Part shown: positions 1-64,000 of the stretch, piece by piece | Position numbering within the stretch: position 1 is the first letter of the stretch | Layout: each line of letters starts with the position of its first letter | Assembly (NCBI GenBank): GCA_001642005.1 | Contig: LWCA01000054.1 | Span: 1 to 64,000 of the forward strand | Source: Intoshia linei | Lineage: Eukaryota > Orthonectida > Rhopaluridae | Direction: 5' to 3' | DNA length: 64,000 nt | Made by a program: the position numbers and the translations under genes | Notes under the pieces: model-generated | What the model was told of the DNA's origin: nothing | Databases searched by the model: none | Seen by the model: only the letters and a program-made list of their open reading frames with translations

Positions 1-137
1 CAGCAAAATCATATCGCCCGTCGTTCATTATCATCATCAACTTTGAGGGTATAATATTAAAATACTAGTCAACTCATCTTGTTATCAAACATTGAAAATA
101 GGCTTAACTGATTACAAAAATACAGAATATGCATTAC

Positions 138-647
138 TTTTATCGCTTTTCTTTTTAATAATGGCCTTGAGTGCTTCCTTTGATTCTTCATCTTCTGAAT
201 CCGATCCAAATAGGTCTAAAAAAATTAAATAATATTATGAAAAAAGTTACCCAAGTCAGAGTCATCAGAAGCCCCCTTTGGCTTTTCTTTTGCCTTTGAA
301 TCTGTAAGATTGACTTGTGGTGTAGCTACTGAAAAAACATTCTGAACAGAATTGATTGATCCGGGGAAACTAGTAATATAAAACTTATTAAAATGTAGTT
401 ACTTTTCACTGAGTAGTGCCGCAATATGATTATACCACCTCTGAACATTAACATGACCCTTTATTTTGGCTTTATCCAAAGTAACAAAAACTGATAAATC
501 ACTCGATGTAGATTTAAATCTAAAAAATGATTAAATATATTTTAACATGTATTAAAAAATTTTTTACCCATGAATATAAGTTCTTGTTGATAAATATTTG
601 TCAAAGTTGATAAACTCTTCAGGGGTATTAATTGACGTAAATTTCAT
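138..647 (-). CDS. EEF1B: eEF1B beta/delta-type elongation factor, N-terminal part (partial, left window edge)
   Basis: Subunit of the nucleotide-exchange complex that recharges eEF1A with GTP during translation elongation. Four minus-strand exons join in phase: 568-647, 403-519, 251-369 and 138-215. The N-terminus aligns with eEF1B: a YLSTRTYIHG segment matches the YLADKSYIEGY region, and VQRWYNHIAALL matches the ALRWYNHIKSY helix. The fourth exon encodes the acidic hallmark DLDLFGSDSEDEESKEAL, equivalent to DDIDLFGSDDEEE of the central acidic region, which carries the family's CK2 site. The C-terminal exchange (GEF) domain is not seen. A donor (AAAA|gtaatgc) at about 137 suggests it continues beyond base 1. 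If that donor is not used, the frame stops after about 10 more codons. It is divergent to TRMT10 across 213 bp. Confidence 0.8.
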
Positions 648-860
648 AATTTTCTCAATTTTATATTAAGTTATATATAAATTTTATATTGTTTTTAACG
701 TGCCGTAGTGATAATATGTAGTCAAAATTATCGTATCGATAGTATTTACATGTACAATACAAATTGTACTTTATTTTTGGACCATACACATTTTTGTAAT
801 CAAAGAATTAATTTAACGTTGTAAATATTTATATTTTTTTAATTTAAGCTAGATAATATT
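648..860. promoter_or_regulatory. Divergent spacer between eEF1B and TRMT10
   Basis: 213 bp separate the ATG of the minus-strand eEF1B gene from the ATG of the plus-strand TRMT10 gene, so both promoters and both 5' UTRs must lie here. The stretch is AT-rich. I see no definite TATA box or other named element and no repeat element. Calling it a shared bidirectional promoter is inference from spacing. Confidence 0.45.
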
Positions 861-3800
861 ATGGTTTTGCCAGATCACGTAATTTTGGTTCACGATTTAC
901 CAGAAAAAGAATTATCTAAAAATCAAAAAAAGAAGATGGAGAGATATAATCGTAAACGCGAATATGTCATTTCTTTGAGGCACATTTTAAAAATATTGCT
1001 TATATAGTATTCTCTCTACATTTCGCCAGTTCGTTAGTAATCTACATTATCAACAATTTTTAGAAAATTTAAGTTTATTAATTGGACAGACATCTTAAAT
1101 TTACTAATAAAATGTAATTTTATATATGGTCAATAGTTGGTTACAGTTTCTCTATTTCGCCAAATTTTCTCATCTCAAGTCTTGACAGTGGCGAACTAGA
1201 GAAAATATTGTATTGAGTTTTATCGTGATATATCTTAAATTGGTTAACTTACATATAATTGTTAATATTTATAGGAAAAATGAGAGAGAACGGCGTAAAG
1301 TCAATTTGAAAAAACGGAAGGAAGAAAATCCTGTCGATGATTCCAAATGTCATAAAATGGAAGATTCTATCGCTAAGATTACTGTCGTAATTGATTGTTC
1401 GTATAATGACTATATGATGGAAAAACAAATCCGTTCATTGATTGTACAGCTACAGCACTGCTACGCTAGTAATCGGCGATCTGTTCAACCATTACAAGTT
1501 TATTTTAATATAATAATGATAAAATATGAGACATTTTTGTTATTTAACTTTATGACAGCAGTGAAGTAAAAAAGGTTAAGCGCAGCACTGGTTTAAATGA
1601 TTTGATTTATGAACATAAAAGTTATATTTTTAGTTATACATATCAAATTTAACTGGAAAAATGAATAAACTGATGCATGATTCTAAAGTTACCTTTGATA
1701 AATGGGATGTAAGTTTTATATCACTGAACAAGAACGGTCTTAATCAAAAATATATTATATTATAATTCAGGGTGGTCCGAAGCGTGTCCCGCGAGATAAA
1801 ATCTTGCTACCGAAAAATTGTTTTTTTTTTGGCTTCTCTCGCCATGATATAACTTGTAACATTTTTAATTAAAACACAGAAAAATGATTAATGATAAAAC
1901 CGACACGATAAATTACCCATTAATACCAATACTCCACCAATGTTTGAAGTTTTATGCTTTTTAAAGCAAAATACGGCATATTCAGATCGTTAATTAATAC
2001 AAAATTGTAATCATTAATTGTTAAGTATGTAATTTTTGTGGCCAGATTAATTAAGATTTTAAGAAGGTTGAGAACCACTATAAACTAGTTCAGCTTATTT
2101 TACCTATCTATTTAGGTAAATTATTCAAATGATCATTTCCTGGATATTTTTGAAAAGCAAGACATTATATATTTAACAAGTGACTCGGAAAATGTAATTG
2201 ACAAATTGCAAGATGGAAAATGCTATGTGATAGGCGGGCTAATTGATCGAAATAGACATAAAAATTTATGCCTCACAACAGCTCAAGATTTACAACTTTA
2301 TCATGCACGTTTACCAATTCCCTCTGATTTATTAACTACATCAACTGTTTTAACCACCAACCAAGGTTATTTTACTATTTACAATATACTATGCGAGCCA
2401 TTGTCAACGTGTGGTACGCGTTCCATTTTGTGATTCTTTTGGGAATTTTGGTGGCCCATGGTTATTTTTATGTAACACTAGCTTGAGTGTTATGTACTTA
2501 GTATAAACAGGAACTAGCACTGTCGAGGGCGGACTTTTACAATTTTACCAAAAAATAGATCCAATAATAAAATCTTCTTTCACATGGATCCGTCATATCA
2601 CATTATCTTTTCATTTAAAGTGAAATATTCCATCTTAATTTTATTGTTAATATTTGTGTAAAGAATTTTAAAAACAATTTTTAGACCCCATTTTTTTAAT
2701 TTATTAGAGAGATTGAGTACACTGTATAATCTTAAAAATAAAGTCAAAACAGTACAATCCTAAAAATTGTCATAAATAATTTAAATTCCAAAAAAAATTG
2801 TAAATACGGGTATTCAGTACATACCCTTTGCATCGATAAGAGATTTAATCGACGTGGCATACTATGAACGAGATGACATACACGACAAACTATAAAACTA
2901 TCCGGAAATGTAATACTCCTATTCAAACATCGTGTGTTGTAAGTTTCTTCTTTTTTCCTCTAGACTCTAGGCCAATGGCCAACTCTAAAGGTGACAATCA
3001 CACTTTATTAGTTTGCAATTCTAAACACTATTAAAATAATGCTATTTATTTTTATAAATATTTATTACTGGCTTAACTATACATTTCAATTAATAAATGT
3101 ATTATCTATTTTAGTTTAAAATAATTCATTATTTTAAACTGGGATTTTCTTTTGTACTCTACCAAAACCTCTCTTATATCCCAGACTAAATTAACTTTTT
3201 CATTGCAATTGTTGATAAACCACGATTCCAGGTCATCTACCGATTTGCAACATTGTTGAAATGTTATAATTCTAAAATATAGATTAAATAGTTGAATTTA
3301 AGCAGCTACTTATCGTTTTCAGGTATGGTTGATTTGGTACATTCATCCTCTTATTTTCACTGAATTGTTTTATGAATATATGATCAGATTCAGAAATTTC
3401 TTCATATATATTTTCAAATATAAAATCGATTTTGTAGGATGATTCGATATTAGAATTTTTTATTTCATTATTCCAACAATTGGAAATCGTCGTATTCGAC
3501 ACCTCTCTCCAAACCTGATTTATAGATAGCAGGGCCTCATAAACGTCTATTTTTTTATTAAATCAAAATGTCTTTCAGAATCAATATCATGTATGTTATC
3601 AAGTTCAAACAATATCTTATTTTTCGTAATGGATTTATATTTATCCTTGAATGCTTTTATTATACCTTGGTCTAAGGGTTGCAATTTCAAAAAAGGAAAT
3701 CTATGTTGGACAATTCTATTCCATAAAAATGCACTGGTGCGTTATCAAGTGTTAACAAAATTTTTCAATTTTTATTTTTGTATTTAAATTAAGTAACCAA

Positions 3801-4947
3801 TTGTTGAATATAACAGCAGTCATCCAAGCATTTCTAGAGTGAGAATATTCTACACTTAACTTTTTTAAGGTTTTTTGTTTTCCATTAAAGCATCTTGGAT
3901 TTTTAGCTTTACCAATAACCAATGGTGCTAATTTTTCTCCAGACATACTGGCACAAAATAAAATAGTTAACCTATCTTTATATTGTTTATAGCTTAAGTT
4001 AGTGTCATTATGTGCTACTAAACTTCTATTTCTGGTGCCTTTATACAGTAAACCAGTTTCATCACAATTAAATATATTGTCAGAATTATATTTTTTTAAT
4101 TTTTTTTCGTAAATAGGTTTAAAATTATCAATCAAACTTTCGGGTACGAAGCCTGACTCTCCTATCAAAAATTTTGATTTTATATTATATCTATTTCTAA
4201 AGGAATTCAGCCATTCGGTTGAGGCACAAAAATTAAATATATTAGCAGATTCGGCTAATTTCAAGGCCATTATTTTGAGACTATCGCCAGATATGGAATG
4301 ATGCATATGACGTCTACTAACAAACCATTTAAATAAAGTGCTGTCAATTACATTGGTTTTCAAAAGTTTACGTTGTCTTTTATTTCTGTTATCATCAATT
4401 TGTAAAAGTTTTTCCTTATTTGATAAGATTCTATTTATTGTACCTATCATTATTAATATTATAAAAAGCTTAAATATATTTACCTAACGAAATTTTAAAT
4501 TTAGTTGCCAGTTCCCGCTGTGAACAATGTGGATTCTGATCGTAGAAACAAATAATATCCTTTTTTTTCCTTTAAATTTAAGTCTACTCGTTTTCTTTTA
4601 TTGTTCATATTTACAATATAAAAAATAAAAAATCACGCTATAAAATGATAATATATTTGAATTGTCTTGGTATTCGAAAATATTTTTAGTTCAATGTTCA
4701 GATCGACAATGTTCAAATTAAAATTTTCTCATTGTATAGTAACCCTTAGAAAATATATCATAATTTGTTCAAAGTCGCAATGTTCGGATTATGCAGATTT
4801 GACTGTATATTAAGTAATTCTATATTAATTGTATCTTTGTATTATTTTTAATTTTTAGTTTTTGAAATACTAGTAAAAGTGGGAAATGGTGAAACCTGGT
4901 CAAATTCAATCAATACAATAATTCCTGCGAGAAAATTAAAGAAATGA
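861..4947 (+). CDS. TRMT10A: tRNA (guanine-N1)-methyltransferase, TRMT10A/B type (SPOUT)
   Basis: Methylates N1 of guanine 9 in tRNAs. Exons: 861 to about 961, 1275-1497, 1634-1708, 2116-2365 and 4859-4947. Exon 1 is lysine/arginine-rich with KELSKNQKKKMERYNRKRE, like the basic N-terminus of the family. Exon 2 has ITVVIDCSYNDYM and IVQLQHCYASNRRSVQPLQ, matching the LIIDCSFDHLM and QIQRCYAENRRALHPVQ blocks. Exon 4 carries IIYLTSDSENVI and the SAM-binding CYVIGGLIDRNRHK motif, followed by LYHARLPI. Exon 5 (FEILVKVGNGETW, then IIPARKLKK) matches the C-terminal FEIILEYLETRDW and ILPQRK. Exons 2-5 join in frame. The exon 1/exon 2 junction does not fit a GT-AG intron. The last intron (2366-4858) holds a Helitron piece and a broken Tigger transposon. 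Confidence 0.88.
2478..2800 (-). mobile_element. Helitron fragment in the last TRMT10 intron
   Basis: Read on the minus strand it ends ...AAGCTAG followed by T, the Helitron 3' terminus signature (CTAG|T), with a short hairpin-like stretch just upstream (GTTTATACTAAGTACATAAC). Its body matches the 9468-10621 copy, including the block around 2640-2790 with 'aaaaataaagtcaaaacagt' and 'caatcctaaaaattgtcata'. The other (TC) end is missing, so this is a 5'-truncated non-autonomous copy. Confidence 0.6.
3284..4608 (-). pseudogene. Broken Tigger/pogo (CENP-B/jerky-like) DDE transposase
   Basis: Minus-strand remnant of a pogo/Tigger-type cut-and-paste transposase. From 4608 downwards there is an N-terminal psq-type helix-turn-helix (HCSQRELATKFKIS), then a 41-bp intron (about 4440-4480), then a CENP-B-type second HTH (STLFKWFVSRRHMHHSISG). 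The DDE_1 core shows FNCDETGLLYKG, LTLDNAPVHF and LKLQPLDQGIIKAFK, so the three acidic positions are recognisable. The frame is broken by a one-base shift in a poly-A run near 4564, another shift near 3690 between the second and third D motifs, and a stop near 3550. A TIR-like end (CAGTCAAATCTGCATAATCC on the minus strand, outer edge near 4807 next to TA) marks the right border; I did not find the left one. It is antisense inside the TRMT10 intron and non-functional. Confidence 0.82.
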
Positions 4948-5160
4948 TTTTGTTTATGTGCATTAAAAGTGATTTATTTGTATGATAAAAATGTATTTGG
5001 GTCAATAATATATATGTCACTATGATTTTATAATTTTATTAAATTTTTGTAGTATCGACGTGATTTTTGCAAATAGATCGTTGTCTTGTATTTACAGAAT
5101 AATTGGATATTTTTCAAATAATTATCAATTATAGTAATAATTTACTGATATATTCATTTA

Positions 5161-8100
5161 ATGAAAATGAGCGTTATGCTATCAGATAAACAAGATTCTA
5201 TTAATATGAAAAGTGCATCTAGCGATCGTAGGTGTAGAATTGTGGAAAGTATAGTTCTTGCTGCTGTTGTAATTATATCTGTATGTGTGGTTATGATTGC
5301 ATTGCTAAACTCAATTCAATGGTAAAAATCAATACCAATTTTTGAAATTTTTAGGCATATTCAAAGGTTCTGGGGTATATCTGGAAATTTTTGGAATGGT
5401 ATTTACAAATATTTGTACGAACATTATGGAAAATTGTCACCGTTTCTATTTTTAATGTTTGGTAATGCTGTAAATGTAAAATTATTTATTTTTATAAAGG
5501 TATGGGATTGTCGAGTCATATTCCATTTATACTTTTAAATTTACCATTACTGATAATTGACGTGTTTGAATGGCCATCTTGGTTAACTTGTTACAAAATT
5601 CAACCTCATCGAAAAGTGATTTGTTTTTAAAATTAATACATTCATTGTAAAATAGTTGAATGTTCAAAGACTACCCAAATTGCTGAAACAAGTTATTTTT
5701 AATCAAATTATTGTGGCTTCGATAACTGCTTTTATATTTTGTAAATTGCAATTTTTGAGATCTCCAGGTGTTGTAACTGATGATATTCCAACTTTTCAAA
5801 GATATATTATTGATATCACTATATTTTCATTTGTTGAAGAAATTCTCTTTTACTATTTTCATAGGTATACATTTTTATTTAAATTTAACTTGACGTGTCA
5901 TTGTATTGATTCTGATTGAGTGACTTGATTTGATTAATCATTCTGTAGTGAATTTTACATCTTTGTGTTGCTCACAGTGTATGAGTTAATATTACCGTTC
6001 AATGAACAGTGTTCATTATACTATTTCTTTTAATATTTTCGGAGGGGATTGAGAAATTTTTTTGTCAAATATGTTTACCATAATCTTACAAGTAACCCTG
6101 CGGGGTAGGGGTATACAGACTATTTTTGGGATAATGACGAACCATATGGTCTATCGAGTGAAAAATTGAAAAATGTACTTAAATTTTATATTTTTGTATC
6201 TGTACAATTGGCTTATCTTTACTTTCGCTTTTTAATAGTTAATCTGATTTTAACGAGCCGATAAAGGGTACTAATAAAAAATTTTAACGGAAACGGGCAT
6301 TCAGACTACTTAGACAAGAATTTTTCCAGCTTATGAAAAGTATAATTTTCTTATTAACCCAAATTTTTACGGTGAGATTAACGTTAATGAGGAAATTCGT
6401 CGGTTAATAAGGCATTGCTAAAATTGCTAAAACTTTGTAATTTTTATTTTTATTATTTCAATTATCTCATTGTATTTAGATTGGCTCATCATCCAAGTTT
6501 ATATAAATATGTTCACAAACAACACCATGAATGGAAGGTAGTATTATATTTTAAAAAAAAAGATATATTTTTTAAAGACTTCAATTGGGTTAACATGTGT
6601 TTATGCTCATCCGATAGAACACACATTGGTTAATTTAATCCCAGTTTTGGCTGGACCTCTTCTTACAGGAGCGCACGCGTCTTCCATTTGGATTTGGCTC
6701 GTTATTACCATAATATCTACAATTATTTCTCATTGTGGGTATCATTTCCCATTTTTGCCTTCTCCTGAATCACACGATTATCATCATGTTCAGTAAATTT
6801 TACTTTCATTTATAAATAATTACAGAATTGCAATACTGTATACAAAAAAAAATTTTATTCTTGTAATATTTCGTTTTTTTCGAGGCTATGAACACTACAA
6901 TATGAATATTTTAGACTTAATAATTGTAGTGTTTATTTGGGTGACCAAAAAAAGTAAACTATAGAAATTTAAAAAGTAGTTTTGAAAATGTTAAAGAAAT
7001 TGTGTGAAACTTGCTTGTACCAGTAATCAGTAATAAAAATGATTATTATTTCTATAGTTTTACATTAACTGATCAACATGACTGATTTTTCTAAATTTGG
7101 AAAAAAATATTTTTAAATGTAGTAGAGAGAATAAGAATCTATAGCGCTATACTAAATTTCAAAGGCTTAAACTTTAATATTTCGATTTAATATTACATTA
7201 ACTTGATTGTTTTGTACTTGGTAACAAGCGCATTAGCTCTGCTGAGAGAAGACTTTTTTAATTTTATCCAAAAATAAAATCTTACTTAAAAATAAAATTA
7301 AACCGTTTTATCTATTACTAATCATTTAAAGCAGCCATTCTCAACGGGTCCACAGCAGTTTTTGGGGCCCATAAAAAATTATTTAGAGAAATAAAAAAGT
7401 AAAAATAATATTTCGGGAATGACAGCAATTATTTCTAATTAACGCCATCTAATTTAATATCTTTTTTCCATTACAACTAAATTAAATTGAATACATTAAA
7501 TACTCCATATAAACGTGAAAACAATAATTATATATCCTTTACTTATATAAAATTGAATATCTGTGTGTTACCGTATATTAAAAAAATTGAAAGTCGTAAA
7601 ATTTAATAACCCAATGTATAATACATTGTTTCCCATGGCGAGTTTATATCTATTTTTCAGTTTCCGAATTTGAGTTTTTCAGGGCCAAAACCCCAATTTT
7701 CCATTTTGCTTTCAAATACAATCAGCCCAAAAATTTAATAAAACAAAAAATTCCTGGACGCGTTTTAAAATCATTAATATTGTCGTATATCTCAAATCTC
7801 AGAAACGCATACTTTCATAGTCAAAACCACAAATTACCCTATGTTTAAAAAATGAAACATGTCCTAAAATTTTATAAAACATATATTCTAAGATAGTTTT
7901 TAAAATAATAAGCATTATAATAAATGGAAACCTCAAAAAAGTGTATTTTCAGTACCAAAACCCCAGATTGCCTTTTTTTAAAATGTAATGATGAAGTAAA
8001 TTTAGAGGTAATGATTTTCAAACGCGTCCTAGAATATATGTTTTATTTAATTTTAGGGTTCCTTTTTTTTAAAATAAAGTATAATTGAATTTTTGACCCT

Positions 8101-9110
8101 GAAGGACTCAATTTCGGGAAATAAAATTGCGATGCTGCATCACCATTAAAAAACTCTATTACCAATAGGAATTTTTTTAAATAAACGATAACACACACAC
8201 ATAACATTTTATATATGTAATGTATATTAGTTTTTTTGGGTTCACAGCTTTTTTTCAATATCATCGTAGGGTTCACAGTAAAAAAGAGTTGATAATGTCT
8301 GATTTAAAGCAGTGATTCCGATTGTGCTTTCTGAGATTTAAATAAAATATAAAAAATTTTTATCAATTTTGTTTATAAATAATTTTTCATATATATTAGA
8401 GTTTTCGATGTATTAATTTATCCTAAACTCTTGACGACCGCGACATTATAATCCCACTTTTATCCCACCATTAATAAAATTTAAATTTAAATAAAAAATA
8501 TAATTTCAAACCTTCAGGAAAAAATCGACTTAAACCTAAATAAAAAATTCAATTTTACCAACCCTTAATGGAAAAATTCTTTTTTTCCAATATTTTTTTG
8601 AAACCACGATTTTACTAAATCTTATGAGAAAAACGTTTAATTTTGTCATAAATGTTTAATATTTCATGTCCTTGGGGTCCAAAAATAATAAATTTTTTCA
8701 AATGGAGGTCCGTACATTATTTGAATCGGGAACTACTGATTTAAAGGAATGGTTCCCAACGTGTGAAGAAAATTTTTTATTTTTAAATTCTTGGACTATT
8801 AACTATATCAAATTTGTTGTTTTCTGTTAATGAAATAATTTCACAAAAAAAGTGTAAATTGTTTTTTTAACCATGAAGGCTTAACTTTGTTAAATTTAAA
8901 CTTTTTATGGATGTGTATGTTCATATTTATAGTTTTTCTTTTAAATTTACGTTTTAACTTAGATTCAACAATAATTTTGGTGTATTGGGTATATTAGATA
9001 AATTACATGGTACAGATATCCATTTTAAAAACTCGGATACTTACCAATATCACTATGTTAGCATGTGCTTAAAACCATTTGATCGAAAAGACTATAACAA
9101 ATCGTTGTAA
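5161..9110 (+). CDS. FAXDC2: FAXDC2-type sterol desaturase/fatty acid hydroxylase family protein
   Basis: Membrane di-iron hydroxylase-superfamily protein of the ER; human FAXDC2 has been linked to sterol/lipid metabolism. Seven exons (5161-5321, 5355-5461, 5500-5615, 5656-5864, 6480-6537, 6578-6792, 8963-9110) join in phase to give 337 residues, the size of human FAXDC2. Hydrophobic helices occur near the N-terminus and in the WIWLVITIISTIISHCGYHF stretch. The histidine clusters are present: EEILFYYFHR then LAHHP, KYVHKQHHEWK, and PESHDYHHVQF. YAHPIEHTLVN and GVLGILDKLHGTD are further family blocks. Introns 1-3 and 5 are 33-40 bp. The last intron is 2.2 kb and filled with Helitron pieces and a hAT MITE. 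The start is the ATG giving full-length alignment. Confidence 0.93.
7198..8240. mobile_element. Helitron-derived mosaic in the last FAXDC2 intron
   Basis: Starts with a decayed minus-strand Helitron 3' end ('attaacttgattgttttgta', 'tagctctgctgagag'), where the terminal CTAG is mutated. Further on are internal Helitron units ('ttcagtaccaaaacccca') and a 5'-end-like tract ('aaataaacgataacacacac') near 8185. Pieces occur in both orientations, which suggests nested insertions. No coding sequence is visible. Confidence 0.45.
8310..8738. mobile_element. hAT-type MITE, 429 bp, with perfect 8-bp target duplication
   Basis: Bounded by CAGTGATTCCGATTGTG on the left and the inverted form of CAGTAGTTCCCGATTC on the right. 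Identical 8-bp direct repeats ATTTAAAG (8302-8309 and 8739-8746) flank it. CAG termini plus an 8-bp duplication are typical of hAT elements. There is no ORF. The interior has degenerate repeats ('ccaacccttaatggaaaaat'). Relatives occur near 16230-16630 and 26060-26745. Confidence 0.75.
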
Positions 9111-9467
9111 TTGTATTGTAAATTATAAATTGTAAACATACATATTAAACCAAACTTTTACGGTTGATTTATTTTTGTAATCCAACAGAACAAAAAATGG
9201 ACACAAAACTGTGTTCAGTTAGGTTTATTAATAACACAGTCCAAGACAAAAAAAAACAAGGACGATGAATACATCATCTTGTTCGTCTCAATAAGCTGAT
9301 CAACGTGATGCCAATATTGTTTTTCAATCACGTGCAGATTTTTAAATTGAGGTTAAAGTTGCAAAAATGCCCAAAACAGGAGGTTTTCTTAGTCATTTTG
9401 AACACAATTAGAAACGTCAACTATGTATTATATACTGCACAATACATAGCTAACATATTATACTATA

Positions 9468-10621
9468 CTAGCTTGATTGTTATATACTATGTACATACAG
9501 CATTTAGCTCTGCCGAGAGCACATTTTTATAATACCAAAAAAATAAATTCATGTTGAAAATCTAACTTGAAAATCCTACTATTCACTATTATCAATCCTT
9601 TAAAAGAGTGGTTATCTCATTTTTTTAATTTATTAGACAGAATGTGTGTATAATATTAAAAATGAAATAAAAACAGTCCAATCTCAAAAATTGTCATAAA
9701 TAGCATAAATTCCAGAAAAAATTAAATTATAAAAACATATTTTGTTTGAAAAAAATTGCAAAGGAATGAATTATATAGATTTTCACCCATGTCTTTATTG
9801 GAAATGTGTAGACGTACAATGCACATTTTTTTTAAATTGTAGGATCAATATTTACATTTTCAATTTTTGATTTTAATCGAAATGTTTGAAAAATATTGAT
9901 TGATAATATATTAAAAATTATTTTTCACTTGGAATGCTTAGATTTCTGGGATTGATTTTGTATTTATATTAGCTGAAATAAGCTCTATCAGAATAATTTT
10001 TTTTTTAATTTTCGGACCGCTAATTATTTCACATTTATTGTTTTAATAAAATAGTTCGGAAAAAAAATATATGAATACTAAAATGCTTTTTTGACCGTGA
10101 AGTCGTCACTTATTCAAATTGAAATTTTTTATGTGTGTTAACATAATACAACTCTACCACCTGTAAATTTTTTGAAATTCTAGAGCTGTTTGAAAAAAAA
10201 AGGGAATTTGTGGTTTTGGCCTTGAAGATATAATTTTTTTAAATTTAAATTTATGATAATGTTTATGATTTTAAAATCCGTATCAGCGTATATATTTTTT
10301 TAAATTCTCGAACTCGTTTGATTTTCAAAAAAAAGACAATTGGGATATATATTTTTTTAAATTCTCCAACTCGTTTGATTTTCAAAAAGAGGGACAATCA
10401 TTTTTTTAAATTCTCTAACTAGTTTGATTTTCAAAAAGAGGGACAACATGGTTTTTGATTCGTAAGATGTGAAATTGGGAGGTTGAAATATATCTTATTA
10501 TACGTCTCGTAAAAAACTGTAATTTAAATGTGGCTTTAAAAAAATCTAAGAGTGGTAGTTATTTTAATAAAGTGAACAGACACACAAACAAAAATCGCGT
10601 AGCCTTTTATATAAGTTAGGA
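9468..10621 (-). mobile_element. Full-length non-autonomous Helitron, 1154 bp
   Basis: On the minus strand it begins A|TCCTAACTTATATAAAAGGC and ends AACAATCAAGCTAG|T, i.e. insertion between A and T with TC and CTAG termini and no terminal inverted repeats or target duplication. A short palindrome (TATGTACATA) lies about 10 nt before CTAG. After the TC end comes a GT-rich tract (complement of acagacacacaaacaaaaat). The interior has about three tandem units of about 50-57 bp around 10301-10445 ('ctcgtttgattttcaaaa'). It encodes no Rep/helicase. This is the best reference copy for the family in this window. Confidence 0.78.
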
Positions 10622-12359
10622 TTTTATTTAATCAAAAATATTAAGATTATAGAAACAGCAATACAACTTTTAAACGCAAGGTTAAATTGCAATAAAATGT
10701 AAATTGTAATACAAATTATAAAATTGATTAAAAAATGTAATTAAAATCTATTTTATCAAAAAATTAATTTTGTATTAAAAAATAAATTTACTAAATAGTA
10801 AATTAGTAAATAGAATATAAAGAAAATTTTTTGTAAGCGTAATATACATATTCCCTTTTTTTAAATAAATGTATTATCCATCTGCGTTATTAAACATTTA
10901 AGTGTTCTGTTACAATTTAGAAGCATTTTAAATTTCAACGTGATATAAAAGTTAAGTAGATAAATTTTCAAATTTTACGATTTCATCATAAAATCGAAAT
11001 TAATTTTGAAATTGTATTTTAAAATTTATATAAATGAGCGAGTAAGAGAATTGGCTAATAGTGTAGCGAATACTGTATTTTAAAAATAAGCAATATTTAA
11101 TACATCTATTTCCATTTAAAATATAAAAAAATTTTCAATGTTAAGTCAAGCCTTGATGTTCAAAAAACTAAGTTTCAGAATTCAAAAAAAGATTGCATTT
11201 ACATGTTAAGGTGTTAATAGTTTTTTCCGTTAAGTTTCCATGTGAAGTTAAGGCTTCATGTCCAAAAAAGCAATTGACGGTTTACTCTTTTTATTGAGAA
11301 ATTATTTCATTAACAACAACAAAAAATTTAGTATTTAAAAATTTAATAAAAAAAGAAAAACAAAAATTTGATACAATGAATGGATCCAGAATTTAAAAAT
11401 AAAAAATTATCCTTACACTTTATGAAACCATTCATTTAAAAGATTTGCAATAGTGAATAGTATCATTTTTGTGTAAGATTTTATTTTTTTGGTATAATTA
11501 AAACAGTCTGCTCTAGCAGATCTAGGTGCTGCTTGTACAAAGTACAAAACAGTCAAGTTGATTTATTATAAAATTATATTTTTTTCAATAATTTTTTACT
11601 ATTGGTCATAATTCTGAGGACTGCAGCTCATCAGTCCTTAAAAACGGGACGCCACTGATCATCAACCAATATTTTTCAAATTTTTAAAATTAAATTTAAA
11701 ATCAAAATGTAAATATAAATATTTATTTTACAATTTCAATAAAAATAATAGTAAAATTTTGAGATTTATTTCAAAGTAAACCAATTGAAAAAAATAAAAA
11801 AATTTAAACTGTGTTTGTTTCAATTGATTTAAGAAAGTTAACTGTATAGAGTTTTCAAAACGTCAATTTCGAATACAGTTTTTAATGGAAAATGAGGTTA
11901 AAACACCCATTATCCATATTATTTTTTTAAATTAAAACCAAAACCAGAATTATAAAAAATACACAATATGATAAAAATTTTACCTTTTTAAATTTATTTG
12001 CAACTGTTGTCTATGTTTCTTAAAAAAACATTATTATCTCTCAATACCTCCATTGAATGTTGCTCTAACAAACGAAGTGACCGAACGTGGAATACACAGA
12101 GTCCAATACCATCGTGAAAGAGCGTCAGTCAAGGATATTGATGATTAATTATTACATTACAGTGTTAATCATCTTAAAAATTATAATAAATTTAAGTCTT
12201 TATTTATCAATTTAAATGTTATTTTAAATTTTAATTAACATTATATGAATTGTAAATAACAATTTTAACAATTTAAAATTTACAGGATTTTATTAACGAT
12301 TTAATTTCTCAAATTCTGGCAATTTACATTATTTAAATTGTATTTAATGTATATAATTT
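10622..12359. other. AT-rich spacer with one Helitron 3' fragment
   Basis: No gene seen. At about 11430-11563 lies a plus-oriented Helitron 3' end with a clear hairpin (TTGTAC aaa GTACAA) followed by acagtcaagttg, where CTAG has decayed to GTTG. The rest is AT-rich sequence without ORFs of note. Confidence 0.5.
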
Positions 12360-12713
12360 AGCAAAAATCCAAAAAATTGAGCTAGAAACAAATTTAAAAA
12401 AAAAGGTAGTTTGGGGTTTTGGCCCTGAAGATATATTTTTTTTAAATTTAAATATATGATAATATTTATGATTTTAAAATCTGTATCAGAGTGTATATTT
12501 TTTATATTTTCGAACTCGTTTGATTTTCAAACAAAGGATAATTGGGGTTTTTGACCCGTAAGATCTCAGTTAAGGAGGTTGAAATTAATCTTACTTTCAC
12601 CCGGAAAAAAACTATAATAGAAATGTGGACTTTATAAAATTCTAAGACTCGTAGTTATTGAAATAAACGATAACACACACACAGACAAACAAAGCGTTTT
12701 ATATAAGTAAGGA
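12360..12713 (-). mobile_element. Helitron 5' segment abutting UFC1
   Basis: On the minus strand it begins A|TCCTTACTTATATAAAACGC at 12713 and continues with a GT-rich tract, then the same internal units as the 9468-10621 copy ('ttgacccgtaagatctcagt', 'ctcgtttgattttcaaa'). The CTAG end is missing. The TC terminus lies only 41 bp upstream of the UFC1 start codon, so the element supplies most of the adjacent upstream sequence. Confidence 0.65.
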
Positions 12714-12754
12714 TAATCAATAAAGATATATTGATTTTTAACACACATTTTTAA

Positions 12755-13335
12755 ATGGATGAAAAAACACAACATTTGATAGGTCGCATACCAGAACATA
12801 CAATGAACATTGGACCAAGAGATCATGATTTATGGGTAGATAGATTAAAGTCAGAATACATGTCAATTATAAAATATGTAGAAAATAACAAACAGGACGA
12901 TAACGATTGGTTTGAAATAGAATGTAACAGTGATGGCACCAAATGGTTTAATTATAATATTATATTCATGACGTTAATTTAATTTCAATTAGGTTCGGAA
13001 AGTGTTGGTATATTCACAATATGCAGCGTTACGAATTTAAAATGACATTTGATTTACCTGCTTTCTACCCATCAATTGCCCCAGAAATTTGTTTACCTGA
13101 ATTGGACGGAAAAACTGCCAAAATGTATAGAGGTGGTAAAATTTGTTTAACTGATCATTTCAAACCGCTTTGGGCTCGGAACGTTCCAAAGGTGAATATT
13201 TAATTTGTTGAGATTATATTTTGACTGTAAATTTAGTTTGGAATAGCCCACTGTTTAGCTTTGGGATTAGCACCTTGGTTAGCTGTTGAAGTGCCGGAAT
13301 TGGCGTCAAAAAAGTTAATTACTCCTGTTTCTTAA
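12755..13335 (+). CDS. UFC1: UFM1-conjugating enzyme E2
   Basis: E2-like enzyme that takes UFM1 from UBA5 by thioester transfer and passes it to substrates with UFL1; major targets are ER-bound ribosomes. Three exons (12755-12945, 12993-13191, 13237-13335) give 162 residues, against 167 in human. Nearly every block is conserved: [50 protein letters not shown], then [18 protein letters not shown], whose cysteine is the catalytic residue, and [19 protein letters not shown]. The introns are 47 and 45 bp; the first uses a GTTTAA donor. The start matches the family N-terminus. UFMylation is present in animals and absent from true fungi and microsporidia, which supports an animal source. Confidence 0.97.
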
Positions 13336-13532
13336 AAATTTATATATACTATTGTTTCATGTGTAAATAAAATTTACAAATTGATACAAATCCAAAAGTG
13401 TAATTAAAAAAATTCTGATTGTAATAATTAGTTTGAGGCAACAATCTTGATATTTCCAAGAAATTATTATTTATTTACTCCAACTACCAACTGATTATTG
13501 ATTATGACTTGGGGCATTAGAAAAATTTTTAA

Positions 13533-16500
13533 ATGGATAAAATTATTTTCTTCAATTTAATTTTTCTTTTAATATTAAATAATATATGCGTCTGCGATGG
13601 TAAATGTTTTTAATGTAATTTAAATTTTTCCTCGTGTAGCAAACAATTGCAATATTAATTTCTGTGAAAAATGCGAAAAAGATAGTTTAACTTGTTTATC
13701 GTGCAAAGGAGGGTATTTTTTCGACCAAGAAACTTTCAAATGTCAAAGTAATTATTTTAAGTATTAATTTGGTCAAAAATATTTAGAATGCATTAAAAAT
13801 TGCGACACATGCGGTTATGTTGATCATTGTAATTTTTTCAATTTTATAAATAAAAAGAACATTTGGTAAAATAGGTACAATATGTAATGTTGGTTTTAAA
13901 TTTAATTACCAATCTCGAAAATGTGAAAGTAAATTTTTTTGTACATTATGTATTTTGATTTCTTTATAAAGCTCTTAATATTAGGATGTGTTCCAAACTG
14001 TCAACATTGTAATGATAATAAAACATGTACTAGCTGTTTGTCCAAGTTTTACAAAACTACAGATAAATACATTTGTTTCGGTATTATGAAGGTAAACTTT
14101 ATAATAAATTTTTTAGCTTGTCCGAAAAATTGTAATCGTTGCAGCAATCCCACTGATTGTGTGGATTGTTTAAAAAATTTCTTTTTATTGGATCTAAAAT
14201 GCTATGGTATAAAATATGTTGTAGTTTATAATTTACAAAATAATGCAAATTTTTATAAAATATATGCATTTGTAGAATGCTCTGAAAATTGTGACATTTG
14301 TGAAAATGTTGAAAAATGTAATATATGCAAGTTTGGATATTTTTGGGACGCGCAAAATAAAAAATGTACATGTAATGTTTACGTAATTTATGGAATCAAC
14401 ATTTTACACTTTTTATGTTTTACTTTGAAATACTAGCTTGTGGAATCGGATGTCTCTCAGGTCAGTGTGATTTAAAGCTTGGATGTCTAAAATGTAAAAA
14501 CGGATACATGATTGATTTGCAAAAATGCAAAAGTATAAAAATTGACTGAATAATTATATTATAATATAATCATAAATACTGTTTATAACAATTAATAAAT
14601 AATCGAATATAAATTACTCTTATTAATAATTGTATTGATAACATTTGAGATTATTTAATATTACCTGTTTTCGAAATATTTTAAATGGCGCAATTTGCTT
14701 AGTCACAAATTAAAAATATTTCAATTTCATTTTACATTTGTTATATATTTTTTTATTATTTAAAAGAATGTGCAATATTGGAATCGCACAATTGTAATAC
14801 ATGTGTAACTAGCCAGTTCGGGAATATGTGGCATGGAACAAAATGCATTAGTAATTTAGTCTTTTAAATTTACAATTACAATTATAGAATGTTTGCAATA
14901 CTGTTCTAAATGTACTAGTTCAAATTCTTGTATTATAAATGATCAAGACATGTGTTTGGAAGATTACGCTTTTGATGACAACGCAAAATTATGCAAAGGT
15001 AGTTTTTTAATATATCGATTTCTGAGGCTAATTTTAAGCTAGGAATAAAAAATACTTGTTTGTTTCTACTGAAATAATTATTTTTTTGGGAATATTTCGA
15101 TCTAGTATATTTTATGTCATAGGCCGAACTAGGGAATTTCATTATTTCTTTTTTTATTTTCTAAATAATGGGTCATTTTGGGTTTTGACCGTGAAAGTGT
15201 CGATTTTTGAATTTTATCTTGCTTTATGCGTCAGAAACATATAAGTTGGAATTTTTATTTTTTAAATTTGTGAGACAGACAGTTTTCTTTTGACAGAAAA
15301 CACATTTTGAACAACTTTTACTTTATATTTATACATTATACAATCTGCATCTATACTATAATTATAATATTAGTTTGTATCAGTTTAATTACCGATATGA
15401 GTGGATTATACAATTATGAATCTAGTTGTTTGAAATGCAATGGGTTTTATTACTTGAATGGCATTTGCTCTGGTATATCCGTTTTATTAGAAATTAATCT
15501 GTTCTTATTTAGCGTGTACAACGGATCATTCAATTAAAGAAAAATGTCCATGTATTGATCGAGAAAATTTTTACACCGCTAAAAGTTTTTGGATAGAAAC
15601 AAACGTGTGTAGAGGTAATTTAATTTTTTTATTCTTTTATTTGATTCAAAATTGTAAGTTATTTATTGTGAAACATACATGGTTCAGAAGGTCTTGTCTG
15701 CCGTAACAAACGAAGACGAATGCAATTTTTGTGCTGGTTACTATTTCGATCCAACTTTGAAACAATGCAAAGGTATACTTTAATACAATAATACGCAATT
15801 TATTTACTAAGAGATCAATTATAACTAAAATGATAATTCATGGGCTAAAATTCATAGTGCATTATAATAAGAGTAATCAAAAAGGTTAAAAAAACTACCT
15901 AAATATTATAAATGGTAATTGTAGTTTTAAAAAAAATATAGTTTACGGCGATTGCCAAAATAGTTGAAATGCTTTTTTCAGAAAAGATTTTTAAATTAAA
16001 ATTTTAAATTAAATAATAAATTCTTGAACCTAACATGATTAATATTTTGATTAATTCTATCACAGATACTGGTTGGGTTTAATAAATTTAAAAAATAAAA
16101 TTCAATATTATAAAGATGAATACAAAATGTAAATGTATAGTATAATTACTCGTACAATATTAAAAATTGTATTTATTTAAAAATGCAAGCTAATTCCTAA
16201 GATTGGGGTTCAAAATTATTGTTTGATGATCGGTGCGATTCAAATTAAATATAGAAAAATTTTGATCAACTTTTGTTTATTTTTAAGGGTATTTTTTTAT
16301 ATTTATGACAGAGTTTCTAGATGTTAATTATCCCGAATCCTAGACGACTGCTACATTACTATTTCAAAAATCCTAGATTTATCCCACCATTAATAAAATT
16401 TAATAAAAAATACAATTTCAAGCCCTATGGAAAAATTGACTTTTACCGATATTTTTTTGAAAAACCCGATTTTACGAAACCTTATGAAAAAAATCCAAAA

Positions 16501-19500
16501 TAAAAAATCCAATTTTACCAAATCTTATTAGAAAAATCTCATATTTCAACCATCATATACAACTCCAATATTACCAATCGTTAAGGGAAATATTCTCTTT
16601 TCCCAATATCGTTTTGAAAAATCTTATGAGCAGTAATTTCCTAATCCAAAACCAAAAATAAAACTTAAAAATCTTACTATTGACTAGTATCAATCCTTTA
16701 AAGGAGTGGTTCCCAAAAATGTTTCGGGTGGATCACATTACTTTTTACTTTAAAGTGAATTATTCCATCTTAATTTTTTTTGTTAACACATTTGTGTAAA
16801 AGAATTATAAAAATAATTGTTATCCTATTTGTTTTATTTATTAGACAGAATGTGTGTACATTTTACAATATTAAAAATAAAGTGAAAACAGTCCAATCCT
16901 AAAAATTGTCATTAATAGCATAAATGCCAGAAAAAATAAAATTTTGTCATTTTCAATGATATAATATATTTTCGGTATCAATTTAATAAATACTTAAAAA
17001 TTCCAATTAAGTATCAATAATTAACGGAATCAGCACTTTATAAACATATTTAGGTGGATTTTACCAATACTGCAAAGGATTGTAATAAATATAAAAATGA
17101 TAATAACAAAGTTGTATTACTTTTAGTAATCGTTGTTGTAGTTTTAATTTAAATTTTAAACAAAAATTTTTGAAAATGAAATTTGAAATTTAAAAATTGC
17201 GTAGCTATAAAAAAAATTCCGAAGGAATGAATTATATAGATTTTCACCCATATTTCTTTATTGAAAATGTGTAGAGGTTCAATACACATTTTTTTTTTTG
17301 AAATTGTAGGATCAATATTTACATTTTCAATTTTTATTTTAATCGGATTTATTTAAAAAATATTGGAAATACTAATATTAATTGACTATTTTTCTACATT
17401 GAACCATTTATTTAGCTGTATTGTGTTTGGAATATTCAACAATAATTAAAAAAATAGAATGTGATGCATGCAGCAATTTATTTTATGATACAATAACTGC
17501 ATCTTGTAAAGGTATATTATAAATGGTTTTTATTCAATTTATTTTATCTTAAAGCATGGGTTCTTATCTTAGGGTGCCAGAAATTTATTTTATAAATATC
17601 ACTATAATAATTTTAAATTTTAATTTAATTTATTCGAAATTAAGTTTATTAGAACGGGCACAGAACAGTAAGTTACATGAGGGACAGTTGTTTTGTTATT
17701 TAAATGTAATTCTATTTAATTTTCAGAATTGACCTGTTCATTGGTTAATCTTAATTCATTGGAAAATACAACCACAAGAATAATTGCCATAAGTAAATGC
17801 AATGATTTCAAACACGGAATATATTTGGACCCAAAAACTAAATTAGCTAAGAGTAAACTCAATATTTCATTTTAATCATTATTTAGAAATTGACTGTCAA
17901 ATTTCCCTATTAACAACTGATAAAATTGAGTGCGAGTCATGTATAAGCTATTATTGGGATATATACGCAAATAAATGCCAAAGTAATGTACAAATTTGTT
18001 TAATTATTAACATTGATGAACAATTATTCTATTATTATTTATTACCTATTATAATTATATTATGTAATATTAAGATATTAATATAATATACATTCAAAAA
18101 CAACCTTAAAAAAGATAATTTTATTGTCAAAAACCCAGATTACTATTTTTTGTAAAAATGAAAACAGCCCGTGTATCGATTGAATACACATGTAAATTTG
18201 ACTTGGAAATTGACTTGGAAACTTTAAGCTGTACTAAAATTGATCAAAGAAATCTTTTTAGAAAAAATTAAATTAACCCAAGAAATGAAATGCATAAGAA
18301 TATGTGGAATCTTGATTCTAGAATGTGACAAATTTTTATTAAATTTATTATTTTTATCTTTTTGCAACACATTATATTTGAAGTGACACAGGGAGTATCA
18401 ATAATGTTTTTTTAAAATATAATTATATTTTAGAGCTATTGTGTAATAATCAACCATTAAATTCTATGGAAAAGTGTCAAGGGTGTAATAGATTGTATTC
18501 TTCAAAAAGTGGATCATGCTTTAGTAATTTACTATTTAATTCAGTATCCGACAACCAGGGAGGAAAGATTCATTATTGGGAAATTTAATTTATGAAATTT
18601 ACACTAAATCATTTTTCCGATTTTATCCCATTAGGTTAAAAATGTTCTTAACCTTTTTCCACTTGGCACCCTTAATTCAATAAAATTTAAGTTTAAAAAA
18701 TATAGCTTTGAAATAATTTTTATTCAAAAATTATCTGACATTTAAAACTGGTTTGGCACCTCAGGTTAAGAACCCATAACCTAATGTCTTTGACCAAAAG
18801 TTGACCAAAATTTTCAGTATTTACAACTATTTTAATCGAGTCACCCCTTTCAATATGGGTACGCGATATTAAGATTTAATAAATAAATTAATAATAAATA
18901 ATAAGATATTAATTAAGACATAATTGATTTAATTATAGAATGTCCTGATAATGCCATATCGTGTAACCTGTTTGAAAGCATTTGCAAGAATAATTATTAT
19001 TTTGATCAGAAAACTTGGACATGCATTCGTAAACAATCTAATTAATATTAAATATTGTATCAATTATTTATTTGTTTAGTTGCCAATTGTCAAGCTTCAG
19101 ATTTAAAGAAAAATTGTGTCAGTTGTCTCACATTTTATTGGAACAAGGAGAAATGCAATAGTACAATACATTCAATAAAATTTATATTTTACTTGTAGAA
19201 TGCCCCGAAAATTGTCAAGTATGCCAAAATTCAATTTCATGTGTTAGGTGTAAAACCAACTATGTTTGGTCTGCAGAAGATAATTCTTGTGTTTGTACGT
19301 TATATATCAATGCTTCATAAACTGGGTTCATATAATTTGTTTCTAAAGTTTTAAAAAAAATTTTTTAGTTTACAAATAATTTTAAATCTACTTAGAGTCG
19401 AACCTACCGAACAGGAAACCTCTCTTAGGATATCGACAAAGGTTTTTTAAATGGGCCTCATTTTTTCATAATTGAGCAAATTTTACAATTTTACAAATAT

Positions 19501-22500
19501 ATTGTATTTTAATCTTAAATTGTCAACTCTAGTCCGGTGCCAGAAGTTAGGGGTAAAGGTTGGTATGGCTACAATGCATTATGTATTGTTTGGAGAAAAT
19601 TTTTGATGACCTAATTTAGATTTTAAGGGATCCTGATTGGGTATTTAACATGTTGGGCTCGTTTCAGGGCATACTTTTTTGTAACTTATGTATTCTTTTA
19701 CAAATCATAATTAATGTTGGATATGTATTAGTGTGCATCTTGAAAGTAAAGGACGAGTGTGCTCAATGTTCAACGCCATTGGAACCATTTTATTTATCTG
19801 ATTTGCATCAAAAGTGTCAATGTAATCAAAATACAATTATGTACAATGTAAATTGTACATTATATTAAATTGATTGTAATTTCAATTTTTAAATAATCTA
19901 ATTAGTATGCAAACATGCAGCTATTGATGATATATTGACAGAATCAATGTGCCATGAATGTGGACCAATTAAATTAAAAACTGGAATATATTGGGATAGT
20001 TCTGTAGTACCGCGTTGTAATGGTAAAATATTATTACATGTACAATTTATTAAAACTTATTATAATATTATAATAGTATATATGATATATAGTTTATATA
20101 ATAATAGTTTATTTTAATAATGTATATTACTATATGGTATTAAGTACATAAGGGAATCAACTTTTTTAATTTTGTTGTTTATTACTTAGGTAGGTAGTTT
20201 TAAATAAATTTAAAATATTTTTTAAGCATATTACAATAAAAAATTTTAAAAAAAATTCAGAAGCAAAGTCAAAATAAATCTTTTTATACCCTACCACGAA
20301 AAAAGTATTAAAACTGGAATAACTACTTAGTACATCTTTTGTTTTTAAAATTCTTTACGAAAATGTTAACAAAACAAAATTAAGATGGAATAATTCTTTA
20401 ATTAATAAACTTTAAAGTAAAAAGTAATATGATATGATGGTTCCACCTGAAACAAGTTTGGGAACCACTTTTTTAAAGGATTGATAATAATGAATAGTAG
20501 AATTTTTAAGTTGGATTTTTGACGTAAATGTATTTTTTTGGTAGAATAAAAATGTACCCTCGGCAGAGCTACGTGCTGCTTGTACGTAGTACATAACTGT
20601 CAACCTAGTGTATTTATAACTAGCAATATTCTCAATAAATATCTAATAAAAAATAATAATTGAATTAGTGTAATTATCTCATTGGCCACTCGATTATTTT
20701 ATTATTTTTTTCGGTGATGTTGAAATATAACCTTAAATATTATTAAAATATTGTTTATAACCCAAACTTTTTTTGAGTGTTGTGCAGTATTATAGAAAAC
20801 GAATCCATGATATGAATAATACTCTTTTTTTTTTAAAAGGGGCATTTAATTTTTTGGCCCTAAATAACTCAATTTCTGAAAATGAAATTTACGATAAAAT
20901 ATCACTTTTGAAAAATTGTATGAGAAATTTGGTTTTTTTAATTCTAGGACTATTAATTTTTTGATTAAGCAGTAGAACCGACATAAAGACTTTACATCTT
21001 ATAAAAGTAAAGGATTGCTAGTATTTTGTAATTATTTATGATGGATATATAGCGAGTGGTCAGTGGCCACTAATAGAAATAATCTAATGTATTTTCATTG
21101 ACCAATTTCAATCAGTATTGTTAATATTCTGAAATTATTTAATATTGTACTTTTATCTAGGTTGTATTGATAACTGCTTATATTGTAATAAAACTGATAC
21201 GTGTATTGAATGCAGAACGCATATGTATTTTAAACCCAAAAGTGACGACGAAAAATCTGTATGTTTGGGTAAAAAAATATAAAACTTACAAATATTTAAT
21301 TTAAATTAGATTGTTTAAAAAATTGCAAAAAATGCAAAAATTCTCAAACATGTGATGAGTGTAATCAAGGATATTATTACAGTACACAAGACTCTGAAAA
21401 TAAATGCTTATGTAATTTTTATTATAATTTAACGCCTAAGTATTAGTAAGTTAGTACACTATCTCAATGATTAAAATTTAATATTTTCTTAAGGGTTGTG
21501 GAAACACAATTTTCCTGACAAAAATTGGACAAAATTAGATTAATAAAGCAGCATTTTTTTAATACGAGGTAGTGAAAAATTTTTACCGGTCTGCGAAATA
21601 ATTAGAAGTCAATTTATTGCTTTAATGAAAATTTAATGTTTCCTCGTAATTTCACTTTATTGGTCCGCGATAAAAAATAAAAATTTAAAATTTTAATTGA
21701 TAATTTATCACCATATAGTTACTATGTGATATACATCTGATTTAATAATTGCTTTTATATTAGCTTGCCCTCAGAATTGTATTTCATGTGCGAAGCCAAC
21801 GACATGTATTCAATGTAAATCACAAACATTTGCAGATTATGAAACTGGAGAATGTTTCGGTAAATTTTTTTAATTTACAAAAATACTTAATTAATTTACT
21901 ATTAATTAAATTTATTAACAAAAAAATAAAATAACATTTAATGTTTAGAATTTTTTATGTTTATTTTTAAACCCAAGAAATTTTTTTAATGATGTGATGT
22001 GACCCTTTTTATTAAGGGTCCACTTTAAATTGGATTGGAATTTTTCTCATAAATTTTTTTTTTCAATAATAAATTGTCATTTTTTACTGTAACCCTTATT
22101 TTTCGTGTAAATGAACAATGTTATAATTCTCAACATAATTTTTTTTATCATGTCTTTTCTTCTTTTTTGGCGAACATTCAGTTGAGCGATGTATTGTTAG
22201 AACGATATATCTTAGAACAACATAATCATATATTTTGCTAATTAATCATATTATTGATTTTTTCACATAATTTTTAAACATTTTTAAGATAATTTTGGGA
22301 TCAATATGTGGTAGGGTTTTTAAGGGAAGTTTTTTTTTAATACAATTTTTAAAAATTTTTAGGGGTAAATTTTTACCCTTTTAGCAGTAGGGAATATTTT
22401 TAACATTTTAAGGTTTTTCAAAATCTTTAAAAATTGCTTAAAAAAAAGCTTCCCTTAAATACCCTACCAAATTATTTTAGAAAAATCTTTAAAAATTGGG

Positions 22501-25500
22501 TAAAAAAAATTGTTCCCATTAAAACTCTTCAAAATATTTGTAGAAAAATTATTATAAAAATTTTTAAAAATTAGTTTAAAAAAAATTCCTTAAAAACCCT
22601 ACCAAATTTATCTTCAAAGTCTTTATAAATTTTCCCTAAAGTCCTCAAGTCTGAAGTGTGATATTTTGTTGATAAGTATTTCATAAGTACTTATTTATAA
22701 ATGTGTGCCGTTTTTGTAGATTACCCTTAAATTAGTCCCACAAAAAAAATTTTAAAAAATCCATAATATAATAAATTAGTATAATCGATGATTATGTTGT
22801 TCCATGATGTATCGCTCCAACAATACATCGCTCTAGAGAATGGACGTCTCTTTTTTAGCACGGTGACACTATCAAAATCTGAAATTATTTTAGCGCCACG
22901 GGATATACAAATATATATTTATTATTTGTTTATGTATTTAAAAAAACATTGTATAATGGGATATATTTTTTTTGTTTGAAATGTAGATTACTCTGTAAAA
23001 AAAAATTGTCATTTTTAGAATTCTATGAAATTGTAAATATTAAAAATAATCTGTTTAAAAAAATATGAAAATTTGCACTATATTATACTTTTTTATAAAT
23101 TTAGATTGCATTAAATATTGCAAATATTGTAACACAAACAATAAATGCACAACATGTGACAATGGATTTTATTTAATTTCAAATTTACAAGAATATGAAT
23201 GTGTCGGTAATAAAATTGGATATTATTAAAATTTATTAACATGTACATGTAAATGTAAATACAAGTACAATAAATAATTATTTATTATAATAAATACAAC
23301 AGTATTTAAGTAAATTTATTAATACAGCGAATGTACTTGTATTATTTATAATAAAAATTAAAATTAAAGCTTGCCCTATAAATTGTTCAACTTGTTTGGA
23401 GAAAAATTGCTTTACTTGTGATTTCGGTTATTGTTTAAATGAAGCCAATTTGTGTACAAGTAATTTTTTTAAATAAAATAAGTGTTATTTGTCTAATTGT
23501 CAGAGTCAAACCTAGCTATCTCGAGGCCATCGAAAATGAAAAATAGGCACTTAAAAAAAATTTTCAACAACTATTCATTGCGACATACAGCCCTAACAAC
23601 GTCTCTAAGGTTCTTCACTTGATATTTTGAATTTAACACACAAAATAGTTATGATATTCCAGAATAATATTTTTAATGCTTAATTTTAAAAAATGAAGGC
23701 CCCATTTTTCAAAAATTTCGCCGCCCCCCCCCCTTCCCTCACCGAAGAACGGTCTCGGTATGGTAGGTCGTTGCTGATAATAGTATTTGAATATTATTGT
23801 ACAATGTATATCCATACTACTTAAATTGTATGTATTTGTTGTAATAAAAAAATAACTTAATAATTAATTAATGACTTGTATATAATATAATTACATATTA
23901 TATCACATTTTACTTTATTTACACTTAATCAGAAAAATTTAGAAAATGATAATAATTGTAAAACATGTAAATACGAAAGTGGAATTGCTCCAATACTTTC
24001 TTGTACGAGCTGTTTCAATGGATATGAATTTGAAATTTGTAAAAGTAAACGTTTAAGTATACAATGTATAAATTATACTATAGTATTATAATACTAGATG
24101 TATAATATACATTGTATATATAGTAGTAAAATTTTAACTAGCTTTGCAGTTATGTACTTCGTACAAACATCAGTTAGCTCTGACGAGATCTACTTTTTAA
24201 TTTTAAAACGGATTTTTTTACTGAAAATTGAAATTTGAAAAATATTTGAAGATATTGGAAGATATATATTAAAAGTTATTTTTGACCGGCCATCCGTAGG
24301 ATTCTGCGGTTCACATTTTATCTCTAGATCAACTGGAATAATCTGTATCAGAATAAAAAATTTTTTAAATTCTACGAGTTTTAGTTTTCCGAGAGTAATA
24401 TTTCATATCAAATTGAATTTTTTACAAAACAAAAAATTAATTTATCCTTTTTTTAAAAATAAAATCAACTCTTGAATTTCAAAAAACCTAAATGCCAGGA
24501 CGTGTTTTACAATTATTAATATGTTCATAAATATCAACCTTAGAAACTTACATTTTCATGGCCATAACCACAAATTACCTTTTTTTTATAAATAAAAAAG
24601 TTATATGATTTTAATAAAACACATTTTAAATTTAAATTTTAAAAGATTAATTTCACAAATTGACGCTTTCACGGTCATAAAATCAACATAATATTTATTT
24701 TATTATTTGGTCATTATTTTTTTAAAACAAAAAATATGAAATAAATGTTAATTTTTTAATAAAACCGTAACACACAAACATTTAATTTATGCAATAATTA
24801 ATAATAATTAAAAATTTATAATATATTAATTAGAATGCCCAGAAAATTGCGATCTTTGCAACGATAATAATTGTATATATTGCGTAAAGGGTTTTTATTT
24901 GGATAAAACATGCTTTAGTAAATCTTACTTACTTTTTATACATTTTAACATAAAAGTAGAGTCTTTCTTATATTGGTAGACTCAAAATTTTAATTTTTTT
25001 ATTAAATCTACACAAAAATCACAACTTTTTGGGTTATCTTGTGTAAATGTTTTTAAACTTTAAAATTCTTAAAATCTCGTGTCACCATTGGTGACTCAAC
25101 AATACAAAAAATACAAGAACCACTTTTTTAATTGTTACCTTTGTAATAAAAAAGATTTGGACAATTTTTATACTATACATTTATGTGATAATTTAAAACT
25201 GTTAGAATGTGCCGAAAATTGCATCGAATGCAATACAGCTACAGATTGTGTTAAATGCAAAACTAGTGTAATGGTTTTCGACGAGTCATTGCTCAAATGT
25301 GTGGGTATGCTTTTTTTATACTATTTTTCAAAATGTTTTAATATGTTTAATAGAATGTCTTCAAAATTGTATCGAATGTGTCACTTTTAATAAATGCTTA
25401 AAGTGCTTTGATAGCTATTTTCTAGAAAATGATGTTTGCAAATGTTAGATTTTTTGAAATATATTTAAATAATTTTTCTGTTTATTCATTAATAATAAAA

Positions 25501-28344
25501 TAATCATAGTATAGCTTGTCCAATTAATTGCAAAAAATGCGAGAGCAAATCATCGTGTCGAGAATGTATAAAATATGGGATGAATTTTATTGAAACAAAA
25601 AATAAGTGTATAGGTAATATTTATCTTTATTAATATTAGCAATCTTGATTAGAATGCAGTCCAAATTGCAAAGAGTGTTACAACGATGAAAAATGTCTAA
25701 TTTGTGATGATTATTCTTATCAAGATTTTACACAAATTGATTCTGTTTGTTTAGGTATGTTTAAGACATATACTTATATATTTGTATATCCTTACTTATA
25801 TAGTATGCCACGCAATATTTGTTTGTGTGTGTGTTCCAGTTTATTTCAAAACTACAAGTCTTAGAATTTTATAAAGTCCACATTTCAATTACAGTGTTTT
25901 CCGAAGGATTGATAATAGTGAATCGTAGGATTTTTAAGATTCATTTTCAAAGTGAATTTATTTTTTTGGTATAATAAAAATGTGCCTCCGGCAGAGTTAG
26001 GTGCTATTTCCACATAACAGTCAACCTAGTTACATATATAGCGGTGTTTGCTATAAAGCAGGGCTGGGAAACTTTTTGTACTATCGACGTTATTTTTTTA
26101 AAGATTTTATAGATTCATTTAATAAATTCTGGGATACCGGTTTAGTAAATAAATGGTTACACAAACACAAATACATTTTTAGAAACTTTTACGTTACATG
26201 AATAAGGATGTGATATCTGATTTAGAGATTGCTGATTAATCCCACCATTAATAAAATTTAATAAAAAATAGCTTCAAAGAAAAATTGACTTTTACCGATA
26301 TTTTTTTGAAAAATCCGATTTGATTAAATTTTATCAGCAACAACTTCGTCATCCAAAACCCTAAATAAAAAGTCCAATTTTACCAACCTAAATTAAGGGA
26401 AAAATCACCTTTTTCTAATATTTTTTTTCAAACATCCGATTTGACCAAATCTTATGAACAACTTTGTAATCCAAAACCCTAAATAAAAAATCCAATTTAC
26501 CAACCTAAATTAAGGCAAAATCCACTTTTTTAAATAATTTTTCGAAAAATCCAATTTATCAACCTAAATTAACGAAAAATCACCTTTTTCTATTATTTTT
26601 TTAAAAAACATGATTTACCAAATCTTATGAGAAAAAACCTTTAATTTTGTCATAAATGTTATATATTTCATGTTTCCTTTGGGGTCCAAAAACATAAACG
26701 TTTTGAAATGGGGGTCCATACACTATTTGAATCGGTAACCACTGATCTAGATGCTTATTTATTTAGATACTTTCAATGGGACCCCGTGTCGCGTACTGTT
26801 AATTAACGAATTTTTTTCTTTCTCACAAAAAATGAATAAAAATGCATAATTAATGTCTACTCTCCATTTCAACATTTTACCACGAGATAGCCATTACAGC
26901 CAGAATATTAAATTGTAGTGTATTAATTTTATTTGCATTACTAAAAAAAATTTATCTTAAAATGTCAAAATTTCAAAGAACCACAAATTTTTCAAACCCC
27001 AATGCTGCGCGCATTCCGTTTGAGATCCACTGGTCTAATAATTAAAAATTTAGCTTGTAAAAGTAAAATTGATCATTGCAATAAATGCTTTGTTAAGGAT
27101 AATAATTTACTTTGTACCGAGTGCGAGAAAGGATTTACCACGAGAGATGATTTTAGAAGTTGTACTAGTAATTTTGAACTACTTAATTGAAAATTTTAAA
27201 AGTATTAATTTTACAATTTTATATTTCAGAATGTGAAGTGAGTTGTAATTCGTGCATTGATAGGCCATCAATTTGTTTAGAATGTCAAAAACATTACTTT
27301 CTGAGTTTGGATAAATCGTATTGTGGATACAAGCAATGCTATGAATGTAATTTCGAAAAAGATGACAACTGCAATATACCCTTAAAAAACCAAACATTGA
27401 ATGGATGTTTGCATGATTGCTCGGTATACCTTTATATAGACATTTCTAAAATTTGATTCTCTCTGAAAAAGTATAGAATTAACAATTACAGTTTATTAAA
27501 AATTAAGAAATGGCGTTACGAACATAAACTCTTGTACTTTATGTTACGAATAAAACAATTAACTAATTTAATATTTATCTAACCCTAATCACTTTTTAAA
27601 GACTCTTGACTTGACATTTTGACTTTAAAACGTAAAATAATCGATATTCAAGAGTAGATATTTTTTTAATGTTCAATTTGAAAAAAGGAGGGGGCTTTTT
27701 ACAAAAGTTTAATCGAGAACTCGTACAGAAAGGTCTCGGAGTACGGTAGATTCGGCACTGCAAAAATTACCACTAAAAATATGAATAATAAAATTTCTAT
27801 GAAAATACAGAAACTATAATACCCTTTTCTGGAGCCTCAACGAAATTATTGTATGATGGGTCTCATTTTCTCAAATTTCATAAATTATATTTTAATTAAT
27901 AAATTTATAGTTTAAATTCTAAAATGTTGAACTATCTTCTTGACCGGAAGAATCAAATTTCTGAGAATTAAATTCATGATATTTTTTTCACAATTTATTG
28001 ACATTGTTCGAGTTTTTGTGTGCAAAATTTAAAAAATTAGAATTATGAAATTATGTATTCGTCCATTTTTAGACGAAATCAATACTGGGCAATGTTGTTG
28101 AAAGATCATGCAGCACGTTTGATTGTACTGCAATTAACCTAAACGTATGCGAATTTAAAAATGAGGTAATGAAGGATTGATAAAAATAACCGAGTTTTAG
28201 ATGTGTGAGCACTGTTGCAGTTCACATAAATGCAATAATATGATTTCATCAGCAATGCATTTAAACGGGATTTACACTGCGAATTTTAACATTTTATTTA
28301 TAGAATTAATAATAATAAGTATATTTTTATTTAAGTGTGATTAA
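13533..28344 (+). CDS. Giant Cys-module surface protein: 33 furin/VSP-like repeats plus Ly6/quiver-like C-terminal domain
   Basis: Not a gene I recognise. Thirty-seven exons: 13533-13599, 13640-13747, 13787-13828, 13875-13928, 13985-14080, 14117-14206, 14276-14371, 14437-14532, 14767-14850, 14888-14998, 15374-15472, 15513-15614, 15659-15772, 17416-17511, 17727-17852, 17887-17982, 18434-18523, 18939-19028, 19080-19160, 19199-19294, 19732-19821, 19906-20022, 21161-21268, 21310-21411, 21764-21859, 23105-23206, 23370-23459, 23943-24044, 24834-24917, 25206-25304, 25354-25443, 25515-25613, 25653-25754, 27054-27167, 27230-27423, 28073-28165, 28201-28344. They sum to 3660 nt (1219 aa). Exon 1 encodes a signal peptide (MDKIIFFNLIFLLILNNICV). 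Each following unit is a 27-42-residue module of the form CxxNCxxCx(n)CxxCxxG[FY]...C, e.g. CPKNCNRCSNPTDCVDC; units 14-22 are more divergent. The last exons give a 10-Cys Ly6/uPAR-like fold: QCYECNFEKDDNCN ... VVERSCSTFDC ... CEHCCSSHKCNN, then a hydrophobic C-terminus (FNILFIELIIISIFLF), fitting a GPI signal or membrane tail. Long introns hold Helitrons and MITEs. Role inferred: secreted or cell-surface. Confidence 0.85.
15773..17415. mobile_element. Repeat-filled intron: hAT-MITE relative plus Helitron body
   Basis: Intron between exons 13 and 14 of the Cys-module gene. About 16230-16630 matches the interior of the 8310-8738 hAT MITE ('cccaccattaataaaattta'). About 16665-17395 matches the Helitron body in minus orientation ('aggagtggttcccaaa', 'gacagaatgtgtgtac', 'gtaggatcaatatttacatt'). 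Neither copy has both ends. No exon was found inside. Confidence 0.6.
20335..20608 (+). mobile_element. Helitron 3' segment
   Basis: Plus-oriented copy ending CATAACTGTCAACCTAG|T, with a hairpin TGTAC gta GTACA directly upstream and the family motif 'ctcggcagagct'. It is truncated at the 5' side near 20335. It lies in the long intron 20023-21160 of the Cys-module gene; 20780-21010 in the same intron is another internal Helitron piece. Confidence 0.68.
22184..22833. mobile_element. 650-bp element with about 45-bp terminal inverted repeats
   Basis: Left end GAGCGATGTATTGTTAGAAC and right end, read in reverse complement, GAGCGATGTATTGTTGGAGC. The match continues through a further CGAT.ATC..GAACAACATAATCAT. 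The interior contains AT-rich inverted blocks ('accctaccaaatt', 'tagggtttttaaggg'). There is no ORF. The family is not identified; exact borders and target duplication are unclear, since similarity may start at CATTC a few bases further out. A partial relative lies near 55890-56060. It is in the intron between exons 25 and 26 of the Cys-module gene. Confidence 0.6.
23501..23810. mobile_element. MITE-like repeat family ('gtcgaacctaccgta' type)
   Basis: Begins 'cagagtcaaacctagctat' and ends 'ggtctcggtatggtaggtcg', an imperfect inverted repeat. Related sequences occur near 19396-19560, 27590-27760, 41170-41385, 46797-47030, 54780-54870 and 62890-63050 ('cagtgtcgaacctaccgta', 'ggtctcggagtacggtagat'). 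No coding capacity and no convincing target duplication; superfamily not assigned. Confidence 0.45.
24138..24790 (-). mobile_element. Helitron copy in a Cys-module intron
   Basis: Minus-strand end ACTGCAAAGCTAG|T with hairpin TGTAC gaa GTACA upstream, then 'tagctctgacgagat' in the same register as the reference copy. The body includes 'ttgaccggccatccgtag' type units, and the far end has a decayed 'aaccgtaacacacaaacatt' tract. The TC end is not recognisable. It sits in the intron between exons 28 and 29. Confidence 0.5.
25789..26029 (+). mobile_element. Miniature Helitron, 241 bp, both termini intact
   Basis: Begins A|TCCTTACTTATATAGTATGC, continues through a GT-rich tract and 'acaagtcttagaattttata', then jumps to the 3' segment ('tttaaga', 'ggtataataaaaatgt', 'ggcagagttaggtgc') and ends CATAACAGTCAACCTAG|T. 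It is an internal-deletion derivative of the 1154-bp family, and it confirms where both ends are. It lies 34 bp after exon 33 of the Cys-module gene. Confidence 0.75.
26058..26745. mobile_element. Relative of the 8310-8738 hAT MITE
   Basis: Left end CAGGGCTGGGAAACTTTTTG is a typical hAT terminus; the right end reads, inverted, CAGTGGTTACCGATTCAAAT. The interior shares 'cccaccattaataaaattta' and several degenerate 'ccaacctaaattaagg' units. The flanks do not form a clear 8-bp duplication, so it may be a chimera of two insertions. Confidence 0.5.
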
Positions 28345-29353
28345 ATTTAATAATTACTACAATATTCATTATGGCTTATGTATCATTAATACAGTATGTA
28401 TATTATCAATAAATTTCATTAATATTGGTGTTTATCCAAATGTTCATTTCATATTATACATAATATTTATCGCAACATAATTAGTGTCAAAGTAGATCTA
28501 CCAAATACATATAGTATGGATTGGAGTTAATCCAATTAATTTATTTTATTTCTCAATTGTAACAATACAAACAAATATCAGTTAAAATTAATATATTTCG
28601 ATATTATCATTACATTTTTAAGTTTGCCGCACATTGTATTATTTCTGTAAAGGTCAAATTAATTTATAACGTTATTCATCATATTCAGCGTGATATGTTT
28701 ATTTAATATTGGTTTTAAAAATGTTCAAATACATTAAATACAAGTAATATTGCCTTTTGATTTGTAAAACAATTTATTTAAAACCGCCTTCATTGATTAA
28801 TGTTGTTATTATACTTTATAATTGAATTTAATGGACACGCCTTTAAGTAAACTAATTGAACATTTTGACGATGAATTCATAAAATAAAATTTTATTTTAT
28901 AATCACATCAAAATTAAAAGACATAAAAATGGAAATTGGCATGCAAGTAAATGGAATTAATTCACCTTTTAATTCATTTTTATTCTAAAAAATAGTCAAT
29001 TCGTCAAACATTTCAATGAAACATATTCAAAAAAGCTGGGTGGTTTTATCTAAACGAACATATATTAAAATTTTATTTAGTTTTAAATAGTTAGTATAAT
29101 TACAATGCTGGTTTTTTTAACTTAAAATTTAATTGACTTTTTGTATTTTAGAATAATTAACAGTCCAATATTAAAAGTTAATCAGGAATTTACAAGGAAA
29201 AACTGTAATTTTAAGAAAAAAGGTTGTTTCGCACAAAAAAATAAAATATATGATATAGCTGATGCCGGTGATATAGTATATAGTTTATTTTCAATTTTAT
29301 ACTGGGAACTCAAAATTTGCTGGGCACACTGGTTGAGAAACAATTCACTAGTG
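28345..29353. other. Spacer after the Cys-module gene
   Basis: AT-rich DNA between the stop codon of the Cys-module gene and a hAT MITE. I see no coding exon, RNA gene or recognisable repeat. It must contain the 3' UTR and poly(A) signal of the upstream gene; AATAAA-like strings are common here and cannot single one out. Confidence 0.5.
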
Positions 29354-29807
29354 CAGAGGTGGGGAAGCATTTACTGTTCGAAGGCTACACTAACGTCTCT
29401 ATAACATTAACAAGGCTGCACCTTTCTATATAGAATTTACACAAATACAGCAGTGCTTCATATGGGGGACTGGTCACCCCAAGGGGTGAATAATTTTAGT
29501 GAAGAATAATTAGGCGATGAATACGAAAATTTTAGATAATTAGGGTGAATGATAAATTTTTATCACATTTTATTCAATTTAAAAAATCCAATTATATCAA
29601 AATTTTAGATCAAAAAACCTTCTATCTGATCTCAAAAGAAAAAATTTAATTTTACCAACCCTTAAAAAAAGCCCATTTTTACCAATATTTTTCTGAAAAA
29701 TCCCATTTTACAAAAATTAATATTTTAAAAATAATAGAATAGATAAAATAATTTTAAATGAAAAATAATTCAAATTGTTCACAAGGAAGCACATTGCCTC
29801 ACCTCTG
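29354..29807. mobile_element. hAT-type MITE, 454 bp
   Basis: Left end CAGAGGTGGGGAAGCA; right end, inverted, CAGAGGTGAGGCAATG. Flanked by CACTAGTG (29346-29353) and CACTATTG (29808-29815), an 8-bp duplication with one mismatch. CAGAGGTGGG ends and 8-bp duplications are typical of hAT elements. The interior shares 'ttaccaaccctt' and 'ttttaccaatatttttctga' repeats with the other hAT MITEs. No ORF. Confidence 0.72.
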
Positions 29808-30343
29808 CACTATTGTATTAATTTACTTGTTTAGCATTATCTAATGATTGACCTTTATCGAAATCTAAAAAATTGAGTTATAATATAAAATTTTAATTTT
29901 TATAATTTTAAAAATTTAGATTTGGTCCAGTATCACAAATTACTACATTATTGTATATCAATAGTAAATTTTAATTGTGAGAAAAAACTAACTTAAAAAA
30001 ATTAAAAATTTATTAACAATTCACAACATGCCAAAATTGATAAAAGATTTTAAATTTGAAATATTAATTACTAAAAATTACTATAAAGATTATAAAACAT
30101 TTCATCAAATTTTGAAATCGATTATACTAGACTCATTTGGCGTCAGTAAATCTATTGAAGAAATTTACGCATGATGAAATGAACCAGACAACAACATTGA
30201 AATCAGCGGGATATACTGACTAATTGACTTTATGATTTAAAAAAAGGATATTGACAACACGAGCGTAATTATAAATAAAATAATAAGGATCAACAAACTG
30301 TAAAATTATGGTTTATTGACAAAAGATGAAAAGCTTAATACAG
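29808..30343. other. Convergent spacer before FRMD8 3' end
   Basis: About 0.5 kb of AT-rich DNA downstream of both the plus-strand Cys-module gene and the minus-strand FRMD8 gene. No gene or repeat recognised. Confidence 0.4.
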
Positions 30344-32619
30344 CTATTTTAACGGTAATTTTTGTTTTACATTTTTTAAAGCATTTTTAACAAAATTTGA
30401 CCAATCTTTAGGTTTTCCTTTTATAATTTCCTCTAAAAATAAATTTGACATGAAAAGATAAATAAATTACTAAATTCAATAAAATCATGCATTTTTTCCC
30501 TCAACAATATACATGAATTTATTAGTGCGTCACACAACTGAGCCTATACAAATGGATGATGATTAGCATTTTTAATTAAAATTTATCTACTTTTTACCTC
30601 TTTAGAAAAAATTTGTAAAATTTTTTTACGTTTAACATTTATTAATTGTTTGTTTTTTGATTTTGTTTTTTCATTTATTGTAAATGTAATAAACAGAGAA
30701 GGGAAACAATCCTTATCGGTGGAATTTGGTAGTCCCAATTGCCAATGTAGCTTTTTCAGTGGTATTCCAATTAAAAATTTCTGAAAAAATGAAAATATTA
30801 AAAAAATAGTACCACATCATCCATATCTATTATAAACAACCCAAGCGGGTTTATTGCAATGTAAACTGGATCGTCTTGAAAAGCACTGAGACCCATTTTA
30901 GGGTGTTCAATTTGACCTCGGAAATACGCAGCGCTAAATTAATTACATTTAAAAAATGTAGATTATATTTAATGATAATTATACTCATTTTGTAAAGAAA
31001 TAAATACCCATAAAATGGCAATTTTCGACATTCATTTAAAAATGAAATGTAAGCTTCGTTCATTTTTAAAGTACTATCTAAATTCCCCCAATGTCGATAT
31101 GCCAAACAGTAAGCTTCTTTCAGATGAAAATGAGGTTTATCAGTGGAACATGGGTTTAATGCTGGTTTGGCTCTATGAAAAGGAAAATATTTTGGGACTA
31201 ATTTTCTATAAGTAAAATTAAAAGAAACAGTAGAGCAAAACTTGTAATTATCATTTGTTATGTTTTGGTCATATACTTTATTATTAATTAATAACGACAA
31301 TCCGCACATATTATCACATTCTTCTATCGAAATTGGGTATCTAGCATCGATAATGTTTTCAAATGATTCATAATACAATAATCTGTTTAAATTTATGTCT
31401 TCAATCTAAATTGGTATGTTAAGAGAGTTTTAATTGATTTATCATCATTTTTAACCAAAATATACAGGGACTGTCACTTATACGAAATATGTTAATTTCA
31501 ACATTTTTTTAGAAATCAAATTAAATCTTTTCAGAGAAAAATAAAATTTACAAAAATTTAAATTCACGATTTCAAAATCTGAACCTTAGAGACAAAACCC
31601 AGAATTTGGTAAAATTATCAAATGATTTCGATTGGAAAATAAATATTTAAGTATATTTTGAAGACAAAATTGTAATATCAAGTTAAATACATAAAGGATA
31701 TTACATTTTCTTCTTTTTCTTTTGGAAAATAAATATTACGCTGTATCATCAAAATAGGTTCATCTGAAAATGTTAAAAAACTGATAATTATAATATACCT
31801 CTTTCTATTTCAGTATCAGAGGCATCAGAATATAATTCTAAAAGTTCCTCCCAATAAGAACAATATTTGAATGGAATATGGTTAGGTTTTAATTGTAACT
31901 CTAATATATAATTAGACTTTCGCAACATGTCAACTATGTAACTCGACGTTTCCAAAATTTTTGATCAACAACCAAGAAGGGATTTAAATTGTAAAATCGA
32001 AATTTGAAACTGAAAATTTAGTACAATATTTACTATTTTTCTAAAAGATTTAGTTGTACATTAAATTATACAATCTTTTAGAAACGCTGAATTATTCAAA
32101 AAAGATTACCCAAATAATCAGAAACTATCCACAATGAAAATAGTTGGCGTGCCATAAATAATGGCAAACCTTTCCTATTTATAGATTCTTCAAATAAATC
32201 TCCAGCATTCATATTTTCACCATCAACCAAATTCATTTTTATATAAGATTTATCCATAAAATAAACGACACACTGAACAACTAAATAAAAAAATAATTTA
32301 AAAATTTAAACTAAATTGAAATTATTTAACCATTATTTTGATTCTTTTTTGAATTAATGTGATAAACGGGACCAGGAATATGAATGGTAGTATCGTCAAG
32401 AGCATAAGCCGTGTGATCACATTCATTTTTTATAAAAGGTAATTTGTCAAAATTTTCTTTCGGTAAGATATTAGACCCTGAACATCTAATTCTGTTTTTT
32501 CTAGTGGCCAATTCAATTTCAACGCCTTAAATTATATATACTTTTCATATAACATTTTTCATTAATAAACCTTCCGGATAAATTGTATTTTGAGAATTTT
32601 TCTTTTCTTTTTTACTCAT
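30344..32619 (-). CDS. FRMD8: FERM domain-containing protein 8 (iTAP)
   Basis: In animals FRMD8 binds iRhoms and stabilises the iRhom/ADAM17 sheddase complex at the cell surface. Ten minus-strand exons (32571-32619, 32331-32525, 32110-32280, 31799-31900, 31705-31763, 31008-31405, 30813-30933, 30598-30780, 30471-30543, 30344-30432) join in phase to 479 residues (human 464). The FERM F1 lobe shows VYFMDKSYIKMNLVDG and LFSLWIVSDYLELQLKPNH, matching the [20 protein letters not shown] stretch. F2 has DEPILMIQRNIYFPK, NIIDARYPISIEECDNM and LNECRKLPFYG, matching LKCHELPFYG. F3 has AAYFRGQIEHP, YIAINPLGLFIID and LIGIPLKKLHWQL. Metazoan FRMD8 fits better than KRIT1. Converges with the Cys-module gene. 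Confidence 0.88.
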
Positions 32620-33066
32620 TTTTGTTGTATTGTATATTTAAAATATTGTTGGTATTTTTTATACCTACATGTTTCATGCGTATCTATGAGAATACAAATC
32701 AAGCATGCAACGGTATCTGAGTATTATTTGGTAAATATTTCATTATAAAAATTTGATCATTAAATCGTTTTGAATGTATAACAATAAACTTATAAACATA
32801 ATAAAGAAACAATTTTCTAAACCTAGACAGTTATCTGCATTATTAGATACATTGACTGAGATTTATTCCAACAAAACCAAGCTTACTACTGAATAAATTA
32901 ATCATTAATGTAAAATTTACATTGTAAATCGATGCATTGAACCAGCTGTAATGAGATGGGATACATGTACTACAATTGTATTGTATTTTTGTTTAAATTT
33001 TTAAAATAAAACATATATAAGATAAATAGTTTATTACAAAGATAGAAAAGTCTTTTAAATAAATGA
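32620..33066. other. Spacer between INCENP 3' end and FRMD8 5' end
   Basis: Both genes run on the minus strand, so this 447-bp stretch holds the INCENP 3' UTR and the FRMD8 promoter. No repeat or further gene seen. Confidence 0.4.
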
Positions 33067-36000
33067 TCAATCGTCGTTTTCCAGAAGCATGGAATCCCAA
33101 ATAGCCGAACTACCTCGTCTTAGAAATCTTGATTCGTTACTGGTATCAAACATGGTTACCAAGTTTGGTGTTTCAGCATAATAAAAGTTTTTTGGAATTC
33201 CACATTTTTCGTAAATTTGATTTAGAAAAGAAGTTTTTAAATTTTTACCTAAAAATAATAATAATAAAATGTATTGTATAGCAGATTTTCTCAATCTTTT
33301 CACGTTGTAGACCTTCAATTTTTAATGTTTATAAAGTAAAGATAAATTCAGAAATATTTTTATGGGCGCATTGAAATTTGGGTTTATGGCGTAACAGTTG
33401 AAAAACATTATTAAATCAAAATTCACCATGTGACATATGGTAATAAAAATTGACGGTTTTTAAAACAAAAACAAAAGGTTACACAATGTAACATTTTCCA
33501 AAAAAAGTAATTTTTTTGTCAATCACTAAATACATTCTATGGATGATTCGTATAATGTATAAAATCTTCATTTATTAATTATCTATATTAGTGTTTCCCT
33601 TAGAAGTTACGGGTAGTGTTGTGAAATTTACCAAAAATTTAACCTGTTTTTAAATAATGCAAGCATACGGGATTTTTAATTTTATAATTTCACCAATTTA
33701 CTGTTTTTTAATTTTCCATTAAAATTTAATTTAAATCAAAATCACGCATAATAACGAAAATTTTAGTGAAATGTAGATGAAAACTGTTGTAAAATTGACA
33801 ACAAATCAGCAATGAACCAATCGTATAAAAATAAAAAAATTGGTCCAAGACAATGTCAAATATAAAAAATAGTGAAGATTAATTAAAAACATTATTTTCT
33901 TTCAATTTTTTTAAAAAACCGGTACATCAAGCATTTCAGGATTTAGTCAATTTTTTAGTTAGAAAAAACTTAGAAATCTAAAATTAACTTTTTGAACATG
34001 TAAGCTATCATTCCTTCACTTCCAAAAGAGTACAACCATTCCTACTCAATAGGGCAATAATTATAATGGTTTTAAAATATGAATGAATTAATTTTTAAAA
34101 ACCCAATCTTCCTTTTTTTGAAAATAAAATTAAAATTTCAAAATAAATATTTAACATTTTTAAAAAATAACTCTAAAAAACTCTTAAAATGATAATAATA
34201 CATTTATTATAATGTACGCTTTTTAAATTTAAATTAAAAAAAAGTAAACCTTTGGCCCATATAGGTATAACTTTTTTAGGGTTACATTCGTCGTCCGTAG
34301 AACACGAAGTGTCTAAATCATTGATACCATAATTTTGGCTATTATCTAGTAACATTGGAGGATCCGGTAAGGTCATATCATAAGATTGAACTTCTTGCTC
34401 CACCTCCATTGCTGATGGTATTGGTTGTATAACATTATCAACTTGTTTACGTTCTTCTTGTTCGATAAAACTACCAACTACAGTCTTTTCAGCTTTTGTT
34501 ATAGTCACGTCAACTTTTTTAACATAGGTACTATTGGCATTATCATTAGACACAATCTGCTTTACATTATCAATCTTCACGTTTACAAGAGTATCTCGTT
34601 TTTGAGGTTCAGTTTCAACTTTAAAAGTTCTATCATCACAAGAAATTTTAACAGTGTCATTATTATTAATAACAAAATTTTGATCCAATGTACTTACATT
34701 AGAAAAATTTGCATCTTTATGAGATGCATCATAATTGTCAACATTCTTATTAAAAAGTTTGTTTTTAAAAAGACAAGCTTTTTTACGTTTTTCTTCATTT
34801 TCTAAATAAAGTTTAGCCAATTCATTTGCTTTTTTATTTTCATTTTCAATTTTTTTTCTTAAAACATTGGCTCGTTTAGTTTCTTCCCTAAGTCTCTTAT
34901 TTTTAAATCCATCATTTTTTACATTAGAATCAATTTCTTTCAATTTTTTCCGACTAGGTTCATTTATGCCAAATTTCGTCTTGAAATTGACAAGTGATGA
35001 TACACTTGTAGACATTTCCATTTTATCTGCAAAATTGTTACGAGAAATTCCAAATTTATTTAACGATTTTACTTTTGTTTTTCTCAATTCTAATGCTCTC
35101 AATCTACGTTCTTCTGCTTTAGTCATTCGTTCTTCTCGTAATCTGAAAATGTATATTATCATTTAGTTTATTTTTAAATATTCAATAACCTTTTTTTATC
35201 CTTTATAAATTCTGCGTGTTCTCTTTGTCTTTTGATTATGTTTTCGTTTGTAAGAATGTGCCTTTCTCGAATTTTCATTATTCCAGTCAATGAATTAAAA
35301 TTTGCATTAATTTTGCTAGTTGAAGCACATCTACCATATTATTATTTTAAATAAACGACCCTTTCACTTTCATTCTTCTTGCATATCATATTATTTAAAT
35401 TAAAATTTAGAAAATTTTTATAAACTCACGCATTACATATTAAATTAATAATTCCCATCAATAATATAAAACTAATATAACAATTGTTCAAATTCACAGT
35501 TCAAATTAAAATGAATATTTCAGACAGTGAAAATAAATAAATCACCTGCTTTTTAAATTCATGTCCGCCGTGGTTGATTTTTCAATTTTAAAAATATTGT
35601 TATCATTTTTCTTAGCTGTAGGTGCAAGTTCATTTCCCCAGGACATTGCATTTAGTAAAGGGGTAGATGTAGTTATACCACATTTTTTTTTAATTGACAT
35701 GTTTGTTTGTTTTACAGGTGATCTGTCGAAATAAATTATGTATATTTAATAATTGAAATTTACATGAATAATTTATGGTTCTGTTTTAATGGTGACATAT
35801 ATTCTTGATTGTCATCTTCACATTCCTAATAAAAATTAATTTAGAGAAAAATATTTTGAAATTCAACTACAATAATTGTAATTGTAATCTATTGAAATAA
35901 TATTCTGAAACCTCTGTATCAGTGGGGAATAAATTATTTTAAGTAAATAAATTTAATTTATTTTTAACCTAAAAAACAGATAGAATAATGTTATTTTTAA

Positions 36001-38373
36001 TTTATAGAATCCATAATTATTTTGTCCTCCACTGTAATAAACACAGTGATTTCGTGGAATCTTTAAAATTAGGCGTCTACTTAAATCCAACCATTTTTTT
36101 TAAAAATCAAAATTTACCAACCCTAAAAGGAAAAATCTCACATTTACCGAATTTCAGAGTATCCCATAAATACTCAGATTCGTAAACAAAACAAAATTCT
36201 TAAATTGAAGGATTATAGATAAACCGATGTTATAACCACTTTATTACTTACTTAATCAAACTAATGATAAAACAAATAAAACTAAAATTAATTTATTCAT
36301 TATGAATAATAATTTACTCATTTCTTTCCTTACAATACGTGATATTTGATTTATTACATGTTTTTAGTAGTCTTCCTCGCTTTGTAAGTATTTTCAAGGG
36401 TAAATGAATGAGATCTAACCTTTTTTCATGAAGGACATGTAAAACGTAGTATCATTTTTTTCTTAGAAAACATTTTACCGCTACACTTAATCAACTTATA
36501 ATCAATAATTGGAATAAAAAAAATAAATTTTAACAAACGTATAATTTTTAAGAAATTTTTTGAATTTACATGAATTTGTTGAATCAGATATTGTTTTGTT
36601 TTTCAATATTAAATAAAACGAAGGCGTGACTTTATCAGATTGAAATTTTTTCTGTGTGTTAACATGATATAACTGTATCATCTGTAATTTTTTTTAAAAT
36701 TGTAGGACCATTTTCATTTTTTAAAAAAATGGTAATCTGGGGTTTTGGCCGTGAAGAGATCAGATTTTGATATTAAAAATTATCATAACATTGATAAATT
36801 AAAAACTTTTTATTAGCATGTGTATTTTTTATAATTCTAGGATGGTTTGAATTTAAAAACAAAGGACTATTGGGGTTTTTGACCTTCAAAGAGTAAATTT
36901 CTGAAAATGAAATTTGCGGTAAAACTGTTATAAAAATATGGAATTTATAAAACTCGACTCATCTTACTTTCTTAAATAAAAAACTTTACTTTACTTTATT
37001 AAACTGGAAAAAACAAAAAATATATTTTTAACCATTTTACTCTATACAAAATATAATTTTATATTTTGTATTTATATTTTTGTATAAGTAAAGATAATAT
37101 CATACATACATTTAGTGGTTTAAATATTCTATAATAATATGCAGTTATGGATTTTCACTTAAGGGTTTGTAAATTTTGATTATTAGTAAAAATGGTTGAT
37201 TTATTCTCATTAAAATTTAACGAATATAAATCAATTATAAAATAAGATTACATTTAAGGTTTTTATTTTTTTAAAAGGTATCTCCTCTATTTCGTCCCTA
37301 AATCTATAATTATATATGATATTAATAAATCCATGAACAATAATTAATTTTTTATCAATAAACAATAAAGATGTTAAACAAAAATTTATAAAAGAGTCAT
37401 AAAGTTCATAAAATTACACACATAAATCGTAACGTAACAAAATTTCCAAATTTTTTATTGTGCCAATATAAAAGAAATCCAAACTAACATTCGGTTACCC
37501 ATCAATTAAATTTAATTCAAAATTAGCCAAAGGTCACTTTTGTTAACAATAAATACAATTCTACACATGAAAATATCGCCTACTGAGATCAGCTGAGATT
37601 CGTGACTTGCTATCAAAAGCACACCCATAAACTCTAATTATATATATGAAATTACAAGCATTCATTCAGGGTTGGTTCAGAATGTGCACGAGATTCATTT
37701 AAATTACAAACAAAGGTGTCGTAATTGAAGGATGGATTTAAAATACAATCGTCTTCGGAAAGTACCATACTATTTACCATTTCCTCATTATGCTCCACAA
37801 TATTAGATTCATCGGAGGTATTTTCTATAGCTACCAAAGTTTTGTTAGTATTATTAGTAATTTCGTCCAGCCTACAAAAAAATTTGATCAAAATCTAGAA
37901 AGTCAAAAAAACCTGCTTTTCAAATTCATAATTGGAATTGGAGCAGTTTTAACGGAACTATAATTCATAATTAATAAGAAAAATTTTAAATTACACATTA
38001 TAATAAGTTGTAATTACCCATTAGAAGCCATTGAACAATTATATTGGCTCATGCTTCGTGTTATCGGACGATTAAAGCTACACAATTATTTAATGATAAA
38101 TGTTAATAATACTTGGAAAATTTATATGCCCCAAGTCTAGATTTATTTCTCGATTTGGCTGATGGTGTTTTTGGAAGTAAACCGCGGCTATTTCTATTTT
38201 TTAATTAAATTTTAGGTAATGTACGCTTACAATTTAGAAGATTTAACTGCTTCATTGTAGGCCTCTTTCAGCCACAAAAAACGATATTTTTGTTGAGATA
38301 TCCATTCTTTTTTAAAGTTGTCTGTTTTATCCGATATTATGTCTAAACCCAAGTCATATTTTGATTTAGCCAT
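33067..38373 (-). CDS. INCENP: Inner centromere protein (chromosomal passenger complex scaffold)
   Basis: Scaffold that binds survivin and borealin through its N-terminus and activates Aurora B through the C-terminal IN-box. Nine exons (38231-38373, 38113-38193, 38018-38077, 37913-37957, 37656-37871, 35546-35722, 35190-35330, 34250-35142, 33067-33248) give 645 residues. The N-terminus has RFLWLKEAYNEAVKSS, like VWLEEIQEEAERMF, then LLPKTPSAKSRNKSRL, like LMPKTPSQKNRRKKRR. The middle is a charged K/E/R helix. The C-terminus has NYGINDLDTSCSTDDECNPK then KVIPIWAKG, closely matching NYGMDLNSDDSTDDE...IPTWARG, and FLRRGSSAIWDS in place of the Aurora site KRTSSAVWN. An extra exon at 35764-35825 (ECEDDNQEYMSPLKQ) is open and could be used alternatively. 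Its N-terminal exon is divergent to the coiled-coil gene. Confidence 0.9.
36580..37010 (-). mobile_element. Helitron body fragment in an INCENP intron
   Basis: Contains the family's repeated units ('ggggttttggccgtgaaga', 'tttttgaccttcaaagag', 'gtgtgttaacatgatataac') in the same orientation as the reference copy. Neither terminus is present. The rest of the INCENP intron (35723-37655) is AT-rich with one possible alternative exon. Confidence 0.5.
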
Positions 38374-40861
38374 ACTCAAGCTTGGCTCTAAAGATTAAAT
38401 CACAAGTGATCATATTGGTAATTATTTGATAAAAATCATCACAAATTAATTACCGTTTAAGATTTATGTTGCAATTATATCGGATTATAAAATTGTGTAT
38501 TAAAATAACGCACCGTTACGCGCCTTATTTAAATTTATTGATACGTTGTTATAGACACTGTAAAATCAAAATTGTTTTCTTGATATCAACAATTTATTTC
38601 TATGGTAGTGTAGAATATCTACGCTAAAGTTTGTAGTGGTATGTCCCTTCTAAAATTAGAGTAAAATTTTCGAAACGATAGAAATATCTTTACATTTAAT
38701 CCACAAACAAAATAAATATAGCTATAATTTGAAAAAATTTTTTTTTTGTTATTATAGAATAACATCAATGATACCTGATGCAGCTTGACATTATCAAAAT
38801 ATACAAAAATTTTTAAATTTTCAACAAAAACGAAGCATGATGTAGTGAAAATAAATATATTTAATCAGTAAAATACAAATTATGTTTCTGATTACGATAA
38901 TAAATGTACACAATAAGGTTTATATTGTTATTAACGGAACATAGTTATTTACATATTCATATTTATAACATATTTATAACATATTTACAATGGTAACTGT
39001 TTTGGTTAAAGTTTAGTATAATGATACAGTCTAAGTCAGTGCTTCTCAAACTTTTTTCAATAAATTGATAATTCGATCGATAATTGAGATCAATATGGAA
39101 ACAGCATTACACTAACAAAACAAAGTAATTGAGCAGACATAAGCACACATAATAAGCAAAACATAAGCCAGATTAATTTTAGGTTAAATGACAGCCTGCA
39201 AAATGAACGAAATTTTGCATTATAAGCCAAAATTATACTGTACTATTTTAGTCACAAATATTAACTAAAATTAAATCGGTAGGCATAAAATTTTTCACGA
39301 CGAATTGATGTTATCATTGTAAATTTTCGACCTACCAAAAAAAATTTATTTACACATAAATCCACTCTGAACTAGCCATAAAAAAACCTTAAAAATTTTG
39401 AAATTTTATCACTCTTTGATGAATAGTACGTGTTTAAATAAATTCTCATATTCCTGTTAAGCAGTGGTTCAACCGGTGCACTGAAAAGAAATTTGAGTTT
39501 ATTTTGTAAATTTTTACATTATACTTATCAAATCATTTTTATTTATTTAAACAAACTTCAAATGTTAATTTCTTTGATTTTACGATCGGTTTGTTATCGA
39601 CGGGATTAAGATTATTTTTTAATTAAAACATATCCTGTTGAGGAGATTTATTGTTATTTAAATGTGATCTTTGGAAATTTGATTTTTTTTATAATTCGAG
39701 CTGATTATAAATTTGATTTTTTTTATAATTTGAGCTGATTATAAATTAGATAATTGTTTATCATTGCTCTGATTTAAATTTTCAATTAAACTTAAGTGCA
39801 CTAAGTGCATTGCACTAGTAAGTGTAATATAAGTGTAATCTTATATGTAATACTAGGTTGACTGTTATGTACTACGTACAAACAGTACCTAGCTCTGCTG
39901 AGACCACATTTTTATTATACCAAAAAAATAAATTCATATTGAAAATCTAACTTATTAAAAATCCTACTATTTACTATTATCATTGATAATAATAATTATC
40001 AATCCTTTAAATGAGTGGTTCCCAAATTTGTTTCAGGTGGAACCATCATATCACATTACTTTTTACTTTATTATTATTCCATTATTTCATATTTTTATTA
40101 TTATATTATTCCAGTTAATTATTCCATCTTAATTTTTTGTTTGTTAACATTTGCGTAAAGAATTTTAAAAACAATTGTTATCCCATTTTTTTAATTTATT
40201 AGACAGAATGTGTGTATAATATTAAAAATAAAGAAAAAACAGTCAAATCCTAAAAATTGTCATAAATAGCATAAATTCAGTACCATATTAATAAATACTT
40301 AAAAATACCAATTGCATATCAATAATAACTGAATCTTCACTTTATAAATATTTCAGTCGAATTTTATATAATAATTATAATGGCGGTATTGATTGGTCTG
40401 ATTGTACGTATTTTTTCTAGCCACTTTAGTTAAATGTATAAAATCAGCTATAATTATATGAAGAACATTTTATGGTTTTTACACCATTTTTTTGTAGTAT
40501 TCGTTGCTTCTGCAGTTTTTCAGTCTTAACTTGGATTTTTAGGTACTTTGTACCCTATTAGGGACCAATCATATCATATTAAAACTTGAAATTTAAATGT
40601 ACTGTCTATTTCACGTTTAACTTATCGCTCAATGTATCAATAATTTTTAAATTAATAAATTGTCGATCATACTAATTTTGTTGTACGACCGTCGTACTAC
40701 GACGTGAAATAACATTGATGAATCATAAATTATGACATTATAACTTATGTATACGTCAAAATAAATATAATATAATGTAGTCACTAATAACAAAATATAT
40801 GATTTTGAATCACAACTTGATTGATTGTTTATTAAACTTATATAAACACTATTATAAAATT
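38374..40861. other. Divergent spacer INCENP / coiled-coil gene, with a Helitron
   Basis: Contains a minus-oriented Helitron fragment from 39853 (terminus CTAG|T on the minus strand, hairpin TGTAC gta GTACA) to about 40370, and a 33-bp tandem duplication at about 39685-39750 ('tttttataattcgagctg'). No gene is seen in the remaining AT-rich DNA. Promoters of both flanking genes must lie at its two ends. Confidence 0.55.
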
Positions 40862-43800
40862 ATGTCACTAAGATCTATGCCAGATTCAGTGGTACTTAAA
40901 TATGAAATTTTAAAAGAAAAGTATCAACTGGTATGAATAATAATTTATTTAGAATTTCTAATATATTTTACTAATCCAAGGAAATGAATATTAAATTTTC
41001 TATTGCGATGAGTATTTGTAATTGTACATTGTACAATATTCATATGTATTCATCGGCAAAATGTGTATATGATGCCGTTTGAATAGTTTTTGGAGAATTT
41101 CTAGTTCGCTAATGTTGAGAGTCCCAACATGGGACTTAATAATTTTGTTATAAAGAAAAGATGCCTGGGTATGATCGGCTCGTAAATAATCATCGAATTC
41201 CCTGTCAACAATAGACCCATAAGGAGAGTTGAACCTTCAAGCTCGAGGGCCCCGAAAATGAACATACACAATTTTTGGATTTGGAAAAGTAAGGCCTTTT
41301 TTAAGAAAAGTAATTTTACAAAAATTCAACCACGAAGATGGCCTAGTAGTACGGTAGGTTCAGCTCTGCTTGTATACATCCACGTGATCGTCATGTAACG
41401 GGTTATAACATAATGAAAAAAATAAATTTTTATTTAACTTTGATCATAGTTTAGTTTCATTTTATTCAATTACTAGAAATTTTACTGATTTTAACCAATT
41501 ACCCTAGTTTGAATCTTAATGATACTTTAACTCATCGTTTATTCCAGGGGTTCCCACACTTTTGATACGGCGTCCCGGTAATAATTACAAAATTTATCGC
41601 GGACTACTAAAGAGATATTACTAGACAACATTAAAAAAATTTATACGAAAAACGTAATAAATTTACTTATAATTACTAAATTAATTTTTTCAAAATTATT
41701 TCGCGGACTGGCATTTGGGAAACGCTGGTTTATTCATTCCACCATGATGATGTTATCATCTACAAATTGATTTTCGTCCTCATTTTCAATTTGTTTTATT
41801 TTAGTAAATGGAAAACTACTGTAAATTGTTCAGACATTAACTAATATAAATTTAATAATATTACGAGACAAAATAATTTTGGAATTATGTATACTCTATA
41901 AGTGGGTCCATAAACCGTTGACTCATGAACCCCTGTGAAAAATATAATTTGTAGATGTATTTAAAATTAATTATTATTACAATATTCCTAAACCTAGATG
42001 TTTGAAAATTTTCATGAACTCTTCTTGAATATTTTGAAAAAGGGTGGTTTGAGATTAATCAATTTAAAATAATTTAAAAATTAAAATGATAATGGTAGCG
42101 ATTAATTTACAAAAAATAAAATAATACAGATACAAAACAATTCTTCAATATTTTATTTCTATTCAAACTCTTAAAGAAAACCCAATGGGCATGCTAAATT
42201 GATTTGTTATAAAAAGCTTAATAAAGTGGTCAGTGACCACTTTTAAACCATCACGCACCCATCTATTTTTTTTGATTATTTATAATAAAGTCAATTATAT
42301 ATTAATAATTTGTCGAGTTATCGCATACCAAGAATCAAAAACGTATTTTCAATTAAAGAATCGCATCATTTGTTATTTATTTATAAATTGATATGAAGAA
42401 AATTTGTTTTTTTGAAATATATTTTATCGTTGATGAAAATATTTATCTCTAAAACTACATCCAATTAAAAAATTTTGCATAAATTTGTATGGAGATACAT
42501 AGATCCGTCTATTAGATGGGTACAACATTGTACAATATACATGAAAAAATAATTTCTTTTTTCCGAAACCCAATTTCAGAAACACTGAATTTGATTAGTA
42601 ACGTTATATAATTGCCACGTTTATGCGTCGTTGACAAATTATCAAATTATTATAGAAATTAGTACTGTTGATGTTAACTTTTATGCCGCAATCTAAGTTT
42701 ATATATTTAATTTTCCTTAATTTATAAATGAATGTTTTATTATTGTGTACTTATTTAGTTATACAAACAATATCAAGATGTCAAATTAGCACTAGAATGT
42801 AAAATTGAATCAGAAAAAAACCTCAAAGTATTTTTAATTAAAGTTAATACTGTGGTCGCTCTCAAAACTGACCACTTTTAAATTTTCAATTAATAATAAT
42901 TTTTTGGTAGAGATATGATGGTCCGCCCTCGGCAAGCCTAGGTACTTTTGGTATAAAGTAAATGACAGTCAAGCTAGTTATATTATATATTTATGTTCAT
43001 TATATCGTATAATAATATTCATATTTATTACATGAAAAATACGATTTTTGTCGTTTTCAGATCAATCCCGTCACAATTAGCATGTTAATTACTGATTTTC
43101 ACGAATAATAAAGATTTTAAAAAATATACTTGTAAAAATCGTATTTCAAGAGGAAAGTGATGTATAATACGTTTTGTGTCGTTTTCAGCTCAATTCCGTA
43201 TCATTTAGCATGTTAATTACTCATTTGCACGAATAATAAAGATTTAAAAAAATATACTTGTAAAAATCGTATTTTAAGAGGAAATTGATGTATAATACAT
43301 TTTTTGTCGTTTTCAGCTCAATTCCGTATCATTTAGCATATTATTTACTCATTTGCACGAATAATAAAGATTTAAAAAAATATACTTGTAAAAATCGTAT
43401 TTTAAGAAAAAATTGATGTATAATACGTTTTTTGTCGTTTTCAGTTCAATTCCGTATCATTTAGCATGTTATTTACTCATTTGCACGAATAATAAAGATT
43501 TTAAAAATTTAAAAATTTTTACTCGTAAAAATCGTATTTTAAGAAGAAATTTATGAAAAATACGATTTTTGTCGTTTTCAGATCAATTCAGTCACAATTG
43601 GCATGTTATTAAATATTTATAAGATAATTTAATATGTTGTAGTCCAAATTACAAAACATTCAACAAGAAAAGGAGAGCCTTTCTTATTTAAATAAGAGTT
43701 TTCTGAAACGAATAGAAATTATGCAAACCTCACTACTAAACAATAAAAATGCATTACCTATTTCCACCGATTCGGTATTTTTATACATTAAATAAATTGG

Positions 43801-45917
43801 ATTAGTGGTTCTCAACGCGTGCCATTTTAGTAAAAAATATGTGGAAATATTTAGAAAATTAATAAATTTCTATGAAATATTCATTAAGTATTGTATTGAA
43901 TTACTATTCTATAGAAGCTAACCACATTTGTCAGGATTAAAAAAATTTAGACTATAGAAAATCTCTTGAAATGTTTTTATTTTCAATATTAATCAACTTC
44001 AAAACAAATGCACGTTTAACGGGCCTTGACGAAAACCATAATTAATGAAAAGGCTGAATAACAAGTTATGACTGAACAATTTGATTTTGTGTTAAGGGCA
44101 ACGAAAAAATTAACGTAACTAGAGGCCAGTACCACGAAAGATTAATGACCACTTTAATTGGTCTGCTATGATACATTTAAACGCGATAAATATATTAACT
44201 AATTACGTTTTATTTAGTACGATTCTGTATACGCATCGGAACTTCAACTAAAAATATTACAAACTTTTCTAGAGATAGAGGTATTAAAATTATCTAAAAT
44301 TTTGAGAGGAAATTACCTATCGGTGAGTAATGATAAATTATTTAAATAGGATAAATCCACAAATTCAATGGAACGACCCATCAAACAGTTAAAAAAACCA
44401 ACTCGGAAATCTAAACTTTCTGATTCCAAGAGTAATTTTTCAAATATTATTTATTGAATATATCATAATACATGCAATGATTATTACTAGTAATTAAAAT
44501 GGATGGGGACAGTACTCTGCTTTTGTTTCAATTGGTTTTTGACGTAGAACAATTTGCTTCTATTCATGTTGATATTAAACTAACATTTTTAAATTTTACA
44601 TTTATTAGATAAAGTATAGTCGAAATGACTTTGTAAAGAAGAACATTGACACATTCATGTCCGGAATTGCTAGCCTGCAAACCGGTGTAAATGTCACTAA
44701 AAATAACATTAAAAATACATTTAAGGTAGATAAATTAAATTTCGAGACTATTAAGATTGCGTATCAAAGAATCAGTCATTATTACAATTCTGTTGAGGAA
44801 AGTCAAAATGTTAAACTGTAAATAATGAAAGACTATTTAAAAAATAAATTAGGTCCACCTATTCTAGACTGAAAAGCAGTTTTATATTGACCTTGCGTTC
44901 TACATTCATCTCTCTATTAAACGAATTTATGGGGAGATTGCAGACACGAGGTAAATTGATTGAAAGCTATAAAAATATTAAGTTTAAGATAACACGATTT
45001 ACGAATTTTCAGAATCTATAGTAGAATCTCTTATAGACCGCTTGACAGGTAAATATTTTGATGAAATGTAGTTTATATTTTAGCAATCATTATTTTACTA
45101 TATTTTGTTAAATTTAAAAAACCTCAAAACATTTTTAACCATTTTGCTATTGTAAAAATTTCCAGCAAATCAGAAACGATAAAAAACTGTCTTGTTGCTT
45201 TAAATGAAGTAAATTTTAATTTACTTTTGTTAATTGATAACTAATTAAAATTTAATTTTCAGGATTTGACAGTCTACTCCAAATTATGTAAAATTGTCAA
45301 TTTAAAAAATGAGAATATAAAATTAAATTTGAAAGAATTTAATCAAGACGAAAGCCTTATCAACATTGCAAATTTGCGCCTGTCATTACGTGATATTTAT
45401 TGTAAAATGCAAGACTATCAAAATATGGTTGGAAAATATTTAAATTGAAAAAACCTTAGATTCACTTAAAATCAAAAAAATTGGAAATATTTGCTGCCAA
45501 GATTGAAATTTTAAAGATGGAAAATGAAATGTTTGATTTAAATGAACACGAGAGGGTTTAATTATTCAAATGTATACATAATATATTCAAAGGATACAAT
45601 TTTACATTTCAATCAAAAATTGCTGAACAAAATTCAAAGCATGGCAAAAAAAATTCAAAAATCAGATTCAAATGCTTTGGAATATCAAATGGAGGTATAT
45701 TTTTGGAAATTTAATTTTCACTTTTTGAAAAAATTAGGCTAGTTCAATTACGGCAAAATGCATCAAATTAGATGACACTATTTCTAGTTTATCTGTCAAA
45801 TTAATAGCTTATGCAGAGAAAATAAAATTTTTACAGGAAAAATTGGTTCTTTTATCAAAAAATTGGGAAGAAAAATACAAGTTGCTTTCCAAAAGAGTTA
45901 AACTACCATCAAATTAA
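40862..45917 (+). CDS. Coiled-coil protein, possibly PPP1R21-like (KLRAQ domain)
   Basis: Twelve exons (40862-40930, 42759-42827, 43643-43774, 44218-44322, 44609-44817, 44868-44950, 45013-45048, 45084-45208, 45263-45427, 45460-45555, 45593-45694, 45738-45917) give 456 residues. The N-terminus is a coiled coil (LKEKYQLLYKQYQDVKLALE, then KLQNIQQEKESLSYL and KRIEIMQTSL) that aligns with the KLRAQ region of PPP1R21 (KYQKLAQEYSKLRAQ ... KLQQEMDSLTF ... KRVELLQDEL). PPP1R21 is a subunit of the Rab5-effector FERRY complex. The middle (SSFILTLRSTFISLLNEFMG) is helical, and the C-terminus is again coiled coil (YAEKIKFLQEKLVLLSKNWE). It is shorter than human PPP1R21 (780 aa) and the later parts do not align clearly, so the family is tentative. 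Exon 4 may end at 44280 or 44322. The stop lies 22 bp from the IMP4 stop on the other strand. Confidence 0.5.
41545..41727. mobile_element. hAT-type MITE, 183 bp, perfect 8-bp target duplication
   Basis: Left end CAGGGGTTCCCACACTTTTG, right end inverted CAGCGTTTCCCAAATGCCAG; both interiors continue with 'cgcggact'. The flanks are identical, GTTTATTC at 41537-41544 and 41728-41735. Terminal CAG with GGTTCCCA is typical of hAT MITEs. It lies in intron 1 of the coiled-coil gene. A decayed relative with 'ggtctgcgaaata' and 'ggtccgcgat' is near 21560-21680. Confidence 0.82.
42880..42977 (+). mobile_element. Helitron 3' end fragment
   Basis: Ends AATGACAGTCAAGCTAG|T and contains the family motif 'ccctcggcaagcctagg'. 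Only the last 100 bp or so are recognisable. It lies in intron 2 of the coiled-coil gene, just before the tandem repeat array. Confidence 0.55.
43028..43620. repeat. 128-bp tandem repeat array, about 4.5 units
   Basis: The landmark 'tcgttttcag' recurs at 43051, 43179, 43307, 43435 and 43572, a spacing of 128, 128, 128 and 137 bp. Each unit also carries 'cacgaataataaagattt' and 'acttgtaaaaatcgtatttt'. The units differ by only a few bases, so the array is fairly young. It lies in intron 2 (42828-43642) of the coiled-coil gene, immediately before exon 3. Each unit contains a pyrimidine-rich TTTTCAG that resembles a 3' splice site. Confidence 0.88.
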
Positions 45918-45939
45918 CATTTATAAACATTTTTACAAT

Positions 45940-48900
45940 TTACAGGAATACACGTTTCTTTGTCGTTCGCATGAAAGGTCTGTGAACCCATTCTACCTTT
46001 GATATATTTACTAAATCTATTGTTCCTAATATTATTTTGTATACTAAAGTTAAATATATAGTTTCATTTTATATTTACATTTCATTTCAAAACGAGGGCC
46101 CAATTCCATTAGTTTAAGTTCTGGGTATTTTTTGAATGCGTGGTGTCTAAACATAAAGATAACTAAATTTGTGGGTTTATAATTATAATAGTCATTAGTA
46201 TAGTTTCATAAAGTGGTTCCAAACGTTTTAAGGGCTAACCCTTAATTTCACGTTAATTTTAAGAACCCCATAAACGACTAAACTTTGAGTTAATTTGTAT
46301 ACACTAATTACCTCATTGAAATAAAGTCTTCAGTATTGCTAAATGTAACAATTCTCTTTGAATTTAATTTAGGTACAGGAAATAGATATTTTAGAATATT
46401 AGTAACCTAACGTAAATGTTTAGATTTTAAATAATATACAAATTGTAATACCCTGAATCCTAAATCTGTTTTAAAGCCATCGAAAATTAAATGGGGGTAA
46501 CTTTCAGGTAATTTTGCTATAGCTTCAATATCGTGTCGCATAACAACATTAGATATTGTGAAATATGCGGTCGGGCCATAAGGTAGATGAGAAATTACTA
46601 ATCCATCTAAAATATTAAATTAACAAATCTTTTAGTTTAATGAATAGGGGTCCACGGCAATTGTAACAATACTTCTTTTTAAAACATTAGTATGGGTCTA
46701 CTGAAGTCAGTGGTTTCCAAAGTGGTCCATAGGAAATTCTAGATGGTTCACAAGAAAAATTTTAAATAAAATGAAGATAAAGTTTTTTAATTCTACCAGT
46801 GTCGAACCTACCGTATCTGAGACCCCTAATCCGTGTTTTAGACGAAATTTTTGTAAAATGGGTCATAATTTTTTTAAATACCATAATTAAATTTGTATTT
46901 TGTATGATAAATATAAAGTATCAAGTCAAGGGTCTTAGAGCTATATACCAGTATGCATAGCTTGTGAAAAACGTTTTTAGGCTCTATTTTTGATTTTTGA
47001 CAGCCTCGAACTAGGTAGGTTCAGCTGTGGGTTCTACCTTTCTTTACTTATAAACTTACTAGCTTGACTGTTATGTACTAAGTACTAAGGAATAAGTACC
47101 AATTTAATAAATAGTTAAAAATACCAATTGTGTATCAATAATTAACTGAACCTTCACTTTATAAACATTTCAGTCAAATTTTACTATTATTGCAAAGGAT
47201 TGTAATATAAAAATGATATTAACAAAGTTTTTTTAGTTTCGTTGTTTAGTTTATTATTTAAATTTGAATGTTTTAATAAAAATGTTTTGAAAATGAAAAT
47301 TTGAAATTTAAAAATTGCGAAGGAATGAATTATATTTTGATTATCACCCATATTTCTTTATTGGAAATGTGTAGACGTTTAATGCACATTTTTTTGAAAT
47401 TGTAGGATCAATATTTACATTTTCAATTTTTATTTTAATCGAATTTATTTGAAAAATATTGGTTGGTATTATATTAAAAATTATTTTGCACCGGGAATAC
47501 GTAGATTTCTGGGGTTCAAGTTTTGTATTTATATTAACTGGAATAAGCTCTATCAGAATGATCTTTTTTTTAATTTTCGGACTTTTAATTATTTCACATT
47601 TTTTGTTTTAATAAAATATTTCGGAAAAAAAATATATTAAAACAAATGCTTTTTTGACCGTGAAGGTGTCACTTATTCAGATTGACATTTTTTGTGTGTG
47701 TTAACAGGATACAACTGTACCACCTGTAAATTTTTTTAAATTATAGGGTTGTTTTCATCAAAAAAAAAAGGAAATTTGGGGTTTTGGCCCTAAAGATATA
47801 TTTTTTTTAAATTTAAATTTTAGATAATATTTATTAATTTAAAATCCGTATCAGAATATATATTTTTGTATATTCTCGAACTCGTTTGATATACAAAAAA
47901 ATGGCAATTGGGGTTTTTGACCCCGTAAGATGTGAGTTTAGTAGGTTGAAATTTATCTTATTAAACGTTCTGGAAAAAACTGTAATTGAAATGTGGTTTT
48001 TAAAAAATTCTAAAAGTGGTAGTTATTTCAATAAAGTGGAACACACACACACAAACAAAAATCGCGTAGCCTTTTATGTTTACTCTTAACTTGTCCCCAT
48101 TAAATTGACTTTTAGTTTAGTCTGTCATTAGTAATGATACACAGTCATTACACATCAGCTCAGCTACCAATTGCTTGATTAATTATTTATTAATTGTATT
48201 TTGAGTTATTTATTTGTTTCATTAGTTTTTTACATGGGGTATATTTGCTTAGTAACGTTTTTAATGCCTACCAACGCTTAAGGTCGAAGATCCACTGCAG
48301 CATATGATTTTTTCCAAACATTATACACTGCTTTATCACCTTTAACTTCATATTTTGTTCAAATGTTGAATATTATTTATATTTTAATTTGTTCAACAAT
48401 TTTTTTATTGAAATCCCTAGAAATCATAAAAATCCCGGGAATATTATCCCGGCATTTTTCCCGAGCACAATCCTTATATCAAAGTGACTACAACAATCCA
48501 AAATTTGACAAACTATTTTGCTCAACCCAGTAATTAAAAACATGTAAATATTAAAAAAATACCGGGTACACCGCGATGTTCATGAACAAATATTAAATCA
48601 GTAACTCCATTTTTACGGCAAACTTGAACCAATTGTTTAATATCTACATTACCACGATTAATACGCTGTGAAGTAGGAAAAAGTAATCGAACTTCCTAAA
48701 TATTAAATTAAAAATGTATTACGCATAATTATTAGTGCTACTGTCTTTTCTCGATTATAAGAAGTATTCTTATATTCGAGAGTAAAAGGAAAAATGCTTA
48801 TAATCAAAAACAAGCAGACTTTTAAGCAGACCTTGAAAAATATAAAAAATACACTAAAAGTATGCTTTTATAATTTAAGAACTCGTTAGATTTGTATTAA

Positions 48901-50166
48901 ATTACATCTTGGGGTATTCTCAAAATCTATTTGAGATAAAACTTATAAATTAAATAAATAACGATAACAATGAAGTCTATTATGAAGGAAGTAAAAAATA
49001 AGGTCTGTGAAGGACTTAAATAATTTTTGGTCCCGCTTGATATCATTGATTATAAGTACATTGACAATATTAAAAACACGTCCGAATCACTTTATCTTAA
49101 TGAATTTTTTGTTGCTTCAAAAAATTTGAAATTCAGATTACTTTCAACGAATTGCATAAACAACATATTGTATATGGTGAAAGCAAAACTTGTAAATTAG
49201 ACATTCTATTGTATGAAGGAAGTTATTTTTTAAAAATAAATTGATATGTTGTCTATTTTTTGTTTAAAGTTTTTTCTTTCGAATACAAGCAGAAACTGCT
49301 TATATTCAAATTTTATTTAGTTAAAAATTTCACTGAAAATTTGTATTTCAGGGGTCTGCTTATAATCGAGAAAAGACAGTAGAAGTTGATGAGAAATTTT
49401 ACATACAGTATTATCTCAAATCTTGGAGACAACTCAACGGAGAGGACAACAAAAAATTAAAAATAGAATTTAAAAAAGCGATTTATTTTTTTCATTTAAG
49501 GGCTTGGGAAACTCTTCTTTAAAAAAAAAAGTCTTAAATATGTTAGTCTTATTAACATTAGTGTTGACAGTTGATAAAAATGTATAGATTAACTTTCATC
49601 AATCCTTTTGAGAAAAATTGGTAAATATAATTAATTAAAGACAATAATTCAAAACACGGCCAAATGAGCAGTGGTTACTGACCACTGTATAATGAAAAAA
49701 TAAAAAATCAACCTTAACAAATTCTTTTAATTTAGCACTAGGGTTATGAGAAGTAGTGACTACAATTTTTGGATCCGTTAAACCAGCGCATCTATATTCG
49801 TCATCGATTTCCGAGTTAATTTCTTAATAAAAATTAACAGTGAAATGAAAAAAAAACTTTTAGTATTATTATCTTCCCAATCGACGATATTTTTGAGCTT
49901 ATCGGCTTCGTCTTTAAGTTGGTGAGGTATTCTATCGCCACCTAATTTATTTTGATGAAAATTGAAAAATTTATAAAAAATTTAATGATTTGACAGTCGT
50001 CATAAAAATTTAAAAGCACCGTCAATGGCATCAGAAATTTTTTGTTTTTTAACATTCAGTAATTTTTTTTCTTGTTCAGCAGATTTACGGTAAATATACT
50101 CACGTCGTTCTCTGGCTTGTCTGCGTAGCTAAACAATATACAATTTTACCTAAAACATATTACCAT
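45940..50166 (-). CDS. IMP4: U3 snoRNP protein IMP4 (Brix domain)
   Basis: Component of the small-subunit processome; binds U3 snoRNA with IMP3/MPP10 for 18S rRNA processing. Nine exons (50164-50166, 50020-50128, 49858-49941, 49713-49822, 48563-48695, 46452-46606, 46312-46406, 46079-46146, 45940-46043) give 286 residues (human 291). Matches are collinear: LRRQARERREYIYRK, IDDEYRCAGLTDPKIVVTTS, LLFPTSQRINRGN, NGVTDLIFVHEHRG, GLVISHLPYGPTAYFTISNV, VMRHDI, NILKYLFPVPK, LMELGPRFEMKLYKIILGT, and the C-terminal KKRVFL. Exon 1 contributes only the ATG codon, followed by a 35-bp intron. Intron 4 carries a TIR element, and intron 5 a Helitron and a MITE. It converges with the coiled-coil gene (22 bp) and is divergent to PWP1 (85 bp). 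Confidence 0.95.
46797..48075. mobile_element. MITE-like repeat followed by a near-full Helitron in IMP4 intron 5
   Basis: 46797-47030 is a copy of the 'cagtgtcgaacctaccgta' repeat with an inverted match at its right end ('aactaggtaggttcagctg'). 47059-48075 is a minus-oriented Helitron: CTAG|T terminus at 47059 ('actagcttgactgttatgta'), the full body, and the GT-rich 5' tract near 48045 ('acacacacacacaaacaaaa'). The outermost TC end is altered (reads gtttactctt in place of ataagttagga). Confidence 0.62.
48741..49379. mobile_element. 639-bp TA-flanked element with near-perfect inverted repeats
   Basis: Left end CTGTCTTTTCTCGATTATAA and the exact inverted copy at the right end, both flanked by TA (48739-48740, 49380-49381). 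Identity runs about 22 bases and resumes after one mismatch ('g.ag'). A TA duplication and CTGTC-type ends fit a Tc1/mariner or pogo-like MITE. No transposase ORF is visible. Clean repeats imply recent activity. It lies in IMP4 intron 4. Confidence 0.75.
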
Positions 50167-50251
50167 ATGTCGATATAATATAATTAATTTGGTTACTATA
50201 TAAATGTAATTTAAATTGAAACTTTATTGGATTGTCACGAGTAAAATTTCA
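50167..50251. promoter_or_regulatory. 85-bp divergent promoter region IMP4/PWP1
   Basis: Only 85 bp separate the IMP4 ATG (minus strand) from the PWP1 ATG (plus strand). Both proteins act in ribosome biogenesis, so a shared bidirectional promoter is a reasonable inference. The sequence is AT-rich ('cgatataatataattaattt'); no named element is certain. Confidence 0.5.
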
Positions 50252-51349
50252 ATGAAGGTAATTCCAGATATTTGTTGGATAAAACAGGGCATACCAGAAG
50301 AACACCCAACTAAAATTTCTATTGATAAACAGTATAGTTCTGATTGCAGTGAAGAAGAGAATAGTATTTGTGATAGTGACAACTCATCTAATTCTAGTGA
50401 CGAAGATTTACAAGTTTTGGAAACTGACAATTTGTTGGTATTCCCTGTTGTAGAAGATTCATATCTTTTTAATTTACAAGTAGATGTTTATACTGGAGAT
50501 GATATTGATGATTTTTACTGTCATCATGATCATATGCTAGATTTTCACCCTCTTTGTATCGACAATTTACACTCTGATAATGGTAATTTTGTAGTTGTTG
50601 GAGGAAAGGATGGGTTTTTGCGATTATGGGATATCAATATTATAAATTCGGCTGAACCACAATTATACCTTGGTAAATCCGAAGAAAATGATGATTATTC
50701 TCCGACAAATGAAAATGCAACATTATGTGTCTCTGCTCATAAATCTGACGAAAACGTAGTTTGTAGTGGTCATCTTGATAATAAATTATGCGTTTGGGAT
50801 TTAAATGATTCAGAAAAACCAAAATTATCTGTTACAACCAAAGATAGTGTAACATGCATAGCTTGGATGAATAAATCAACAATCTTATTTGGTTGCGATA
50901 ATTCTACTATAGCATTACGCGATATCCGTGAAAAAAAAAGCAAATCTAAAACTAATTCCCAATTTTATAATCTGGACGGAGCCGTAGAATCTTTATTTTG
51001 TTGTTTTCATAACACAAATTCAATATTTGTGTGTACTAATAAAAATACAATGTATGAGATGGATACTAGAAATTTTAATAAACCCACTGAAAAATTAGAA
51101 TTGGTTCATTCTAAACTAATTTCTTCAATTAGTCAATTTCGTAGTTCACCTCATCACATTATTACCGCATCACACGATAAATCCGTTTCTCTGTGGGAAA
51201 TTAACGGCTTCAATAAAATTTATTCACAAAAATTAAACCTTGGCCGCATCACCTCTGTAAAGGAATCACCAGATAATGATTTAATATTTGCCGTTTCCGG
51301 TGAAAAATTTTACAAATTGTATGATATCAATAAATTTATTAATATATAA
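50252..51349 (+). CDS. PWP1: Periodic tryptophan protein 1 (WD40)
   Basis: WD40 chromatin/nucleolar protein needed for rRNA transcription and ribosome biogenesis. Single-exon frame of 365 residues (human 501). The start is the ATG at 50252, giving MKVIPDICWIKQGIPEEHP, which aligns with the family's VTCVAWVRCGVAKETPDKV; upstream codons in frame lack another ATG. An acidic segment (SDCSEEENSICDSDNSSNSS) follows, then DNLLVFPVVEDSYLFNLQVD, matching [20 protein letters not shown], then WD repeats: FVVVGGKDGFLRLWDINIIN, VVCSGHLDNKLCVWDL, ALRDIREKK and HIITASHDKSVSLWEI. EPQLYLG matches EPVFTLG. The poly-lysine insert and C-terminal tail of human PWP1 are missing. Unlike its neighbours it is intronless. 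Confidence 0.88.
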   Translation: MKVIPDICWIKQGIPEEHPTKISIDKQYSSDCSEEENSICDSDNSSNSSDEDLQVLETDNLLVFPVVEDSYLFNLQVDVYTGDDIDDFYCHHDHMLDFHPLCIDNLHSDNGNFVVVGGKDGFLRLWDINIINSAEPQLYLGKSEENDDYSPTNENATLCVSAHKSDENVVCSGHLDNKLCVWDLNDSEKPKLSVTTKDSVTCIAWMNKSTILFGCDNSTIALRDIREKKSKSKTNSQFYNLDGAVESLFCCFHNTNSIFVCTNKNTMYEMDTRNFNKPTEKLELVHSKLISSISQFRSSPHHIITASHDKSVSLWEINGFNKIYSQKLNLGRITSVKESPDNDLIFAVSGEKFYKLYDINKFINI

Positions 51350-51350
51350 A

Positions 51351-51497
51351 TTATTTCTTGTCGGACAGGAGTTCTAGCATTTCGTCTTTATTGGTTAATC
51401 TTTTATTTTTTAAGCTAAAATTCTCAAACTCTAATTGATACATCAATCCATCTTTTGGTTTTGCCAGCATTAAACCCTGTTGGCCTAAATTCATCAT
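51351..51497 (-). CDS. Small conserved-looking ORF, unknown function
   Basis: 48 codons, starting MMNLGQQGLMLAKPKDG and ending DEMLELLSDKK. Not recognised. Composition is balanced and charged rather than AT-driven (K, E, D, L, Q), unlike random ORFs here, and no longer in-frame extension exists because a TAA precedes the ATG. Its stop codon lies one base from the PWP1 stop on the opposite strand, so the two 3' UTRs must overlap. It could also be the last exon of a gene whose upstream exons I did not find. Confidence 0.4.
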   Translation of the reverse strand: MMNLGQQGLMLAKPKDGLMYQLEFENFSLKNKRLTNKDEMLELLSDKK

Positions 51498-51752
51498 TTA
51501 CAGTGCTATATGCTATATAGTATATATTTATACCCATGTTAACCATCCATTCACTATATTAGTTTACAACTCATAATCATTAATCAATTGACTACCACTG
51601 CATAATCAATGGTAGAAAACCGTTATATAATTTCATCAACTCAAATTAAAATTAAACGACTTTTTTTGTAATATCACTTCTAAAAGGATAAGTGGGTTGT
51701 TTATTCTTAATTAATTCATGCATGGATAGTTGACAAATTTAATTAAATCGTA

Positions 51753-52529
51753 TCAATTACTCAGATTTAAATTATCCCAATTTTCAAATTTTTGTTTTAT
51801 ATGATTTTCAAATATATATTTTGAGCCATAGTGCCATACAAAAGTAAACATTAAAAGTCGTGGCACAAAGTTAAACCAAAAGTAAGGTTGGGCATTAAAT
51901 CTTCTTTTCATAACCGTATTTATCGAATGATCTCTGTTTAATTGTATATAAATAAACTTGTATTCAATTTGTATTTTATTATGTATTAGCCTAATGGGAA
52001 AATCCAATCGAAAAGTAATTTCTGAATTAAAAGCATATTTATATGGAATAACTGTCCCACCTAAAAAAAGAATTTGAGATTGTCCATTATAAAATTTTTC
52101 CAAAAAAAAACTTGTAAAATTAGTTTTCGCTGTAAATTTGTATTTAGATATAATTAAATCAACAAACGTCGGATTCATTATCGAATCAACTATAGTAGAT
52201 AAATAATGGAAATTAAATAAATAATTATCAAATTTTGGATGAACCACAATTAAATATAAATTTGGATCTATGTATTGTATTTTTAGAATTTGTTCTAAAG
52301 GGGTATTTACAAAAGGCAATTCACCAACTCGACGTATTGCTTTCACAAATTTTCCTGTGGTAGGTATCAAAAGTTTAACTTTATAATCAAAAATTATATT
52401 TTATTTTTTTGCATTATGATATTCAAGTTTGTAATCCAAAATGCTTTCACCAAATTCATTTTTCAATACACATTTTTTTAATTTTTCTTTTTTTTTCCAA
52501 CTAAATCCCAAGGCAGTCAAAATTACCAT
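51753..52529 (-). CDS. Unrecognised protein, possible TMEM231-like
   Basis: Two exons (52451-52529, 51753-52378) with a gtgaaag donor give 234 residues. The second is a clean 205-codon frame. Near the C-terminus FNAQPYFWFNFVPRLLMFTF is followed by a hydrophobic stretch and YIFENHIKQ, resembling the end of TMEM231 (YQPGFWEMVKFAW ... FVFQNQVV), a ciliary transition-zone protein with two membrane helices. The middle has SQILFLGGTVIPYKYAF. The N-terminal membrane helix expected for TMEM231 is absent; a Helitron fragment begins just upstream (52550), which could have cut off or separated an earlier exon. The identification is weak. Confidence 0.45.
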
Positions 52530-52549
52530 TAATTGTCCGAATTGAATTA

Positions 52550-53100
52550 ATATGAATACTAAAATGCTTTTTTGACCGTGAAGTCGTCACTTATTCGGAT
52601 TGAAATTTTTTGTGTATGTTAACAGGATACAACTGTACAACTTGTAAATTTTTTGAAATTCTAGGGCTGTTTTCATTAAAAAAAGAAGGGTAATCTGTGG
52701 TTTTGATCGTGAAAATTATCTTTTTTTATGTTTCTATTTATGATAATCTTGATGAACAGTTTAAAAATTATCCCAGAATTTATGCATAAAAAAATTTTAA
52801 GACATGTTTCATTTTTAAAACAAAGGGTAATTTGTGGTTTTGACCATAAAGGTATACGTTTCTGAAGCTGATATTAACGATAATGTTGATGATTTTAAAA
52901 CGCGTTCCAGAATGTATGCTTCATTATATTTTTAGGCTGATTTGTTTTTAAACAAAAGGGAAATTGGGTTTTTGACCGTGAAGGACTCAAATTCTGAAAC
53001 TGAAAAATAAATAAAAACACGTCCTGGTAAAAACTGCATTAGAAATTTGGTTTTTTAAATCCTACGACTGTCAATTTTCTAACTAAATGGAATTCAAAAA
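52550..53100 (-). mobile_element. Helitron body fragment between two divergent genes
   Basis: Repeated internal units about 130 bp apart (ttgaccgtgaagtcgtcact at about 52572, tttgatcgtgaaaattatc at about 52701, tttgaccataaaggtatac at about 52838, tttttgaccgtgaaggactc at about 52971). Both termini are missing. It occupies most of the spacer between the possible TMEM231-like gene and LTN1. Confidence 0.58.
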
Positions 53101-53232
53101 TGTACGTGTAAGTAAAAAATAGAACCACAAGGTGACTAATTTGAAATTAAGTTTATTGGTGTGTAAAACTTGATTTTAAATTATTTTATATTAGTTGTTA
53201 ATATTTTAAAAACATTGTAAAAATATCAATTG

Positions 53233-56200
53233 ATGCAAAATAATTCTAATCTACCTCCAGACATTCAAGGAATCATAAAACAAATTGAAACAAAATCACA
53301 CGTGACCAAACAAAAGGTAGTTTAAAATATGTAAGTTAATGAACTCATGTACTTGAAATGTATTGTTGATAATAGAATATATATACTATTAATTTAAATT
53401 AAATTACAATGTATATTTTTAATTAGTAATGTAGGCCTTGGAAAAATTGGAATTGAACCTGAAATGTATCATAAAAGATGAATCACATATAATTAAATTT
53501 TTGCACACATGGTCGAATCTTTTTCGAAAATATTTATTTGTATAATTGTACCTTAATACTTTGTAAGTCATAAAAATATTTAGTGTGATAATGCAGCAAC
53601 TATTCTTGCTTTGTTACAAGTTCATAAACACTTGTGTCTATATATCGGCAAAGACATTGTAAAAATTTTGAAATATATTATCGGCTATTGGTTTATAAGC
53701 TTTCAATCTTCCAACAAGACAGTCTCAACATTATCTTTAAATATTTTTGTCGATACATTTAAAACCACTGAAAATCGAAAAAATTTGTTTATCAAATATT
53801 ACAAGGATATTTTGAAAGATATTGAAATTATTTGTAATATTCAAAATTTGGAAAAGTGTCGGTATCATTTATTGTTTAAAATTATTAACATTAAATTATC
53901 ATTTTAGATTAAAATGTGATAGAGATGAAATCATTTCTTTCAGTTTTGTTTCTTTTTTAGTTTTATTTGAAAAATGCCAATTATATTTTAAACAAACATG
54001 TGATTTCGATATTTTTGTCTCTACCTTTCGCAAAATTGATGCTAATAAAATTGTAAATGTTAAGATTGTACAGGTTTGTTTATTTTTATTATAATTTACA
54101 TTTTTAATTTTCTATCATTACAGAAATTTCCATTGTCTATCACTAATTTGGTTTATATTGTTAAAGAATTTTACAATATACATGGCCATTTTTTGGAAAA
54201 TGCATATAATCATGAAAATTTTGTCAAGAGTGTTTCCGTCATTTTTCTCAATTCTACAAATATCAATCTTTTATCTTTTTTTTTTAAATTTATCATATCA
54301 ATTGAAAAACAAGTATTTTTAATGTTGATTTTATTCATTTTCAAAAAAGGGAAAGGACTCAATATTGATATCAGATTTTAAAACTTTCATAGGCAAAGTT
54401 ATCAGAGTTAATGAACCGAAATTATTTAATTTATTCGCCAAAGAAGTGTCAGAATGTGCTAAAAAAGATATTGAAATTATAGAACTGGTATACAATATGT
54501 CGCTGGAGATTTTATTTGGGTAAATATTTTTATAACATTGTAAAATGAACTACATTGTAGTAAATTTTATTGTAGAGATTTTTAAAAGACACTTGACACT
54601 TTTTTAAGTGTTTTAGAGTATTTTATTGGTGAAAACTTTTACCTGGTCAAATGCGACATAGTGCACTGGGGTTGGCAATTTTTCGATAAAATATTGATAA
54701 ACAAATTATGTAGCCATGTTATTAAATTATGGACTTAAGAGCTGAAATTTGATTTAGAAATATGAATCTTTTATGTTCTAATTTTGGAAAAAGCAAGGGT
54801 CATTTTTCAAACATTTCCTCGATCCCTTCTCCGCAGTGGTCGCGGTTACGATAGGTTCGGATCTAATCAAATTACTACCATTTAAAATACTTTTATCGAT
54901 AAATTTTGATGGTTTGTCAACCCTATTCGACTCTGATCAGTATGTATGTTTATGACAACTAATATGCTGTATTTTTACTTTTTTAAATTTTTTCGTTTTA
55001 TCAATGTTTAAAATTATATATTTCCATTATAGATCTGATCAAATTAAATTTATCACCCGAAATATACAATTGAAATTATTTCTTTATATAATAGTGAATT
55101 TGTCTAATGCAATTTTTTCACTTGATGGCAATTCTAATGACTCAAAATGTATTGAAATGTTGAATACGGTATTTTTTAAAATTTATTTTGTAATTTTCGC
55201 ATTGTTTACTCATTTCTGAAGCATATTTTTAATTGTATATTGCTTGAGATTTGGAATAGACTCCTGATTATTCGAAAATTTGAAAAAACGATTTTCAAGT
55301 AATGGAAAATATATCGAATTTTAGATAAAACTTGGATAAAATCTCCACAATATAAATATATAGGGTATTAATCTTCAGGTGTATCAAGTAAAAGTTGCTC
55401 AAAATGTATGTGTCTGTGTGTTATCAATTATTTAGAAAATTATTAATTCTAGAAATATAAAAAACGAAATTCTAAAGTTATGTTTTTAGTGCATTAATTA
55501 AGTTAAATTTCACTCAGAAATTTACTGCTTTACGGACAAAAATTTAATTAACAGATTTTTTTAAAATGAAAAAACTAAGTGTCCTTTTATTTGAAAAAAT
55601 AAAAATGCTTATAGTTGTATTGTAAAAAAAGTTTATACCATAAAATTTGTATATTCACCGTCAAAAATACAAATTAAACGTCAGACGTTAAATTCAAGTT
55701 TGACGTGTAAATACATTGTGTATCATACATTTAAATAAATATTTAAATACGTTGTTTTCGTGTTAAAAATACATAATTGACGTATTTTTTAACTTTAAAA
55801 AATCTACACCTTAAAAATTAAATTTACAATTAATTTATAAGATTATAAGAAAAAAATCATAAATCAAATGAATTCCATGAGTAAACAAGGTTCACCGAGC
55901 ATAGATTTGATGGACATATTTAATCATAGATTTTGCTAATTAATGATATTATTGATTTTTTGAACAATTTTGTAGGTTCCTTTAAGGAAAATTTTTTTAA
56001 TCTAATTTTTAAAGATTTGAAGATAATATTGGTCCCAAAATTGGGTAAAATTTGTAAGGTATAATTGTTAGTTAAAAATATATTTCTGTTTGTTCCAGTT
56101 TAGTTAATAAAGTAAGAGGAATCGTGTTGTAAAAATTCTATATTTCTATAACAGTTTTCGATAGTGTTGTTTTATCGCAAATTTTATTTCAAAAACCCCA

Positions 56201-59200
56201 ATTATCCTTTTTTTTAAATTTATCAATATTATGATAATTTTCAATTTCAAAATCTTATATCTTCACGGCCAAAACCACAACCTTTTTTGTCAAAATTAAG
56301 AATGTCCTAGAATTTTATGCAAATTATAAATTCTGGGATGGTTTTTAAATTCATAAGTATTATCATAAATGAAAACTTAAAAAAGAATCATTTTCATATT
56401 TAAAACCAGATTACATTTTTTTACAAATGAAGACAGACCTAGAATTTTAAAAAAAGTTACTGATGATACAGTTATATCGAGTTAACTCACACAAAAATTT
56501 TCAATCTGAAAAAGTGACGATTTCACGGTCAAAAAAACACTTTAGTATTCATTTTTTTTATTTTGCTACTATTTTATTAAAACAAAAAATTTGAAATAAT
56601 GAACGTTCCTACAATTAAAAAAAAATTATTCTGATGTAGCATATTCTAGTTGATATAGATACAAAATCTCAATCCCAGAAATCTACGCATTCCCAGTGAA
56701 AAATAACTTACTATGTTACATTTAATGGTTTTCAAATATCTGAATTAAAAATGAAAATATTTTACAATTTCAAAAAAAATGTGCATTGAACGTCTACACA
56801 TTTCCAATAGATATAGATGCACGGAAATATCATAAATTCATTGCTTGGGCTTTTTTCATTGGTTTTTATAATTTATTATTTAAATTTAAATTAAAATATA
56901 TCCAATTTTTATTTTTTAATACTTGACGACCAAATGTACAAATTACCCTTTGCTTTAAAAATGAAAAAAGTCGGAAAATTTCAATAATTAATATTTTAAA
57001 ATATAGTGAAAACAATACAATTATTGTTACAACCCTAAAAAATCGTCATAAATAGCATGAACTCTAAAAAAAATAAAATTGTAAATCTACATATTGATTT
57101 CTCCAAAAATTATAATTTGGTAAAATATTTTCAGTGTTCTTTTTGATTAATAAGAATTATTTTTAATCAATAATGGATTCATCCCTTTTAAACATATTTT
57201 TTGGATGAAGGAATTGTCCGTTTTGTACCAAATTACCAAAGGTATATTTCAATTTACCATAAGCTTTGCCTGTTTTTGAAAATCAGAAAAAGTGTAGCAA
57301 TGTTAAAAAAACTAAAGGAATCAATTTATAATACTGAAACCCAGATTTCTGTAATTCAATCATGTACTTTAAATTCTTTAAATTTTTTTTCGAAAAGAGT
57401 AAATAGAACATTCATCTTTTCACCGGTCAAGGTGTAACTTTGTGAGATTGAATATTTTGTATGTGTTAACTGAAAATAACTAATATTATCTGTGATGTTT
57501 TTTTAAATTGTAGGGCTATAAATTCCGAAATAATAAAAATGAAAAAAATTCCGAAGGAATGAATTATATCGATTTTCACCCATATTTCTTTATTGGAAAT
57601 GTGTAGACGTTCAATACACATTTTTTGATAAAATTGTAGGATCAATATTTTCAATTTTTATTTTAAATTTAAATTGGTTTTTATCATTTTTTGAAAATAA
57701 GGAATAATTTGGGATAATAATAGTTTTGACTGAGAAGATATACGTTTTTGAGGTTGAAATTTATGAAAATATTTATGATTTTCAAAACTATCATATTTTA
57801 TGTTTTGTAAATTTTGGGAGCCATTTAATTTAAAAAAAAGGGTATTTTAGGATTTTGATCATGAAGATTCAAGTTTATGAGATTGAAATTTACGATAACA
57901 TTAATTATTTCAAAAATTGTGTTATAATTGGTATTTTGAAAACTTTACGCCTTGTATTTTTTTGAATAAATGTTTACAAACAGGTATATATTTGGCTGAA
58001 TTACTTTATATAAGTTAGGATTTGTATGAGACTATTGAAAATGATTTACCCACATCTAGTGAGTTATATATAATTATAAAATTTTCAAAATATGAAACAC
58101 CCTAATAGGCCTTTTTAAAATTTAAATTTTAGCTAATGTGGACATTTGTGCAGATTTTGATTGATAATTATAACGAACTAAAATTTATTGAAGCTATATT
58201 ACAAGTTCAATATTCTGGAAACGTTATTTATTTAATTATATCCCATATATACATGAGGATTATGACGTCATATACGTATACTTTTAATGATAATTCAAAA
58301 GATGATAAAGACTTGAGGTATGATTATTTGCGAGAAATGAAATGTATGATTACAAGATATGCCATTGATTCTAAATATATACTTGATAAAGGAAATTTTG
58401 ATGCATTATGTCCCAGTTCAAAAAAAGCGTTTACCAATCAATTGACAGAAATTTACATTCAATTAAAAACAGAAAACCAATTGGAATGTAGTAAAATTGA
58501 ACATGTGCAATACGAGAAAATTAATTATCAATGCGCGTCTCTTTCACATGCGTTGACCTCTGTTGAAATATATACTTGTATGAAAATTTTAAAAGATTTA
58601 CAAAAACCGATATACCAATTTTTAAATAAAATGGACGATGAATTTGACAATACTATATGCTTAAACAAATTAATTTCAAATTTAAACATTTTATACATGA
58701 ATTTGTGTGTTTCAAAAATTAGAAACTATTTATCTGTATATCAAACTTTTTTAAAGGATCCTCTTAATTTTTATTTGTTCAAGTTTTTACTTGACCAAAA
58801 ACATATAGTTTGGTTTTTTAGAAACATGTTTGAAGAAAATCTTGATATTGATCATTATCTGTTTACTAGATTGTTGTTTCCATTTTTTGTAAATGTTTAT
58901 ATGGACGACGCATCACGATTCTACACTGCATTTGATTCACGTTGTAGCGTCTTTGCAAGTATGTTTGTTATTAAATTTTCAACAGATGAAAAAAATGACA
59001 AAATTTCAAAACCAGTAATATTCGAAAAAATAAAAAATATATTTGAAAATCAAAATTTCCAATACCTATTCAATAATTTCATACAGTTTAATAACCATTT
59101 GAATATAGATACTTTTAAAATATACGCCATTCCTATATATACATGTCTATATTATTATTCTGTTAATTTACCAAAATTTGTTGAATTATTTGTGACGATA

Positions 59201-62200
59201 CCTTTCACTGAATGTAGTCATTTTATCCATGTTTTTTCTTCAATATTAATATATCAAATCTCAAAATTTGCAAATTTAGATAAAAATTCAATATATGTTT
59301 TAATTTTGGACTATATAAGTGATGTATATATTTGCATCCAAAAAATTTCAAATCTGTGCAATGAATCTTTTAAAGTGTACAAGAATGTTTTGCGTGATGT
59401 AATTTTTTATACATTCACACATTATGTCTTCAAGGACATTGCATGTTTTGATGGTAAAAAAAAAAAATGTAACCAAGTTTATCCAATATTATTTGCCATT
59501 TCCACACTATCCGAATTATTCCTCAATACCAACCATATTTTGCATGATGAAATGGATTTGAAATTTTTATCCATCTTTGCTTCTAAAAATTTTTTAATTT
59601 TCTTAAAATACGTATTTTCCCATTCCACTTCTAGATTCAGTGTTAAGACTGACAATGAAACAAAATCATTTTTAAAAAAAAATATTTATGTGATTGTTAT
59701 GCGTGTATATTTGATATTTGAAGTGGTTTGTTTGAAAATGAAGAGATTTAGTCAAGTTGAATCTTTAAAAAATTTTTTTGTCGATAATTTATCTGTAAAG
59801 GGAATTTATTTTGAATGCGATTATGATTTTTTGTTTTATTGTGTTGTTCTTTCTAGATTATATGTAATTTTGGATCAAAAAAAATTTAAATTATATGAAT
59901 ATTTTGATGATCCAAAGGTTAATCTTTTATATCAACTGTACACTCAAAATTTAATCTACTATTGCATAATAAATAAATTGGATCAATGGTTATTTTATAC
60001 AGACAAACCGTACGTTTACTGTGATTTAGTGAATCATGAATCGAATCATGTAAATGTCCCCCAGGGTTTATCAAAATTCTGCACCATTTTATTGGTTACA
60101 AAATTGTACATTATGAAATCTTTTGGTAATACTTATCATTTACCAGAAATTAATAAATATCTCAGCAAATGCCATGTTTTGTATAAAAGTTTGCTTTTTG
60201 TTTTGTTTAATTGCTCCCGAAAATGCGGAGTATGCCAAAAATTGTTCAAATACCATGAAAATATGTATATAATACTACACGAGCATGTGTTTGGTTCCGA
60301 AAATGTTTTTTATGCCATTTTAGCATCAGATTTGAATTGTGAAATGATTGAACTGGAATTTTTACAATTACAAGAAAAAATGGCTTTCGATGTATTGAAT
60401 TACCCGTGTAACGAATTGCGAAATGTGAAATTTTCTGTAGATGATTTTACTGCATGTATCAATTTAATTAAAACGGAAATTAGAAAAAATGAAGATATTT
60501 CATTTTATAAATCTCGTATTTTCTTGAAATTGCTAGAAAATGAAACCGAAATCTTGAAATTAGATTCAAGTGGTAAAAAATCTCAAAAATCTTTATTTTT
60601 TTCAAATTTTATTGATGGCACTTTAATTCAAAGTCAAACTCATGAATCGAATATTGATCTTGACAGAGAAATGGAATTGAAGCACACGTGTTGTAAAATT
60701 TATCGTGACAATTTTTCAAAAATATTGAAACAACTGACCAACGATTCAAATGCACAATTTCAACCAGTCGCAAACCTTATTTTACATTTTAATTTAGATT
60801 ATTTTGACGAATCGATCAAAGACGTCAAGGTTGAAATTTACAATTTTTTGTATATAGTTAGAGAAGCTTTATTGAATTGGCCAAATAATGATAATTTTGT
60901 GTGGATATATTCCTATTTCTTGTTAAATTTAAATTTTAACAGCAATTTAATTGAAAAAAAAATTATTGTTGATATTATATACATTTTTATATTGAGAGAA
61001 AGGCAAAGCAATGTCGGATTTAAATTGGATTTTATCAATGTAGTCAAATTTTTGAAGGGTGTTGATGATGGAATTTTGTTGCATGCGTTGAATTCTTATA
61101 GTGATTTATTTATTTCTCATTTTGATTGTTTCAATTTTACTTCAACTTGCAATTCTAGTATAATTTGCCTTTATATGCCTTATTTGCAGGCAAAATGTTG
61201 TACACTATTATTTAATGATTTTCAAAAATTGGTACTGTTGAAAGATTATGATTTTAAAAATCAAACGATTGAAACGTATTCAAGTCTTTATCAATTACAA
61301 AAAAACTTTTCCAAAATTAAATTAAAATTTTTGGTTGGAAATTGCGAAAATAAAAAACAAGAATTTTTAATGTATATATTCATATGGGACATTTTAATAA
61401 GTGTTATTAATAATTTGCAAGAAATGTATCTGATTCATGGAAATTTATATTTCAATTGCTTAAAAACTTGTGTCGAACAGTGTGCATCTCTTTTTAATTC
61501 AAATCAAATTGTGTATATTTGTGTTGATGCCATTTTAAAAAATGATAAATTGAAGAGTACCCACGTTTTTTTTGTTTACCAACTTTTTCGTAATCTCATC
61601 AAAACTAATCCAAGATACATTTCAATGGCACTTGACAATGTTTCTCCATTTTGCTGTCAACATTTTTATAAAATTTATACCAAATTTAAAATTGGTTCAT
61701 TTATTTTTCAGTCTCATATTGATAAACTACGAGAATATATTTGTAGAAATAAATCCTTTTCAATGAATATAAAAAACAAAGTTGTAAATACAAAAAATTT
61801 TATTTTAAAATATACTATATCTGATGTCATTATTACTCTACATTTGTCTATTGATAATCTTTATCCCATTTCTAATGTTAAAACTACATTTTCAACTAAT
61901 TTTAACCCGTCAGATAATAAAATTAGACAATGGGTGTTCAAAATCGAAAAACACTTGAAATATTCGGTACTTTTTTACATTTTTTATACGTTTATGTTTT
62001 TATTTTGAAATTAGCATACTAATTTATCAATGGTGGCTTCTTTTTTGAAAGATTTATTTGCCAAGGAATTTAAAGATTCGTCGGAATGTTTAATTTGTTT
62101 TTCCTATTTTGATCAAAGTCGACGTAAGTATCCAGATATGAAGTGCCCGCAATGTTTAAAGTTATATCATCAAGATTGTCTAGTATTTTTTTATTTTATT

Positions 62201-62298
62201 TTGTTTTTATCTTTTTTAAGAAATCATGGATTACTCAGCGACAAAAAAATTTATCTGACAGTACTTGCCCGCATTGTCTAGCTAAAATTACAATCTAA
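53233..62298 (+). CDS. LTN1: Listerin, E3 ubiquitin ligase of ribosome quality control
   Basis: Binds 60S subunits carrying stalled nascent chains and ubiquitinates them with NEMF. Ten exons (53233-53316, 53435-53539, 53584-53861, 53908-54073, 54124-54312, 54350-54519, 55033-55168, 58133-61966, 62015-62182, 62221-62298) sum to 1735 residues (human 1766). The N-terminus aligns with the conserved 60S-binding domain: ALEKLELNLKCIIKDE, FLHTWSNLFRKY, DNAATILALLQVHKHLCLYI and YIIGYWFISFQS, like LAPYLKSLMGYWLMAQCD. The long middle is HEAT/ARM-like helices, mostly in one 3.8-kb exon. The C-terminus is the RING: CLICFSYFDQSRRKYP, CPQC, LYHQDCL, KSWI and STCPHC, matching CMICFSVI...CRTCKKKFHSACLYKWF...STCPLC. 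Intron 7 (55169-58132) is filled with Helitrons. Confidence 0.93.
55169..58132. mobile_element. Repeat-filled LTN1 intron 7 (Helitrons and a TIR-element relative)
   Basis: About 55890-56060 resembles the 22184-22833 TIR element ('tttgctaattaatgatatta'). About 56080-57100 is a plus-oriented Helitron body ('tttcacggtcaaaaaaacac'). About 57470-58020 is a minus-oriented Helitron whose 5' terminus is intact at 58020 (A|TCCTAACTTATATAAAGTA). 55380-55480 has a further 5'-end-like tract. No coding exon detected. Confidence 0.58.
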
Positions 62299-64000
62299 CA
62301 GATTTATATCGTTTTAATGGTTATGTATCAATATTTTTTAGGTTTAAATGTTTATTTTATAATAAACTTTACTTTATAATTTTATATATTTCATGAAATT
62401 TTTTATTTCTTTGTCTGTTTTTGTGCTTGTGGTCGTTATTAATGGTATTTTAATATATTAATAAATGTATTTTGAATGTTGTTTTTATATATTTAAACTT
62501 TATAGGAGGTATTGGTGTAAATTACAAGATACATATTATTTTTTTAGGAAGTATGTTTTCTTTGTACTGTTTAGCTGTTTTTCTTATTTTTTTTATAAAG
62601 TTTGTAAATTTAAATTTATTTTTTTTAATTTTGTTTATTACTGATTGTGCCATGTTTAATTTAAAAATTATAGTTTGTAAAATTTTTTTTTATTTTATTT
62701 TTAAATTTTAATTACATTTATTCTACAGCACGTAAACTTTAAAAATTTTTAACTTATATTATCAAAATTTTATTCAATTCAATTTTTTCTTACCTTTTTT
62801 TAATATTAAGTTATTTTAAACTTTTTGGTATGGTACATAGATGTATTTATTATTTTCTAAATTGGATCTTAGTCCATTGACAGAGGATGGCCGCGAACAG
62901 TGGACTATGTCCACTGGACATGGTTAGATTAAAATTATTATGATATTCAAGAATATAATTTTTTTAATGCAAAAATTGGAGAAATGGGGCCGCTATTTTC
63001 AAAAATTCCACTGAAAAATAGTCTCTGATACGGTAAGTTTTGAACGTTGAATCATAGCCTATTTTTTAATTGATAATTTTTAAACTAAGGTGGTAATTTA
63101 ATACTTTAATTAATAATAATTAATAATTGTATTAATTTATATTATTAAATTAACTTAAATATAATGTATTCTTATGTTTATTGTATATATATGTATTATC
63201 TCATATTTGATGCGTTATTTATACTCATATGTAGTCTGTAATATAATTATGTTTATTGGAATGTTAATTTTTTTCGTTAAATTTAAATTAAAAAAATTAC
63301 GAGGATTTTTAAATTGCAGAACACGTCAATGTTTTTGCAGTAATTTTAAAAACAAACACAATATATGTTATTTTTATTGCATCTATCATACCGTACGGCT
63401 TGGTATTTCCTTATTTTATAATATTTTATTAAAAACTTAACACGCTAATGTTTATATATTTATTTAGAAATTATTAAAATATTTTAAAAATTAGACAGTA
63501 AGTTTTATGGAATTATTTAATGAGCAAATTGCACTTGCAAATAAAATTTTTGCTTTGCAAACAAATATTTTTAGTTTTAAAACATTTCATTAATTTTACA
63601 ATACTAAGCATCTCAGATTTTCATCGGTTTTAAAAGTGTTTTATTAAGTTTTACTAAGTTGAGAAAGTGAAAATTGATTGATCAATTAATACTAAATAAA
63701 ACCAATATAATGTTAATATTTTAAAGATGGTAATTAAAAAAGATTTATATATAAAAACTAAGCTTGGCAATCGATAAAAATTAGCGTCAGAATATTTTTA
63801 TCGGTAAATTTAATTTTATTAATCTATTTTTAAATTATTATTGAAACATTTGAAATCTAAACATTCTCATCTTGAAAATAAGGATAAAAACTATTTTCTT
63901 ACTAATTCAACTTAACTAAGGTTGTTAAATGAAAAATGATTTATTAATGATTAATTTATTGTTAATTAAAAATTAAATAAAATGACCGGTAATTTATTGG
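62299..64000. other. 3' spacer of LTN1 to window end
   Basis: AT-rich DNA. It contains a decayed copy of the 'cagtgtcgaacctaccgta' repeat at about 62890-63050 ('tctctgatacggtaagtttt') and one weak two-exon candidate at 62393-62711. A short ATG frame at 63508 (MELFNEQIALANKIFALQTN) might be a first exon of a gene beyond the window, but no donor confirms it. Confidence 0.4.
62393..62711 (+). CDS. Possible small secreted or membrane protein (weak)
   Basis: A candidate signal peptide (MKFFISLSVFVLVVVING) is followed by a GT donor at 62445 and an acceptor at 62505 that keep the frame, then a hydrophobic tail ending ...IFFYFIFKF. Phe/Ile/Leu-rich translation is expected from T-rich DNA, so this may be chance. 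It lies 95 bp after the LTN1 stop. Confidence 0.2.

Follow-up and report, generated by a model that had tools for sequence, protein, structure and literature searches.

The stretch of Intoshia linei DNA analysed here (64,000 nucleotides, hereafter the window) raises the question of whether one animal gene combines a long array of cysteine modules with a Ly6-type domain and a hydrophobic tail, and, if so, which known proteins its product resembles and what it could do. A sequence-only reading had proposed such a gene and attributed it to a probable parasite. The source is an orthonectid, an animal parasite of simplified morphology whose genome is small (34.7 Mb), and the observation of a cysteine-module and Ly6-type gene is confirmed by the analysis below.

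Gene structure and the deposited record

A single gene on the + strand spans positions 13533-28344, with 37 exons encoding 1,219 aa, among them 187 Cys (15.3%) and 76 CxxC motifs. GT-AG boundaries are present in all 36 introns, of which 34 are in phase 1 and two, both within the C-terminal cap, in phase 0. The median intron length is 70 bases, 15 introns exceed 200 bases and the longest reaches 1,643. This number of introns looks unusual, as ~4.9 introns per gene are reported for Dicyema and a similar value is said to hold for I. linei, whose median intron is 57 bp (PMC6543705, in excerpt). The model was obtained from a Cys-weighted exon search run between the start and stop of the sequence-only reading, which gave 42 exons (1,388 codons with the stop counted); refinement by eye followed, in which spurious exons were removed and others added or trimmed. 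The counts of the earlier reading (37 exons, 1,219 aa, 33 modules over the same interval) were known at this stage, and the agreement between the two models is thus not blind.

We counted stop-free phase-1 stretches bounded by AG and GT and containing at least five Cys. The gene region holds 25 starts (22 distinct ends) of such stretches on the + strand and none on the - strand, and the remaining 49,188 bases of the window hold one on the + strand and none on the - strand. In 200 first-order Markov simulations the mean was 0.07 and the maximum 2, which rules out an origin of the Cys exon-like stretches by chance or composition.

Exon 1 (13533-13599) carries the start codon and a predicted signal peptide (MDKIIFFNLIFLLILNNICVCD...), the prediction being based on hydropathy, with a 12-residue Kyte-Doolittle mean reaching 3.18, and on an N-terminus identical to that of the deposited protein. 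Downstream of the stop codon, a polyadenylation signal AATAAA lies at 28408-28413; a second AATAAA is found at 13366, upstream of the gene.

A homology search returned the gene as the hypothetical protein A3Q56_00828 of I. linei (phylum Orthonectida), which one source labels 'EGF-like domain-containing'. The record holds 1,171 of the 1,219 residues in five identical blocks, retains some intron-derived stretches, and likewise connects exon 1 with the first two cap exons. Exon 37 is its main absence: the last exon is swapped for sequence near 29923 (the deposited model reaches 29960), and neither CEHCCSSHKCNN, which ends the Ly6 domain, nor the hydrophobic tail is included. We take exon 37 as right because all eight aligned caps (see below) terminate in the form that it gives; the deposited last exon near 29923 is probably wrong. 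With the last exon missed, the cap end and the anchor are therefore invisible in this record.

Several other features were observed in the window. Directly upstream of the gene lies a gene for UFC1, the UFM1-conjugating enzyme (12755-13335, limits by eye; PF08694 with E 1.3e-35 on one exon). An open frame at 3755-4483 on the - strand has Tc5-type HTH and DDE_1 domains, and we take it to be a pogo/jerky-like transposase. A WD40-repeat protein, PWP1-like by eye, is encoded in one open frame at 50240-51346; 28 Pfam families match this frame, and the best 25 of the 28 are mostly WD40 or beta-propeller types. At 58133-62281, a 1,291-codon open frame is followed by a RING-like piece, with Pfam UBC_like scoring 23.4 bits against a cut-off of 27; presumably it resembles listerin (LTN1). 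A tandem array with a unit of ~128 bases, 4.4 copies and 90% matches occupies 43038-43608.

The cysteine-module array and its relatives

The array (13640-27324) comprises 33 modules of ~31 residues each, ~1,080 residues in total, encoded by exons 2-34 and the start of exon 35. Six Cys are present in 19 modules and four in 11, while single modules have two, five or seven; the 4-Cys modules dominate the central block and the 6-Cys modules sit towards both ends. Each module corresponds to one phase-1 exon, except module 2, which is spread over exons 3 and 4, and the introns of the array lie at module boundaries with this one exception, located inside module 2.

The only Pfam family reported for the array is VSP (PF03302), which matches the last seven modules at 23 bits (E 4.3e-5), below the gathering cut-off of 31.4; in three proteins of the I. 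linei family described below, it scores 23.0, 19.3 and 5.6 bits. The full window protein matches no Pfam family at E up to 1, an NCBIfam scan gave no match, and the last seven modules compared with the PDB gave one match at chance level. A search of the genome with PF03302 returned no match, the positive control being equally silent. The resemblance to Giardia variant surface proteins that the sequence-only reading had noted is thus real at the level of the profile score, and it extends to the very high Cys content, CxxC throughout, a hydrophobic C-terminus and a gene family. The Giardia proteins have a near-invariant C-terminal CRGKA and are encoded by 303 vsp genes, of which one is expressed at a time (PMC2996952, in excerpt). 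In contrast, CRGKA is absent from all eight I. linei tails, the window gene has 36 introns and a Ly6-type cap, and the cap-bearing loci that we identified number at least nine. Membership of the Giardia VSP family is rejected on the sub-threshold score together with the absence of CRGKA.

The second likeness suggested by that reading, to furin-like repeats, did not stand: the three proteins scanned matched neither a furin-like nor an EGF family of Pfam at E up to 10, and with the full-protein scan this removes furin/EGF membership. Small tandem disulfide modules are common to the array and to furin-like/EGF-type animal repeats, which are also encoded by phase-1 exons, as in I. linei. Phase-1 exons that each encode a single module are a typical feature of extracellular proteins in animals.

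The homology search gave eight matches besides the gene's own record: three from ciliates (Pseudocohnilembus, Tetrahymena, Paramecium), one from Entamoeba and four unnamed, none of them named as an animal protein. In ciliate Ser and immobilization antigens, periodic Cys repeats precede a GPI signal and the genes form a family. The I. linei protein likewise has periodic modules and belongs to a gene family, and its hydrophobic tail after an invariant Ser may correspond to such a signal. The ciliate blocks are of 55-100 aa with 6-10 Cys, compared with ~31 aa and mostly 4 or 6 Cys here, and a Ly6-type cap is not mentioned for them in the excerpted text (PMC4136848). The list of matches could be read as horizontal transfer of the array from a ciliate, followed by its fusion to a resident Ly6 gene. 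We consider this highly improbable: identity is low (24-31%, across 29-55% of the query), the one-module phase-1 exons point to an animal extracellular protein, and the absence of animal matches says little, because the search requires shared 5-residue words and also missed the other I. linei paralogues.

Cap domain and hydrophobic tail

The array is followed by a domain encoded in three parts: the second part of exon 35 (27325-27423; GYKQCYEC...GCLHDCS), which opens it; exon 36 (28073-28165), its middle; and the first part of exon 37 (28201-28239; CEHCCSSHKCNN), its end, missing in the deposited protein. We recovered whole caps from eight loci of the genome (contigs C969, which is the window, C1010, C13, C588, C581, C358, C99 and C770) and, in the stretch of C463 examined, the first cap exon of a further one, which gives at least nine cap-bearing loci. 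Splice sites in the cap are GT-AG in C969, C1010, C13, C588 and C581. The C358 cap is free of introns, and in C99 and C770 it is ambiguous where the middle cap exon begins.

The alignment of the eight caps has 13 invariant Cys, 12 of them inside the cap, and every cap has a CxxC start and a CC....CN end (CxxCCxxxxCN being invariant). Outside this framework the caps differ strongly, with 27-37% identity to the window cap. Compared with all PDB sequences, the eight-cap profile matched LYPD1 first (E 0.0026) and then CD59 (E 0.0095), the only two of 22 matches with E below 0.01. Among the 22 matches at E up to 10, 17 are three-finger proteins, a class to which we assign LYPD1, CD59, LYPD6, GPIHBP1, short neurotoxin and activin receptor from their molecule names, and the other five are COE1 and Notch 3. 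A reversed-sequence control gave five matches, none among those three-finger proteins, with a best E of 0.15. In the printed alignment of the cap with LYPD1, 11 of the 12 Cys share a column by eye and one is displaced by three residues. A single cap searched alone against the PDB gave two matches at chance level.

The Pfam results were weaker: QVR (PF17064) was reported in one of the eight caps (E 0.01), UPAR_LY6 in none of them, and PF00021 gave no match across the genome, its positive control being equally silent. The QVR profile found four other places in the genome, none of which is a described cap. Quiver-type Ly6 places above the Pfam cut-off are located at C416:37560-37826 (-) and C957:7075-7425 (+), on contigs where no family member was found. 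Overall, the alignment and the PDB profile support the assignment of the cap to the Ly6/uPAR domains, of LYPD type. The sequence-only reading had described a 10-Cys domain of Ly6/quiver type; its Ly6/uPAR class stands, the Cys count is 12, and quiver is one weak option beside LYPD1, the best solved relative.

LYPD1 and LYPD6 are small proteins. They have the same 12-Cys domain, CxxC start and CxxCCxxxxCN end as the I. linei cap, which differs in being placed at the end of a ~1,080-residue array. In humans, Lypd1 and Lypd6 act as modulators of neuronal receptors (PMC11595613, in excerpt), and the I. linei proteins might be receptor modulators of this kind, the array serving as a long spacer. 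This is very unlikely in our view: LYPD1 is the closest solved structure, but such strong divergence outside the Cys is unlike a single conserved ligand surface.

The remainder of exon 37 (28240-28344) encodes a small-residue region (ISSA), the hydrophobic C-terminal tail and the stop. The hydrophobic C-terminus noted earlier for this gene is present in all eight paralogues; the best 15-residue hydropathy is 2.60 in the window gene and ranges from 2.01 to 3.04 across the eight. Within a few residues of the CN, all eight caps have an invariant Ser, mostly in an IS-type stretch. A hydrophobic end after an invariant Ser is probably a GPI-attachment signal. Note that the tail may instead be a transmembrane anchor, as the last 15 residues contain Lys in five of the eight tails, one of which also has Glu and Asp.

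A paralogue family and its possible role

Cap and module queries, followed by inspection of the stretches fetched, found the architecture at other loci of the same genome. Besides the window, related loci are present on contigs C358, C1010, C588, C99, C581, C463, C512, C28, C238, C13 and C770, with decayed-looking copies on C1055 and C487 and weak matches to the family queries on C1070, C599, C86 and C612. In the stretches fetched, module parts on C512, C238 and C28 are not accompanied by a cap; these parts may belong to the described genes or to further ones. Some exons of C1010 hold more than one module. A second N-terminal-like module exon lies 3' of the C770 cap (C770:20391-20498, +), which suggests that this contig holds two family members in tandem.

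The paralogue on C358 is nearly intronless: an 840-codon frame with a hydrophobic N-terminus and modules is followed, after a gap of ~1.3 kb, by an uninterrupted 585-codon frame with modules, cap and tail. It is likely an old retrocopy or a product of intron loss, with one intron within a module; short, degenerate, T-rich repeats fill the intron-like gap (C358:11244-9958, -), whose position seems to be within a module. Since modules, cap and tail stand in one 585-codon frame, array and cap are one protein, which answers in the negative the possibility, raised by the sequence-only reading, that the cap exons form a separate gene. The window model is built on genome sequence, and a prediction artefact joining a signal exon, modules or Ly6 exons from separate genes could be imagined. 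We regard it as extremely improbable, given the C358 frame, the recurrence of the order last module, cap and tail at eight aligned loci, and the link between exon 1 and the first two cap exons in A3Q56_00828; separate genes for array and cap are ruled out by the first two of these.

Between the window and C358 proteins, 393 of 1,041 aligned residues are identical, of which 161 are Cys, leaving an identity of 232/880 (26%) at the other positions. The family thus keeps its Cys framework while the residues between Cys diverge. In a tree of the caps, branches were very long and none was starred, and we therefore do not draw the history of the family from it. The strong divergence between Cys, the number of cap-bearing loci (at least nine) and the two decayed-looking copies would be expected of a true variant coat, in which paralogues are expressed singly or by stage and switch under host pressure as in Giardia. 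Such a system nevertheless appears very improbable here, as the repertoire is small compared with the 303 vsp genes of Giardia (PMC2996952, in excerpt) and the caps, with their low identity to the window cap, provide no near-identical common end.

The order of the modules is partly shared between paralogues. Compared with the window, 6 of 11 paralogue sets exceed all 300 order shuffles, C1010 scoring 2,026 where the highest shuffle reached 1,334; these are the six sets with at least 13 modules, whereas sets of 6-10 modules (C99b, C581, C512, C238, C770) do not. Compared with C1010, 5 of 10 sets exceed all 300 shuffles (C13, C28, C99, C99b, C512), and C588, C463, C581, C238 and C770 do not. In these tests C99 and C99b are pieces of one contig, the C1010 module list was split by hand, and only paralogue exons of 22-45 residues with at least three Cys were used. 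For 18 of the 33 window modules, the best matches in C1010 follow one another in order, compared with a random mean of 8.3 and a maximum of 13 in 2,000 draws. A closer match in the partner protein than within the same protein was found for 18 of 33 window modules, but for only 14 of 37 C1010 modules. Much of the array order therefore seems to predate the duplications, although many modules resemble those of their own protein more.

A partly kept module order befits a fixed part more than a shuffling antigen, and the proteins could be structural parts of the free-swimming orthonectid, belonging to its microvillar cuticle or extracellular matrix and having no function at the contact with the host. 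The microvillar cuticle of orthonectids is of annelid type (PMC12249979, PMC6543705, both in excerpt), and large disulfide-rich arrays suit matrix proteins. The anchor-type tail at all eight loci suggests tethering to a cell instead of a free matrix polymer, and the Pfam scans showed no matrix domain; we consider a cuticle or matrix role possible but rather unlikely.

On the observed gene structure in the genome, the shared architecture, the sequence-level similarity of the cap and the type of tail, we lean towards an I. linei family of GPI-anchored, disulfide-rich surface proteins, an animal counterpart of the Cys coats of protozoa, that would likely be part of a resistant outer coat. The signal peptide would direct the putative membrane-tethered protein to secretion, the ~33 small Cys modules would form an elongated ectodomain, the Ly6/LYPD-type domain would be its membrane-proximal cap, and the C-terminal signal would be replaced by a GPI anchor. 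The sequence-only reading had named a candidate host-interface or coat molecule; we infer that the proteins would most likely reside in the coat of the tissue-dwelling plasmodium or in that of the ciliated sexual animals. The orthonectid life cycle includes a plasmodium, which lives and feeds inside the host's tissues, and a free sexual generation, and orthonectids have a microvillar cuticle (PMC12249979, PMC6543705, excerpts). Both the architecture and the pattern of the family would suit a surface coat of either plasmodium or adult. No description of this family was found in titles and abstract openings on Intoshia, orthonectids, Ly6 or Cys-rich surface proteins, although the 2016 I. linei genome paper may mention it; the terms 'cysteine', 'surface protein' and 'Ly6' are absent from the main text of PMC6543705.

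A bolder reading, which we hold to be unlikely, is that a VSP-like variant coat arose independently in an animal: duplicated exons would have given the array, a Ly6/LYPD domain would have become its membrane-proximal cap, and a lineage-specific paralogue family, including a nearly intronless member, would have diversified where the tissue-dwelling plasmodium meets its host. Coats of Cys modules are known from protozoa (Giardia, ciliates), and here such modules occur with a three-finger-type cap at no fewer than nine loci in an animal parasite. If these proteins coat the plasmodium, they would offer specific candidates for the way in which an orthonectid confronts its host, and protozoan and animal parasites would have converged on such coats.
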